Shown: positions 1-64,000 of the stretch, piece by piece
Numbering within the stretch: the stretch's first letter is position 1
Layout: every line of letters begins with the position of its first letter
Assembly (NCBI GenBank): GCA_039000515.1
Contig: JBCFYV010000012.1
Span: 28,969,305 to 29,033,304, forward strand
Direction of reading: 5' to 3'
Length of the DNA: 64,000 bases
DNA from: Timema cristinae
Taxonomy: Eukaryota > Arthropoda > Insecta > Phasmatodea > Timematidae
Position numbers and translations under genes: made by a program
Notes under the pieces: model-generated
What the model saw: only the letters and a program-made list of their open reading frames with translations
What the model was told of the DNA's origin: nothing
The model's database searches: none

Positions 1-394
1 GATCCATGCTTTAACTTCATCTTTTAGGTAGAAGGGTCTAGCCAGATCAATTACTGTGATTTCAAAAACTGCTGCATCTCATACTCTGTATGCAAAAGAG
101 GAGCAGCTTCCACGTTAACACTCTTCCCAACGTGCCTTTGACATATTCACAGGTAGAAATGACTGATCTGACAGTTTTTCTTGCATTCAGTATCCACTAC
201 CTTTCTCTTAGTATAATTAACAACATGTGTGTTCCAGCATGAGAATTTTTCTTGTGCTCTGTAAAAATAAATCTTTTTACAACGGGGTGATTCGAGGGCA
301 ATACCAGGGGCATAAAAAAATCATCTTTATCTTGACGAAACACTATCTTAGTCTTCAGCCTAATAAGACCCTCCTCATCTTTGTAGGTCTTCAA
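1..394 (-). pseudogene. BEL/Pao integrase N-terminal zinc domain and start of core
   Basis: The fragment at 197-394 has PLVLPSNHPVVKRFIFTEH and NSHAG, the HHCC-type zinc-binding start of BEL integrase, ending LLIILRER. Below about 60, another frame reads DLARPFYLKDEVKAW, matching the beginning of the catalytic core. The remainder runs out of the window. Frames differ, so this is a remnant. Confidence 0.8.
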
Positions 395-1482
395 CGTACT
401 AAGCCTCTCACATGATTGATCCCTGAAAAATTTTTCTTGTACAAGCTTTATGCTCTTCTTTTATGCAGCTTTTAATTCTTCGTAAGATAATTCACTCACT
501 TATCTTAGATCCTTTGTTTGACAGCAATTGTGGAAAAATCTTATGATTCATGCTACCATGCGCAATATTTTGTCATAGCGTGAGAAGAAACGGTAATACC
601 ACTTACATCCATGGTACCGACACGTTTTCTGGCTAACTTACTTTTCATAAGATCGACACCATTCACAAACATCTTGCTGAGCCAGCAAGCATTGAGTTGT
701 TGGATGATGACCTTTTCTGTTTTCTTGAGAAATACAGTCCTCTAGATAACTAATACTCCCACAAGGCCATTGGTCAAAGGGTTCCCTCAGCTACTCAGGT
801 TCCTCCCACCATCTTGCTGCTATTAGCTCTCCTGCTGTACATCCTCTTGAAGGAAGGTCTGCTGGATTAGCATCACCTGGAACGTGTCTCCAGGACGTCA
901 TCTTAGTCAATCTTCTTATATCTTAAGCACGGTTGTTAACAAAGACGTTCCAAGATCCCTCTAGTTGAATCCGTCCAATTGTATATCTTGACTTATCCCC
1001 AACAAAGTCCATCTATAACCGAAATAGTTAACCTCGCCCCCTTTAATGCTGTAAATAATTCTAGTCGTGAAATCGAAATACTTCTCAAAGGTGTTTTTCT
1101 TGACCTTGCTGCTAAGAGGTGTACCTCAACCACTTCACTAGTTACTATTCGGGTAAAAGCAGCGGTGGCATAAGCTAGTAAGCTGGCATCACGAATGTGT
1201 GAACACTAATGTATTCTTTACTGTTTGACTTTCACAACCTCCTACAACAAAGGTAAGCTTTCATACCAATGTAGAAATTAATCTTTCTGGGCAGCATAAA
1301 CTTTTGTATCCCAAGAAATTCCAGTTTTCCAAATTCTTTGCAACAATATTTTAGGGCAGAGTAAAACTGAACAAACTACTCCAAATGGATCAAACACTTT
1401 ATGTGCCAAAGACAAAATAGTTCGCTTAGTGACCACCTTAATGTTGATATTCCTTAGCCAGTCTAAATTTACACCAAGTGTG

Positions 1483-2455
1483 TCACTCTTTCGTTCCTAT
1501 AACAATCCCAACACTGGTGACTGCAGAATGAGCACTGTCCCCTGTGTATTGAAAACCTGTAAGATTAAAGTTACCATCTTTCATTACATTACGAGCCTCA
1601 CTTATGAACTGTTTTAGCTCCTGTTCATTATCCAGGCTAACAACGACGTTAGCCACATACAAACTATTCAGTAACCAATTCATCATTGATGAACTGTACT
1701 TCGAAACTGCCATGGCTTGTTGTACGTGATAGTCAAGCAGTGAACCTAACAAAAAAGGACTGCATTTTAATCCGAAAACCAATATTTTGCTGTCGAAACA
1801 GTTTCACTTTGTTTTCTTCTTCAGGATCCCATCAAAAGAATCGTAAAAGATCTCTATATTTCTGGCATACACTAATTTGGAGTAAAGCCTTCTCGATGTT
1901 AGCAATACCCCATATCTTCTTTCTCGAAACCTTAGAAGAATAGCCAATATGAGTTCAATAAGATTTGGTCCATCTTTAAATACTGATTCAATGATAGTGA
2001 ATAGCCCTCTCTTGCTGAAGCATCAAATACTGGACGTACACGCGTAATACTGCCCTCTTTCACTACAGGTCAGCGTGGTAAATAGTGCCCGTCAATAACA
2101 ACTTCTCCCAATGGGACCACTTCTATAATCCCTAGGCCCATCCACTCTTTTAATAATTCATCATAGACTGTCTATATATTTCCAATGAAGCTTCTTTGTT
2201 GTTGTTTCCAACCTCTTCATAGCTAAATGTTGGTTTTACAGAGTGGGATAAGATCTTCCGCTTAAGGTAGTTAGACCTCATAACGGCCCTCATCGTTTAT
2301 AGTTACTGTCTTCTGAAAATTTAACTTCGTCTGCAGTACTCGTTCCTCCTTAGACTTTCTTTCAGAGTGGTCGGTGATGCCAAGCACGTCTAAATTCAAC
2401 AGGTTTGCAAGCGATGCCGCTTTCACAAACAAGGATGTTACTACTGCTGCCATAG
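1483..2455 (-). pseudogene. BEL/Pao reverse transcriptase, broken, catalytic Asp lost
   Basis: The proximal fragment (2271-2453) ends with the pre-RT motif NDEGRYEV. The distal fragment (1483-1782) contains VFGLKCSPFLLGSLL, the strongly conserved FG..SPFLL block, and then LYVANVVVSL where the polymerase box (YVDD, or YVDN in some members) should be. The catalytic Asp is therefore Ala, so this copy could not reverse transcribe even if the frame were intact. The two fragments are separated by stops. Confidence 0.8.
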
Positions 2456-2656
2456 TTTCTTCAGCCTGCTGTATTGGAACTCTTCACATCAAGGTCCACC
2501 CTAGAAGTGTCTCCACAGCAACTAATCCACATGATAACACCTTCCAATTTCCAGTAAAGAGTTTTCCTGCAATATCTGCTCCAATCAGGTCCTCTATCGG
2601 TTCTGGTGCTCCTCGGTGTCAGCAATCATTACGTAAATCCGGTGTAAATCCTCCAT

Positions 2657-2965
2657 TCAAGGTCTTTTCCTCACTGATGAGATTTTACCACAGATGGCAT
2701 TTTGGTCTAGAGCCTCAAAATTGCAGGCAAAAAATCCATCTAGACTTGCCTGACGCACCTTGTAGCAACCATGATTCTTTCTTTCAGTTTTCATCCCCCC
2801 ATAAATAGAATGTATGATTACTTCTTGTCGTATTGACACATAATCTAATTTGGAAGCAGTTTCTCTCAGAATATAAGATCTCTGTGAGCCTGTGTCTACC
2901 AAAACACGAACACGATAATATTTTTCAGATCCTTTAATATTTATTGATAAAATTTGTAAGAACAC
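2657..2965 (-). pseudogene. BEL/Pao aspartic protease fragment (peptidase A17 / DUF1758)
   Basis: A 102-codon minus-strand fragment contains LVDTGSQRSYIL, the DTGS active-site loop of the BEL/Pao retropepsin, preceded by the usual beta-strand (LQILSINIKGSEKYYRVRVL). The protease would cleave the element polyprotein. The reading frame stops shortly after the fragment and does not continue into the reverse transcriptase. Confidence 0.85.
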
Positions 2966-3059
2966 TTTTGGACAACTTGTTAAATTGGTTAAAGTGGTTT
3001 CCTGGCCATCTTATTTCACTGCCTCCCCCTTAAACCTGTCTGTCCCTTCTCTCTGTAAC

Positions 3060-3200
3060 TCCTGACACATCAACGCACTGTGCTTATTTTGGCCAATTCA
3101 ACACTTCATGTAAATTCTACAATTCTTGACACAATGGCCAGTCTTCAAACATGCGAAGAAACAACCCTTTGCCTTAAGAATCCTACGTTTTTCTTCTTTA
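3060..3200 (-). pseudogene. BEL/Pao CCHC zinc knuckle
   Basis: On the minus strand the segment reads CLKARKMSKEEKRRILKAKG followed shortly by CxxC...GHxxxxC (C-F-F-A-C-L-K-T-G-H-C-V-K-N-C), a retroviral-type zinc knuckle between gag and protease. A stop codon follows within about ten codons. It normally binds element RNA. The match to CCHC spacing is seen directly; function is from family knowledge. Confidence 0.7.
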
Positions 3201-3231
3201 CTCATTTTCCTTGCTTTTAGACAGTTAGCAC

Positions 3232-4371
3232 TCACATGAAGGCCTTTAAAAATACACAGTTTCGCTCTTTAGTACAACTTTTGGACAACAACCCAGCTGC
3301 TGTAGGTATCTGCTCTTCTAATAAACGACTCTGCCGCTTCTTATATTTACAACCATCATTTTTTAGTCCAACTCCTACCATGGCAAGACTAATCCTTTCT
3401 TCTGACTCCACCTCTGACCTCAACAACATTATGCTGTCAAGGCGTTGTTGAGGTTCGCCCCCATGCACACATTTAGGACTTCGTTGCCAAGCTCTTAAAA
3501 TATCTTCAGGCATATAGGACTCTACCAAAGGATAGAGCATCGCTGCATACTTGTCAGTAGTAACACCGAAGGTTTCAAGCACTCTAATGTGAGATTCTAT
3601 ATTGTCATAAATAGTAGACATTGACGTGGATGCACCATGTTGTTGAGCATTTTGAAGAACCAACTTCAAAAATTCTCTTGCGCATACTTCCACTAACAAT
3701 TATTCTTTTCCAAAACGAGACTTGAGACTGCTTACTACCTTCATATAGTTCTCTTCAGTTGGCGGAAAGCTCTTAACAACCTCTCTTGCTCGTGGGCCCT
3801 TCACCGTAGCTTGAATAAGGTATTGAAACATGTCGACTGGCGCAATATCCGGATCTTAATCAATCTTCTCAAATGGACACGAAAACTCTAACCCATTTTT
3901 AATATCCCCATCAAAATTCCTAAGCTCTAGCTTCTGTAACTTAAACTTTCTCTTACTATTAAAATCGATACTTCCTGAATCCCCTTTACAAAATTCTTAA
4001 GAAGCTTCTAACAACTCACCAACACCGACTTGTATCTCCAAGAATTTCTGTAGCTATTCATCCACCATCTTCGTTTCTTTATCCAAATCCTCACTTCCGG
4101 CGTCGAGTTTCATGTCCAATATTTTATCATCCAGTTCTATTAATTCTTCATTTTTACTCTCCAGCATAGAAAATAATGCTTGAATTTCCTTTATTTCTAG
4201 TTCCGAAGTATTAATCTCTTCTTGAATATCATTCAATGCTCTAGTAAACACCGTCCACGTAATTGTTCTTAACTCTACAACACGTTCCACGATCCTCGCC
4301 GTTTCTTTATGGTACGAAAATATCAATGGTTCAAAACCGTTGTAGAAAGTGGGTCCTGTCACGGTCGACAC
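3232..4371 (-). pseudogene. BEL/Pao gag-like region (DUF1759 type), broken
   Basis: The upstream piece (4054-4371) is an acidic, Glu/Asp/Leu-rich segment (ELIELDDKILDMK) like the start of BEL gag. The downstream piece (3232-3699) carries the family's conserved stretch ending GVTTDKYAAMLYPLVES and LRAWQRS. The two pieces are in different frames with stops between them. Gag of this group forms the particle that packages element RNA. The protein is not made intact here. Confidence 0.8.
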
Positions 4372-4664
4372 TTATGTTAGTAACACAATACATATACCAC
4401 CGGTATTCGAAGGTTCCACTATTATTTGCTTCCTACTACACTACCATTGTCTACAAAATAACATTTAACACATTTTGTCTTGTTTTCAGTTAAACTGACG
4501 CAATCACAGATGCTGTATCAAAACATTTTATAACCAGCAACACCATGACATAGCTTTGTCACCATAGAGCATATTCAGCAACTTAACAATCATTATCAGA
4601 GGTAAGCAAAGCAAATAGGATGCGTTCAATAGCCAAACAATGAGTATAACCAATTAAGTTTCAC
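4372..4664. other. Intron sequence between the Ig exon and the BEL remnant
   Basis: AT-rich, no coding similarity or repeat recognised. It begins with the exon donor at 4663-4664 on the minus strand and should contain the BEL element's 5' end, which I could not define. Confidence 0.5.
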
Positions 4665-4845
4665 CTTGAACCAGTAGCATTGTGGGTGGAGCCAATATCG
4701 ACTGGGCCGCCGCCGTTGCGACGCAGCTGTAGATGCCCTCGTGGACCGGCATGACGCAATCCACCACAAGTCGAGAACGAACCTTGGCCATGCCACCGCT
4801 AGGAGTGCTTATGTCGTTCACCAGACGGTTGTTTTCAAAATCATC
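4665..4845 (-). CDS. ImpL2: ImpL2/zig-like immunoglobulin gene, exon for the second half of Ig domain 1
   Basis: Minus-strand exon of 181 bp, flanked by an acceptor (accaacAG|GATG) at 4846-4847 and a donor (CAAG|GTGAAA) at 4663-4664. It begins in phase 0 and ends in phase 1. The translation starts DDFENNRLVND, continues with GMAKVRSRLVVDCV and reaches HEGIYSCVATA: the D-x-G-x-Y-x-C-like strand F of an Ig fold with its second disulfide Cys. This combination resembles secreted two-Ig proteins of the ImpL2 (insulin-like peptide-binding) and C. elegans zig type. The exon is markedly GC-richer than its surroundings, as expected for a constrained coding exon. The second Ig domain is not in the window, so the exact orthologue is inferred. 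Confidence 0.8.
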
Positions 4846-5019
4846 CTGTTGGTAAATTTAAAGCAAAGTATAATTTGTCATGTGCTAGTTTCTAGTTCAA
4901 TAATGGCTAAAAGCTAATTAAAATTTTAAACCAATTAAAGGAAGCATTTGCTTGGAGTGAGAACAGGAAACCAAAATGTTTAAATTTAAATGTAGTACAC
5001 CTTACAAGGATTGACACTA

Positions 5020-7949
5020 GTGTGCAAACCTGTGAGAAAGGTGCAGTTCCAGTGTAGTGTATACTAGTGAGAGAGGTGCAGTTCCTCTGACCCAGTGTAG
5101 TGTGTACTTGTGAGAGAGGTGCAGTTCCTCTGACCCGATGTAGTGTGTACCTGTGAGAAAGGTGCAGTTCCTCTGTGTCAGTGTAGTGTGCACCTGTTAG
5201 AAAGGTGCGGTTCCTCTGCCCGGTGTAGTGTACTTGTGAGAGAGGTGCAGTTCCTCTGAGTCAGTGTAATGTGTACTTGTGAGAGAGGTGCAGTTCCTCT
5301 GCCCGGTGTAGTGTGTACCTGTGAGAGAGGTGCAGTTCCTCTGACCCGGTGTAGTGTGTACCTGTGAGAGAGGTGCAGTTCCCCTAACCCAGTGTAGTGT
5401 GTAATTGTGAAAAAGGTGCAGTTCCTCTGTGTCAGTGTAGTGTGCACCTGTTAGAAAGGTGCGGTTCCTCTGCCCGGTGTAGTGTGTACCTGTGAGAAAG
5501 GTGCAGTTCCTATGTGTCAGTGTAGTGTGCACCTGTTAGAAAGGTGCGGTTCCTCTGCCCGGTGTAGTGTGTACCTGTGAGAGAGGTGCAGTTCCTCTGA
5601 CCCGGTGTAGTGTGTACCTGTGAGAGAGGTGCAGTTCCCCTAACCCAGTGTAGTGTGTAATTGTGAAAAAGGTGCAGTTCCTCTGTGTCAGTGTAGTGTG
5701 CACCTGTTAGAAAGGTGCGGTTCCTCTTCCCGGTGTAGTGTGTACCTGTGAGAGAGGTGCAGTTCCTCTGTGTCAGTGTAGTGTGCACCTGTTAGAAAGG
5801 TGCGGTTCCTCTGCCCGGTGTAGTGTGTACTTGTGAGAGAGGTGCAGTTCCTCTGACCCGCAGTTCCTCTGCCCGGTGTCGTGTGCACTTGTGAGAGAGG
5901 TGCAGTTCCTCTGCCCAGTGTAGTGTGTACCTGTGAGAGAGGTGCAGTTCCTCTGACCCGGTGTAGTGTGTAATTGTGAGAAAGGTGCAGTTCCTCTGTG
6001 TCAGTGTAGTGTGCACCTGTGAGAGAGGTGCAGTTCCTCTGACCCGCAGTTCCTCTGCCCGGTGTCGTGTGCACTTGTGAGAGAGGTGCAGTTCCTCTGA
6101 CCCGGTGTAGTGTGTAATTGTGAGAAAGGTGCAGTTCCTCTGAGTCAGTGTAGTGTATACTAGTGAGAGAGGTGCAGTTCCTCTGACCCAGTGTAGTGTG
6201 CACTTGTGAGAGAGGTGCAGTTCCTCTGCCCGGTGTAGTGTGTACTTGTGAGAGAGGTGCAGTTCCTCTGCCCGGTGTAGTGTGTACTTGTGAGAAAGGT
6301 GCAGTTCCTCTGAGTCAGTGTAGTGTATACTAGTGAGAGAGGTGCAGTTCCTCTGACCCAGTGTAGTGTGCACTTGTGAGAGAGGTGCAGTTCCTCTGCC
6401 CGGTGTAGTGTGTACTTGTGAGAGAGGTGCAGTTCCTCTGCCCGGTGTAGTGTGTTCCTGTGAGAGAGGTGCAGTTCCTCTGACCCGGTGTAGTGTGTAC
6501 CTGTGAAAGAGGTGCAGTTCCTCTGACCCGGTGTAGTGTGTACTTGTGAGAGAGGGGCAGTTCCTCTGACCCGGTGTAGTGTGTGTACCTGTGAGAGAGG
6601 TGCAGTTTCCCTAACCCAGTGTAGTGTGTAATTGTGAGAAAGGTGCAGTTCCTCTGTGTCAGTGTAGTGTGCACCTGTTTGAAAGGTGCAGTTCCTCTGC
6701 CCGGTGTAGTGTGTACCTGTGAGAGAGGTTCAGTTCCCCTAACCCAGTGTAGTGTGTAATTGTGAGAAAGGTGCAGTTCCTCTTTGTCAGTGTAGTGTGC
6801 ACCTGTTAGAAAGGTGCGGTTCCTCTGCCCGGTGTAGTGTGTACTTGTGAGAGAGGTGCAGTTCCTCTGAGTCAGTGTAATGCGTACTTGTGAGAGAGGT
6901 GCAGTTCCTCTGATCCAGTATAATGTATACCTGTGAGAAAGGTGCAGTTCCTCTTTGTCAGTGTAGTGTGCACCTGTTAGAAAGGTGCGGTTCCTCTGCC
7001 CGGTGTAGTGTGTACCTGTGAGAAAGGTGCAGTTCCTCTGTGTCAGTGTAGTGTGCACCTGTTAGAAAGGTGCGGTTCCTCTGCCCGGTGTAGTGTGTAC
7101 CTGTAAGAGAGGTGCAGTTCCTCTGATCCAGTATAATGTATACCTGTGAGAGAGGTGCAGTTCCTCTGATCCAGTATAATGTATACCTGTGAGAAAGGTG
7201 CAGTTCCTCTGACTGTGTTTACTGTGTACTTGTGAGAGAGGTGCAGTTACTCTGATCCAGTATAATGTATACCTGTGAGAGAGGTGCAGTTCCTCTGACT
7301 GTGTGTAATGTGTACTTGTGAGAGAGGTGAAGTTCCTCTGAGTCAGTGTAGTGTGTACCTGTGAGAGAGGTGCAGTTCCTCTAAGTCAATGTAATGTGTA
7401 CTTGTGAGAGAGGTGCAGTTCCTCTGAGTCAGTGTAGTGTGTACTTGTGAGAGAGGTGCAGTTCCTCTGAGTCAGTGTAGTGTGTACCTGTGAGAGAGGT
7501 GCAGTTCCTCTGAGTCAGTGTAGTGTGTACTTGTGAGAGAGGTGCAGTTCCTCTGAGTCAGTGTAGTGTGTACCTGTGATAGAGGTGCAGTTCCTCTGAG
7601 TCAGTGTAGTGTGTACCTGTGAGAGAGGTGCAGTTCCTCTGAGTCAGTGTAGTGTGTACCTGTGAGAGAGGTGCAGTTCCTCTGATCCAATATAATGTAT
7701 ACCTGTGAGAGAGGTGCAGTTCCTCTGACTGTGTGTAATGTGTACTTGTGAGAGAGGTGCAGTTCCTCTGAGTCAGTGTAGTGTGTACTTGTGAGAGAGG
7801 TGCAGTTCTTCTGAGTCAGTGTAGTGTGTACCTGTGAGAGAAGTGCAGTTCCTCTGAGTCAGTGTAGTGTGTACCTGTGAGAGAGGTGCAGTTCCTCTGA
7901 GCCAGTATAATGTATACCTGTGAGAGAGGTGCAGTTCCTCTGATCCAAT
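5020..7949 (-). repeat. 43-bp minisatellite containing the exon end and its splice donor, about 68 copies
   Basis: On the minus strand each unit is the 27 nt that end the Ig exon (encoding IRGTAPLSQ) followed by 16 nt of intron (GTACACACTACACTGG). The array fills nearly all of the 3.07-kb intron between exons 7918-8081 and 4665-4845. The unit nearest the exon is the real exon/intron junction. Junction variants along the array are CAG|GTACAC, CAG|GTATAC, CAG|GTGCAC, CAA|GTACAC and CAA|TTACAC; only the last loses the GT. Units are mostly 43 bp, with partly deleted units near 5859 and 6043. Variants recur in groups of 2, 4 or 6 units (for example units with gcacctgttag at about 5175, 5429, 5514, 5685 and 5770), showing higher-order duplication. 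All three minus frames stay open for long stretches because 43 is not a multiple of 3 and the unit lacks stops. Confidence 0.95.
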
Positions 7950-8081
7950 GTATGGTGGGGGCAGGACTTCCAATAGCCTCACAGTCAAGCTCCACCCTGT
8001 CACCCATGCGGGTGTTGATGATGGTGGGAGGTGCCTCGGACATCTTCACCCAGTCGTGACTGTGAAAGGAGGCCCCACCAC
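7918..8081 (-). CDS. ImpL2: ImpL2/zig-like immunoglobulin gene, exon for the first half of Ig domain 1
   Basis: Minus-strand exon of 164 bp. The acceptor is ctctgctgcgcAG at 8082-8083 after a pyrimidine-rich stretch; the donor is CAG|GTATAC at 7916-7917. It starts with two bases of a split codon (phase 1 intron) and then has exactly 54 codons, ending in phase 0, which matches the phase-0 start of the next exon. The translation includes SHDWVKMSEAPPTIINTRMG, then DRVELDCEAIGSPAPTIHW: the strand-B Cys and strand-C Trp of an I-set Ig domain. Its final 27 nt are the core of the adjoining minisatellite. Using a more distal donor in the array would shift the frame unless a multiple of three units (129 nt) were included. 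Homology to ImpL2/zig proteins is a family-level judgement from the motif series. Confidence 0.85.
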
Positions 8082-8518
8082 CTGCGCAGCAGAGAATGGA
8101 TCTCTTTACACCATCCAGGATTGTTAAACACGCATGTTTCTAACTATGTATTTTAACGGGACACGGATAGAAGTGTAATTTTAAAGAAAGTGTCTTAGTT
8201 CGTGTTCAACTCAGAGTAAGAATGAAATATAACCCGCTATGCGTCTGGCCATTATCTGAACTCGTTCCATAACATATTATCACACTGACTCTGAGCTAAT
8301 TCTACCATTAGGAATGAGAGAAGAAATTGCAAGCGGGGAGTAAAGTAAACCAATGGATATAAGTAGAGAGAGGAATATCGATAGTATTTGTTCGTACACA
8401 TTAGTGTCTGCGTGTGTGCGTTTGGCGAGTACTAAACATTCAGTCTTCAGGCCGATGATTCATTAATTAGTGAATAGGATTAATCTCAATTTACTAGTAA
8501 TGCTTTTTTAATTTTCAG

Positions 8519-8830
8519 GTGACCTGGTGGTCTAGGGGTAAGGTGTCAGACTTCTGTGCTGGCGGCCGGGGTTCAATCCTCGGTCCCGGCACAGATTTAT
8601 CTGATTTCCAAACCCTTCCTTCACCTCTGACAAGACATCTTGTGAATGTGGGGAATGCCAGACCGCCACCGTGGTTCGGATTCCACGTTAAACTGTAGGT
8701 CCTTCATTTCATCTCATAATCACCCTACCATTACACATTAGCGTAAGTGCGTATAACCCGAACGGGTAGTAAGACGCGGTGATAATAATAATAATAATAA
8801 TAATAATAATTATTATTATTATTATTATTT
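8519..8830 (+). mobile_element. tRNA-derived SINE, group 1 (GTGACCTGGTGGTC head), with ATA-rich tail
   Basis: The head has a box A-like GGTCTAGGGGTAAG and a perfect box B (GGTTCAATCC). A body of about 190 bp follows, then the tail gtgcgtataacccgaacggg / tagtaagacgcggtg and an (ATA)n/(TTA)n microsatellite to 8830. Other copies are at 17322-17567 (minus), 38874-39138 and 58488-58753. Internal RNA polymerase III promoters are expected from the boxes; activity is unknown. Confidence 0.9.
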
Positions 8831-9279
8831 AATTTTCAAGTTAATCGAACCTTCCCGCTGACGCGTTACTGACATCGATGAATCTTTTGTCATAGATGGA
8901 GAAAGAAAAGAAATTAAACGTTTGAGTGAGAAAAAAGAAAGAATTAGAGATTGGATGGATGAAAATATTAAGTAAAATATAGTTTTAAAATTTTGTCTAA
9001 AGAGCGTAGCAAAAGGCGAAACGAGAAGGAAAATTAAGAGGAAGAAAGACATTGGGGAGCATATTATTATAGATCAAGTACAAGGTCAAGCTTTTTTCTT
9101 TTTTACGTTTTACCAACCAGTCGGGTATTAGGCCTACCAGTTTAGATATATATGCACTATTTACCTGAATTATTGATTCACTCTTAATAGGAATCTTCCA
9201 CGTTTGAGTTTTACACAAAAAATAAACATACTAACATTTTAGTTTCTAGACAGTCAATCATTATTTTAAATCTGGCATG
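8831..9279. other. No recognisable feature
   Basis: AT-rich intronic sequence of the ImpL2-like gene. Short reading frames show no family features. Confidence 0.6.
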
Positions 9280-9893
9280 CAGGACCGGATTTAGAGCTGT
9301 TGGGTCCGTGGGTCGATAAATAAGTGGAGGACCCTAACATATAAACATTAAATATATTATTTAAATAAGCAAATATTGTCATCTCAATACATTAAATTCC
9401 TCTAAAACAAAAAACCCTTTACGTTTGATTTTAGTTTATATTAATAAGAATAGAAAATAATGTCAAAACTCAAAATAAAATTAAATTGTAAATTCTCTTT
9501 AAAAAAAAAAAATGGCTGGAAGTTGATTTAAAGATAAATTAACAAACCAGTAAAAGTTAACCCTAAATTCATGGCTACATGATGACATGCTTAGTAGTTT
9601 AAAATACATCACAATGCATTGTATTATAAACAAGGAGTGTTGTTTAAGTTTTTAAAATCAAAGTTTGAATTATTTGTTTGCTGCACAAAAGTAATATTTT
9701 GCCATAAATAAATAAAAATTGATAAATTAAGCTATAATTATTTTTTAAAGATTTTAATACGAAGATAATATATAGAGCCCAAAAGTGATTAATTTTTTTT
9801 ATTATTTCAACAGTGTGTGGGGGGGTCCCTGAATTGTGAGGCCCCTGGGCAATCGCCCCCTTTTCCTCCACCCCTTCCTTAAATTCAAGCCTG
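9280..9893. mobile_element. Probable hAT-type non-autonomous element
   Basis: The left end CAGGACCGGATTTAG and the reverse complement of the right end CAGGCTTGAATTTAAG form an imperfect terminal inverted repeat. The subterminal GGGTCC...GGGGCCTC wording is typical of hAT MITEs. Flanking 8-mers ctggcatg (9272-9279) and cttgaatg (9894-9901) agree at 6 of 8 positions, as expected for an aged 8-bp hAT target duplication. No coding capacity is seen. Confidence 0.6.
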
Positions 9894-10523
9894 CTTGAAT
9901 GTAAAAAAAAAAAGTCTAGGTGCACGTTGCACTAAATTATAAACTCCCATAAGATCGTGAGAATTTCTGATAGTTTTATATTAAAGTATTTTGAAATAAA
10001 GTTCCTACATGCACTCGTTATTTATTCTGATACCTTGACTGAATGCACTATAGCCCAATCTTTTAAGCATCACCATGGTGGAACAAAGCTATCAGCGTAC
10101 GGAGGAGGCAGACATTCTCCCATTACAATATTATATAAAAATGTAAAGATCTTAATATTTGACCAGCTATGAAATCAGTTTGAGGGTATATGTAACCAGA
10201 TTTTTCGGCATCCTGAAGATGGAGTCGTGTATAACTGTGCCAAGGTAATATGTTTGAGTCTGTAGACAACTTGTATATGACAATCTAACACCACAATAGG
10301 GGTTTTCCAACTACAACGTAAGAATGTCCACAAAAAGCCGAGGCTTGAATCTTAGCTGGATCTGTTGAGGAATGTTGTTGTTCACTCGAGATTTTTTCCG
10401 TGGTTTTATCCACCCTGTCTTCACGCTATGCATACTGTGTACTTGTAAACAAACTTGTAAACAGATAACAGTCCTATTCATTCCCATCCACTAGTTAAAG
10501 CCGTTACTAACGTTATCCATTTC
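9894..10523. other. No recognisable feature
   Basis: Intronic AT-rich sequence. Nothing supportable was found on either strand. Confidence 0.5.
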
Positions 10524-10708
10524 GGTGGCCGCATGGTCAAAGGCATCACCTTCACTAGATGCCAGATTGTCGATGACGGGAACATCGGGTTTGAATCCCA
10601 GTTGGACGTTAGTAGGTTGGAGCGGGTAGCACGCATAGCTCCATATTCCTCATCCCTGTCCTATTAGTGTAAATGTTTGGATAACTCGAACGTGGTGAGA
10701 AGCGGTGT
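10524..10708 (+). mobile_element. Degenerate tRNA-derived SINE with the shared tail
   Basis: A tRNA-like head (GGTGGCCGCATGGTCAAAGG; box B-like GGGTTTGAATCCC near 10590) is followed by a short body and a diverged copy of the common SINE tail (ggataactcgaacgtggtga then gaagcggtg). The head differs from groups 1 and 2. Confidence 0.65.
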
Positions 10709-10961
10709 ACACACTAACTCGTGTGTCGAATGCAATAGTATATACTATAGTGCGTTTTAAACTGTTTTATAATTGAGGTCAGCGCATCCAAAGTGGGAAG
10801 TGGAGGCTCGTCACATGGCCAACCAATCCGTGAAGGGTAGTTATCAGAGCAACCGATAAACGTAGCCAGTTTTCGTGACACGTGACAATAAACTGAGTAT
10901 ATTTGCATTGTAGTAACGCGCAAACTCCTTATGTGTGGCAACTATGTTCCCCAGCCTGCCC

Positions 10962-11061
10962 NNNNNNNNNNNNNNNNNNNNNNNNNNNNNNNNNNNNNNN
11001 NNNNNNNNNNNNNNNNNNNNNNNNNNNNNNNNNNNNNNNNNNNNNNNNNNNNNNNNNNNNN
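10962..11061. other. Assembly gap, exactly 100 N
   Basis: A run of 100 Ns, the conventional length for a gap of unknown size. It lies in the large intron between the signal-peptide exon and the first Ig exon and could hide an exon. Confidence 0.99.
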
Positions 11062-12060
11062 TACAAACTAACTTAATTTTAAAGCATTGCAAAAACCCAA
11101 TCAGTGTTTATTTTTACTATAAAAGGCCCCATCATAATTAATGGATGTTTCTGATAGGTCGGGGAAATAACACGGGACCCTTATCTCGGAATGGAGAGAG
11201 ACTACTAACATAGTACTCTTCGACAGGTACAGGATGAAACTTGTACCCTTAGGCAAGGGAGACTTGTGCCTTTTGACAGGATGAAACTTGTTCAATTTAA
11301 CAAAAGTGAAAAATCAAATTAATATGTTGAGTCATTTGTTATTGGAATATTTTTCAAGTATGCTTAGTTCGAACAAAATTGAGTAATGTACTATCTTGTA
11401 TATTGTATCTTAATTATAACTTATACTGTAACTGTTTTATTTTTACTACACGTCAAAAAATAATAACTAAATATCTGCTGAGTCACTTTATTTGTTAATT
11501 AAATAGTTTAGTTGGAAATTGCGTGGATACAATAAAAAGTTTAAAATTTATTCTTTTAATATTTACAGCTAATGTAATTTAGTAGAATTATTATTTACCT
11601 TTATTTGAATAAATTCATCCACTCAAAACTAATATTATCATTCGTTAATAATTTTAATATGCGATTGAGTGAATTACTCTTCTTATTTTGTAAGAGTGTG
11701 GGTAGGGGGTTTACCTGGAGTGAATCGTAGCAGTCGCCCGAAAGAATATTACAAGAATTTATTTAAACGTTGGATTCCTCTCTAGTTTGGGAGCTAGGTA
11801 AATGCTTTTCGCTTCGAGAGGTACAGAATAATTTTTTTAAATATGTTTTCTACAAGCCATGGGGCGATGAAAAGAAATTGGTACCATGGTATAACTTACA
11901 GTCAATTTTGAGAATTAACTGCCATCTTGTTATTTTTAAATTATTTGTTTTAAAACTGTGCTGAGCATAATTTAGTCAAGTGGGTGCTACATTGTATGTT
12001 ATTATGTATGATAAGTTAATTTTAAAGGTCAAATATTGCATACGAGCAAAGTAAATATTT
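11062..12060. other. No recognisable feature
   Basis: AT-rich intron. No repeat or coding similarity recognised. Confidence 0.5.
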
Positions 12061-12061
12061 T

Positions 12062-12190
12062 AATATATATATATATATATACACTTATATATATACCTAT
12101 ATATATACCTATATATATACTTATATATATACTTATATATATTACATATATAATATATATATTTATTTATACATATATATACTTATGTTT
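12062..12190. repeat. AT-rich microsatellite/minisatellite
   Basis: (TA)n followed by repeated tatatatacctata / tatatatactta blocks. Apparent Ile/Tyr-rich reading frames across it are artefacts of composition. Confidence 0.9.
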
Positions 12191-12344
12191 TGTCACCACG
12201 TCTTTTTATACTGGTTTAGGTTGTAGGCGTACTATGTTCTAACTATGATAAATGAGTTAGGGGTGAAGAAGGTTGAACTTATAGGAAGTATACCAGAATT
12301 TGAGTTGAGATGGGTAAACCATTAAGAAAAAGCCAGACCCAGTA

Positions 12345-12440
12345 CATTTAAATGAGATTCGAACCCTGATGATCTCATCATCGACATTCCAGCTATTGTG
12401 AGTGACGGCTTAGATCATTCGCTCGCTGAAGCAGCTCATA
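12345..12440 (-). mobile_element. tRNA-like SINE head fragment
   Basis: On the minus strand the sequence has a box B (GGGTTCGAATCTC) preceded at tRNA distance by a degenerate box A. No clear 3' tail, so probably a 5' fragment of an old SINE. Confidence 0.5.
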
Positions 12441-14421
12441 TAATTGTGTATACACTCCCCATTTATTAAAACAAGTTGTCATTCTAAGACTAAGTTAAGA
12501 TTTTTTCATGTGAAATAATATATCACAGAATGCAACCATAGTTGGTATTTTTAATACTTATTTAAGGGAATTACTAAATAAATAAAAAATACCCTCTTTT
12601 TAATTTGGTATGTCAGATATTTATAGAATACAAATTTTACTATGAACATTTTATTTGATAATGTTATGCTACAACACATCCATACAATATTTATTAACCT
12701 GGCATTTGAGGAAAAAAAAATCCCAGCATAGTATATTTTTTAGTCGATAAGGAGATAGATACATTTACTCGTCCAAATTTCTTGCGCGCATTTGGTGGTA
12801 CAAAGAGCGGTGGGCTTAGGCTTAATTGTTTAGACAGGATGATAAGTTTAAAGTTATAATATTGATACAGCCACGTCTACGGTATACAATTTGTCATTGC
12901 ATTTTAACATATCGATCCACATTATACATATGGCATAAAAGAGAAGCAAGTTTAGTCTGAAATATCCAAATAGATGCCGGAGGGACACAAACTGGTTTTA
13001 ATAACAAAAAAACAAAACAAAAAATTGGTACTTTTTAAAGCAATTTGTTTGAATTATTCAGTCATTTTGAATGCCCCACAGTTTTGAGAGTGAATTTTAT
13101 TTCCTCTGAAAGCTGTGGTTTTACTGGTTTGTCATTTATGCATAACTGTAAACGTTTAATATTTGAAAAGGGATCTGAATTTTTAATTTCATCGCAATAT
13201 TGTTCCATACATTATTTCCACTGAAGTATATGCATGACTTCACAAACCATACCAATTTCTCGTACTTACCAAGAGTAATAGTTTCCATTCAATGCACTTT
13301 TCAGCAGAACTTGGACCAATTGTTTAAGTTTCATATAGAATCAATAAGGCTCCACATTTTAACAGATACAGCCCAAATACCTACTTCTTGAAGATTAAAT
13401 TATTGTCCTAAGCCAAGAGATATATTTTAAACTTGTTTGGAGGAAGACGGTGTAGTTAATTGGCAATAAGGTATACATCATCACCACACCACAAAGAGCC
13501 CTCTGGAGGATTACCATTTACCATTGTTGAATAAATTAACATGATTTGTTATTTTTTCTCATCAAATTGAGATAAATTATTCGTTCTACACTAAAATAGA
13601 ATCTTTTTTGCTCCTGAATAACTTTTGACCTTCAATCGAATTGATAAATTACTTCCTTCCCCCCCATCAAATTGAGAGCAATTATTTGTTTTACCCTAAA
13701 ATTGCACTCTAACGTTGCTCATATACATTTCCTGACCTTTTCGGTAGATTCAGTATAGTTAATAATATATTAGATAAAACAATCACGCCCTTATATTAGG
13801 CACTGTACCATTTTCCATAAAAAATAATTTAACATACGAGAAGATGGTGGAGGTGGCCATTTCTTAAAATGGACCATGAGACACACCCTGTGACAAAAAT
13901 TTTTCTCATTGCTATGATTTATAGAAAATGTAAAATAAATAAAAAACCTTTTCACCTCGAAAATTACACAGGATTTTCTTAGCTTCCACACTGTAAGGTA
14001 GTTTAAAAAAATGTAAACATAAATTAGAGTCGTAGGTGTTTTAACTTTGCAGGAGTCAATAAGCCAAGGGGGATGGTGAAAATACATTATTAATAATACC
14101 TTAATTGTGTCACTAGCTCTGTCAACCATTCAAATAACAGATTGTTTAGGTACATTCGAATGGTTTTAAAGAACAAAGAATGTTTCTTTGAATGAAAAGA
14201 GTTAGTGTACCTGAGAAAAGGAGTCAAATATTTTTGTTTTGAATTGTAAGACTATATTTGAGAGATACACTCTCCTTCCCTTTAGACCCCAATCCCCAGG
14301 CCTCCCAAATTTATTCTTATTTGAAAATTATATTAATGTATTACGTCACCTTTCCCATGTAAACCCTCAACCCCTTCTCCCCCTGCCTTTGCGCATGCTG
14401 AGTGTCTGGTTAGTTAGTTAC
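12441..14421. other. Intron, with one imperfect direct repeat
   Basis: Mostly AT-rich and unrecognised. At about 13560-13730 two imperfect copies of a block beginning catcaaattgaga and continuing to ctaaaat lie about 107 bp apart. No exon with convincing splice sites and Ig-like content was found, although intron phase suggests one is missing. Confidence 0.45.
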
Positions 14422-14535
14422 CTGTTCTATTCTGTTGGCACGACTGCTGGGAAGTTTGGCGGCGTCTGTAGTTCCCGATAGAACCACGCAGATCGTGGTC
14501 ATCGTCAAAGCAATATGGCGCTGATTGAGTTTCAT
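14422..14535 (-). CDS. ImpL2: ImpL2/zig-like gene, first coding exon: signal peptide
   Basis: Minus-strand ATG at 14533-14535 directly follows an acceptor (cgtgtttccAG|ATG), so an upstream non-coding exon is implied. The 38 codons read MKLNQRHIALTM, then a hydrophobic run TTICVVLSG with small residues (TTDAA) suited to signal-peptidase cleavage, and end ANRIEQ before a good donor (CAG|GTAACT at 14420-14421). It ends in phase 0, while the Ig exon at 8081 begins after a phase-1 intron, so at least one further exon of length 3n+1 (or a different acceptor) must lie between. Linkage to the Ig exons is by strand, order, a secreted N-terminus and absence of another candidate, and is therefore inference. 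Confidence 0.65.
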
Positions 14536-14787
14536 CTGGAAACACGAGAAATGGGGTTTACTCGCTAGATAAGGGCGTACAATTTGCCAACTGTAGTGCC
14601 TCTGACAAGATTTTAATCTAGCTGGGCACATTGGGGTAGGAGTAATATGTCTTTGCTACTTGATAAAGCATTCCTAGATTCACAGTAAATCCCCCTGATA
14701 CAAGTGGTTTTTCTAAAATTATTCAAAAATCAAATAGCCAAAGCTATTATATTTGTTTTAGTGCGGATTACTCGCATATAGATAGCA

Positions 14788-15065
14788 TATTCTGAAAATT
14801 GAAAAATTACAGCTGGACATGGGAATCGGAACCAGGACCTTTGACTTAGTTCGCCAATGCTTTGACCACTGAGCTATTCAGGAATCGTCCCGTACCGACG
14901 ATTTATGCACGTCTATCATAAACTCTTCTTTAAAATATGAGTGAAGAATGAACCTAGGTACAGGACTATTCCTGGATAGCTCAGTGGTTATAGCATTGGT
15001 GTACTAAGCCAAAGGTCCGGGCTTTGATTCCTGTGTCCAGGTGTCATTTTTAAATTTTCAGAATA
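14788..15065. mobile_element. Fold-back element made of two head-to-head tRNA-like sequences
   Basis: The right arm (about 14965-15065, plus) reads CCTGGATAGCTCAGTGG... and ends GTGTCCAGGTGTCATTTTT; CCTGGA pairs with TCCAGG as an acceptor stem about 72 nt apart, with box B-like GCTTTGATTCC. The left arm (14788-14900) is the same sequence on the minus strand. A spacer of about 60 bp separates them, and the arms extend beyond the tRNA-like part to a mirrored TTTTCAGAATAT. A single diverged arm occurs at 19764-19858. Confidence 0.8.
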
Positions 15066-15118
15066 TAAAATTATTTGGCTGTGATGGAAATCCAAGATAT
15101 TATAAAATAGAGCAAAGT

Positions 15119-15275
15119 AGCTTGAATATATATTTTTACTATAGTAGTTTGAACAGACTTTCTAAGCGCACAGATTAAACAAACAAATGACATAAAAAAG
15201 AGCTAAATAGCTTGAATATATATTTTTACTATGGTAGTTTGAACAGACTTTCTAAACGCACAAATTACACCAACA
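15119..15275. repeat. 90-bp direct repeat, two copies
   Basis: The block starting agcttgaatatatattttta and ending aacagactttctaa.cgcaca occurs at 15119 and again 90 bp later with few differences. It starts about 50 bp beyond the fold-back element. Confidence 0.85.
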
Positions 15276-15282
15276 CACGTCT

Positions 15283-15360
15283 TATGCCGGGATCACGATC
15301 AACTTAATGTTCACGATAAAGAAACATAGTGTAATCAGGATTCACGTAACGTCACCACTC
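15283..15360. mobile_element. Terminal fragment of the GATCACGAT inverted-repeat element
   Basis: TGCCGGGATCACGATCAACT plus TTCACG and GGATTCACGTAACG match the left end of the complete element at 23381-24090. The matching right terminus was not found, so this copy looks truncated. Confidence 0.65.
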
Positions 15361-15841
15361 AGACAAAACACAGGCAATGAATTTCTATTGTTTGAAAACA
15401 AATTGTTCACCATAAATGGAAGCGCGAAAGGGGACTAGGCTTCAAGAAATTGATACATTTAACTCCCTCTTCCTTTTTCTCTTCTTTACCGTAATCACTA
15501 ATAGTTTTAATAAAAGTATAAAACATCAAATAATGTGGTGCATAGTGCATCGAAGAATATTCGAATTCGTAGGCTTAAAAGGCCAGCGTTGAAATTTAAT
15601 ATTCACATTCTAAAAGCGTCTAAAATTCAAAATGGGGAAAAAAGTACAAACTACCTTAAATACATAAATAGCCCCAGATCGTCCCCCCCCCCCCCCCATT
15701 AAATTTATGGATTCGCCTCTAACGAGAGTTTGATCCAGCCCATATGCAAGAATTTATCATAATTTCGGTTGGAAGAACAGTAGAGAAAGTTCAAACCTAT
15801 TTATTTGCGAGCAACATTGACATTATTTCTCTATATTATTA
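15361..15841. other. No recognisable feature; contains a poly-C run
   Basis: Apart from 15 consecutive C at 15683-15697, nothing stands out. Confidence 0.5.
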
Positions 15842-16085
15842 CCCGCCTCGGTGGCGTGGTTGGCTAAAGCGCTTGTCATGTTGAGCTCGACTACTGAGGA
15901 CGGGGAGATCGAGGTTCGAATCTCGGTCGGGTGAACTGCGGGTGGCTTTGCCTAAATGGTTTTCCACTCTCCCTCCACGCAAATACGGGTCCACTTCCTC
16001 TAATTAAACCTTCCCAATTCCTAATCCATTAGCATAATTAGTACTTAAAGCGTGTAACCCGAACGGGTAGTAAGACGCGGTGCTA
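15842..16085 (+). mobile_element. tRNA-derived SINE, group 2 (CCCGCCTCGGTGG head)
   Basis: The tRNA-like head has box B GAGGTTCGAATCTCGG; the body contains ctaaatggttttccactctc. The tail gtaacccgaacgggtagtaa / gacgcggtg is shared with group 1, although the heads are unrelated. Other copies: 18628-18871, probably 24680-24820 (minus). Confidence 0.9.
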
Positions 16086-16243
16086 AATATTATTATTATC
16101 TATATTATTTGTGTTATTTTATAGGTATTGATAATATCTATCAAAAGTGACAGCTGCAGATAACATTACTTGATGTATGAATATATTAAAATTGTTTTAG
16201 TGACTAACTTCTACTGTTCTTGCTACCAAAATCATATCATAGG

Positions 16244-16609
16244 CTAGCGGTTCCCAAACTGAAGTACGCGTTCCACCAGTGGTACGTACAATTATTCCTA
16301 GTGGTAAGCCATAAGAAGCCAAACAAAACAATCAAATTAAAGTTGAAAAAAATGTAGAGCCTGATCAAATCTTAAAGATATTTTACGATCAATTCTAACC
16401 AAATGTAAAAGAGAGTCAAGCCATTATTATTGAAGTGGTGGAAGTACTTAACCAAGCACAGTTTATACTATTATATCCCTGGGCACCATTAAAAATGTAC
16501 CGAAATAGTAAATATTCTGAATTATCTTGGTGATACTCCAAATTACGGAAATTGTTAGGGGGGGGGGGAAGGGGGGTACGCCATTCAAAATGTTTGGGAA
16601 CCTCTGCTA
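16244..16609. mobile_element. hAT-type MITE with GGTTCCCAAAC ends
   Basis: Left end TAGCGGTTCCCAAACTG and right end (reverse complement) TAGCAGAGGTTCCCAAACAT are the wording of hAT terminal inverted repeats. The interior is non-coding and carries a long G-run at about 16558-16576. A target duplication could not be established (at best 4 of 8 positions). Confidence 0.7.
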
Positions 16610-16689
16610 TAGCTAGGTGAATGAGCCGCAACAAATGAAAAAGGAAATCATCGCACCTTCTACTCCAATACTCCTTCTGTTTCACATAC

Positions 16690-16704
16690 ATACCTCTCTC
16701 TCTC

Positions 16705-16737
<33 letters not shown>

Positions 16738-16738
16738 A
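16690..16738. repeat. (CT)n(CA)n compound microsatellite
   Basis: ctctctctccctctctctct followed by (ca)n up to 16738. Confidence 0.95.
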
Positions 16739-17321
16739 TGATTGTTGGCATGGCCCACACGTTTTACCTATTTAAAATAACTTGCAATGATATACCTACA
16801 TTTAACGACACTGTAGTTTTCCTCTTTTTAAAAGAACAAGAAATTGGTGAGTGTTCACTTTATAAGGTCCAACAATGACAGTGCAAACAAAGTTAAGATA
16901 TCAGAACGCAAATAGCGACCCACTTGAAACGTTACCAATAATTACACAACTCGTAAAGTGTGTGCCTTTCCCTCTTATATAGTAGAATGACGCGCCGTGA
17001 GATATGTGGTGGTTGGTGCATAGTAATCTCTCCGACGAAATCTCACAGACAAAATTTTCAGAATATTCTATATTCAAATAGCTGGCGCGACGAGTTCTAC
17101 ATCTGTCTCTCTCTACTTTTTTTTCGCTCCTCGTATTTGGCGTGCGGTTTCGGAGAACTGGACTGTCTTTGCGTCAGTCTTCACCGCAATTTCCTATTCG
17201 CCTCTTTCTCTGTAATTGGATATCCGACCACCTGTCGCTAGGCCGCAGTGTTGCCAATACTCACGTCTGAATAATTATTATGCAGGATAGTGGGACTCAC
17301 CAAATAAGTTAATATTATTAG
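16739..17321. other. No recognisable feature
   Basis: A less AT-rich stretch at about 16960-17240 has a 93-codon plus-strand frame without family features. Upstream on the minus strand of the signal-peptide exon, so an undetected 5' UTR exon or promoter of the ImpL2-like gene could lie here or further right. Confidence 0.35.
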
Positions 17322-17567
17322 CACCGCGTCGGGTTATACGCACTTACGCTAATGTGTAATGGTAGGGTGATTGTGAGATGAAATGAAGGACCTACAGTTT
17401 AAGTGGAATCCGAACCACGGTGGAGGCCTGGCACTCCCCACATTCACAAGTTGTGATTAATACACGTCTTATCAGAGGTGAAGTAAGGGTTTGGCAATCA
17501 GATAAAGCTTTGCTGGGACCGGGGATTGAACCCCGAAGCTCCAACACAGAAGTCCGACATCCTACCA
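17322..17567 (-). mobile_element. tRNA-derived SINE, group 1, 5' end shortened
   Basis: Reverse copy of the 8519 SINE: it starts on the plus strand with the tail caccgcgtcgggttatacgc and ends in the head near cctacca, lacking the first dozen head bases. Box B is ggattgaacccc on the plus strand. Confidence 0.85.
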
Positions 17568-18489
17568 AATAAATAATTTAATGTAATGTTGGTTTTGGTC
17601 TTAAATTAATCAAAACACTTAGTTATTTTTTTAAATTGATTAGAATGGCCATTATTAAATTGTATTTTATTTTTCAAAATATAATTGAGAAATTTAAGCG
17701 CAAGTTAAAAAATGTTAATTATTTAAAAAAATTTTTTTTAAATATTATTTGTTTATCTCATCCAACTTAATTTCTGTTGGTAGTATAGCTTTTCCGGGCG
17801 TCACATCGTGGTGCGCTAAGTTAGATTATTTATTAGAAAACAGTGAAACAATTTTACCACATTTAAAAAGTAAAACCAAATCGAAAAATAATTATTTGAT
17901 TCCAATTGCACTGTTATAAAGTTGAGAATGCATAAAACCACATTTAATTTGGTTTTCTGGTTCAAGCGTAATCGTGTACCTAATATACCAGTTAACCGGC
18001 CGTTAAATAGGCATTTAAAGGTGTTAAAGCTAATCTTAATTATTTTCAACGTTGTTAAAGCTGACAGTGCAACCGTTGAGGATCCAATCAACTTTAGGGT
18101 TGAGTGCTATTCACACTGGTATACAAAAGTCGAGATGGATTGACCAATAAGTTAACATTACAAACAAAGTGTTCGACAACAAAATCGTAAAAGGAAAATA
18201 ACAAGTAAAGTTTGTTAAATATTATTTTTAATAAAATTTATAACTCTAATAAATACCCAAATTTGTGGTCACATGGTCCAATGCGTCATTCGCATTTCTT
18301 ATTCTGCGTATAGCTCAAATGGGGAGTGAGAAGCTAAAGAAAAAAACCCAACAATTTAGTGGATATTTTACCACCGCGTCTTACTACCCGTTCGGGTTAT
18401 ATGCTAATTTTGTGGATTAAAATCATCATTAATAATGTATCAATTTTCTAAGTTGGTCTTTTTGGGTTAACTAGTTGGCTGTCGATCAT
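17568..18489. other. Mostly unrecognised; one SINE tail fragment
   Basis: At 18371-18405 a minus-strand copy of the common tail occurs (accgcgtcttactacccgtt cgggttat) without a head. The remainder is AT-rich and unassigned. Confidence 0.55.
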
Positions 18490-19480
18490 TTTGTCCGCAT
18501 ATTCATGAGTTCAACCAGTTGGTACAAGTCATGTCCTACTCGTGTAACCAGTCCCCGGGACATCAAATAATGGAATATTATGAACCACTAATAACCAGGC
18601 CCCGGGATATAAATAATAGCAGTTTGACCCGCCTCGGTGGTGTAGTTAGCTAACGCGCTAGTCGTGTTGAGCTCGACTGCCGAAGACGGGAAGATCGAGG
18701 TTCGAATCTCGGTCGGGTGAACTGCGGGGGAGGGGGGTCCCTAAATGGTTTTCCACTCTCCATCCACGCAAATGCGGGTTCACTTCCTCTAAATTCAACC
18801 TTCCCAATTCATAATCCATTAGCGTATCTAGCACTTAAGCGTATAACCCAAACGGGTAGTAAGACGCGGTGCTAAATAATAAATTTAAAAAAATAGCAGA
18901 TTGTGAACCAGTGGTAACAGGCCCCGGCACATAAAATATAATATTATGAACCACTGGTTGCCAGGCTCCGGAGCATGAAACAATAGAATATTATGAACCA
19001 CTGGTAACAAGGCCTTGGGCAATAAACTATAGCAGATTGTGAACCAGTGGTAACAAGGCCCGGGACATAAAATATAATATTATGAACCACTGGTAACAAG
19101 GCCCTGGGAAATTAAACTATAGCAGATTATGAAACAGTGGTAACAAGACCCCGGATATAAAATATAATCTTATGAACCAATGGTAACAAGGCCCTGGAAA
19201 ATCAAACTATAGTAGACTATGAACCAGTGGTAGCAAGGCCTCGGGAAATAAGACAGTATCAGATTATGAATCAGTAGCAACAAGGCCCCGAGATATAAAA
19301 CAATAGCAGATTATGAACCAGTGGTAAGCAGGCTCCGGGATATCAAACAATAGCAGCTTATGAACCAGTGGTACAAGCCCCCGGGACATGAAGCAATAGA
19401 ATATTATGAACCTCTGGTAACAAGGCTCCGGGACATCAAATAATGGAGTATTTTCAACCACTGGTAACCAGGCACCGTAA
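18490..19480. repeat. 43-47-bp minisatellite (GAACCACTGGTAACAAGGCC unit), split by a SINE
   Basis: About 16-18 imperfect copies of a unit built around gaaccactggtaacaaggcc, then ccgggacataaa and aatagcagattat. Successive starts at 18905, 18948 and 18995 give steps of 43 and 47 bp. The array is interrupted by the group 2 SINE at 18628-18871. Confidence 0.85.
18628..18871 (+). mobile_element. tRNA-derived SINE, group 2, inserted in a minisatellite
   Basis: Same head, body and tail as 15842-16085, with a G-rich expansion after the head. Flanks aatagcagtttg (left) and aatagcagattg (right, after 18885) look like a 12-bp target duplication with one mismatch, though the minisatellite unit itself contains this motif. 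Confidence 0.9.
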
Positions 19481-20104
19481 CAACAAACAACAGTGGGTTC
19501 CAAGCTTAAGTTGTAATTCAAACTAAGATTATTAGTGGATAAGTTGAATATATGATTTAGACTGATTTTAAAAGGAAGATCATTATTTGACAACTAGTAA
19601 AGTAACTAGAAATAGGCTCACTAATTCACAAGTCAAATCATGTGATCTACAGCTGTACCTTTGATAAAGGCTTATACTATAATATTTACATAAGTTATAG
19701 TCTGCACTGACTAAACTGACTACACTTTTATATCGTGTGCGCGTGGATATGAGATCATGAGCGAGGGACGAATCCTGGATAACTCAGTGCTAGAACATTG
19801 ACGCGCTAAAATCCCGAGTTCAATTTTATTCTAGTGTCCAGGTGTCATTTTTCAACAAATTTAAATTAATTAAAGTGTATTCTCCTCCATACGGACATTC
19901 CCGTAGTTAAAATGATTTGCAGCTTGCGTGTTGATATTCATTAGTAATTATTTAAGAAAGCCGTAATTCAAACCAAAACTCTTTGTGGAGAATTTAAATG
20001 TATGATATAGCTCCTTACCAACTCCAACAAGTAGGGAGCTACTATGTCTTTAGCAAATGATATATACGCCACATATATCTCTCCTACGTTTGTTATGAGT
20101 TTAT
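19481..20104. other. Unrecognised, with one tRNA-like arm at 19764-19858
   Basis: The 19764-19858 segment is a single diverged arm of the fold-back element (cctggataactcagtg ... gtgtccaggtgtcattttt). Nothing else supportable. Confidence 0.55.
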
Positions 20105-20112
20105 TACGTACC

Positions 20113-21135
20113 CAAGGCCGTAGCCAGCTACTAATTTCAGAGGGGGTTTGGTGGACACATCCCCCAATTGGCGGGAGTTAGAATTTAAAATTAAATTATA
20201 AACAGTTCTAGAAGCTATCTGAAGTGTTATTTTTGGCAACATAGCCCCCTAACTGCCAGAGGCTAGGACAAAATAAATATAAACAAATCTAGAAGATATT
20301 TGAAGTGATTTTTTGGGAACATAACATTATAACGGCTGAAGGCTAGGAAAAACTATAAATATAAAACAATTCTAGAAGCCATCTGAAGGTTATTTTGCTA
20401 CATAATCCCATAGCTGCCGAAGGCTAGGAAAAATTATAAATATAAAACACCTCTAGAAGCTATCTGAAGGGATTTTTTGGGCAACATAACCCCATAGCTG
20501 CCAGAGGCTGGGAAACATTCTGAATATTAAACACCGGTAGTTACGGTGACCATATTTCTGACGGTGAAAATCGGGACAACTTGGCAACATTTTTCAAAAG
20601 TATACTAATTGCATAAGCATAACATAAGGTATGAGCATAAGTAAGACCAAACATATTCCAAGATTTTTTATTTAAAAAAACATAAATTAAAATAATATGT
20701 CATAGGTATAAAGAAATATAGGCTACATAAAAATGGTAGTCAAAACTACTGGACTCACTCAATCTCTAAGACTAAGTGGCTCACAGTAACAAGTAATTTT
20801 AAAGTTTAAAAAAATAAGAGTTTTAAGAAGATTCTATTTTGTAAAAATATAATAGGTTATTACAAATGAAGAAGTTTTTTGTTCATTTTCCTAATCCTAC
20901 TCCTTTCCAGTGTTCCTGGCAGAGGAACATGATGGTTTAGGTTCCCTCCAGTCATATTTATCTGATGAGGCCAGAGCTTCTAACATACCGTATTCTTGTT
21001 TTTCTTAATGTACACAGCCCCCTAATTTGTATTTGTATCTTAATTTTGATATTGTTTGAAACATAAATAAAGCCATATATATTTGTTCATAAGATTTCGG
21101 GGAGGTTTGAACCCCCACCCCCGTCTACGGCCTTG
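20113..21135. mobile_element. Non-autonomous hAT element with perfect 8-bp target duplication
   Basis: The ends are CAAGGCCGTAG at 20113 and its exact inverse CTACGGCCTTG ending at 21135. The 8-mer tacgtacc occurs immediately outside on both sides (20105-20112 and 21136-21143), the hAT hallmark. Inside are four tandem 81-83-bp repeats. Another hAT-like stretch (ggtgaccatatttctgacgg ... atcgggacaa, about 20540-20590) suggests nesting. No transposase frame is visible. Confidence 0.85.
20205..20530. repeat. Four tandem 81-83-bp repeats inside the hAT element
   Basis: The motif tctagaagctatctgaag recurs at 20207, 20288, 20371 and 20452, each followed by acataac/gcccc...ctgccagaggctagga. Likely internal expansion within the transposon. 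Confidence 0.9.
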
Positions 21136-21143
21136 TACGTACC

Positions 21144-23380
21144 TGAAAACATCGTAGATCAAATCTTTGATTGTTTTAAGTTTATATCGATTCTTGTTCG
21201 ATTTCGCCATTTTGTTTAGTTTTCTTGGTTTTGGTGCACGTGTTTTTTTTAAACACCCAAAATTATGATTTTTTTTAGAAAATGCCTAAATAAATGCAGT
21301 ACTCATGTGACAGATATATTTTCAAAACTTTTTTTAGGATCTTTTTAATGTTCAATTTACAACCAGTAATAAAAGTGAAACTCATATTTTTTTATACATT
21401 CATGAAGTTAATTGTAATATTCAGAAAAACAATAGGTTTAAAATCAATACGCGTTTTGATGTACCAAGAGATGAGTTCCTTTGGCAATTTGAGTTGAAGA
21501 ATAACACAGTAAAATACTATCCAAGTGCCAAATTACTAGAGGAAGGAAAAAAAAAAGACAAAATAAATGTCACAACTCATCACTCAGGTAGTAAGACGCG
21601 GTGCGAAAAAAAAAGCATTTTAGGGCGAGTCATAAGTCGGAGACCGGGGTAGCCCAATCCTTCCTATGGTTGGTTAGTTTGTGTTATTGGTAGTTACAGT
21701 CAAACAAAGAAGTTTCAGGAAATGGACATAACAAATTTACGTTTGGATTGATCAACGCCGTGAAAATAATAAAATAAAAGAGTAGAGTTAGACTAATAAA
21801 CCAAACAAATTTTAAATAACGACATTATGTACTACAAAATGATATATAATCAAAGTATTGGGGTATAAAACGAAATGAACTTGTATAAGATCAAATATTA
21901 TGTAATTTTACAACTATTAAATAGCTTATAAATTTAAAAACTGACTTTTATTTAAATAATGTAAATACTTCATTGCATACACTTCATATGCATGTTTAGC
22001 TAAAATAAATTTAATCCCCGTACATTAACTACTTTACCTTAAAATTAGTACGTAAATGGATAATATAGTAAGTTTGACTATTTATAACTCGAGAACTGTA
22101 ATGTTAGAGTTTAAAAGAAAGTATTAACATCTTGTCATAAAATTACAATTTTGAACCACCTTGCTCCCTCCCAAAAACTCCCTGCGATTATGGCTATAAA
22201 AACAATCTTAGTGAATATATAAAAGTTTATTGGGAGGGTTTACTAATGCTTCATTGAAACCTCATTAGTAATTATGCATTGCGATGAAAATATCAGAGAA
22301 GGCCCCACATAATGTTTATTTCAGAACATAAGTTTGTCAAGCAAGAGATTACAAAATGGTTTTTCAACAAAGTAATAAACTGTTATAAAATAATTCAGAA
22401 CTCGATTCAACACCCTTCAATGTAACGTTTTATGAGATGATACAAAATACGTGAGAAAGTCAATTTTCAACGAAGCATACCATTTTGGAAAATGTCCTTT
22501 ATTTGTTTCATAAAATTCTTCACCTATTTAAATGGAATGAATGCAATTGAGGTATTCCAAGTCTTAAAGTTTACACATCAGTAAACTATTTATTGAAAAT
22601 GCAGTTCTTTAGAAGCAAACAATATTGAATTATATTGTCAGTCAAGATTCTCCAGCGGCACAGGATAGTACGTCTACCTTATTATGTCAACATAGGATCG
22701 TATGAACGTAAATAGTGTCCAACTAATTAGGGTGGCAGTGTTGCCAGGGTGACGTAAAATGGGACCTCGTGAGAATCTGCCAACGACGAGGATTGAGTCA
22801 CTATATCGACAGTGCAACCGGATTGAAAAGCGAGTCACAGATATCGAGTTCGCCAAGGTGTCCAGACTTGACAAGTAACGCACCCGTGGGGGAGAGGTTC
22901 AGAGGGCAACACCCCACCACTCATTGAAATATCAAAACATATTTGTAAAATCTTAACACACTTGAAATACAACTACAATGTAGTGTACACTGGACGACAT
23001 TCTCTGCCATCAGAGCAACAAATAATCTACATACAGGCGACCGAACTGGATGTAATGTCTCTTTCGGTCATCTATGCCATACAAAAAGAATTAAAAAAAA
23101 AACCATCTCAAATAGGTTACATTTTAATATCAGTCTTGCTTCTTGATATTCAAATGTCTCCCTTGCACACTTCCTCTCAATCCCACAAATAAATTTATCA
23201 GGTTAAGAATTTCGTTACCTTGTGGAGTGGTGGTGGTTGGGGGAGAGGGGATACCTAATTGTTCCTCCTTCGAAAATGCATATTAACTAAGTGTGAAAGC
23301 GTTTTTGGCTTTCATCCTTATAAATGTTCATTACTAATCACATTGTTCCTATATCACTCTGATGCAGCCATTTCCTCTCA
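21144..23380. other. Mostly unrecognised
   Basis: A short piece of the common SINE tail (gtagtaagacgcggtgcg) occurs at about 21590-21607. The GC-richer block 22640-22920 begins tctccagcggcacagg, which could be a degenerate tRNA-type head, but no box B or tail supports it. No coding similarity seen. Confidence 0.45.
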
Positions 23381-24090
23381 TGCCTAGATCACGATCAACT
23401 TAACTTTAACTTAACGTAACGTTCACGTTAACTTAACTTAACAAAACAGATGTGTGATCACGATTCACGTAACTTAACGTAACAATTCGAACCAAACATC
23501 TCCATTCTAGAGTATGTGTTTTGATCTGTGATTTGTACTATTTGTATTCGTGTTTATGATCTGTGAATAATTACAGTTTTCTACCGATATTATAGCTATT
23601 TATCAACAAAATTTTGAGCAGATTTTAATGCTTTTTAATGATTATGTTAGTTGATTTATTTATATTTTAATAACAAGGATTATTTTTTAAAGCAATACAT
23701 TATACCATTTTATATAATAAAAGCGTTGTGGTTTAAACTTCTTCACAATATTTGAATTGAGTTTGTTCTATAATGATACGATACTAGCGCTTATTTTAAT
23801 TAAATGTCCGATCCCTAGAACTAAAGCTAAAGAGTAGAACTTTGTCATAAAACCAACAAATGAATTAATAAATAGCCCTGTTGGCGTCACTCGCATAATA
23901 ATTGGCTGGCTAGATCACGCGATACCCTTCAAGTAACGTTCACTTAACGTAAACAACCTTCCAGGACATCTATTAAGTTAAGTGAACTGCAAGTCAACGT
24001 TAAGTTAACTACATCATGAACGCTTCCATATAAAAACACGAGGAAAGTTATGTTACATTAAGTTACGTTAAGTTTATCGTGATCCCAGCA
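23381..24090. mobile_element. 710-bp inverted-repeat element with TTAACGTAAC subterminal motifs
   Basis: Left end TGCCTAGATCACGATCAACT and right end (reverse complement) TGCTGGGATCACGATAAACT match for about 20 bp. Both subterminal zones are filled with variants of CTTAACGTAAC and GTTCACG (23395-23490, 23930-24070), like clustered transposase-binding sites. A tca triplet flanks both ends, which might be a 3-bp target duplication; the superfamily is not determined. A left-end fragment is at 15283-15360. Confidence 0.8.
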
Positions 24091-24185
24091 TCAATTGCAT
24101 CTTATTATCCAGTCCTTTTTTATTTCCTTCTAAAACTTCAAAGTTTTTTTTTCTGGTTTCATGACAATAATAAATCATTCCCCAC

Positions 24186-24210
24186 TTTATAGTACCCGTT
24201 CGGGCTATAC
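24186..24210 (-). repeat. SINE tail fragment
   Basis: tacccgttcgggctatacg is the inverted common tail without a head. Confidence 0.6.
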
Positions 24211-24233
24211 GAATAAATCAGTTACACACAGAC

Positions 24234-24654
24234 CCCAATTTAAGAGAGAGCGACAGGGGCTAACATCCCAGGACCTCCACAAATCAGGCCCCTCACAAAT
24301 GTACGCAATAAAAAAAACTCTTTGGCTAGTTTTATAAAAATCAACTTTAAATTTTTGGACAGAAATGTATGGATACTTTTTTTTTTTGCTTTCATAGTTT
24401 GACATTATTTTCTTTCCTTATCAACAACTAAAACAAACGAACTAAAATATAATATTTTGTTTTAAACAATATAATCTATTGTGGTGGTAATATTTATTTA
24501 TTTAATAATATCTTTAAAATTAAGCTTTTAACAGTTAATTTTCTTGAGGAAAAAAGATGTCAAAACGTTGAAAAAAATTGATAAATGATCGGGCCTCAAA
24601 TTTTTTCAGCCCTGGGGCCTCCACATTTATAAATACGGCCCTGATTACGCAACT
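24234..24654. mobile_element. Possible hAT-type MITE
   Basis: Left end CAGACCCCAATTTAAG and right end (reverse complement) CAGGGCCGTATTTATAAATG are compatible with hAT inverted repeats, and the subterminal gggcctc/ccctggggcctcc wording fits. No good 8-bp target duplication was found. Confidence 0.45.
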
Positions 24655-24679
24655 AGATCAGGGAAGAAGACGGTGGAAT

Positions 24680-24820
24680 TTTAAAGAAAGTGTCACCACA
24701 TTTTTGCGGAGTAAGTGTGGGAAACTATTTTGTAAAAACCAATCTCAGAACACCCGACCGGGGTTTGAACCTCGTTCTCCTCGTCACCAGCAATCCAGTC
24801 TAACACGAGTGTGACGCATT
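24680..24820 (-). mobile_element. Degenerate group 2 SINE head
   Basis: On the minus strand GAACGAGGTTCAAACCCCGG followed by TCGGGTG parallels the group 2 box B region. The tail is not recognisable. Confidence 0.55.
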
Positions 24821-25640
24821 ATACTATAAGACTATTGATGTGGGTCATGACGTAACTAACTTTTTTTTGTGTTGGCGTGTCCTTAACCCCAAATATTGAT
24901 TTTATTAATAATCAAGACTAATTAGCTATTGGTATTTCAAGAGGAATTTAACGGTAGCACAGGCCATAATGAGGGGGAGGAGGGAGGCGTAGGGGTTCAA
25001 ATCCCCTCCCGAAAGTAATTCTTCATCAAGTGTTTTTTTATTCTTACTCAATGCCTAAGTTATTAGCTTATAAGAATAATGCCACCTACAACCACAATTT
25101 TTCTTTCTAATAACCCACCTCTACTCCCCCAAAAAACCTTGCTACCCTTCTAGTTCTAATATACGTCAGTCAAATGTAGCTTAATGTCTTATAATGAGAT
25201 AGTTTGAAAGTTATATATGGATCCCTCCCTCCCAGAATGCGTTTAGAATGTTTACTTTGAATCCCCAAGTGAAAAAAACAAACATACGTACACCAAAATA
25301 TAAAAAGGAAAAAAATAGGCATGAGAGTTATAGTGAGAAAGGTGATCAAAACATTGTCTACTTTGACGTCATCCTGTACGTCGGGATCTTTGTCATTTTT
25401 ATCCCCTCCTGTTGTTAAGTAATTTAATACATTTTTAAGCAAATGTTGTTACAGGATCTAACTACTCATCTGAATTGAAGATTAAGAGGAAGAATAGACT
25501 AAGGATAAGTTTAAAGAAAGAATAGACTAACATTAAAAGTGTATACAATTTAACCGATTTTTTTTTTAAGCTATTAACTTCTTCAATCCATGAATTATGG
25601 GAAGTGTTGAATCTGAGCTATTTATCAAAAGCCTTATCTA
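24821..25640. other. No clear feature
   Basis: Contains a short GC-rich palindromic phrase (aggggttcaaatcccctccc, about 24987) often seen at transposon or tRNA-derived ends, but the context is insufficient to assign it. Confidence 0.4.
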
Positions 25641-25649
25641 CTTTTCGTC

Positions 25650-26740
25650 TTAAGACTTTTAAACAAGGTAAACGTCTGGAAGAGATGTTTTCTTCAGCTC
25701 CTGAGTGTTGAATCGTCCAAGGATAGGTTTTTTCTTCAGATCTTTAAGCAGGAAAGTTCCAGGATTCGTCTCAACAACACTACGTGTTTTGAGCAGTTTT
25801 GTTGACCAGTTTGCTGTACATTCCTTAGTAAACACATCCTTATGATTGCTAATGTGAATGATATCACTAAATTCAAACTGTTTCATTGGTGGGGCGACCA
25901 TTTTAGAACGGGCGTAAACAGTTGGGAGAAGATTATTATCCTTGACGTTGATAGGTCTCATCTTGATAGGTGAGTGAGCCGTACGATTATATTAATAGAA
26001 TAATAAATAGATCATATCGATCCATCGATACGATCCTTTAGAGGGAAATCTTGTTCACGGTTTATTCTCCAGTGATCGATTAAATCGTTTTACGATGCTA
26101 CTTTAACACTGCTGTATGTATAATAACGGTTAATACATTTCCTTTTCATAAGAGTCTTAAAGTTGACATTATAAAACTCTGATCTGTTATCTGTCTGAAG
26201 ATGACGAACTGTAAGGAAACTATTTGTAGTCAATTGACGAAGGAAGTGCACCAGCAGTGATAACGTTCCTTTCTGTTTTAGTCTTAAAAGGTACAGCCCA
26301 AGCACGTTTAGAATAAACATCGATGACAGTACAAAGATACTTTTATCCTTTCTTCAATCTTGAGTAATATATCATCTCGACCAGATTAGCCTGAAGCAGT
26401 TCATTTAATCCTGGCATGCTAACATGTCTTCTTGAAAAACGTCGTTGAGCAGGTCGATGAAGTTCACGTGAGATCTCTTCCTTGACAGGCATGATTATGA
26501 GATTAACCGGTAGGGAACATGTGTTTCATAGAATGATGCTAGCCTCTCGTAATTCTGTAATGATCGAAATGATTTCATTCTTATGTGAGGAACGTCTAAC
26601 TCTGGATGAAGCGTGTAAGAGACGTAACTGATCAACCAACTCGTTCGTATCATCACAATAGGTATAATCGACCCTTCTTCTACTATCAATCTTGAACAGA
26701 CTTTCTCTCTCAAGTTCATTCTCCTAGTCAAATATGGGTT
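25650..26740 (-). pseudogene. Polinton/Maverick-type retroviral-like integrase, inactivated
   Basis: Reading right to left in changing frames: YCDDTNELVDQLRLL and NEIISIITELREASII (about 26735-26530), then HRPAQRRFSRRHVSMPGLNE leading into QANLVEM (about 26470-26370), CTVIDVYSKRAWAVPF (to 26270), HLQTDNRSEFYN (about 26200), then the C-terminal part (25659-25961) with ISNHKDVF, NWSTKLLKT and LPDVYLV. This domain order is that of integrases of Polinton/Maverick and adintovirus-like elements. Damage: the first catalytic Asp is Asn (QANLVEM), a stop interrupts the core after SRLKKG, and after TYSS a frameshift precedes a VKRFNRS stretch where the catalytic Glu would be and Lys stands. The enzyme would integrate element DNA; this copy cannot. 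Ends of the element were not identified. Confidence 0.85.
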
Positions 26741-26881
26741 TAATGATTCTCAGATACTATGTTGTGGCACGTGACTTGAAATTGTAACGTTGATTGACAT
26801 CAACATTACAAGCATGAAGGATATACTGGCAAATGAACACTATTTCAACAACACCGAAGAATAAACAATATTGTACTCACC

Positions 26882-26934
26882 AAAAATGCCCTGTTTCTCG
26901 GCTAGTGTGTCTCGAGTCTCGTTAAACAACATCC
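26882..26934 (-). other. Possible short leader exon or ORF next to the integrase remnant
   Basis: A minus-strand ATG opens MLFNETRDTLAEKQGIFG directly followed by GTGAGT, a strong splice-donor match. It could be a first exon of the integrase transcript, or chance. No acceptor was confidently placed upstream of the integrase fragments. Confidence 0.3.
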
Positions 26935-27847
26935 CTGTTCGCGAGCACTATATCCGCACCAAGGTGAAAAAAAAAGACTAAAAGAGTGAGAGGTGTGGCA
27001 AGTTGAGCAGGAGGTCACCCGTTGCATCATGGGAATGACCTCGTGATTGACACGTTATGTTCTACGCGCCCCTCCAATGATCTAGTTGTTTCCTTTGGTG
27101 ACTTACTACCCCTTCCCTCTGTTCCGCGTGATTGTTCTTTGATGTTCTTTTGTTCCCCCTATGTTCCCCTCCTCTCAGAGAATAACGGTTTATATACTGG
27201 TGCTGTTTGTGTTGTAAACTCACTTCTTGAATCAACCGTGTCGCTAGACACTTGCTCTAAGATGGGATTTTTCCCAAGGTATATACAAAATTAATTGTGG
27301 GCTTACTTTCTGTTACTATGGATTAAATCACTATTTTTGTAAACATGACGAATTACGTAGCCCAACGTGGCGTAATATATTTTATTACAGGTTAAATGTA
27401 TTATTGGGAGTTTTTGCCCTTCCGGCTTGGTAAATAATGGTTAAAACCATGAGGGACATTATCTTTTGTAGTTTTTTTTATCTTACATCTTTTAAGGCGT
27501 AATGCCTGGATAATATGGGAAATGTTTATAGCACTTAAGGCTAAATATTGTTTATATTTATTTTTATGTCTAAGTCCATGATTTACTATCTCCTTTAAAA
27601 AAATAGATTTTGGTTGCCATAAATAGTTGTGTTTGTAAATTGTAATTCTAAGTCATATGATACAATCCGGTTTTTAAATGCGGATTGTTAGCCTGGGTGG
27701 CTAGTTATTGTTGTCATTATACTGCGGGTTGCCGCGGAGACCCATTGAGGGGTCGTATATTAATTCTAAAAATAATTGTTAGGACAAATGTTGTTATGGC
27801 AACAGTACAACAGTATTATCATGGGCATAACCCCGTTTTAATATATC

Positions 27848-27914
<67 letters not shown>

Positions 27915-28198
27915 TTATTGTTACCTATATTCATATATATATATCTATTGTTATTTTTTCCAAATAAATATTTATTTACTTCACATGCAATCTTTAATTT
28001 ACTATTGCAGGTAAAAAAGTAATTGTTTTTACTCTAAGGATTCTCGCCTTTTTCCCCCCCTTGACTGATAGTACAAAATAACGGGTGATGGTTGGGAAGG
28101 CTTCATGACAGCAAATTGTTGTATAGGTCAGACTGAAGGCCTATTCACATTTATGTGGTCCTACTGCTCTTCTGTAATTAATCATTTGTTAGTTTTTT
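26935..28198. other. Unrecognised stretch with a (TA)n microsatellite
   Basis: It separates two parts of the integrase locus and may be an insertion. A long (TA)n run lies at about 27853-27910. Plus-strand frames show no family signal. Confidence 0.45.
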
Positions 28199-28432
28199 TT
28201 ATGTATATGTGCGCCTGTCCTTGTCCATTAGAGGAGAAGGAGGGCGGTACAAAATGTATGTGAGGTGCATTCCTAACCAATGGACATTTGCCTCTTCAAG
28301 CATCGTCTTATTGTTTTCAAGATTCTTCTTGTTACAACGCACTGACGCCTTTCCGAGGAGTAGTTCTAAAAGCCCTCGAATAAAAAATGTCATATTATTT
28401 ATAATTAGAGTTCCATCGTACATGTTGAACAA
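28199..28432 (-). pseudogene. N-terminal remnant of the Polinton-like integrase locus
   Basis: The minus-strand fragment contains FFIRGLLELLLGKASV and CNKKNLENNKTMLEEANVHW, which resembles the short conserved region usually found ahead of the YxDDxNELVDRLRLL segment in Polinton-like integrase ORFs. Here the two are about 1.5 kb apart, with unrelated sequence between. Assignment rests on remembered family layout and is moderate. Confidence 0.55.
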
Positions 28433-28897
28433 GATACGGTTTCTACCTAGTATGGTTTTGTTCCCATCATAGCTTACACCGGAAGTTTAATCCAAACGGT
28501 AGTGAAGTATGTAAAGATAAGTCTCCCACATTTGCTTGCTTTGCTTATACTCTAGAAGAATATTAGCCTCCCTCCCCTCCTTTTGAACAGCTTCAGGTTC
28601 AGATTTTGCAGCAGTCATCTTCACCATCTTTATTAGCGGTTTTGTGATTGGCTTAAAACTTTACTGAGGGGGAAACTTTGACTCATAAAATGCACCACGC
28701 AACAGTTTATACTTCCTCTTATTCACTAGCTTTGATGATATCCTTTGTGACCTTCGTCACCATTATGAAGGCTAATTTGAATGAGTATAGTGAAAGAACC
28801 AGTCTTTATATTTAAACATATATAAGACATAATTACATACATGCAGAGTTAGAGATATTGTAGAACTATTTTCCATAATGAAAGATATTGAGCCACC

Positions 28898-29805
28898 TTA
28901 TGAAACCTCCAAAGGTATTGTTCTGACAGGAACTAGGAAAACCACGTTATTCAAATTCATGATTAACGATGAAACCATGCCCAATTTCTTAAATGTATAG
29001 CCAGCCCTATCTGTCAAAGTGAGTTCAAAGTGTTTTGAATATTTTCCGCCATGTTTAGAACTCAAATAGATGCAGATAAAACCTCTACCACTCATCACAT
29101 CTACGTAAAGTTTAAATGCAGCATAGGAGAGTTATGTTGGTTGTCCAATATTACACAGGAATAAACCACCAACTTCGTGATATCGATCATCCTCCGTTAC
29201 TCTAGCAGATAAAGACATCTCTTCCGATTATATCAAATAAATAGGTATGAACTGTTCTCTGATGAGCTATAAACTCGTCTAACTTCTTCAGTTTGTAAGC
29301 CTTAACAAACGATCTTTCTGATAACAACATCCATTTATCCCCTCTTCATACCTCTTACAGCTGATTGTTTCATAGTTAACCGTCATCACACGATACGTAT
29401 CCATATTATCGATTAGAATATTCATACGTTTCAAGACTGTATCCTTAATATTGTTCAGGGCAAGTGTATGTTCGTTACTATGAATATAATCATTTGTGTC
29501 GACGTAAGACTTGTTTACAAACCATCTAGATACTACATTGAAATGAACTTTAGGAGTAAAAGCTAAACTTACATCTGATTTACCACTGGTTAGATGTATG
29601 TAGGTAGAGACGAGACATTGATTCCCACAGATCTACTGTTGTCTCAACTAGAATAAGAGCAATCAGTCTGCGTACCGCTTTGACAGGAAATGGCATCTAT
29701 TTCAAACTCCTGACTTTTAATTTACAAGCTGCCCAGTGACAGGATGTACTTAAAATAAATACCAAACTCGTTGAGAATAAAATCACTAAGTTGAGAGCTT
29801 CCCAT
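28898..29805 (-). pseudogene. Unrecognised degenerate coding remnant, likely Polinton cargo
   Basis: A minus-strand ATG at 29803-29805 opens MGSSQLSDFILNEFG. Coding-like text in several frames follows: VHFNVVSRWFVNKSYVDTND, LKRMNILIDNMDTYRVMTVN, then RVTEDDRYHEVGGLFLCNIG and SGRGFICIYLSSKHGG to the end. At least four stops or frameshifts interrupt it. I do not recognise the protein. Its position between the integrase and capsid remnants, with no host gene nearby, suggests it belonged to the same virus-like element. Confidence 0.5.
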
Positions 29806-29865
29806 AATGAAGTTTTATAGTAAATATCTCTGTTTAAAATTCCTCATTAGACGTTAAGAATCTGG

Positions 29866-31760
29866 GAAGTAAGAAGGGTGGTGGGACATTAAATAAGATC
29901 ATTAATAAACTTCCGTTCAAAGTCCATATTCCTGGTTAAGGCTCTGCCTACCCATAAATGCACGGTTCTAAACAAAAATTTAAAAAAAAATATATATTTA
30001 ATAATTCAACATTGTTGTTTTTTATTTATTTTAGTAACATATCTGGGCATCTTTCATAATTCTTATGGAATTTTCAAACCACGCTAAAAATAGTTATTGA
30101 AATATTTTCATTAAAATGTTTCCATTTCAATGCATTTTAAATGAGAAAACAAAAATTATTAATGGATTTATTTATTTTCTTTGTACGATTAAGCTAGAGT
30201 GTTTGTTTTTAACATATTATTTAATGAATAATTTCTTTTTCTTTTTAGACATATTTTTTAATTTGGGTTAGCTTCAATAATCACGACGATATTGAGCTCT
30301 AACGACTCCCAAGTTGACACTCTAGTCCAAATACATGGTTTTAAATACAACTTTTCCTTCTGCAACTAGTTGTCTTAGCTGATAATAGGTGCCGTTAGTA
30401 TGATCATTGCCCATTTACAAGCTAGTATCATTTTGCAAGCGTTGGCTAACCTGCTGTATCGGAATGCAGGCGGCAATGGAGGGTTAAACTAATCTCTGTG
30501 ACCTTCTTGAGTCAAAGAAACATTAATACAATGTACGTTAGGATAAGAAGGGCCAATGTCCAATTATGAAAATTTGCGTAATTAAATATAAACAATTAAA
30601 CATCTTAATATATTCAGTAACTAAAATAATCACAAAGTCTTCCTGCTGTGTGAATAAATATAGTTGGTCCCTACTTACTTCAATGAGAGTATTACTCTAG
30701 TGATACATTATTTTCAAAGAAAAAGCCACATGCTTCTCCATATACAAAGTTTTATGACATTAGCCCTTATTTAACTTAGGCAGTAAAACATGTAAAATTC
30801 TTCACTCTTATCTTATATTCTTTCTTGGGTTTTCTCATTCTTGAGCACTACACGTTGTAATAATAAGTGTTAATATTCAAAGTATAGGAAAACTACTGTA
30901 CATTGAATTTTTAATCCACTATTATAATAAATAAAAATAAACATTCCTGCTCATATCAAACATAGTTATTTTAAATAAAATTTGGTCTAAATGTAATTTG
31001 GAGACGTTCTCAGTATAATTTTATATACTAGTTTTTATTTTACAATCTAGGATTTGACTCTCATTGGACTTTGGAATAAGCTATTTTTCAAAAAGTTAAT
31101 GAACGAAGTTTTAGGTAGTCAAGATGTGAAAATGTTAATTTTATTTTATTAGCCTGTTAAATGTGATTACTTTTAATTTGAACCTGTTGCATTCTCGCAT
31201 TTTGTGCGCTCGTTTCGGAAGAAATGTATCGAATCCCGAACAATAAGTACCCACGGTGATTACTTTTTATATAATTAACAATATGTGACCTTTTTGCTTT
31301 CGAACAAAATCCAATGGACTGTATAAATTTTGAGGTGGAGAAGTATTTACAAAATATTATTTTATATCCTTGTGAATAACAAGTTTATGAAGAAAGGGCG
31401 CACAAAGATAATCAAAGATATAATTGATTATTTAACTGCTTGTAGTGAAGGGTAAGTTTTTTTTAATGGTATGCATATTACTGGCGCTTAGGCTATCTGT
31501 ATCTACTAATTTAAGTACAATGGATGAGTAGCGATACTATTATATTTACTGTAGAAATAATATCAAAATTAAGATACAAATAAATATTTCTATATAACAA
31601 TGCAGCGATTATTCTGATATTTCAAGTACTTTTTTTTTTTTTAAAAAAAGCTCTTAGCTGAAAGTAATTGTTACTAACACTCTGTAACGCACTTATTGAA
31701 TGTTCAAAATCTCTTGTGCCTTGGCCGAGTTCGTATCATGCTAGTTCTAAGTAATTTCAA
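29866..31760. other. No recognisable feature
   Basis: AT-rich non-coding sequence (present in both copies). No repeat family or reading frame recognised. Confidence 0.5.
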
Positions 31761-31764
31761 CCTA

Positions 31765-31850
31765 ACAGGGAATCGAACTAGTCAAGTTACTAGAGCTGAT
31801 TAATTTACGCACTCAGTGCTCAGTCATAGCACTTTAGCAATATTGACCAC
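31765..31850 (-). mobile_element. tRNA-like SINE head fragment (copy A)
   Basis: On the minus strand AGTGCTATGACTGAGCACTG begins a tRNA-like stretch with box B TAGTTCGATTCCC. No tail seen. Copy B is at about 51300-51385. Confidence 0.5.
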
Positions 31851-31927
31851 GACATGAAGCCGATGATAAGTAAAATATATTTAAAACCATTAAAATTAAT
31901 GAACTTTTGTGTTCCCTATGCCATAAA

Positions 31928-31948
31928 GTAAGTAAGTAAGTAAGTATT
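31928..31948. repeat. (AAGT)n microsatellite
   Basis: Five units here; fewer (three) at the same place in copy B (about 51459-51472). Confidence 0.85.
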
Positions 31949-31955
31949 TGATACC

Positions 31956-32240
31956 CGACCGCCTCTGTTGTATAGTGGTCAGATTTACTGGCTTCAGATC
32001 CTTAAGTCCCAAGTTCGATCCCCCGTGTCCCTAATTCTGTCTGTGAAGCAGTGGGTCTGAAACGGAACCAAAATCAACCTCGTGAGGACAAATGAGAAGA
32101 TAATTGAATGAATAAGTAGCGCTTCAGTCTAGAAAACTGAGATAGAAGTCTGGAGGGCTCGTTGTGCTAACCACATGGCACCCTCAGCTTGAAAATGTTG
32201 GCACTATCTTTGCCAACATACGGCAGCCTCTCGGTTGGTA
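31956..32240 (+). mobile_element. tRNA-derived SINE, group 3 (Glu-like head)
   Basis: The head CGACCGCCTCTGTTGTATAG TGGTCAG with box B AAGTTCGATCCCC is tRNA-like. The body contains gaagcagtgggtctgaaacg and cctcgtgaggacaaatgag. The common tail of groups 1/2 is absent. The 3' end is uncertain. Confidence 0.7.
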
Positions 32241-32393
32241 TAGCCTGCTTGCAGGCTGACACCATGGAGATATTACTCAAGTTAAACTCTACCAATAGGA
32301 TACAAAATTATTCCCAAAAACATTTATTTCTGGAAAATTGTGTAAATCCTATAGGTGTTTGAAAACTGTAAACACCGTATTAAATAACAGATA

Positions 32394-32644
32394 CCCACTT
32401 AAGTGGCTGAGTGGTCTAAGGTGTCACTAGTGTTAAATTGGCCTGCTGATAGCGGAGCACTTGGGGTGCAAATCCTGGTCGAGTCTATTGAGGGTAGTTT
32501 TTCCTAAATTGTTTCCCCATCTTCCAAAATAAAAATGCTGGTAGATAACCTCTCAAATGCTTCTTTCCTCATTACCACCCAATTAGATTATCATATATGC
32601 GTATAACATGAACAGGTAGTATGACGTGGTGATATCAGTAATAA
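32394..32644 (+). mobile_element. tRNA-derived SINE, group 4 (Leu/Ser-like head) with target duplication
   Basis: The head AAGTGGCTGAGTGGTCTAAG has box A TGGCTGAGTGG; box B is GGTGCAAATCCTGG. The body shares ttcctaaattgtttcccc with group 2, and the tail gcgtataacatgaacaggta gtatgacgtggtg is a diverged common tail. The 12-mer aaataacagata flanks both sides (32382-32393 and 32645-32656). Confidence 0.9.
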
Positions 32645-32990
32645 AAATAACAGATATATTTATAGTCAAAATTGTTATAGTCTTCGAAATGAAACTGCTT
32701 TTAAAATATTTTATTGCCTCCTTAGCCTTTAAATTTTAAAAATTAGCCAAAGCACAGCGGCCCAATTTAGCACATTAAATTTTAGTTTTTTATTTTACCT
32801 GCTTACTGATAAACTCAAATAAATGGTACGACAAAATCGTAAGCTACATACTCTCTCGTAAAGGTTATTTATTATAGTTAGTGACAAAATCTTCAAAAAT
32901 AAGTTATCTCTAATTTTAGCTTAAATAAATTTTTCTCTGATAAATAAGTGTACATTATTATGTACATATTTATTTGAAAAAATTTCAATA

Positions 32991-34000
32991 GTGGTACAAC
33001 AGCATTAACCTGGAGTCACGTGACACTTTGATATGCTAATTACTCAAAATGGGTACGGGTACAAAACTTTCTCTTTATGGTACAAAACGGCACAGAACTA
33101 GTACAAAACTTTGGCATCAAAAAATTCAAAAGTGGTACAACAGCATTAACCTGGAGTCACCACTTTGATATGCTAATTACTCAAAATGGGTACGGGTACA
33201 AAACTTTTTCTTTGTGGTACAAAAGATACAAAACTAGTACAAAACTTTGGCATCAAAAAATTCAAAAGTGGCACAACAGCATTAACCTGGAGTCACCACT
33301 TTGATATGCTAATTACTCAAAATGTGTACGGGTACAAAACTTATTTTGTGTTACAAAACGTACAAAACTATACAAAACTTTGGCATCAAAAAATTCAAAT
33401 CAAAAGGGTACAACCGCATTTACGATACGTGGAGTACTCACTTTGATATGCTAATTACTCAAAACGGGTACGGTACAAAACTTTTTCTTTTGTACAAAAC
33501 GGCACAAAACTAGTACAAAACTTTGGCATCAAAAAAAGTTCAAAATAAAAGGTAAAACAGCATTAACCTTGAGTTCACCACTCTGATATGCTAATTACTC
33601 AAAAGGGTACGGGTACAAAACTTTGGCATACCAAAAAAGTTCAAAATTCAAAAGTTGTACAACATGCATTACCTGAGTCACCACTTTGATATGCTAATTA
33701 CTAAAATGGGTACGGGTACAAAACTTGGTACAAAACTACAAAAACTTGGTTAAAAATTCAAAAGTGGTACAACAGCATTACCTGGAGTCACCACGTTGAT
33801 ATGCTAATTACTCAAAATGGGTACGGGTACAAAATGGTACAAAACTTTGGAAAAAAAATTCAAAGTGGTACAAAAGCATTAACCTGGAGTCAGCACGTTG
33901 ATATGCTAATTATCAAACGGGTACGGGTACAAAACTGTACAAAACTAGTACTAAACTTTGGCATCAAAAAGGTTCTAAATTCAAAAGGGGTACTACAGGT
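32991..34000. repeat. ~136-bp minisatellite beside the capsid module (copy A)
   Basis: About eight units, each containing gtggtacaacagcattaacc, ggagtcaccactttgatatg, ctaattactcaaaatggg, tacgggtacaaaac and actttggcatcaaaaa. The first full period (33132 to 33268) is 136 bp; later units shorten. Reading frames across it are low-complexity and not gene-like. Confidence 0.95.
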
Positions 34001-34220
34001 TAATGGACGTCTAGCTGACTGGAATGGATAGGCTAATTTTTCTGCTCGAGAGTGTGATTGTAGCTTGACGTTAAATCTCCCCACGTTTAGTCAAACTTGG
34101 TCGCCTACACACTTTACGGTCCGGCACTACACTTCTTATCTCTCTGAGTTCTTGGAAAAAGTTTGCTTGCTGCCTTTACTGATTACCGGTCGTGGTCGCC
34201 AGTCTCCCAATTGTTTAAAC

Positions 34221-34463
34221 AAACCAGTAATTCTGCCAACCTGATGGCTGGAATCCACCAGTTTGTATAACTTTAGCAACGCCATCTATTTTGATAGCTG
34301 AAAGCTCAACACACCACCAAGAGGCTAGGCAGGGCCTTAGCAAACCAGTAATTATGCCAACCTGATGGCTGAAATCCACCAGTTTGTATAACTTTAGCAA
34401 CGCCATCTATTTTGATAGCTTAAAGCTCAACACACCGCCAGAGAGGTTAGGCAGGGCCTTAAC
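34221..34463. repeat. Tandem duplication, 121-bp unit x2 (copy A)
   Basis: The block from aaaccagtaattctgccaac to ggctaggcagggcctta is repeated once at a 121-bp step, just upstream of the PLA2-like remnant. Confidence 0.95.
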
Positions 34464-34503
34464 AATACTGTGGTCCTGACACCAAGTTGGAAAAGGGTTT
34501 TAA

Positions 34504-34626
34504 ATGAGTGATCCCTGTGTTAACGCGCTAGATCAGGCCTGTAAAGAACACGATATCGCCTAATCTCAAGTTAAAGATCTTACAGGGAAACATATGGCTA
34601 GGCGAGTGTTTGTTGAGAAAACCTGA
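34504..34626 (+). pseudogene. PLA2-like capsid domain remnant (copy A), premature stop
   Basis: A 40-codon frame opens MSDPCVNALDQACKEHDIA. The ACKEHD segment carries the His-Asp catalytic pair of the phospholipase A2-like domain found in parvovirus VP1 and in minor capsid proteins of Polinton/adintovirus-like elements, where it helps particles leave endosomes. In copy A the codon after HDIA, where Tyr is expected, is a TAA stop (34561-34563). The domain is shorter than usual at both ends. It lies directly ahead of the other capsid-like frames on the same strand. Identification rests on one short motif plus context. Confidence 0.7.
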
Positions 34627-34748
34627 AAAAAGTCACTGCACCAGAGTGAAAGTTGAGTGAGTGTACTTTTTGTTGGGGTTCGACGTAATCGTCTTGGACG
34701 GGGGAAGACACAAGTCTTGACCAAACATGTATTTATTTACACATAAAC

Positions 34749-35018
34749 ATGATTCGGGTAGAATGTAGTCTTATTTGCGAGGCTTACATCAACGAAGAAC
34801 TGAGTCAAACCCTGCACGAGTTTAGCATGACAGTTCTACCAGGCCATAAGATCGTGGAAGCGCCAAACAATATTATTTACCTTACAGTCATGAAACGAGT
34901 AGTAGAGTTTATCTCTGTGCGATTAGTCGACGAGCGAGGAGATATTGTCAATTTTAGGAACGAGACTATGTCATTACTTTATCTGAAACGTATAAGTGAT
35001 GGTGCTCCTAATAGATAA
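34749..35018 (+). pseudogene. Small minor-capsid-like protein of the Polinton-like element (copy A)
   Basis: A 90-codon open frame reads MIRVECSLICEAYINEELSQ, then a FSMTVLPGHKIVEAPNNIIY segment and ISVRLVDERGDIVNFR. Between the PLA2-like remnant and the double-jelly-roll protein, small proteins with a PG.KIVE.P.N.IYL core and an RLVD..G..V.FR ending are common in arthropod Polinton-like loci; a penton/minor-capsid role is assumed. The frame is identical at the protein level in copy B. It is open, but flanked by broken genes, so probably not functional. Confidence 0.65.
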
Positions 35019-35130
35019 AATAAAGGATCACGCTCTTTAGATCGTTACATTTAAAGAAGATCGATGAAAGAGTTAACATCTAGTAATAAACAGTTTTTAC
35101 GTCAGTGGAAATATTCTCTACGAAAATAAT

Positions 35131-36320
35131 GAATAGGTCCATTGAATATTGGAGACTCTGCAGTATTCGACACGGCTCTAACCAGCTTCCAGTATCATGG
35201 CTATACTTTGTGTATTCCTGGGATGTTAACTAATGGGAACGAGCTCAGGATATCTATTCAACAAGGATTATACACGTTACCTCATCGTTCTCTCTTGCAT
35301 GTTAAGAGGAAACTTCTACTGAATACGGGGTGTGTTGGAAATACTTTAAGAATTACCAATAATGGAATACTTCATCACTTTTCAAGAATCGCCTATGATA
35401 TTAACGGTGTAGAGATTGATCAATATAGAGATGTGGGTATTTCAACTCAGCTCAATAACTATCTTTCCATTAAGTATGGAAAGCAATCATACATGTAAAT
35501 GCTGGATGGAGATTAAAAGGAACTCATGTTAAAGCCGCTTCGGGTATCTTTGATGTATGCATCCCTTTAAAACTCATATTGGATTTTGCCAAAGACTATT
35601 CTTGTATACTTATCAATGTGAAACAGGAGCTAGTACTTGGCTGATCAATGACAGTCAATAATACCTTTCAAAGAGTAGCACCTCCTGCTGTAAAAACACC
35701 TTCTAGAATCGAGCTCAGTAAAATCTCATGGCTTGTACCTCATATCAAGACTGTCTGAATAATGATATCGATCGACTAAATGTACTAAATTTAATCAAGA
35801 GTGGGAGGATAATTGATCTACCATTTCGTACTTGGGAACTGTACAAGTACCCTAATATTCCTAGTTTTACCCAACACGGTCGGATTGTGAAAACATCCAA
35901 CTCTTCTGGAAAAACCTCATTATATTATCTTTGCTCTGAAGACTGGCAGCAACAATAAGACAGAAGTCTTTTCGATCATTGTCATTTACGATCAGAAAAC
36001 TTTATTTGAATTCAGTCATGTACCCTTATAAACATATAAACCTAGTTTTCAACCAATATTGATTTTTCAAATTATATGAGGATTATGCTAATCTTCAAAC
36101 TTCATGCTATGTAACGAGCATGGTTCTACCATTACTTTATCCTACCAGATTCAAGTTTCTTGCCCCCATTATCGTGTTCGACGCAACTCGACAGAAAGAT
36201 ACTTTCAAGGATGGCATGATGACATATCGAACCACGTTTGAGTCCAAGATAAATATACCTGCAGATATCAAAGCTTTTTGTCTAACCATACACGGACGCG
36301 TCACTCGCTACAACCCTTAA
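35131..36320 (+). pseudogene. Double-jelly-roll major-capsid-like protein, broken (copy A)
   Basis: Coding text runs through several frames: IGDSAVFDTALTSFQYHGYT and HHFSRIAYDINGVEIDQYRD (35142-35498), then GTHVKAASGIFDVCIPLK and ILINVKQELVLG (35500-35640), WLVPHIK (about 35728), DLPFRTWELYKYPNIPSF (35800-35870), and finally APIIVFDATRQ and FCLTIHGRVTRYNP (36120-36320). This series matches the arthropod double-jelly-roll-like (DJR) protein family, related to Polinton/adenovirus-type capsid proteins. At least four frameshifts or stops separate the blocks, including an extra G after the start (ATGAATAGG against ATGAATAG in copy B) that displaces the first codons. It cannot give an intact protein. 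Confidence 0.8.
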
Positions 36321-36454
36321 GCCAGTGACGTCTCCAAGCTAGCCTCATAAATAGTCTGAAAACTGTGTTTCTCCATCCCGTGCAGAATGTTTATCGACGT
36401 GCAAGGGTTCATGAGCGATGACGGGGTCTTTCTTTTCAAGAAGGTTGTCCTCAT

Positions 36455-36725
36455 ACATTAATTTGTATACAAATACGGATATATACCATATGTATTTATA
36501 CACACATATGGTATATATCCATATTTGTATATATACACAGATATATATAAATATATTTGTATATATGTATATACATATATACAAATATGGATATAAATAT
36601 ATATATATATACAAATATATTTATATATACACATAAATATGTATATAAATATATATATATACAAATATGAATATATACCATATGTATATATATATATACA
36701 TATGGTATATATCCATATTTGTATA
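36455..36725. repeat. AT-rich palindromic repeats (copy A)
   Basis: Many copies of gatatataccatatgtat and its complement catatggtatatatcc interleaved with tatacaaatat. The region can form hairpins at several scales. It differs strongly in length and order from copy B (56015-56395). Confidence 0.9.
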
Positions 36726-37101
36726 CCGGGTGTTCATTTGAAAACTTTCCACTAAAATACCTCGAAAGCAACGCGTTGCAGAAAAAAAATGTTATAATTA
36801 AAATTTGTTTGGTTCTGAGGGGGAAGTAAGGTAGTAAGGCTGGTATGACCTTGGGTGGCGTTGCTAAGGTGAACGTTAAGGTCTCTTTGATTTTTCCAAA
36901 TGAGATTACTTTTTTTTTTTAAATTACATATTCCTGTATATCACGTTGTGCCATTTACAAAATGATGGTTTTAAGCTTTTTAAAGTGAAAGCTATCGCGA
37001 GAAATAATCGTATAATCTATAAACAGATTTGTATATATATATGTATATAGATTATACGAGTGTATACAAATATGTACCTAGAATATCTATAATATATATA
37101 T

Positions 37102-37146
<45 letters not shown>

Positions 37147-38873
37147 TTGTATATAGAGCATATGTACTATATATATATATATATATGTGTGTGTGTGCAG
37201 TATATACAAAAATGTATATAAATTATATTTATATATGTATATATAACCAATACAAAAAAAAACTTTGGGGGGTAGTATCTTAGACCAAAGGTTCACCAGC
37301 CTTGATCGCATCTTTTTTATACGTATTTACATAATTATGTATATATAAACATATATAGTCATATATAGAGGTTACACAAAAAAAAACTTGGGGTGGTGTG
37401 TGAATGACCTTCAGTATGTGCTGTGAGTTAAGAGTTCGCTAATAACCCTCCTACTAACCCGTCGTTAAGTTTCAATGAGAGGAGCTCATTAAGCTATTGC
37501 TGGCCAGGCGTGGGAGGATCGTAGAGGGTTTGTGGTGGTGGAGTTGGAGAAGGGGGCATGGTGACTGTTTGTAGTCGCGATTATAGTCAGCTTATTAACT
37601 TCAACAACGGGGGTTATAATCAAGCTAGTAATCTCCAAAACAGCAGGCAATTGGAGCCAAGGAGGAGACAGAATAGTTAAGCTGGTTTGAATGAAGGACA
37701 GCGACAAAGGCCTCTTTATTAATATCGATATTTTCCTTTCGATACCAACACTTTTGACTTGATACTTTTGTTTCAATCATTTTATTCATTTGAGTACTTA
37801 CACTCTGGTATCGGATTGGTATCAAAAGAAACAATTATTTGTTTCAAATGTATGTATTGTAACGTTTTTTAAACACATCCTTTGATGGCCTGAACAAAGG
37901 TTCTTGATGCTTCGTTCGGAAATTATATAGAGGCATAACTAGGCCCCACATTAAAACTTTATTAATACTATTATCTCTAGTGACATAAAATTTAAAAAAA
38001 CAAAAGGAAAAGCTCTGTGATAGCTCAAAAGTACAATTTATAAATAAAACTGCTTACAGTATTTTTCGGAGAATTATTTCTAGGGTAGTTCGGGAACAGC
38101 CTATTTTTGAATTTTTTCTTTCATATTATAAGTACAAAAATTATAGTACCAAGCCAAAATCATCATTAACATTTTCGTATATAAAAAACAATAAAATAAA
38201 TTCTACTTAGAAACAATTCCCTGATTATTGTTTCGCTACTGATATACCTAAAGTTTTCGATAATTTATTTCTATACTAGAAATGAGTATGCTATCGATAC
38301 TTTTCTAGCGCAAGTAGTTCATTAGCTCTTGGGATTACACTTGTAAGGAAATGCGAGACCTCACCAGCTCTCGATCACGAGGGTAGCGTCCGACACCCTA
38401 GATCAGCCAGTGGCGCATCAGTGTACTGAACTAGAGGTCTCGGATTCTACTCTCTGTATGGTTGCAAAATTTATCAAGGGGTTTAACCCTTCCACAATGG
38501 TACATTAAAAGTTAAGACCACTAGTTTTTTTTTACTAAAAATTGAGAATATATGTAAGACTGAAAGTGGTATGCTGATGAAATCAGTCGATGTATAAAAT
38601 ACACGTTAAATATCCCCCCCAAAACACATATGTACTAAAATTTCCCCTATAAGTATCATCAATTTTAGTTTCACTCTCAAATGTATAGTCTTCTGTTTGT
38701 AGCTGGGCTACAACTGAAACGATTTGATGGATTTTGTTCAAATTCGATATTTAGGCTAGATCTTCCATGGTTATACCTTCAGAATAAATAGTGATTTTTA
38801 TTCTAGAATTTAAATGACTGTGGCTTGTTTACTGAATACTAATTTTTGAAGGTTTGGAATTGTTTGAAAATGG
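36726..38873. other. Unrecognised, with further AT microsatellites (copy A)
   Basis: Begins accgggtgttcatttgaaaa, which looks like a transposon terminus but was not assigned. (TA)-rich stretches lie at 37030-37250 and 37320-37370. The 37480-37840 block is GC-richer with minus-strand frames lacking family features; their identity in copy B only reflects the duplication. At 38698-38760 gctgggctacaactgaaacg and following bases resemble 3' parts of RTE-type LINEs. Confidence 0.4.
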
Positions 38874-39138
38874 GTGACCTGGTGGTCTAGGGGTAAAGTG
38901 TCAGACTTCTATGCTGGCGGCCGGGTTCAATCCTCGGTCCCGGCAAAGATTTATCTGATTACCAAACCCTTCCTTCACCTCTGACAAGACATCTTGTGAA
39001 TGTGGGGAATGCCAGGCCTCCACCGTGGTTCGGATTCCACGTTAAACTGTAGGTCCTTCATTTCATCTCACATTCACCCTACCATTACACATTAGCGTAA
39101 GTGCGTATAACCTGAATGGGTAGTAATAATAATAATAA
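38874..39138 (+). mobile_element. tRNA-derived SINE, group 1, with 13-bp target duplication (copy A)
   Basis: Head, body and tail are as at 8519, with tail ending gggtagtaataataataat, lacking the final aagacgcggtg. tgtttgaaaatgg flanks both sides (38861-38873 and 39139-39151), defining the insertion exactly. Confidence 0.97.
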
Positions 39139-40518
39139 TGTTTGAAAATGGCTCCAATAAATATCGTTATTTGAGGCTTTAGGGTACTTTAACACGAGGG
39201 TTATTAGCGCATATAAACTATTTTGTTAAAAATGGATATCTGGGGAGTGTTTTACATGTTTTTCCTCAAAATATATTGGAAGAAATAGTGAAATAAATGT
39301 AAAAGTATGTATGATTGTGTCGGTACATCTATTGTTATTACTGTGGGTCTTTAATTACTTGGCCTCTTAGTGAATTAGAAGCTACTTTGCGAAGCGGGTT
39401 GCATCTTAACTTGACACATTTAGCAGTCTAAGCACTATCACCCCTAGACGTCAATGTACAAAATAGTAAGAGAGGGAAGAATATGAGTAGTCCACCCTGT
39501 TAGCTCTTTATGTATCGTCCGGGTGCACTTCCTCTCTTCCACTGAAGAGTATAAATATACTATTTGCGCCTGGACAACAATGATTTGTATTTCAAAATTA
39601 ACTTTTGTTTTCAATTCTACATAAGTATTTGCTTCCATGGACATATTTTATTTATTTATTTAGTTGAGGTCTGTGACGTGAACTTTCTGAACCGACTGAT
39701 TATATCAACACACGAGAATGTTCTATGAGCGAGAGCGGAAGGCTCTACCAATTTTGCTAGGAAATGTATTTTCACATACTTTACAGGGTTATTTCACATG
39801 CCACAATCAATATTGGACCGGTGGCTTTGCTTCCCCTCAGAAGGAAGTTGTGCTACGGATTTTTATCGCTCAAGAAAAATCCGTCGAACCCATCCGGGTT
39901 TGAATCCACGAGAGTCCTAAGGCGAGCACTTTACCTCATCACTACCGAGGACAACTCGGATTAATATTTTTTAATCTATAAGCGGGTAGTTAATATTTAT
40001 ACACGTAATTTTCGTGAATAAGACAAATATGCTAAGTTGGAGACTATTAAAAAAAATACATAAAACTACTTTAAGATACAAAAAAGTTTTTCGGCAATGT
40101 AAAACTATTTTTATAATTATTTAAGAATAAAGAGCTTTTGTTTTAATGTGATAGCTATAAAACTAGCTGATTAATACATTATCATGAGAAATCCTTTCTT
40201 GATTAGCTGCTACATCACAGGTCACGTAATAAGACAATAGATTCTATCTTTAAACGACTAAAAACTAAATAAATTCCAGAACGTACACAAACACAAGTCC
40301 CCAGGCAGTCAACTCTTAACTGTAAAAAAGGAAGACCCAATTTCACCCTTGATGAATTGTATTCGTCCATGCCGGGATGCTTGGACCAGTAGATAAATGC
40401 GCTATGGACTGAGCTGTGTTGAGAATTTTCATGGAGAGAGGAGGGGAAAACCGCAAGGATAAACCAATATCTGTGAATCTGGTAATAATTTGAGCTCTGA
40501 TATCGTTTGTGTGTGTTT
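39139..40518. other. Mostly unrecognised; tRNA-like head at 39889-39963 (copy A)
   Basis: On the minus strand 39963-39889 has GTGATGAGGTAAAGTGCTCG (box A-like) and box B GGATTCAAACCC, a tRNA-derived head without a clear tail. The rest is AT-rich. Confidence 0.5.
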
Positions 40519-40712
40519 CACGTCTTACTACCCGCACAGGATATCAGGTAAAATTGAGAGGCATTGTGTCCGCAAATACGTGAATGCGGAGTAGAAAACA
40601 ATTGTGGGAAAAATCCTTTAGTACATCCCACTGGGTTTTAAACCCCAACCTCCAAAGACAAACTAGACGAGGTTGACACTTTAAGTCCGCGTGCTATCCG
40701 ATGTGAGTGACC
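40519..40712 (-). mobile_element. Degenerate SINE with common tail (copy A)
   Basis: On the plus strand it begins cacgtcttactacccgcaca, the inverted common tail. On the minus strand box B is GGGTTTAAAACCC and the head starts GGTCACTCACATCGG. Copy B: 60135-60328. Confidence 0.65.
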
Positions 40713-41824
40713 TCTTTATTAACGAAGACCAAAATAGTTATGAATCCAACGCATTATACTACTCGCCGTAGGCCGTTTTTTTTATGTAGATTGAATATAT
40801 ATATTTTTTCCTGCGCCTATGTGAATAGGAATGATCAACAAGTCTAAAGGCACCTGGTTTGATTCCAAGTGATGCTGATGAAGATATTCGTGATAATTTT
40901 GTAGACGGGTTCTTCATGCTCCAATTTGTTATAACTATATAGTTTTTTCAAGGGTTAAATTACCATGTAAGTCATGCGCTGATGTTTAGAAAGGGCACTT
41001 ATTGCTCCCAAATATAAAAACAACATTTAACAACACGTGACTGAATCTCAACCCATGAAATAGTCTAAGAGAAGCTGGTGATTTATATGAACAAGAAATT
41101 AACCATACCAATTTAGAAATAGAGGAAGTCAAGCTCCATTAAAGACACATCCATCAATCTTTTTAATGATTTTGATACATCAGCTTGTCGATATTTATTA
41201 CTTCCGTTCTTGGAACGTGTGAATAGTCTCATCCGGTGTTCTCTGAAACTATTACTAGAGGTGTTACAATAATGAATTCTTTGATAACCATTATACTTTG
41301 AGATCCGTTTAATGGATTTTCTTGTATGGACCTCATATACACTTGAGGACAAGTTGAACTTATGTTCATGTGTGTGTGTTCTACATACATAAACTATAGC
41401 ACATCCACAGTAGAAGTGTAGTTAAGTGACAGCTTGAAGAAGGTTATTTATTCAAAACATTGGCTAGAAGTCACTAATGTCAACCTATTCGTAAATAGTT
41501 TTCATTTGGTTAGTAATAATACATTGTCAATAAAAAGTTCTATAATTCGTTTCAAATAATACTGTCAGCCAATGTTTGCAATAAAGAGCCTTCAACCAGC
41601 TGTCACTTACCAACACTCCCATATTTTCCCAACATGTCTTACAACCCGTTTGGGATATCCACATTTAATCACTAATGGGGTAAGGGTGAGGAAGAGAAAA
41701 TTCAGAGGGAATACACCTGCATTAAATGTAAGAAAAGGCGGTAGCCTTAACTACGCCAATAAAGTCGATTATTATTATTATTTTTATTATTATTACTACC
41801 CTTGGCCGGGATTAGAGCCGCGAT
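40713..41824. other. No recognisable feature (copy A)
   Basis: Contains a 79-codon minus-strand frame (41113-41352, starting MSSSVYEVHTRKSIKR) of unknown nature. The phrase cagcttgaagaaggttattt at about 41431 resembles 3' regions of Penelope-like or non-LTR elements but is too short to assign. Confidence 0.4.
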
Positions 41825-44800
41825 TAGTGTTGCAAGGTTCAGTACGCTAAGTTTCTGGACAGAGGGTAAAAAAAATCGGGATATTGGTTTTCAATTCGGG
41901 ACAGCTTAAAAAACTAGGTTTTTAAAATCAACATTTTTATAATCATAATATTTATTATTAGGTTGCAAGAAATCACATCATATAACAGAAAATCTAAATA
42001 ATCAACAAAAAACTTAAAACTAATTATTTAGTTTTACTATAAAATAATTATTTTTTATTAAAAATATATTTTTTGTTAGATTTTAGTGCTTTTAGAAGTG
42101 CTTTATTTTTAATTGCGTAGTTATAAAAATCACTATATGACAATTTGAAGTTGGTCTTTAATTGCATCTCTGCTTTTACATGCTCGAGAGATAATTGGTT
42201 TCGTCTGTCGGACCAAACAATATTTGATTGAAAAAATATCCGTTCTGTTGCAGAATCTGAAACCGGTATGGATGCCATGAAAGCAAATATTTTTTGCAGA
42301 TTGAGAAGATCTTGATTTTCAAAAAAATGGTGCCATTTCTGTATGGGTGTTAAGTCTTTGTTCTTCACAGCTGCCTTCACTATTTCTTTGACGTTAGAAA
42401 TTTCCTCATACAGCACGTCCATTTCAAAAAATCATGCCAATATTATGTATTTCGATTATATTGACTATATATGCTCAGGTTAAACTATCGTCTTGTAGAG
42501 ATAGTGGTTTAAACAAATTCAATTTGTTCTCAGTGAGTTCGTACCGTGTGTCTATATATTTCAGAACATTTTTGTATCAATCACAACAAGCTGTTTTTAT
42601 CATTGAGGAAGTTTCAAACGGCAACTTTTTAATTAAATTGCCGCACATGAAGCCCAAAAATTCATCGTCTATTCTTTGCTTCAATTTGTTAGTAAGCTTG
42701 GCCATTATTTCATAACCTTCAAAACAGAGCAATAATTCATTTACTAGGCTCATTACAGCATCATGTAGGATTTTTAATGAGTTTTGATAAAAATCAAGGT
42801 AAGTTTCTGTTTCACTACTATTAAAGACGTTTCAGAATGCAGATGCACACTCGTCTTCACCCATAGCTATAAAGTAATACTTTAATATATTTTACGAGTT
42901 CAAGGCAAGTTCTACAGCTGGGAGGAGTGATAGCCATCGTGTTTTCACGTGTCGTAAGACTGAAGCAAATTCAGATTCATGAATTTCATAAAAATCTTTT
43001 AAAGCTTGTTCTCTTTTCGAATATTATGAGAAATGACTATAAGCCTAAAGCTTATTTTACACTATTGTGCAAAATATGTGAAGGACATCCAACTGATAAA
43101 ATGTTGTTATTATCTTTGTACAGCAACTGAAAAACTGAATTGTGGGGGCCAAAATTCACGTTTGCATTATCAGCACAAAAACTGGTAAGAAATTTAGTAT
43201 CAATATTGCGTTCCTTCAATCGTGTTACAAATTATTATAGATGGCCAATGCAGTTTCGTTTGCGTCTTCGTAAAAATCAAGCCCGCATGTTTTTAGATTT
43301 GTGGTTGGATTATAGAATCTTACCAGCAACGGAAACATTTTTGTTGCACGGTGATTAGAAGCATCCGTAGCCATACTATAAAACGTACCATTTTGTAGGA
43401 CTTCAATGGCCTCTTGAATAGATGCTGGACCTAAAATATTATGCGCAATTGCACTGGCCTTTGGTCTTCCAAGTGTTAGTTTCTCAGCAACTTTTGAATC
43501 ACTATTCAAAATACCACCAAGTTTAGCTTCACAGTCAATAGAATTAAATGATAAACTGTGCTTGAGGGAATGGTAAGTTTTAGTTACTTCAGCAGTTATA
43601 ACTTCTTCTTGGGTGCTCATTTGATCGGTATTTAAATATTCTCTTAGAAATGTTGTCATACGGGAACTTCTTTCTTTTCTCTGAGTCTCTTTGCAATTTT
43701 GGTACTTTTCGATGTCATTTTTGACACCATGAGATATGCTGAAATTTTTTGGCACAATTTGCAAAGTATTTTATATTTATTATTTGAATTAGATTTGATA
43801 ATCAAAAACTTTGCTGTCCAAACTTCCAGAAAACAGCACACTCGTTTTTTTTTCTTATTTGGAGTAACAGAACTCGAAGATGCCTTGTTTAATGTGCCAG
43901 AATCTGATTCTGAATCACTCATTTTCATCCGATGATTCAATGTTGGAAAGAAATAAAATCTTACAACTACATACCCATCATAAGTGAATAGAAATTTATA
44001 CTTATACCTTTTATATTAAAACTTTCACGAAAATTTATTCTGAAGGAACAGAAAAACTATATTTCAGCCAAATTTACAAAGTTTACAAACAACTTTGGTC
44101 CAAACAAAAAATCTATAACGTACGAACAAAAGTAGACAAAATGGATTCTAATTTCATACAATATAGTTCATTTTTATTGTTTTGATACACAGTATACATA
44201 TTTGGCCCAGTGTCTATAGAAACAATATGGTGTCCTTTTGAACCCGAATGACAATGCCTACATATGTAGATATATATTATTTTTTATATAATAGGAAACT
44301 TGCAAGTTAAATAAAAGCGTGATAAAGCATCATAATCTATTTAATATCGAAAGAAGCACATACATACAAACATACAACCAAAACGCAACCTCAAATTCCA
44401 AACCAAAAGAAAATTATAATATAACATAATGTTTACGTAATTATTGAAAACAACAAGGGAACCTCTGAAACAAATAACATAGTATATAAACTAACCTTTA
44501 ATTCGTAAGTTTCTGGCTATTTATCGATAACTTTGCGCACAATAACAAGACTTTACGTGTTTGTTTCACTCTTTCTGACTGAACTGAACCGTGGCGGAGA
44601 TAAGCGACAGTCGGCACGGCAACAACGGAATAGAAGGAGACAGCGTGATATTTCTATCGCGCTTTTCGCGGTGTACCTCTGCCTCCGCTCATGTATGTGT
44701 GGTACTTATATTGAATGCGTCGAATGATGCTATGCAACATAACCATGCGCGCATAGAGCTTATATTTTTTGGGGTCGAAGTTTGAATCACCCAAAATCGG

Positions 44801-44877
44801 GACATTTGGTGCCCCGATCATGGGTATATCGGAACGTGTCCACGGACCCCTGAAAATCGGGACACCTGGCAATGCTA
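41825..44877 (-). mobile_element. hAT DNA transposon, near full-length, defective (copy A)
   Basis: Left end TAGTGTTGCAAGG and right end (reverse complement) TAGCATTGCCAGG match at 10 of 13 positions. Flanking 8-mers gccgcgat (41817-41824) and gccacgac (44878-44885) agree at 6 of 8, consistent with an old 8-bp hAT target duplication. Subterminal aatcgggaca repeats occur at both ends. The transposase pseudogene occupies 42048-43940 on the minus strand. Total length 3053 bp. Confidence 0.85.
42048..43940 (-). pseudogene. hAT transposase with BED-type N-terminus and dimerisation domain, frameshifted (copy A)
   Basis: The N-terminal fragment (43656-43940) begins MNHRMKMSDSESDSGT and carries KILCKLC, the Cys pair of a BED-like zinc finger. 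The next fragment (43225-43764) has KLTLGRPKASAIAHNILGP, then FYSMATDASNH and a PLLVRFYN block, the start of the catalytic RNase H-like fold. The middle (42423-43224) is coding-like on the minus strand (FEGYEIMAKLTNKLKQ) but interrupted by stops. The C-terminal fragment (42048-42422) contains FAFMASIPVSDSATERIFFQ and WSDRRNQLSLEHVKAEMQLK, the hAT dimerisation region. The enzyme would cut and paste the element; several frame breaks make it non-functional. The same breaks occur in copy B. Confidence 0.9.
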
Positions 44878-44885
44878 GCCACGAC

Positions 44886-46990
44886 CTACCCGATTCTCGC
44901 TGTACATCCTCGACCTCTAACATTAGTGGAAGTTTGAGAGAGCACCCATCGTTGTATTCTGGTGGGTGTGTAGGAAATGCGAGAAAAGGTAAGTATTTTT
45001 GCAGTTTTTATAACAAAACGTTTTTTTTTTGCCAAAATAAATAAAATAATTCCCCTGTAGAAACAGAGAGTTTAATTTTATTGGAAAGGAGAAATCACCA
45101 GTTCTTGAATGACCTGTCAAAGATGTCCTAAAATTGAATAAAACAACTTTTTCTTGTCATTTAAAAAGTTGCTCATCAAATGATAGTATACTCTTGACAG
45201 ATATTAAAAAACTGTTGAGCTCACCATTTGAAGAAAATTTAACTCTATGTTTCTACTAGAGAAATATTTTAATTATTACGTAAAAAAAGTGTTGCTATAA
45301 AAACTGCAAAAACACTTTTCCCCGCGGCCCCTAGACTCCCATCTTAATGGCGCGTTTCAGCTGTTGAGTCCATTTTTACATCCCATTTCATTAAAAAAAA
45401 CTAATTTTAAAAACTGACAACGTACATAAGTACAATGTGGCACAGTTCATCAAATTAGAACATCCCGTCTTGAAAATAAGAGGATAATACCGAGAGCCAA
45501 TATATTATTAGTAAGAGGTGTGAGAACGATATATAAAGATTTTATTAGGAACAAAGCTCCCATAAAATACAAACAATAATTTTTTTCAGCCAAAGTTGAT
45601 AACATTTACTATAATTATTAGTCTTATCTTATGGAATTTGATAATATCTATCAAAAGTGATAGCTGGTGATCACATTACTTGATACATGAAAACGTGAAG
45701 AATGTATAATACACTTTTCTGTCATATAAGGTTCTTTGTTTGAATTTTTATCTATTTTTTTTGCACATATGAATGAGTGAAATTGTTAGGATGAAGCCAT
45801 AAGACAAATTACACAAGTAAGAGTAAATTTGTCCTTGTTAAGTGTGGTAATTTTTATCATGAATTTGAATATGAATGAATGGGTCATAAAGAAATGAAGA
45901 CACTTCCCTTCCCCCTCCGCCCGGATGTGATGAAGATTTGTTAATTTTAGAACAAGGATAAGAAGGATTTTTTTTTCGCAACGCTGGATGGGTTGGAAGG
46001 ATTTTTTCTTCCCCGAGAGTTAAGGTGAATGTGTTACTATATCCATCTACCATATTTGGGGCCTGGCTTCAAAGTAACCGAGGCACGCTAGTCTAATGAC
46101 GTCCTGCGATTACATTTCTACGTATCACATTTAATAGCCATTTACCTAGGAACTATTTTTTTAACACCGCGTTTTATTACCTTCTTCAGTGTATACGCTA
46201 GGGACAGTTATAAACAAATGTTTCTGCTTGGTTAGTTTTTATTAGTATTATTTAATTATAAATATTTTTTTAAAGAAGTATTACACGTTGGCGTTGAAAC
46301 AGCTCGCTAATAGTATACAGTGTCACATGCACAATGATAGATTTTCCGGTGTGATGAATTAGTCCCGAAGAACACTGTTCAATATATTTCAGTTCCGTTA
46401 ACTTTGCATCCCATTGTCAGGCGAGCTTGTTACTTGACGTATTCCTCCATTTTTTCTTTTTATCTTTCACTCTTAGTTTGCAATATTTCCTAATGTAATG
46501 CTAACACAGCTGGATAGTAGGTCAGATGCCCTATATCAGACTTAATCTGACTCTCCCACTTTGCCATTATGGTCGCTTGCGACAGTGCTCAGTAACCCGG
46601 GATTTACTACCCGTAATAAACTAGACTAAGCCACATAAAGAAAAAAATATGGCTTGGACTTCGATTCTTCAAACATAACTCCAAGAGAAGAAGAGAGGAA
46701 AGGTTGAAGAAACAAAGATAGAATAAAATCAATTTATATTTCAAAATAGAATCGGAAAATTTAGCTTGATTACATTATTTAAACTAGCTGTTAGATTTGA
46801 CATGTTTTATATTATATGGTTTCATGATTGGAAACTTAAAGAGTTAATGCTCAAGAATGAAATAAACGGTATATAACCCGAACGATAATAAGACGTGGTG
46901 CTAAAAAAAACAAAAAAGTATATTATATCCCAGTTCGCATTAGATCGTCCATGATCGTCGATACCTGTGCAGAAATTACTAAAAACTCTT
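44886..46990. other. Mostly unrecognised unique sequence, with small repeat fragments
   Basis: 45645-45695 (gataatatctatcaaaagtg ... cattacttgat) matches 16127-16180, an unnamed dispersed repeat. SINE tail fragments occur at about 46165-46200 (minus) and 46867-46900 (plus, ataacccgaacgataataag acgtggtg). Confidence 0.5.
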
Positions 46991-46997
46991 TTTTGTT

Positions 46998-47223
46998 CCC
47001 GCGTCTTATTACCATTTCTGGCTATGCCTATACATACTAATTACGCTAATGTGTTAGGTATGAGGAAGGGTGAGCTTAGAGTAAGTATTTCCACATTTGT
47101 ATGGAAGGAGAGTGGAAAACGATTTAGGAAAAAGCCCCTCAGTAGACCTACACCCATCTGGTACTCAATCTCCCAATAATTGACAGTAGTATATTGAGTG
47201 AGTGACGCCTTAATAGACCATTC
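46998..47223 (-). mobile_element. SINE of the group 2/4 type, diverged
   Basis: The plus strand starts cgcgtcttattaccatttct (inverted tail); on the minus strand the body has ctttttcctaaatcgttttc cactctcc, as in groups 2 and 4, and a tRNA-like head ending near 47223. Box B is poorly preserved. Confidence 0.65.
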
Positions 47224-47329
47224 ACGTACAGTCAGTCTGCAGTCCAAGAGTGTAATATATCCGGCCTTCAATTCAATTTGCAACATTAACGCACACGCCG
47301 ACTCAGGTGTCTGCCTACAGTTCCTCGAA

Positions 47330-47900
47330 TCGGTCCCAAAACTGTTTGTATGTGTCAGTAGATTTTTTTTTTGCCTAAAACCAACTATACACGGCTATTT
47401 TTCGTGTCAAACACTCCCAAGATACCCAGTTGGAACTAAATCGTTAAGGTCATTTTTAAAATATTCAAAGTTTTTGAAGAATCAGTCCTCAGTAAACCAC
47501 CCATATATGGGTTTTCATCCCAAAAGCAAGTATGTACTGTTTGTCATGTAAAATTATCCCAAAATACCCATTTGGAACCAAATACCTAAAGCCATTTGTA
47601 AAATATTTAACGTTTAAAAAAAATCATTATTGATTTTTTTACCTTAAAAACAAGTAAACAGTGTCATTTGTTATGCCAAACACTCCAAAGATACCCATTT
47701 GGAATCAAATTGTTAGAGCCATTTGTAAATTGTTTCAAGTTTATGAAAAATCAGCCATCAGTAAACACCCGTAAAATATTTTTTACCCTAAAAACTAAAT
47801 ATATAGCCTTATAGAACCTAAACATCAAATTTGGACAAAATTCATCCAACCATTTTGTATGTTTGGCTAGGGACAGAAAAACTTACACGGACATAGTCAA
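47330..47900. repeat. Imperfect ~150-bp tandem repeat, 3 units, with RTE-like end
   Basis: tcaaacactcccaagatacc, acccatttggaac/atcaaat and gccatttgtaaa recur with a step of about 140-150 bp at 47405, 47550 and 47690. The end aacatcaaatttggacaaaa ttcatccaacc resembles 3' regions of RTE-type LINEs. Origin is inferred. Confidence 0.6.
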
Positions 47901-48349
47901 AAATGATTTAAAAAAAAATAAAAAAATAGTTCGGGTTCACGTAAGGAACGTAAGGATTCATCATAATCTCGAGATAGATTTTTTCACGATTACGATAATT
48001 TCTCTTTATGAGAAAGTAAAAAAATAAATAAATTAAAAACAAAATGTTTGCTGTGAAAGATTTTAGTTCAAAAATTGATGGCTGCTCAACATATTATGGG
48101 CTCGCAAAACATATTATTTGACCTATGGATACATGAAAGTAGATCTAGTAGCTTTTTCTGGTTATTCGTAAGGAAATCAGGATTTACAGGCAAACACACT
48201 TTTAGGTGTGTGTCAGCCTTTTTGAGTATAGAGCTCCACAACATTTGAGTTGTAAAAGGGGGTGTTGAGGTATTAAGTGAACACATTTTTAGCCATTTTA
48301 GACCCCTTTCCACCCCCCCTCTCCTCGTCTTTCTTACGTTATATTTGAC

Positions 48350-48380
<31 letters not shown>

Positions 48381-49230
48381 GTAATTTGTTCATAGGAATA
48401 ACAATTATTTATTATTTATACAATTTATAAATTGCTGGTAATTACTAATTTAGAGATGTAAATTGATGCTGCGAAATAGGTAATTAACAATTAGTAGGGT
48501 TGTAAACTGAATTTAAATTCATTATTCTAAACATATAAAATTTTTAAAAAAATATAAAATTATAAAAAATATTTAATTTATATTAATTGAAATTATAAAG
48601 TGTATAATAAGTGAATAAATAAATTATTAGAGTTATAAACCACTCTAAATAATTTTTAGTTAACTCATTACCAAGGTCCATGAATCCACGCCCCCAACAC
48701 TCTTAAATATCATCTGTCTATTTAGGGTGGCTGGGTAACTAAGCCCTTCTTGCCCCCTCTTTCTGTCTTAGGTAAGCATTGTTCTGAAACCCCTACTCCC
48801 TTGTCGGTAAAAATAAGCAAAGATGGAACCCCTCTAACCCCTACAGTGCCTACGTAATAATTGAATTCCCTCAAATCTCTTAAGAACTTTATTTATAAAA
48901 TAAATTCAATCAAATAAAATGTTATATTTTGGCTATATATTTGTGATATACTGAGATATACAAACAGTTATAATTGTGTTAAAATTGCGATGTCACTGTC
49001 ACTTTAAATTTTTGATTGCCTAAATCAGTGATATTAAAACTTTTTTTTTTTGTTAGAGCAACCCCAAATATAACTTAGACATAATTTATTTTCAACTTTG
49101 TAGCCTCAAAATTGTTGGTACATAATACATCCTATGTTCCACATCTAAACTTAAAATGGCCCTCCCATATCGCATGTCCTTAACGTCTGTGTCTCTTATG
49201 GCTAGCCCTAAATCTGTCTCTGATTTTTCA
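47901..49230. other. Unrecognised; long poly-T run
   Basis: About 28 consecutive T at 48351-48380, otherwise AT-rich with no assigned feature. Confidence 0.5.
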
Positions 49231-49233
49231 GTG

Positions 49234-49235
<2 letters not shown>

Positions 49236-49289
<54 letters not shown>

Positions 49290-49299
49290 TATAAAAATA
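49236..49299. repeat. (TA)n microsatellite ending at the assembly gap
   Basis: An almost pure TA run leads directly into the gap, a typical point of contig termination. Confidence 0.95.
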
Positions 49300-49399
49300 N
49301 NNNNNNNNNNNNNNNNNNNNNNNNNNNNNNNNNNNNNNNNNNNNNNNNNNNNNNNNNNNNNNNNNNNNNNNNNNNNNNNNNNNNNNNNNNNNNNNNNNN
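49300..49399. other. Assembly gap, exactly 100 N, at the start of copy B
   Basis: 100 Ns separate the (TA)n end from sequence that immediately matches 29865 onward. Confidence 0.99.
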
Positions 49400-51480
49400 G
49401 GAAGTAAGAAGGTGGTGGGACATTAAATAAGATCATTAATAAACTTCCGTTCAAAGTCCATATTCCTGGTTAAGGCTCTGCCTACCCATAAATGCACGGT
49501 TCTAAACAAAAATTTAAAAAAATATATATATTTAATAATTCAACATTGTTGTTTTTTATTTATTTTAGTAACATATCTGGGCATCTTTCATAATTCATAT
49601 GGAATTTTCAAACCATGCTAAAAATAGTTATTAGAAATATTTTCATTAAAATGTTTCCATTTCAATGCATTTTAAATGAGAAAACAAAAATTATTAATGG
49701 ATTTATTATTTTCTTTGTACGATTAAGCTAGAGTGTTTGTTTTTAACATATTATTTAATGAATAATTTCTTTTTCTTTTTAGACATATTTTTTAATTTGG
49801 GTTAGCTTCAATAATCACGACGATATTGAGCTATAACGACTCCCAAGTCGACACTCTAGTCCAAATACATGATTTTAAATACAACTTTTCCTTCTGCAAC
49901 TAGTAGTCTTAGCTGATAATAGGTGCCGTTAGTATGATCATTGCCCATTTACAAGCTAGTATCATTTTGCAAGCGTTGGCTAACCTGCTGTATCGGAATG
50001 CAGGCGGCAGTGGAGGGTTAAACTAATCGCTGTGACCTTCTTGAGTCAATGAAACATTAATACAATGTACGTTAGGATAAGAAGGGCCAATGTCCAATTA
50101 TGAAAATTTGCGTAATTAAATATAAACAATTAAACATCTTAATATATTCAGTAACTAAAATAATCACAAAGTCTTCCTGCTGTGTGAATAAATATAGTTG
50201 GTCCCTACTTACTTCAATGAGAGTATTACTCTAGTGATACATTATTTTCAAAGAAAAAGCCACATGCTTCTCCATATACAAAGTTTTATGACATTAGCCC
50301 TTATTTAACTTAGGCAGTAAAACATGTAAAATTCTTCACTCTTATCTTATATTCTTTCTTGGGTTTTCTCATTCTTGAGCACTACACGTTGTAATAATAA
50401 GTGTTAATATTCAAAGTATAGGAAAACTACTGTACATTGAATTTTTAATCCACTATTATAATAAATAAAAATAAACATTCCTGCTCATATCAAACATAGT
50501 TATTTTAAATAAAATTTTGTCTAAATGTAATTTGGAGACGTTCTCAGTATAATTTTATATACTAGTTTTTATTTTACGGTCTAGGATTTGACTCTCATTG
50601 GACTTTGGAATAAGCTATTTTTCAAAAGTTAATGAACGAAGTTTTAGGAAGTCAAGATGTGAAAATGTTAATTTTATTTTATTAGCGTGTTAAATGTGAT
50701 TACTTTTAATTTGAACCTGTTGCATTCTCGCATTTTGTGCGCTCGTTTCGGAAGAAATGTATCGAATCCCGAACAATAAGTACCCACGGTGATTACTTTT
50801 TATATAATTAACAATATGTGACCTTTTTGCTTTCGAACAAAATCCAATGGACTGTATAAATTTTGAGGTGGAGAAGTATTTACAAAATATTATTTTATAT
50901 CCTTGTGAATAACAAGTTTATGAAGAAAGGGCGCACAAAGAAAATCAAAGATATAATTGATTATTTAACTGCTTGTAGTGAAGGGTAAGTTTTTTTAATG
51001 GTATGCATATTACTGGCGCTTAGGCTATCTGTATCTACTAATTTAAGTACAATGGATGAGTAGCGATACTATTATATTTACTGTAGAAATAATATCAAAA
51101 TTAAGATACAAATAAATATTTCTATATAACAATGCAGCGATTATTATGATATTTCAAGTACTTTTTTTTTTTAAAAAAAAAAGCCCTTAGATGAAAGTAA
51201 ATGTTACTAACACTCTGTAGCGCACTTATTGAATGTTCAAAATCTCTTGTGCCTTGGCCGAGTTCGTATCATGCTAGTATTAAGTAATTTCAACCTAACA
51301 GGGAATCGAACTAGTCAAGTTACTAGAGCTGATTAATTTACGCACTCAGTGCTCAGTCATAGCACTTTAGCAATATTGACCACGACATGAAGCCGATGAT
51401 AAGTAAAATATATTTAAAACCATTAAAATTAATGAACTTTTGTGTTCCCTATGCCATAAAGTAAGTAAGTATTTGATACC

Positions 51481-51765
51481 CGACCGCCTCTGTTGTATAG
51501 TGGTCAGATTTACTGGCTTCAGATCCGTAAGTCCCAAGTTCGATCCCCAGTGCCCCTAATTCTGTCTGTGAAGCAGTGGGTCTGAAACGGAACCAAAATC
51601 AACCTCGTGAGGACAAATGAGGAGATAATTGAATGAATAAGTAGAGCTTCAGTCTAGAAAACTGAGATAGAAGTCTGGAGGGCTCGTTGTGCTAACCACA
51701 TGGCACCCTCAGCTTGAAAATGTTGGCACTATCTTTGCCAACATACGGCAGCCTCTCGGTTGGTA
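51481..51765 (+). mobile_element. tRNA-derived SINE, group 3 (copy B)
   Basis: Counterpart of 31956-32240 with minor substitutions. A tRNA-like minus-strand head lies just before it at about 51300-51385. Confidence 0.7.
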
Positions 51766-51919
51766 TAGCCTGCTTGCAGGCTGACACCATGGAGATATTA
51801 CTCAAGTTAAACTCTACCAATAGGATAAAAAATTATTCCCAAAAACATTTATTTCTGGAAAATTGTGTAAATCCTATAGGTGTTTGAAAACTGTAAAACA
51901 CCGTATTAAATAACAGATA

Positions 51920-52169
51920 CCCACTTCAGTGGCTGAGTGGTCTAAGGTGTCACTAGTGTTAAATTGGCCTGCTGATAGCGGAGCACTTGGGGTGCAAATC
52001 CTGGTCGAGTCTATTGAGGGTAGTTTTTCCTAAATTGTTTCCCCATCTTCCAAAATAAAAATGCTGGTAGATAACCTCTCAAATGCTTCTTTCCTCATTA
52101 CCACCCAATTATATTATCATATATGCGTATAACATGAACAGGTAGTATGACGTGGCGATATCAGTAATA
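51920..52169 (+). mobile_element. tRNA-derived SINE, group 4, with aaataacagata target duplication (copy B)
   Basis: Counterpart of 32394-32644. The same 12-bp flanks are at 51908-51919 and 52170-52181, so insertion preceded the divergence of the two copies. Confidence 0.9.
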
Positions 52170-52519
52170 AAATAACAGATATATTTATAGTCAAAATTGT
52201 TATAGTCTTCGAAATGAAACTGCTTTTAAAATATTTTATTGCCTCCTTAGCCTTTAAATTTTAAAAATTAGCCAAAGCACAGCGGCCCAATTTAGCACAT
52301 TAAATTTTAGTTATTTTTTTATTTTACCTGCTTACTAATAAACTCAAATAAATGGTACGACAAAATCGTAAGCTACATACTCTCTCGTAAAGGTTATTTA
52401 TTATAGTTAGTGACAAAATCTTCAAAAATAAGTTATCTCTAATTTTACCTTAAATAAATTTTTCTCTGATAAATAAGTGTACATTATTATGTACATATTT
52501 ATTTGAAAAAATTTCAATA

Positions 52520-53560
52520 GTGGTACAACAGCATTAACCTGGAGTCACGTGACACTTTGATATGCTAATTACTCAAAATGGGTACGGGTACAAAACTTTC
52601 TCTTTATGGTACAAAACGGCACAGAACTAGTACAAAACTTTGGCATCAAAAAATTCAAAAGTGGTACAACAGCATTAACCTGGAGTCACCACTTTGATAT
52701 GCTAATTACTCAAAATGGGTACGGGTACAAAACTTTTTCTTTGTGGTACAAAAGATACAAAACTAGTACAAAACTTTGGCATCAAAAAATTCAAAAGTGG
52801 CACAACAGCATTAACCTGGAGTCACCACTTTGATATGCTAATTACTCAAAATGGGTACGGGTACAAAACTTATTTGTGTTACAAAACGGTACAAAACTAT
52901 TACAAAACTTTGGCATCAAAAAAAGTTCAAAATCAAAAGGGGTACAACCGCATTTACCTGGAGTACGTGGAGTACTCACTTTGATATGCTAATTACTCAA
53001 AACGGGTACAGGTACAAAACTTTTTCTTTCTGGTACAAAACGGCACAAAACTAGTACAAAACTTTGGCATCAAAAAAAGTTCAAAATTAAAAAGTAGTAA
53101 AACAGCATTAACCTTGAGTCACCCCTCTGATATGCTAATTACTCAAAATGGGTACGGGTACAAAACTTTGGCATCAAAAAAGGTTCAAAATTCAAAAGTG
53201 GTACAACTGCATTGACCTGGAGTCACCACTTTGATATGCTAATTACTTAAAATGGGTACGGGTACAAAATGGTACAAAACTAGTACAAAACTTTGGTATA
53301 AAAAAAATTCAAAAGTGGTACAACAGCATTAACCTGGAGTCACCACGTTGATATGCTAATTACTCAAAATGGGTACGGGTACAAAATGGTACAAAACTTT
53401 GGCAAAAAAAAATTTCAAAAGTGGTACAAAAGCATTAACCTGGAGTCAGCACGTTGATATGCTAATTATTCAAAACGGGTACGGGTACAAAAACTGTACA
53501 AAACTAGTACTAAACTTTGGCATCAAAAAGGTTCTAAATTCAAAAGGGGTACTACAGGTT
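52520..53560. repeat. ~136-bp minisatellite (copy B)
   Basis: Counterpart of 32991-34000, with the same unit number (about eight) but several indels; its later units are less eroded than those of copy A. Confidence 0.95.
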
Positions 53561-53779
53561 AATGGACGTCTAGCTGACTGGAATGGATAGGCTAATTTTT
53601 CTGCTCGAGAGTGTGATTGTAGCTTGACGTTAAATCTCCCCACGTTTAGTCAAACTTGGTCGCCTACACACTTTACGGTCCGGCACTACACTTCTTATCT
53701 CTCTCAGTTCTTGGAAAAAGTTTGCTTGCTGCCTTTACTGATTACCGGTCGTGGTCGCCAGTCTCCCAATTGTTTAAAC

Positions 53780-54023
53780 AAACCAGTAATTCTGCCAACC
53801 TGATCTCTGGAATCCACCAGTTTGTATAACTCTAGCAACGCCATCTATTTTGATAGCTGAAAGCTCAACACACCACCAGAGAGGCTAGGCAGGGCCTTAA
53901 ACAAACCAGTAATTATGCCAACCTGATGGCTGAAATCCACCAGTTTGTATAACTTTAGCAACGCCATCTATTTTGATAGCTTAAAGCTCAACACACCGCC
54001 AGAGAGGTTAGGCAGGGCCTTAA
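53780..54023. repeat. Tandem duplication, ~122-bp unit x2 (copy B)
   Basis: Counterpart of 34221-34463. Confidence 0.95.
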
Positions 54024-54064
54024 CAATACTGTGGTCCTGACACCAAGTTGGAAAAGGGTTTTAA

Positions 54065-54187
54065 ATGAGTGATCCCTGTGTTAACGCGCTAGATCAGGCC
54101 TGTAAAGAACACGATATCGCCTACTCTCAAGTTAAAGATCTTACAGGGAAACATATGGCTAGGCGAGTGTTTGTTGAGAAAACCTGA
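54065..54187 (+). pseudogene. PLA2-like capsid domain remnant (copy B)
   Basis: Same 40-codon frame as copy A but with a Tyr codon (TAC) where copy A has a stop, so the HDIAYS motif is unbroken here. The frame still ends after VFVEKT, far shorter than the full minor capsid protein of related elements, and nothing in frame continues it. Context and assignment as for 34504-34626. Confidence 0.7.
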
Positions 54188-54311
54188 AAAAGAGTCACTG
54201 CACCAGAGTGAAAGTTGAGTGAGTGTACTTTTTGTTGGGGTTCGACGTAATCGTCTTGGACGGGGGAAGACACAAGTCTTGACCAAAAATGTATTTATCC
54301 TACACATAAAC

Positions 54312-54581
54312 ATGATTCGGGTAGAATGTAGTCTTATTTGCGAGGCTTACATCAACGAAGAACTGAGTCAAACCCTGCACGAGTTTAGCATGACAGTTCT
54401 ACCAGGCCATAAGATCGTGGAAGCGCCAAACAATATTATTTACCTTACAGTCATGAAACGAGTAGTAGAGTTTATCTCTGTGCGATTAGTCGACGAGCGA
54501 GGAGATATTGTCAATTTTAGGAACGAGACTATGTCATTACTTTATCTGAAACGTATAAGTGATGGTGCTCCTAATAGATAA
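54312..54581 (+). pseudogene. Small minor-capsid-like protein (copy B)
   Basis: The 90-codon frame is the same as at 34749-35018. In copy B the frame is also open upstream to 54219, which copy A lacks because of small indels. Function inferred only from position and the conserved core. Confidence 0.65.
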
Positions 54582-54690
54582 AATAAAGGATCACGCTCTT
54601 TAGATTGTTACATTTAAAAAGATCGATGAAAGAGTTAACATCTAGTAATAAACCGTTTTTACGTCAGTGGAAATATTCTCTACGAAAATA

Positions 54691-55880
54691 ATGAATAGTC
54701 CATTGAATATTGGAGACTCTGCAGTATTCGACACGGCTCTAACCAGCTTCCAGTATCATGGCTATACTTTGTGTATTCCTGGGATGTTAACTAATGGGAA
54801 CGAGCTCAGGATATCTATTCAACAAGGATTATACACGTTACCTCATCGTTCTCTCTTGCATGTTAAGAGGAGACTTCTACTGAATACGGGGTGTGTTGGA
54901 AATACTTTAAGAATTACCAATAACGGAATACTTCATCACTTTTCAAGAATCGCCTATGATATTAACGGTGTAGAGATTGATCAATATAGAGATGTGGGTA
55001 TTTAAACTCAGCTCAATAACTATCTTTCCATTAAGTATGGAAAGCAATCATACATGTAAATGCTGGATGGAGATTAAAAGGAACTCATGTTAAAGCCGCT
55101 TCGGGTATCTTTGATGTATGCATCCCTTTAAAACTCATATTGGATTTTGCCAAAGACTATTCTTGTATACTTATCAATGTGAAACAGGAGCTAGTACTTG
55201 GCTGATCAATGACAGTCAATAATACCTTTCAAAGAGTAGCATCTCCTGCTGTAAAAACACCTTCTAGAATCGAGCTCAGTAAAACTCATGGCTTGTACCT
55301 CATATCAAGACTGTCAGAATAATGATATCGATCGACTAAATGTACTAAATTTAATCAAGAGTGGGAGGATAATTGATCTACCATTTCGTACTTGGGAACT
55401 GTACAAGTACCCTAATATTCCTAGTTTTACCCAACACGGTCGGATTGTGAAAACATCCAACTCTTCTGGAAAAACCTCATTATATTATCTTTGCTCTGAA
55501 GACTGGCAGCAACAATAAGACAGAAGTCTTTTCGATCATTGTCGTTTACGATCAGAAAACTTTATTTGAATTCAGTCATGTACCCTTATAAACATATAAA
55601 CCTAGTTTTCAACCAATATTGATTTTTCAAATTATATGAGGATTATGCTAATCTTCAAACCTCATGCTATGTAACGAGCATGGTTCTACCATTACTTTAT
55701 CCTACCAGATTCAAGTTTCTTGCCCCCATTATCGTGTTCGACGCAACTCGACAGAAAGATACTTTCAAGGATGGCATGATGACATATCGAACCACGTTTG
55801 AGTCCAAGATAAATATACCTGCAGATATCAAAGCTTTTTGTCTAACCATACACGGACGCGTCACTCGCTACAACCCTTAA
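54691..55880 (+). pseudogene. Double-jelly-roll major-capsid-like protein, broken (copy B)
   Basis: Same blocks as 35131-36320. Private lesion: a TAA replaces the TCA Ser codon after DQYRDVGI (about 55003). Private difference in the other direction: the start region lacks copy A's extra G. Shared frameshifts later in the gene show the element was already dead before the copies diverged. Confidence 0.8.
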
Positions 55881-56014
55881 GCCAGTGACGTCTCCAAGCT
55901 AGCCTCATAAATAGTCTGAAAACTGTGTTTCTCCATCCCGTGCAGAATGTTTATCGACGTGCAAGGGTTCATGAGCGATGACGGGGTCTTTCTTTTCAAG
56001 AAGGTTGTCCTCAT

Positions 56015-56395
56015 ACATTAATTTGTATACAAATACGGATATATACCATATGTATTTATACACACATATGGTATATATCCATATTTGTATATATATATTT
56101 ATTTGTATATTTATTTATATATACATATGTTATATATACATATATATTTGTATATATATACATATGGTATATATCCATATATATATATTTGTATATACAT
56201 ACAAACATTATATAAATATATTTGTATATATACACAGATATATATAATAATTTGTATATATACACAAATATATATATAAATATATTATATATATATAAAT
56301 ATAAATATGTATATAAATATATATATATACAAATATGAATATATACCATATGTATATATATATATACATATGGTATATATCCATATTTGTATACC
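56015..56395. repeat. AT-rich palindromic repeats (copy B)
   Basis: Counterpart of 36455-36725 but about 110 bp longer, with a rearranged order of the gatatataccatatg palindromes. Confidence 0.9.
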
Positions 56396-58487
56396 GGGTG
56401 TTCATTTGAAAACTTTCCACTAAAATACCTCGAAAGCAACGCGTTGCAGAAAAAAAATGTTATAATTAAAATTTGTTTGGTTCTGAGGGGGAAGTAAGGT
56501 AGTAAGGCTGGTATGACCTTGGGTGGCGTTGCTAAGGTGAACGTTAAGGTCTCTTTGATTTTTCCAAATGAGATTACCTTTTTTTTTAAAATTACATATT
56601 CCTGTATATCACGTTGTGCCATTTACAAAATGATGGTTTTAAGCTTTTTAAAGTGAAAGCTATTGCGAGAAATAATCGTATAATCTATATACAGATTTGT
56701 ATATATATGTATATAGATTATACGAGTGTATACAAATATGTACCTAGAATATCTATAATATATATAAAATTTGTATATATAGAGCATATGTACTATATAT
56801 ATATGTGTGAGTATATACATATACAAATGTATATAAATTATATTTATATATGTATATATAACCAATACAAAAAAAACTTTGGGGGGTAGTATCTTAGACC
56901 ACAGGTTCACCAGCCTTGATCGAATCTTTTTTATACGTATTTACATAATTATGTATATATAAACATATATAGTCATATATAGAGGTTACACAAAAAAAAC
57001 TTGGGGTGGTGTGTGAATGACCTTCAGTATGTGCTGTGAGTTAAGAGTTCGCTAATAACCCTCCTACTAACCCGTCATTAAGTTTCAATGAGAGGAGCTC
57101 ATTAAGCTATTGCTGGCCAGGCGTGGGAGGATCGTAGAGGGTTTGTGGGGGTGGAGGTGGAGAAGGGGGCATGGTGACTGTTTGTCGTCGCGATTATAGT
57201 CAGCTTATTAACTTCAACAACGGGGGTTATAATCAAGCTAGTAATCTCCAAAACAGCAGGCAATTGGAGCCAAGGAGGAGACAGAATAGTTAAGCTGGTT
57301 TGAATGAAGGACAGCGACAAAGGACTCTTTATTAATATCGATATTTTCCTTTCGATACCAACACTTTTGACTTGATACTTTTGTTTCAATCATTTTATTC
57401 ATTTGAGTACTTACACTCTGGTATCGGATCGGTATCAAAAGAAACAATTATTTGTTTCAAATGTATGTATTGTATCGTTTTTTTAAACACATCCTTTGAT
57501 GGCCTGAACAAAGGTTCTTGATGCTTCGTTCGGAAATTATATAGAGGCATAACTAGACCCCACATTAAAACTTTATTAATACTATTATCTCTAGTGACAT
57601 AAAATTTAAAAAAACAAAAGGAAAAGCTCTGTGATAGCTCAAAAGTACAATTTATAAATAAAACTGCTTACAGTATTTTTCGGAGAATTATTTCTAGGGT
57701 AGTTCGGGAACAGCCTATTTTTGAATTTTTTCTTTCATATTATAAGTACAAAAATTATAGTACCAAGCAAAAATCATCATTAACATTTTCGTATATAAAA
57801 AACAATAAAATAAATTCTACTCAGAAACAATTCCCTGATTATTGTTTCGCTACTGATATACCTAAAGTTTTCGATAATTTATTTCTATACTAGAAATGAG
57901 TATGCTATCGATACTTTTCTAGCGCAAGTAGTTCATTAGCTCTTGGGATCACACTTGTAAGGAAATGCGAGACCTCACCAGCTCTCGATCACGAGGGTAG
58001 CGTCCGACACCCTAGATCAGCCAGTGGCGCATCAGTGTACTGAACTAGAGGTCTCGGATTCTACTCTCTGTATGGTTGCAAAATTTATCAAGGGGTTTAA
58101 CCCTTCCACAATGGTACATTAAAAGTTAAGACCACTAGTTTTTTTTTACTAAAAATTGAGAATATATGTAAGACTGAAAGTGGTATGCTGATGAAATCAG
58201 TCGATGTATAAAATACACGTTAAATATCCCCCCCAAAACACATATGTACTAAAATTTCCCCTATAAGTATAATCAATTTTAGTTTCACTCTCAAATGTAT
58301 AGTCTTCTGTTTGTAGCTGGGCTACAACTGAAACGATTTGATGGATTTTGTTCAAATTCGATATTTAGGCTAGATCTTCCATGGTTATATCTTCGGAATA
58401 AATAGTGATTTTTATTCTAAAATTTAAATGACTGTGGCTTGTTTACTGAATACTAATTTTTGAAGGTTTGGAATTGTTTGAAAATGG
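56396..58487. other. Unrecognised, with AT microsatellites (copy B)
   Basis: Counterpart of 36726-38873; the AT tract at 56690-56860 is shorter than in copy A. Confidence 0.4.
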
Positions 58488-58753
58488 GTGACCTGGTGGT
58501 CTAGGGGTAAAGTGTCAGACTTCTATGCTGGCGGCCGGGGTTCAATCCTCGGTCCCGGCAAAGATTTATCTGATTACCAAACCCTTCCTTCACCTCTGAC
58601 AAGACATCTTGTGAATGTGGGGAATGCCAGGCCTCCACCGTGGTTCGGATTCCACGTTAAACTGTAGGTCCTTCATTTCATCTCACATTCACCCTACCAT
58701 TACACATTAGCGTAAGTGCGTATAACCTGAATGGGTAGTAATAATAATAATAA
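58488..58753 (+). mobile_element. tRNA-derived SINE, group 1 (copy B)
   Basis: Counterpart of 38874-39138, same tgtttgaaaatgg target duplication on both sides; one extra G in the ccggggttcaatcc box B region. Confidence 0.95.
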
Positions 58754-60134
58754 TGTTTGAAAATGGCTCCAATAAATATCGTTATTTGAGGCTTTAGGGT
58801 ACTTTAACACGAGGGTTATTAGCGCATATAAACTATTTTGTTAAAAATGGATATCTGGGGAGTGTTTTACATGTTTTTCCTCAAAATATATTGGAAGAAA
58901 TAGTGAAATAAATGTAAAAGTATGTATGATTGTGTCGGTACATCTATTGTTATTACTGTGGGTCTTTAATGACTTTGCCTCTTAGTGAATTAGAAGCTAC
59001 TTTGCGAAGCGGGTTGCATCTTAACTTGACACATTTAGCAGTCTAAGCACTATCACCCCTAGACGTCAAAGTACAAAATAGTAAGAGAGGGAAGAATATG
59101 AGTAGTCCACCCTGTTAGCTCTTTCATGTATCGTCCGGGTGCACTTCCTCTCTTCCACTGAAGAGTATAAATATACTATTTGCGCCTGGACAACAATGAT
59201 TTGTATTTCAAAATTAACTTTTGTTTTCAATTCTACATAAGTATTTGCTTCCATGGACATATTTTATTTATTTATTTAGTTGAGGTCTGTGACGTGAACT
59301 TTCTGAACCGACTGATTATATCAACACACGAGAATGTTCTATGAGTGAGAGCGAAAGGCTCTACCAATTTTGCTAGGAAATGTATTTTCACATACTTTAC
59401 AGGGTTATTTCACATGCCACAATCAATATTGGACCGGTGGCTTTGCTTCCCCTCAGAAGGAAGTTGTGCTACGGATTTTTATCGCTCAAGAAAAATCCAT
59501 CGAACCCATCCGGGTTTGAATCCACGAGAGTCCTAAGGCGAGCACTTTACCTCATCACTACCGAGGACAACTCGGATTAATATTTTTTAATCTATAAGCG
59601 GGTAGTTAATATTTATACACGTAATTTTCGTGAATAAGACAAATATGCTAAGTTGGAGACTATTAAAAAAAATACATAAAACTACTTTAAGATACAAAAA
59701 AGTTTTTCGGCAATGTAAAACTATTTTTATAATTATTTAAGAATAAAGAGCTTTTGTTTTAATGTGATAGCTATAAAACTAGCTGATTAATACATTATCA
59801 TGAGAAATCCTTTCTTGATTAGTTGCTACATCACAGGTCACGTAATAAGACAATAGATTCTATCTTTAAACGACTAAAAACTAAATAAATTCCAGAACGT
59901 ACACAAACACAAGTCCCCAGGCAGTCAACTCTTAACTGTAAAAAAGGAAGACCCAATTTCACCCTTGATGAATTGTATTCGTCCATGCCGGGATGCTTGG
60001 ACCAGTAGATAAATGCGCTATGGACTGAGCTGTGTTGAGAATTTTCATGGAGAGAGGAGGGGAAAACCGCAAGGATAAACCAATATCTGTGAATCTGGTA
60101 ATAATTTGAGCTCTGATATCGTTTGTGTGTGTTT

Positions 60135-60328
60135 CACGTCTTACTACCCGCACAGGATATCAGGTAAAATTGAGAGGCATTGTGTCCGCAAATACGTGAA
60201 TGCGGAGTAGAAAACAATTGTGGGAAAAAACCTTTAGTACATCCCACTGGGTTTTAAACCCCAACCTCCAAAGACAAACTAGACGAGGTTGACACTTTAA
60301 GTCCGCGTGCTATCCGATGTGAGTGACC
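60135..60328 (-). mobile_element. Degenerate SINE with common tail (copy B)
   Basis: Counterpart of 40519-40712. A further tRNA-like head (counterpart of 39889-39963) is at about 59505-59580. Confidence 0.65.
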
Positions 60329-61440
60329 TCTTTATTAACGAAGACCAAAATAGTTATGAATCCAACGCATTATACTACTCGCCGTAGGCCGTTTTTTTTA
60401 TGTAGATTGAATATATATATTTTTTCCTGCGCCTATGTGAATAGGAATGATCAACAAGTCTAAAGGCACCTGGTTTGATTCCAAGTGATGCTGATGAAGA
60501 TATTCGTGATAATTTTGTAGACGGGTTCTTCATGCTCCAATTTGTTATAACTATATAGTTTTTTCAAGGGTTAAATTACCATGTAAGTCATGCGCTGATG
60601 TTTAGAAAGGGCACTTATTGCTCCCAAATATAAAAACAACATTTAACAACACGTGACTGAATCTCAACCATGAAATAGTCTAAGAGAAGCTGGTGATTTA
60701 TATGAACAAGAAATTAACCATACCAATTTAGAAATAGAGGAAGTCAAGCTCCATTAAAGACACATCCATCAATCTTTTTAATGATTTTGATACATCAGCT
60801 TGTCGATATTTATTACTTCCGTTCTTGGAACGTGTGAATAGTCTCATCCGGTGTTCTCTGAAACTATTACTAGAGGTGTTACAATAATGAATTCTTTGAT
60901 AACCATTATACTTTGAGATCCGTTTAATGGATTTTCTTGTATGGACCTCATATACACTTGAGGACAAGTTGAACTTATGTTCATGTGTGTGTGTTCTACA
61001 TACATAAACTATAGCACATCCACAGTAGAAGTGTAGTTAAGTGACAGCTTGAAGAAGGTTATTTATTCAAAACATTGGCTAGAAGTCACTAATGTCAACC
61101 TATTCGTAAATAGTTTTCATTTGGTTAGTAATAATACATTGTCAATAAAAAGTTCTATAATTCGTTTCAAATAATACTGTCAGCCAATGTTTGCAATAAA
61201 GAGCCTTCAACCAGCTGTCACTTACCAACACTCCCATATTTTCCCAACATGTCTTACAACCCGTTTGGGATATCCACATTTAATCACTAATGGGGTAAGG
61301 GTGAGGAAGAGAAAATTCAGAGGGAATACACCTGCATTAAATGTAAGAAAAGGCGGTAGCCTTAACTACGCCAATAAAGTCGATTATTATTTATTATTTT
61401 TATTATTATTACTACCCTTGGCCGGGATTAGAGCCGCGAT

Positions 61441-64000
61441 TAGTGTTGCAAGGTTCAGTACGCTAAGTTTCTGGACAGAGGGTAAAAAAATCGGGATATT
61501 GGTTTTCAATTCGGGACAGCTTAAAAAACTAGGTTTTTAAAATCAACATTTTTATAATCATAATATTTATTATTAGGTTGCAAGAAATCACATCATATAA
61601 CAGAAAATCTAAATAATCAACAAAAAACTTAAAACTAATTATTTAGTTTTACTATAAAATAATTATTTTTTATTAAAAATATATTTTTTGTTAGATTTTA
61701 GTGCTTTTAGAAGTGCTTTATTTTTAATTGCGTAGTTATAAAAATCACTATATGACAATTTGAAGTTGGTCTTTAATTGCATCTCTGCTTTTACATGCTC
61801 GAGAGATAATTGGTTTCGTCTGTCGGACCAAACAATATTTGATTGAAAAAATATCCGTTCTGTTGCAGAATCTGAAACCGGTATGGATGCCATGAAAGCA
61901 AATATTTTTTGCAGATTGAGAAGATCTTGATTTTCAAAAAAATGGTGCCATTTCTGTATGGGTGTTAAGTCTTTGTTCTTCACAGCTGCCTTCACTATTT
62001 CTTTGACGTTAGAAATTTCCTCATACAGCACGTCCATTTCAAAAAATCATGCCAATATTATGTATTTCGATTATATTGACTATATATGCTCAGGTTAAAC
62101 TATCGTCTTGTAGAGATAGTGGTTTAAACAAATTCAATTTGTTCTCAGTGAGTTCGTACCGTGTGTCTATATATTTCAGAACATTTTTGTATCAATCACA
62201 ACAAGCTGTTTTTATCATTGAGGAAGTTTCAAACGGCAACTTTTTAATTAAATTGCCGCACATGAAGCCCAAAAATTCATCGTCTATTCTTTGCTTCAAT
62301 TTGTTAGTAAGCTTGGCCATTATTTCATAACCTTCAAAACAGAGCAATAATTCATTTACTAGGCTCATTACAGCATCATGTAGGATTTTTAATGAGTTTT
62401 GATAAAAATCAAGGTAAGTTTCTGTTTCACTACTATTAAAGACGTTTCAGAATGCAGATGCACACTCGTCTTCACCCATAGCTATAAAGTAATACTTTAA
62501 TATATTTTACGAGTTCAAGGCAAGTTCTACAGCTGGGAGGAGTGATAGCCATCGTGTTTTCACGTGTCGTAAGACTGAAGCAAATTCAGATTCATGAATT
62601 TCATAAAAATCTTTTAAAGCTTGTTCTCTTTTCGAATATTATGAGAAATGACTATAAGCCTAAAGCTTATTTTACACTATTGTGCAAAATATGTGAAGGA
62701 CATCCAACTGATAAAATGTTGTTATTATCTTTGTACAGCAACTGAAAAACTGAATTGTGGGGGCCAAAATTCACGTTTGCATTATCAGCACAAAAACTGG
62801 TAAGAAATTTAGTATCAATATTGCGTTCCTTCAATCGTGTTACAAATTATTATAGATGGCCAATGCAGTTTCGTTTGCGTCTTCGTAAAAATCAAGCCCG
62901 CATGTTTTTAGATTTGTGGTTGGATTATAGAATCTTACCAGCAACGGAAACATTTTTGTTGCACGGTGATTAGAAGCATCCGTAGCCATACTATAAAACG
63001 TACCATTTTGTAGGACTTCAATGGCCTCTTGAATAGATGCTGGACCTAAAATATTATGCGCAATTGCACTGGCCTTTGGTCTTCCAAGTGTTAGTTTCTC
63101 AGCAACTTTTGAATCACTATTCAAAATACCACCAAGTTTAGCTTCACAGTCGATAGAATTAAATGATAAACTGTGCTTGAGGGAATGGTAAGTTTTAGTT
63201 ACTTCAGCAGTTATAACTTCTTCTTGGGTGCTCATTTGATCGGTATTTAAATATTCTCTTAGAAATGTTGTCATACGGGAACTTCTTTCTTTTCTCTGAG
63301 TCTCTTTGCAATTTTGGTACTTTTCGATGTCATTTTTGACACCATGAGATATGCTGAAATTTTTTGGCACAATTTGCAAAGTATTTTATATTTATTATTT
63401 GAATTAGATTTGATAATCAAAAACTTTGCTGTCCAAACTTCCAGAAAACAGCACACTCGTTTTTTTTTCTTATTTGGAGTAACAGAACTCGAAGATGCCT
63501 TGTTTAATGTGCCAGAATCTGATTCTGAATCACTCATTTTCATCCGATGATTCAATGTTGGAAAGAAATAAAATCTTACAACTACATACCCATCATAAGT
63601 GAATAGAAATTTATACTTATACCTTTTATATTAAAACTTTCACGAAAATTTATTCTGAAGGAACAGAAAAACTATATTTCAGCCAAATTTACAAAGTTTA
63701 CAAACAACTTTGGTCCAAACAAAAAATCTATAACGTACGAACAAAAGTAGACAAAATGGATTCTAATTTCATACAATATAGTTCATTTTTATTGTTTTGA
63801 TACACAGTATACATATTTGGCCCAGTGTCTATAGAAACAATATGGTGTCCTTTTGAACCCGAATGACAATGCCTACATATGTAGATATATATTATTTTTT
63901 ATATAATAGGAAACTTGCAAGTTAAATAAAAGCGTGATAAAGCATCATAATCTATTTAATATCGAAAGAAGCACATACATACAAACATACAACCAAAACG
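61441..64000 (-). mobile_element. hAT DNA transposon, defective (copy B), cut by window end
   Basis: Counterpart of 41825-44877, starting after the same gccgcgat flank at 61433-61440. The right end lies beyond the window. Confidence 0.85.
61663..63555 (-). pseudogene. hAT transposase pseudogene (copy B)
   Basis: Fragments at 63271-63555 (BED-like N-terminus), 62840-63379 (catalytic start) and 61663-62037 (dimerisation domain, SDSATERIFF and WSDRRNQLS) encode the same residues as copy A, with the same breaks in the middle. The near-identity suggests recent copying or allelism rather than selection. Confidence 0.9.

Follow-up and report, generated by a model that had tools for sequence, protein, structure and literature searches.

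A tandem array of 68 exon-intron junction segments in an Imp-L2-like gene of Timema cristinae

An Imp-L2-like gene and the array between its exons

We analyzed a 64,000-nucleotide stretch of the Timema cristinae genome (the window; contig JBCFYV010000012.1, positions 28,969,305 to 29,033,304), and all coordinates below refer to this window. Its minus strand carries two exons that together encode Ig domain 1 of an Imp-L2-like protein. Exon A (7918-8081, 164 nt), placed by tblastn and acceptor scores, encodes the first half of the domain; its 5′ end is predicted at 8081 (acceptor score 11.1), with 8059 as a weaker alternative (5.7). Exon B (4665-4845, 181 nt), placed by its frame, tblastn, and donor scoring, encodes the second half and ends at the donor AAG|GTGAAA. 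Joining the two exons at 7918/4845 yielded 115 residues that matched Ig_3, I-set, Ig_2, and ig above cut-offs. The same residues matched the Drosophila Imp-L2 structure 6fey_A (E 8.3e-14, residues 8-107), which ranked 12th of 110 matched sequences, after multi-Ig proteins having several partial matches. A protein search (47 candidates) matched two proteins, Bacillus rossius Imp-L2 (58% over 112 residues, with a 2-residue gap just past the exon A/B junction) and a Timema bartmani Ig protein (93% over 46 residues).

When Bacillus rossius Imp-L2 was used in tblastn, the match ran from 8067 to 7918, stopped exactly at 7918, and restarted at 4839 in exon B. Imp-L2 homology was present across Ig domain 1 in exons A and B, and the second Ig domain and C-terminal LYPVL of Imp-L2 were found in two further Ig exons (C and D). 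These exons lie outside the window, ~6 kb beyond its start and in the correct order, and are 95% and 98% identical to the Timema bartmani protein and 58% and 67% identical to Bacillus rossius Imp-L2. No signal-peptide (first) exon was detected when Bacillus rossius Imp-L2 was searched by tblastn against the window plus 80 kb on each side. The exons found are intact and conserved, with open frames, and the gene is probably a working one that would encode a probable insulin-binding protein. An earlier sequence-only reading of this DNA had proposed an ImpL2-like gene with 7918-8081 as one of its exons, and the tblastn break at 7918 and the matches to Drosophila Imp-L2 structures uphold that proposal.

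Between donor 1 of exon A and exon B lies a minisatellite. Tandem Repeats Finder reported a period of 43 with 67.2 copies and 81% matches at 5049-7952, and cyclic alignment on the minus strand resolved the array into 68 units running from 7943 down to 5027. Unit length in the cyclic alignment was 43 nt in 48 of the 68 units (the mode) and 42 nt in 14; the remaining six measured 25, 39, 40, 45, 58, and 58 nt. Each unit joins 26-30 nt copied from the end of exon A to 13-17 nt of the following intron; the coding part of the array is its first 26 nt (7943-7918). These 26 exonic nt of unit 1 were found again in the other 67 units with 0-5 mismatches, gaps counted. The sequence-only reading had described about 68 tandem copies of exon end plus intron start, and both the number and the composition of the units agree with it. 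Past the array, the unique rest of the intron (4846-5026), identified from its sequence and an acceptor score, ends in an ordinary acceptor, ...TTTACCAACAG.

GC content is 0.51 in the array vs 0.35 in the window. Within the array, units 36-38 are identical to units 40-42 and units 53-55 to units 59-61, and likeness between units was on average highest six apart (0.883). A search of the 1.29-Gb assembly (7605 contigs) with the exon end as the query gave 9 matches (3 first-look candidates), all of them within exon A and the array. The units also contain a small hairpin-like inverted repeat (AGAGG...CCTCT; 5049-7952), which can pair between neighbors too. Folding of 361 nt of RNA at the junction gave z = -2.14, with 3 of 100 shuffles equally good; being only modestly better than shuffles, an RNA fold at the junction was dropped as a basis for interpretation.

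Several other features were seen in and around the gene. The public Timema bartmani Ig protein begins inside exon B (4803-4665) and lacks exon A; a gap or an array like this one may have truncated that gene model. The minus strand at 2657-3699, in the intron that follows exon B, matched aspartic protease families and DUF1759, all below curated cut-offs, and may be the remains of a retroelement. A block of ~14.5 kb occurs twice in direct orientation (29865-44385 and 49400-64000; two main pieces 97.3% and 99.2% identical), and its second copy begins directly after a run of 100 N (49300-49399); it is either a recent duplication or an assembly duplicate. A plus-strand open reading frame at 35133-35498 matches a double jelly roll-like domain (PF21738) just over the cut-off, with a near-identical open reading frame at 54652-55005, and the minus strand at 42048-42431 encodes a hAT-type transposase dimerization domain (PF05699), with an identical translation at 61663-62046.

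Donor and acceptor-like properties of the unit boundaries

We then compared the 68 boundaries, each being the place in a unit homologous to the end of exon A. GT was present at the donor place in 61 of the 68 units, TT in 6, and GA in 1, which bears out the claim that nearly all units keep a GT donor. Boundaries with both AG and GT were CAG|GTACAC (20), CAG|GTGCAC (10), CAG|GTATAC (6), and CAG|GTTTGC (1); those with GT and without AG were CAA|GTACAC (16), CAA|GTGCAC (4), CTA|GTATAC (3), and CAA|GTACGC (1); and those without GT were CAA|TTACAC (6) and CAG|GAACAC (1). Donor 1 (CAG|GTATAC, 7916-7917) is followed by 60 decoy GT donors at boundaries 2-68 (5028-7874), of which 36 are AG|GT and 24 are CAA|GT or CTA|GT; GT has been lost at 7 more boundaries.

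Each boundary was joined in silico to 4845. The frame into exon B was open for donor 1 only, as the sequence-only reading had claimed for the phase of the first donor. Its further claim, that any other donor fits every third unit, fails: a frame-0 stop lies at 7818-7820, in the third unit and ~100 nt past donor 1. The phase fits at 18 of the 61 GT donors, but all of these except donor 1 lie beyond a stop. The array contains stops in all three frames and its unit mode is 43 nt, i.e., there is no coding in-frame unit of the UBC type. Since every boundary donor but the first runs into a stop, later donors cannot give a length-variable working protein.

Donor strength was assessed by pairing with the U1 5′ end and by a donor matrix, which, like the acceptor matrix used below, is generic rather than trained on stick-insect introns. 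The donors had been taken as near-identical, but their strength is graded. Pairing with U1 was -7.2 kcal/mol for donor 1, -7.1 for CAG|GTACAC, -6.8 for CAG|GTGCAC, and -6.4 for CAG|GTTTGC, whereas the CAA|GT and CTA|GT sites paired far more weakly (-2.5 to -2.8 kcal/mol). In all, 37 of the 68 boundaries are AG|GT with donor-1-like pairing, the other 24 GT sites are much weaker, and 31 of the 68 boundaries are weak or dead as donors. G at +5 is absent from 59 of the 61 GT donors.

By the donor matrix, donor 1 scored 4.89, which places it at the 91st percentile of the window's 7459 GT sites, yet CAG|GTACAC (5.43), CAG|GTGCAC (5.82), and the single CAA|GTACGC (5.79) scored higher, as did ten CGG|GTCAGA sites in a different register of the array (6.4). 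All of these sites that outscore donor 1 lie beyond the first stop. In the exon plus intron, 50 GT sites scored at least as high as donor 1 by this matrix, and among the three donors scored in the gene, donor 1 was the lowest (4.89, the others being 6.40 and 10.37). Nothing local marks donor 1, since other array sites pair with U1 alike or score higher.

The same boundaries also look like 3′ splice sites. At its end the exon reads ACCTCTCTCACAG, a pyrimidine tract plus CAG, and 38 of the 68 boundaries end in AG, 37 of them as AG|GT; the AG is shared by 36 of the 60 decoy GT donors. By the acceptor matrix, the 38 AG boundaries had a median score of 8.9 and fell at the 93rd-99th percentile of 7108 AG sites, and 37 of the 38 scored above the real acceptor at 4846 (6.44). 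The other acceptors of the gene scored 8.18 (exon C), 6.88 (exon D), and 11.1 (exon A, 8082). The earlier picture of many donors before one acceptor is thus incomplete, since 38 of the 68 boundaries are 3′ splice-site-like as well. The units multiply this 3′ splice-site-like sequence together with the donor, and the array is therefore a series of putative dual-specific AG|GT sites, with 37 of the 68 boundaries being AG|GT and having both 5′ and 3′ site quality, as in UBC-type repeats. GT and AG stand at both ends of 32 of the 67 unit segments.

With cut-offs of 4.59 and 4.5 (about the 90th percentiles of the window), all 36 sense AGGT sites in 5049-7952 passed on both counts. An antisense reading of the array was rejected, as 0 of 65 AGGT sites passed both cut-offs. 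Elsewhere in the window, nine further array spans (some overlap or are duplicates) held 0-2 dual-passing AGGT sites per strand. Another minisatellite (18888-19490, 47-bp unit, ~13 copies) lacks the dual splice-site features (0 of 1 AGGT). The joint score had a median of 14.1 in the array; among 428 other AGGT sites, the 95th percentile was 13.7 and the best score 21.5, and single AGGT sites of array quality are not rare. A CTRAC branch-point-like word was present 18-45 nt upstream of only 9 of the 37 AG boundaries after boundary 1; this scarcity counts against the reading of the boundaries as acceptor-like or dual sites, and against the explanation that we favor below.

Probable tolerance and proposed history of the array

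Anatomy, frames, stops, and site scores were computed; splicing, decay, and history we infer. We consider it reasonably probable that the array is tolerated rather than selected, being spliced out as an ordinary intron with donor 1 chosen by position. The array would then make up most of one intron of the Imp-L2 gene, and the pre-mRNA would normally be joined from donor 1 (7917) to 4846. Position is invoked because the sequence of donor 1 and the preceding 26 exonic nt are common to later units. Donor 1 would be transcribed first, and the exon that it closes, counted from the upstream acceptor, would have an ordinary length of 164 nt.

The array could stay harmless for three reasons. First, 31 of the 68 boundaries are weak or dead as donors. 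Second, every other boundary donor runs into a stop, so its transcripts would probably undergo nonsense-mediated decay. Third, the strong boundaries have the form AG|GT; if donor k were joined to 4846 in error, a 3′-site-like end would remain at k. Units up to k would be retained in such a transcript, and boundary k, now joined to exon B, would be acceptor-like; if donor 1 were then spliced to boundary k, the exact mRNA would in principle be restored, and 36 of the 60 decoys have the AG that this requires. This repair by re-splicing follows the logic of the sequence rather than observation, and at boundary 2 it would need an intron of 43 nt, probably too short. Other points count against the favored explanation: the lack of +5 G in 59 of 61 donors, the place of donor 1 as the weakest of the three donors scored, and the 50 sites that score at least as high. 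Between equal donors, moreover, the intron-proximal one is often preferred, which counts against the choice of donor 1.

As for history, the intron minus the array is 184 nt long. The array meets the unique intron at boundary 68 (CAG|GTTTGC, 5029), where the flank GTTTGCACACTA resembles the unit's GTGCACACTA; the original exon-intron junction was, for this reason, probably at the position of boundary 68. The end of exon A (26-30 nt) and the start of its intron (13-17 nt) would have been duplicated in tandem and then grown to 68 copies via unequal exchange and slippage. The intron is probably older than the array and was later inflated by it.

A bolder version, which we find unlikely, is an intron that erases itself: the AG|GT boundaries of the array would be used recursively to remove it piece by piece, and mis-splicing would be self-correcting. 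The G at -1 sets donor pairing with U1 and the acceptor AG alike, and mistakes at well-pairing donors would therefore be the repairable ones, while the unrepairable boundaries (CAA|GT and CTA|GT) would be the weakly pairing donors. If this were true, a junction minisatellite could expand almost without penalty, and the splicing noise of Imp-L2 would be tuned by the length of the array.

It is distinctly unlikely that the array is regulatory, i.e., that its donors are used enough to destroy a set share of transcripts and that array length tunes Imp-L2 output. The 60 decoy GT donors, none of which leads into an open frame, fit such a role, and so do the 30 in the CAG|GTACAC and CAG|GTGCAC classes that score at least as high as donor 1 by the donor matrix. 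However, GT and its context are kept no better than other unit positions, -1 is among the most variable columns, and the G at +1 has been lost in six units.

We hold it just as doubtful that selection has silenced decoys by repeated G to A changes at -1, each weakening a donor and destroying an acceptor AG. The -1 column (37 G and 28 A in 65 of the 68 units) needed 14 parsimony steps on a tree built without it, more than any other of the 20 variable columns tested. Relative to the shuffled mean, its steps stood at 0.65 vs 0.21-0.45 for five other columns having at least 20 minor states; five rarer columns, however, had ratios of 0.64 to 1.02. The tree is unreliable owing to exchange between units, and strong donors are kept in units 2 and 3, closest to donor 1. 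The pattern in the -1 column fits selection against decoys, a mutation hot spot, or exchange between units alike.

An intron created by tandem duplication (the AGGT model), instead of an array invading an existing intron, seems very improbable. Nearly half of the boundary segments (32 of 67) do have GT and AG ends, and a fission-yeast intron over four 24-bp copies is described in PMC4974935. Yet this intron does not consist wholly of duplicated exon sequence: 184 nt lie outside the array, and the model leaves this unique sequence, with its own acceptor, unexplained.

We give little credence to an assembly artifact or a decayed gene. The window does contain two 100-N runs and one large block present in near-identical duplicate, but the N runs (10962-11061 and 49300-49399) do not touch the array, the exon frames are open and conserved, and the exon is found once in the genome.

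Cassette exons running from an AG boundary to a later GT and extending the Ig domain are disfavored and hardly credible, for although acceptor- and donor-like boundaries alternate and 26 of 1162 AG..GT pairs are stop-free through exon B, the other 1136 meet a stop, and protein searches with array and read-through translations matched nothing. In these searches, part of the array in translation gave no match at E ≤ 0.01 among the 7997 scored candidates with the most shared words, and exon A together with its read-through gave 1 candidate and no match; since neither gave a protein, no relative with a mis-annotated array was found.

Significance and comparison with known systems

The array amounts to a natural experiment on donor choice by the spliceosome, with dozens of sites that share nearly the same 5′ splice site and 26 exonic nt and differ mainly in position. 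RNA-seq junction counts could tell if position decides, be it the donor first made, exon size, or distance to the acceptor. Site strength also varies within the array in a ready-made series, from CAG|GT (strong) through CAA|GT (weak) to TT and GA (dead), and the array bears on the tolerance of tandem repeats at exon ends.

The sequence-only reading knew of no standard feature type for such an array; precedents do exist, in human IFI6 and in dual-specific tandem arrays (PMC4526556 and PMC10809524). A literature search found, among the matches listed, no report of the Timema array or of such an array at an insect exon-intron junction.

Human IFI6 (6-16, G1P3) has a minisatellite with short units of 12 nt. 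Like the Timema array, it overlaps an exon-intron junction and supplies extra 5′ splice sites, which in Timema are predicted. According to PMC4526556, citing Turri 1995, two downstream repeat units of IFI6 act as donors and give three mRNA species. The Timema unit, unlike that of IFI6, is 43 nt, not a multiple of 3, and has an acceptor-like tract, and no decoy leaves an open frame.

PMC10809524 describes tandem repeats with dual-specific splice sites in human UBC and VCX3A. The likeness to Timema lies in the AG|GT at repeat boundaries, by which whole units could be spliced out. UBC units, however, are coding and in frame, whereas the Timema array is intronic except for its first 26-30 nt and adjoins a unique acceptor, and its dual sites are candidates. 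The array bears on the idea, given in PMC10809524, that expansion of dual-specific repeats is mild where splicing can remove them.

A classical ratchet point stands alone in a long intron. Its pyrimidine tract plus CAG|GT restores a donor after splicing, and the Timema units carry the same arrangement; the Timema array differs in having 37 AG|GT boundaries in ~2.9 kb. Recursive splicing at AG|GT sites is mentioned in PMC10809524. Tandem duplication of AGGT segments as an intron source is treated in PMC4974935, which cites ATP2A1 and fission-yeast introns over two and four 24-bp copies. The duplicated AG|GT segments, and an intron that may cover several copies, are common to that route and to Timema, but the Timema intron probably pre-existed (184 nt unique) and was then inflated. 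Tandem repeats at exon-intron boundaries alter splicing in human duplicated genes (PMC2812944), and new Drosophila introns with weak sites lean on nonsense-mediated decay (PMC2809761). Overall, the Timema array is not without parallel, but its size and layout look unusual; it resembles a mix of the IFI6 and UBC types, with decoy donors and acceptor-like ends together, being long, frame-breaking, mostly intronic, and placed at the donor end of its intron.
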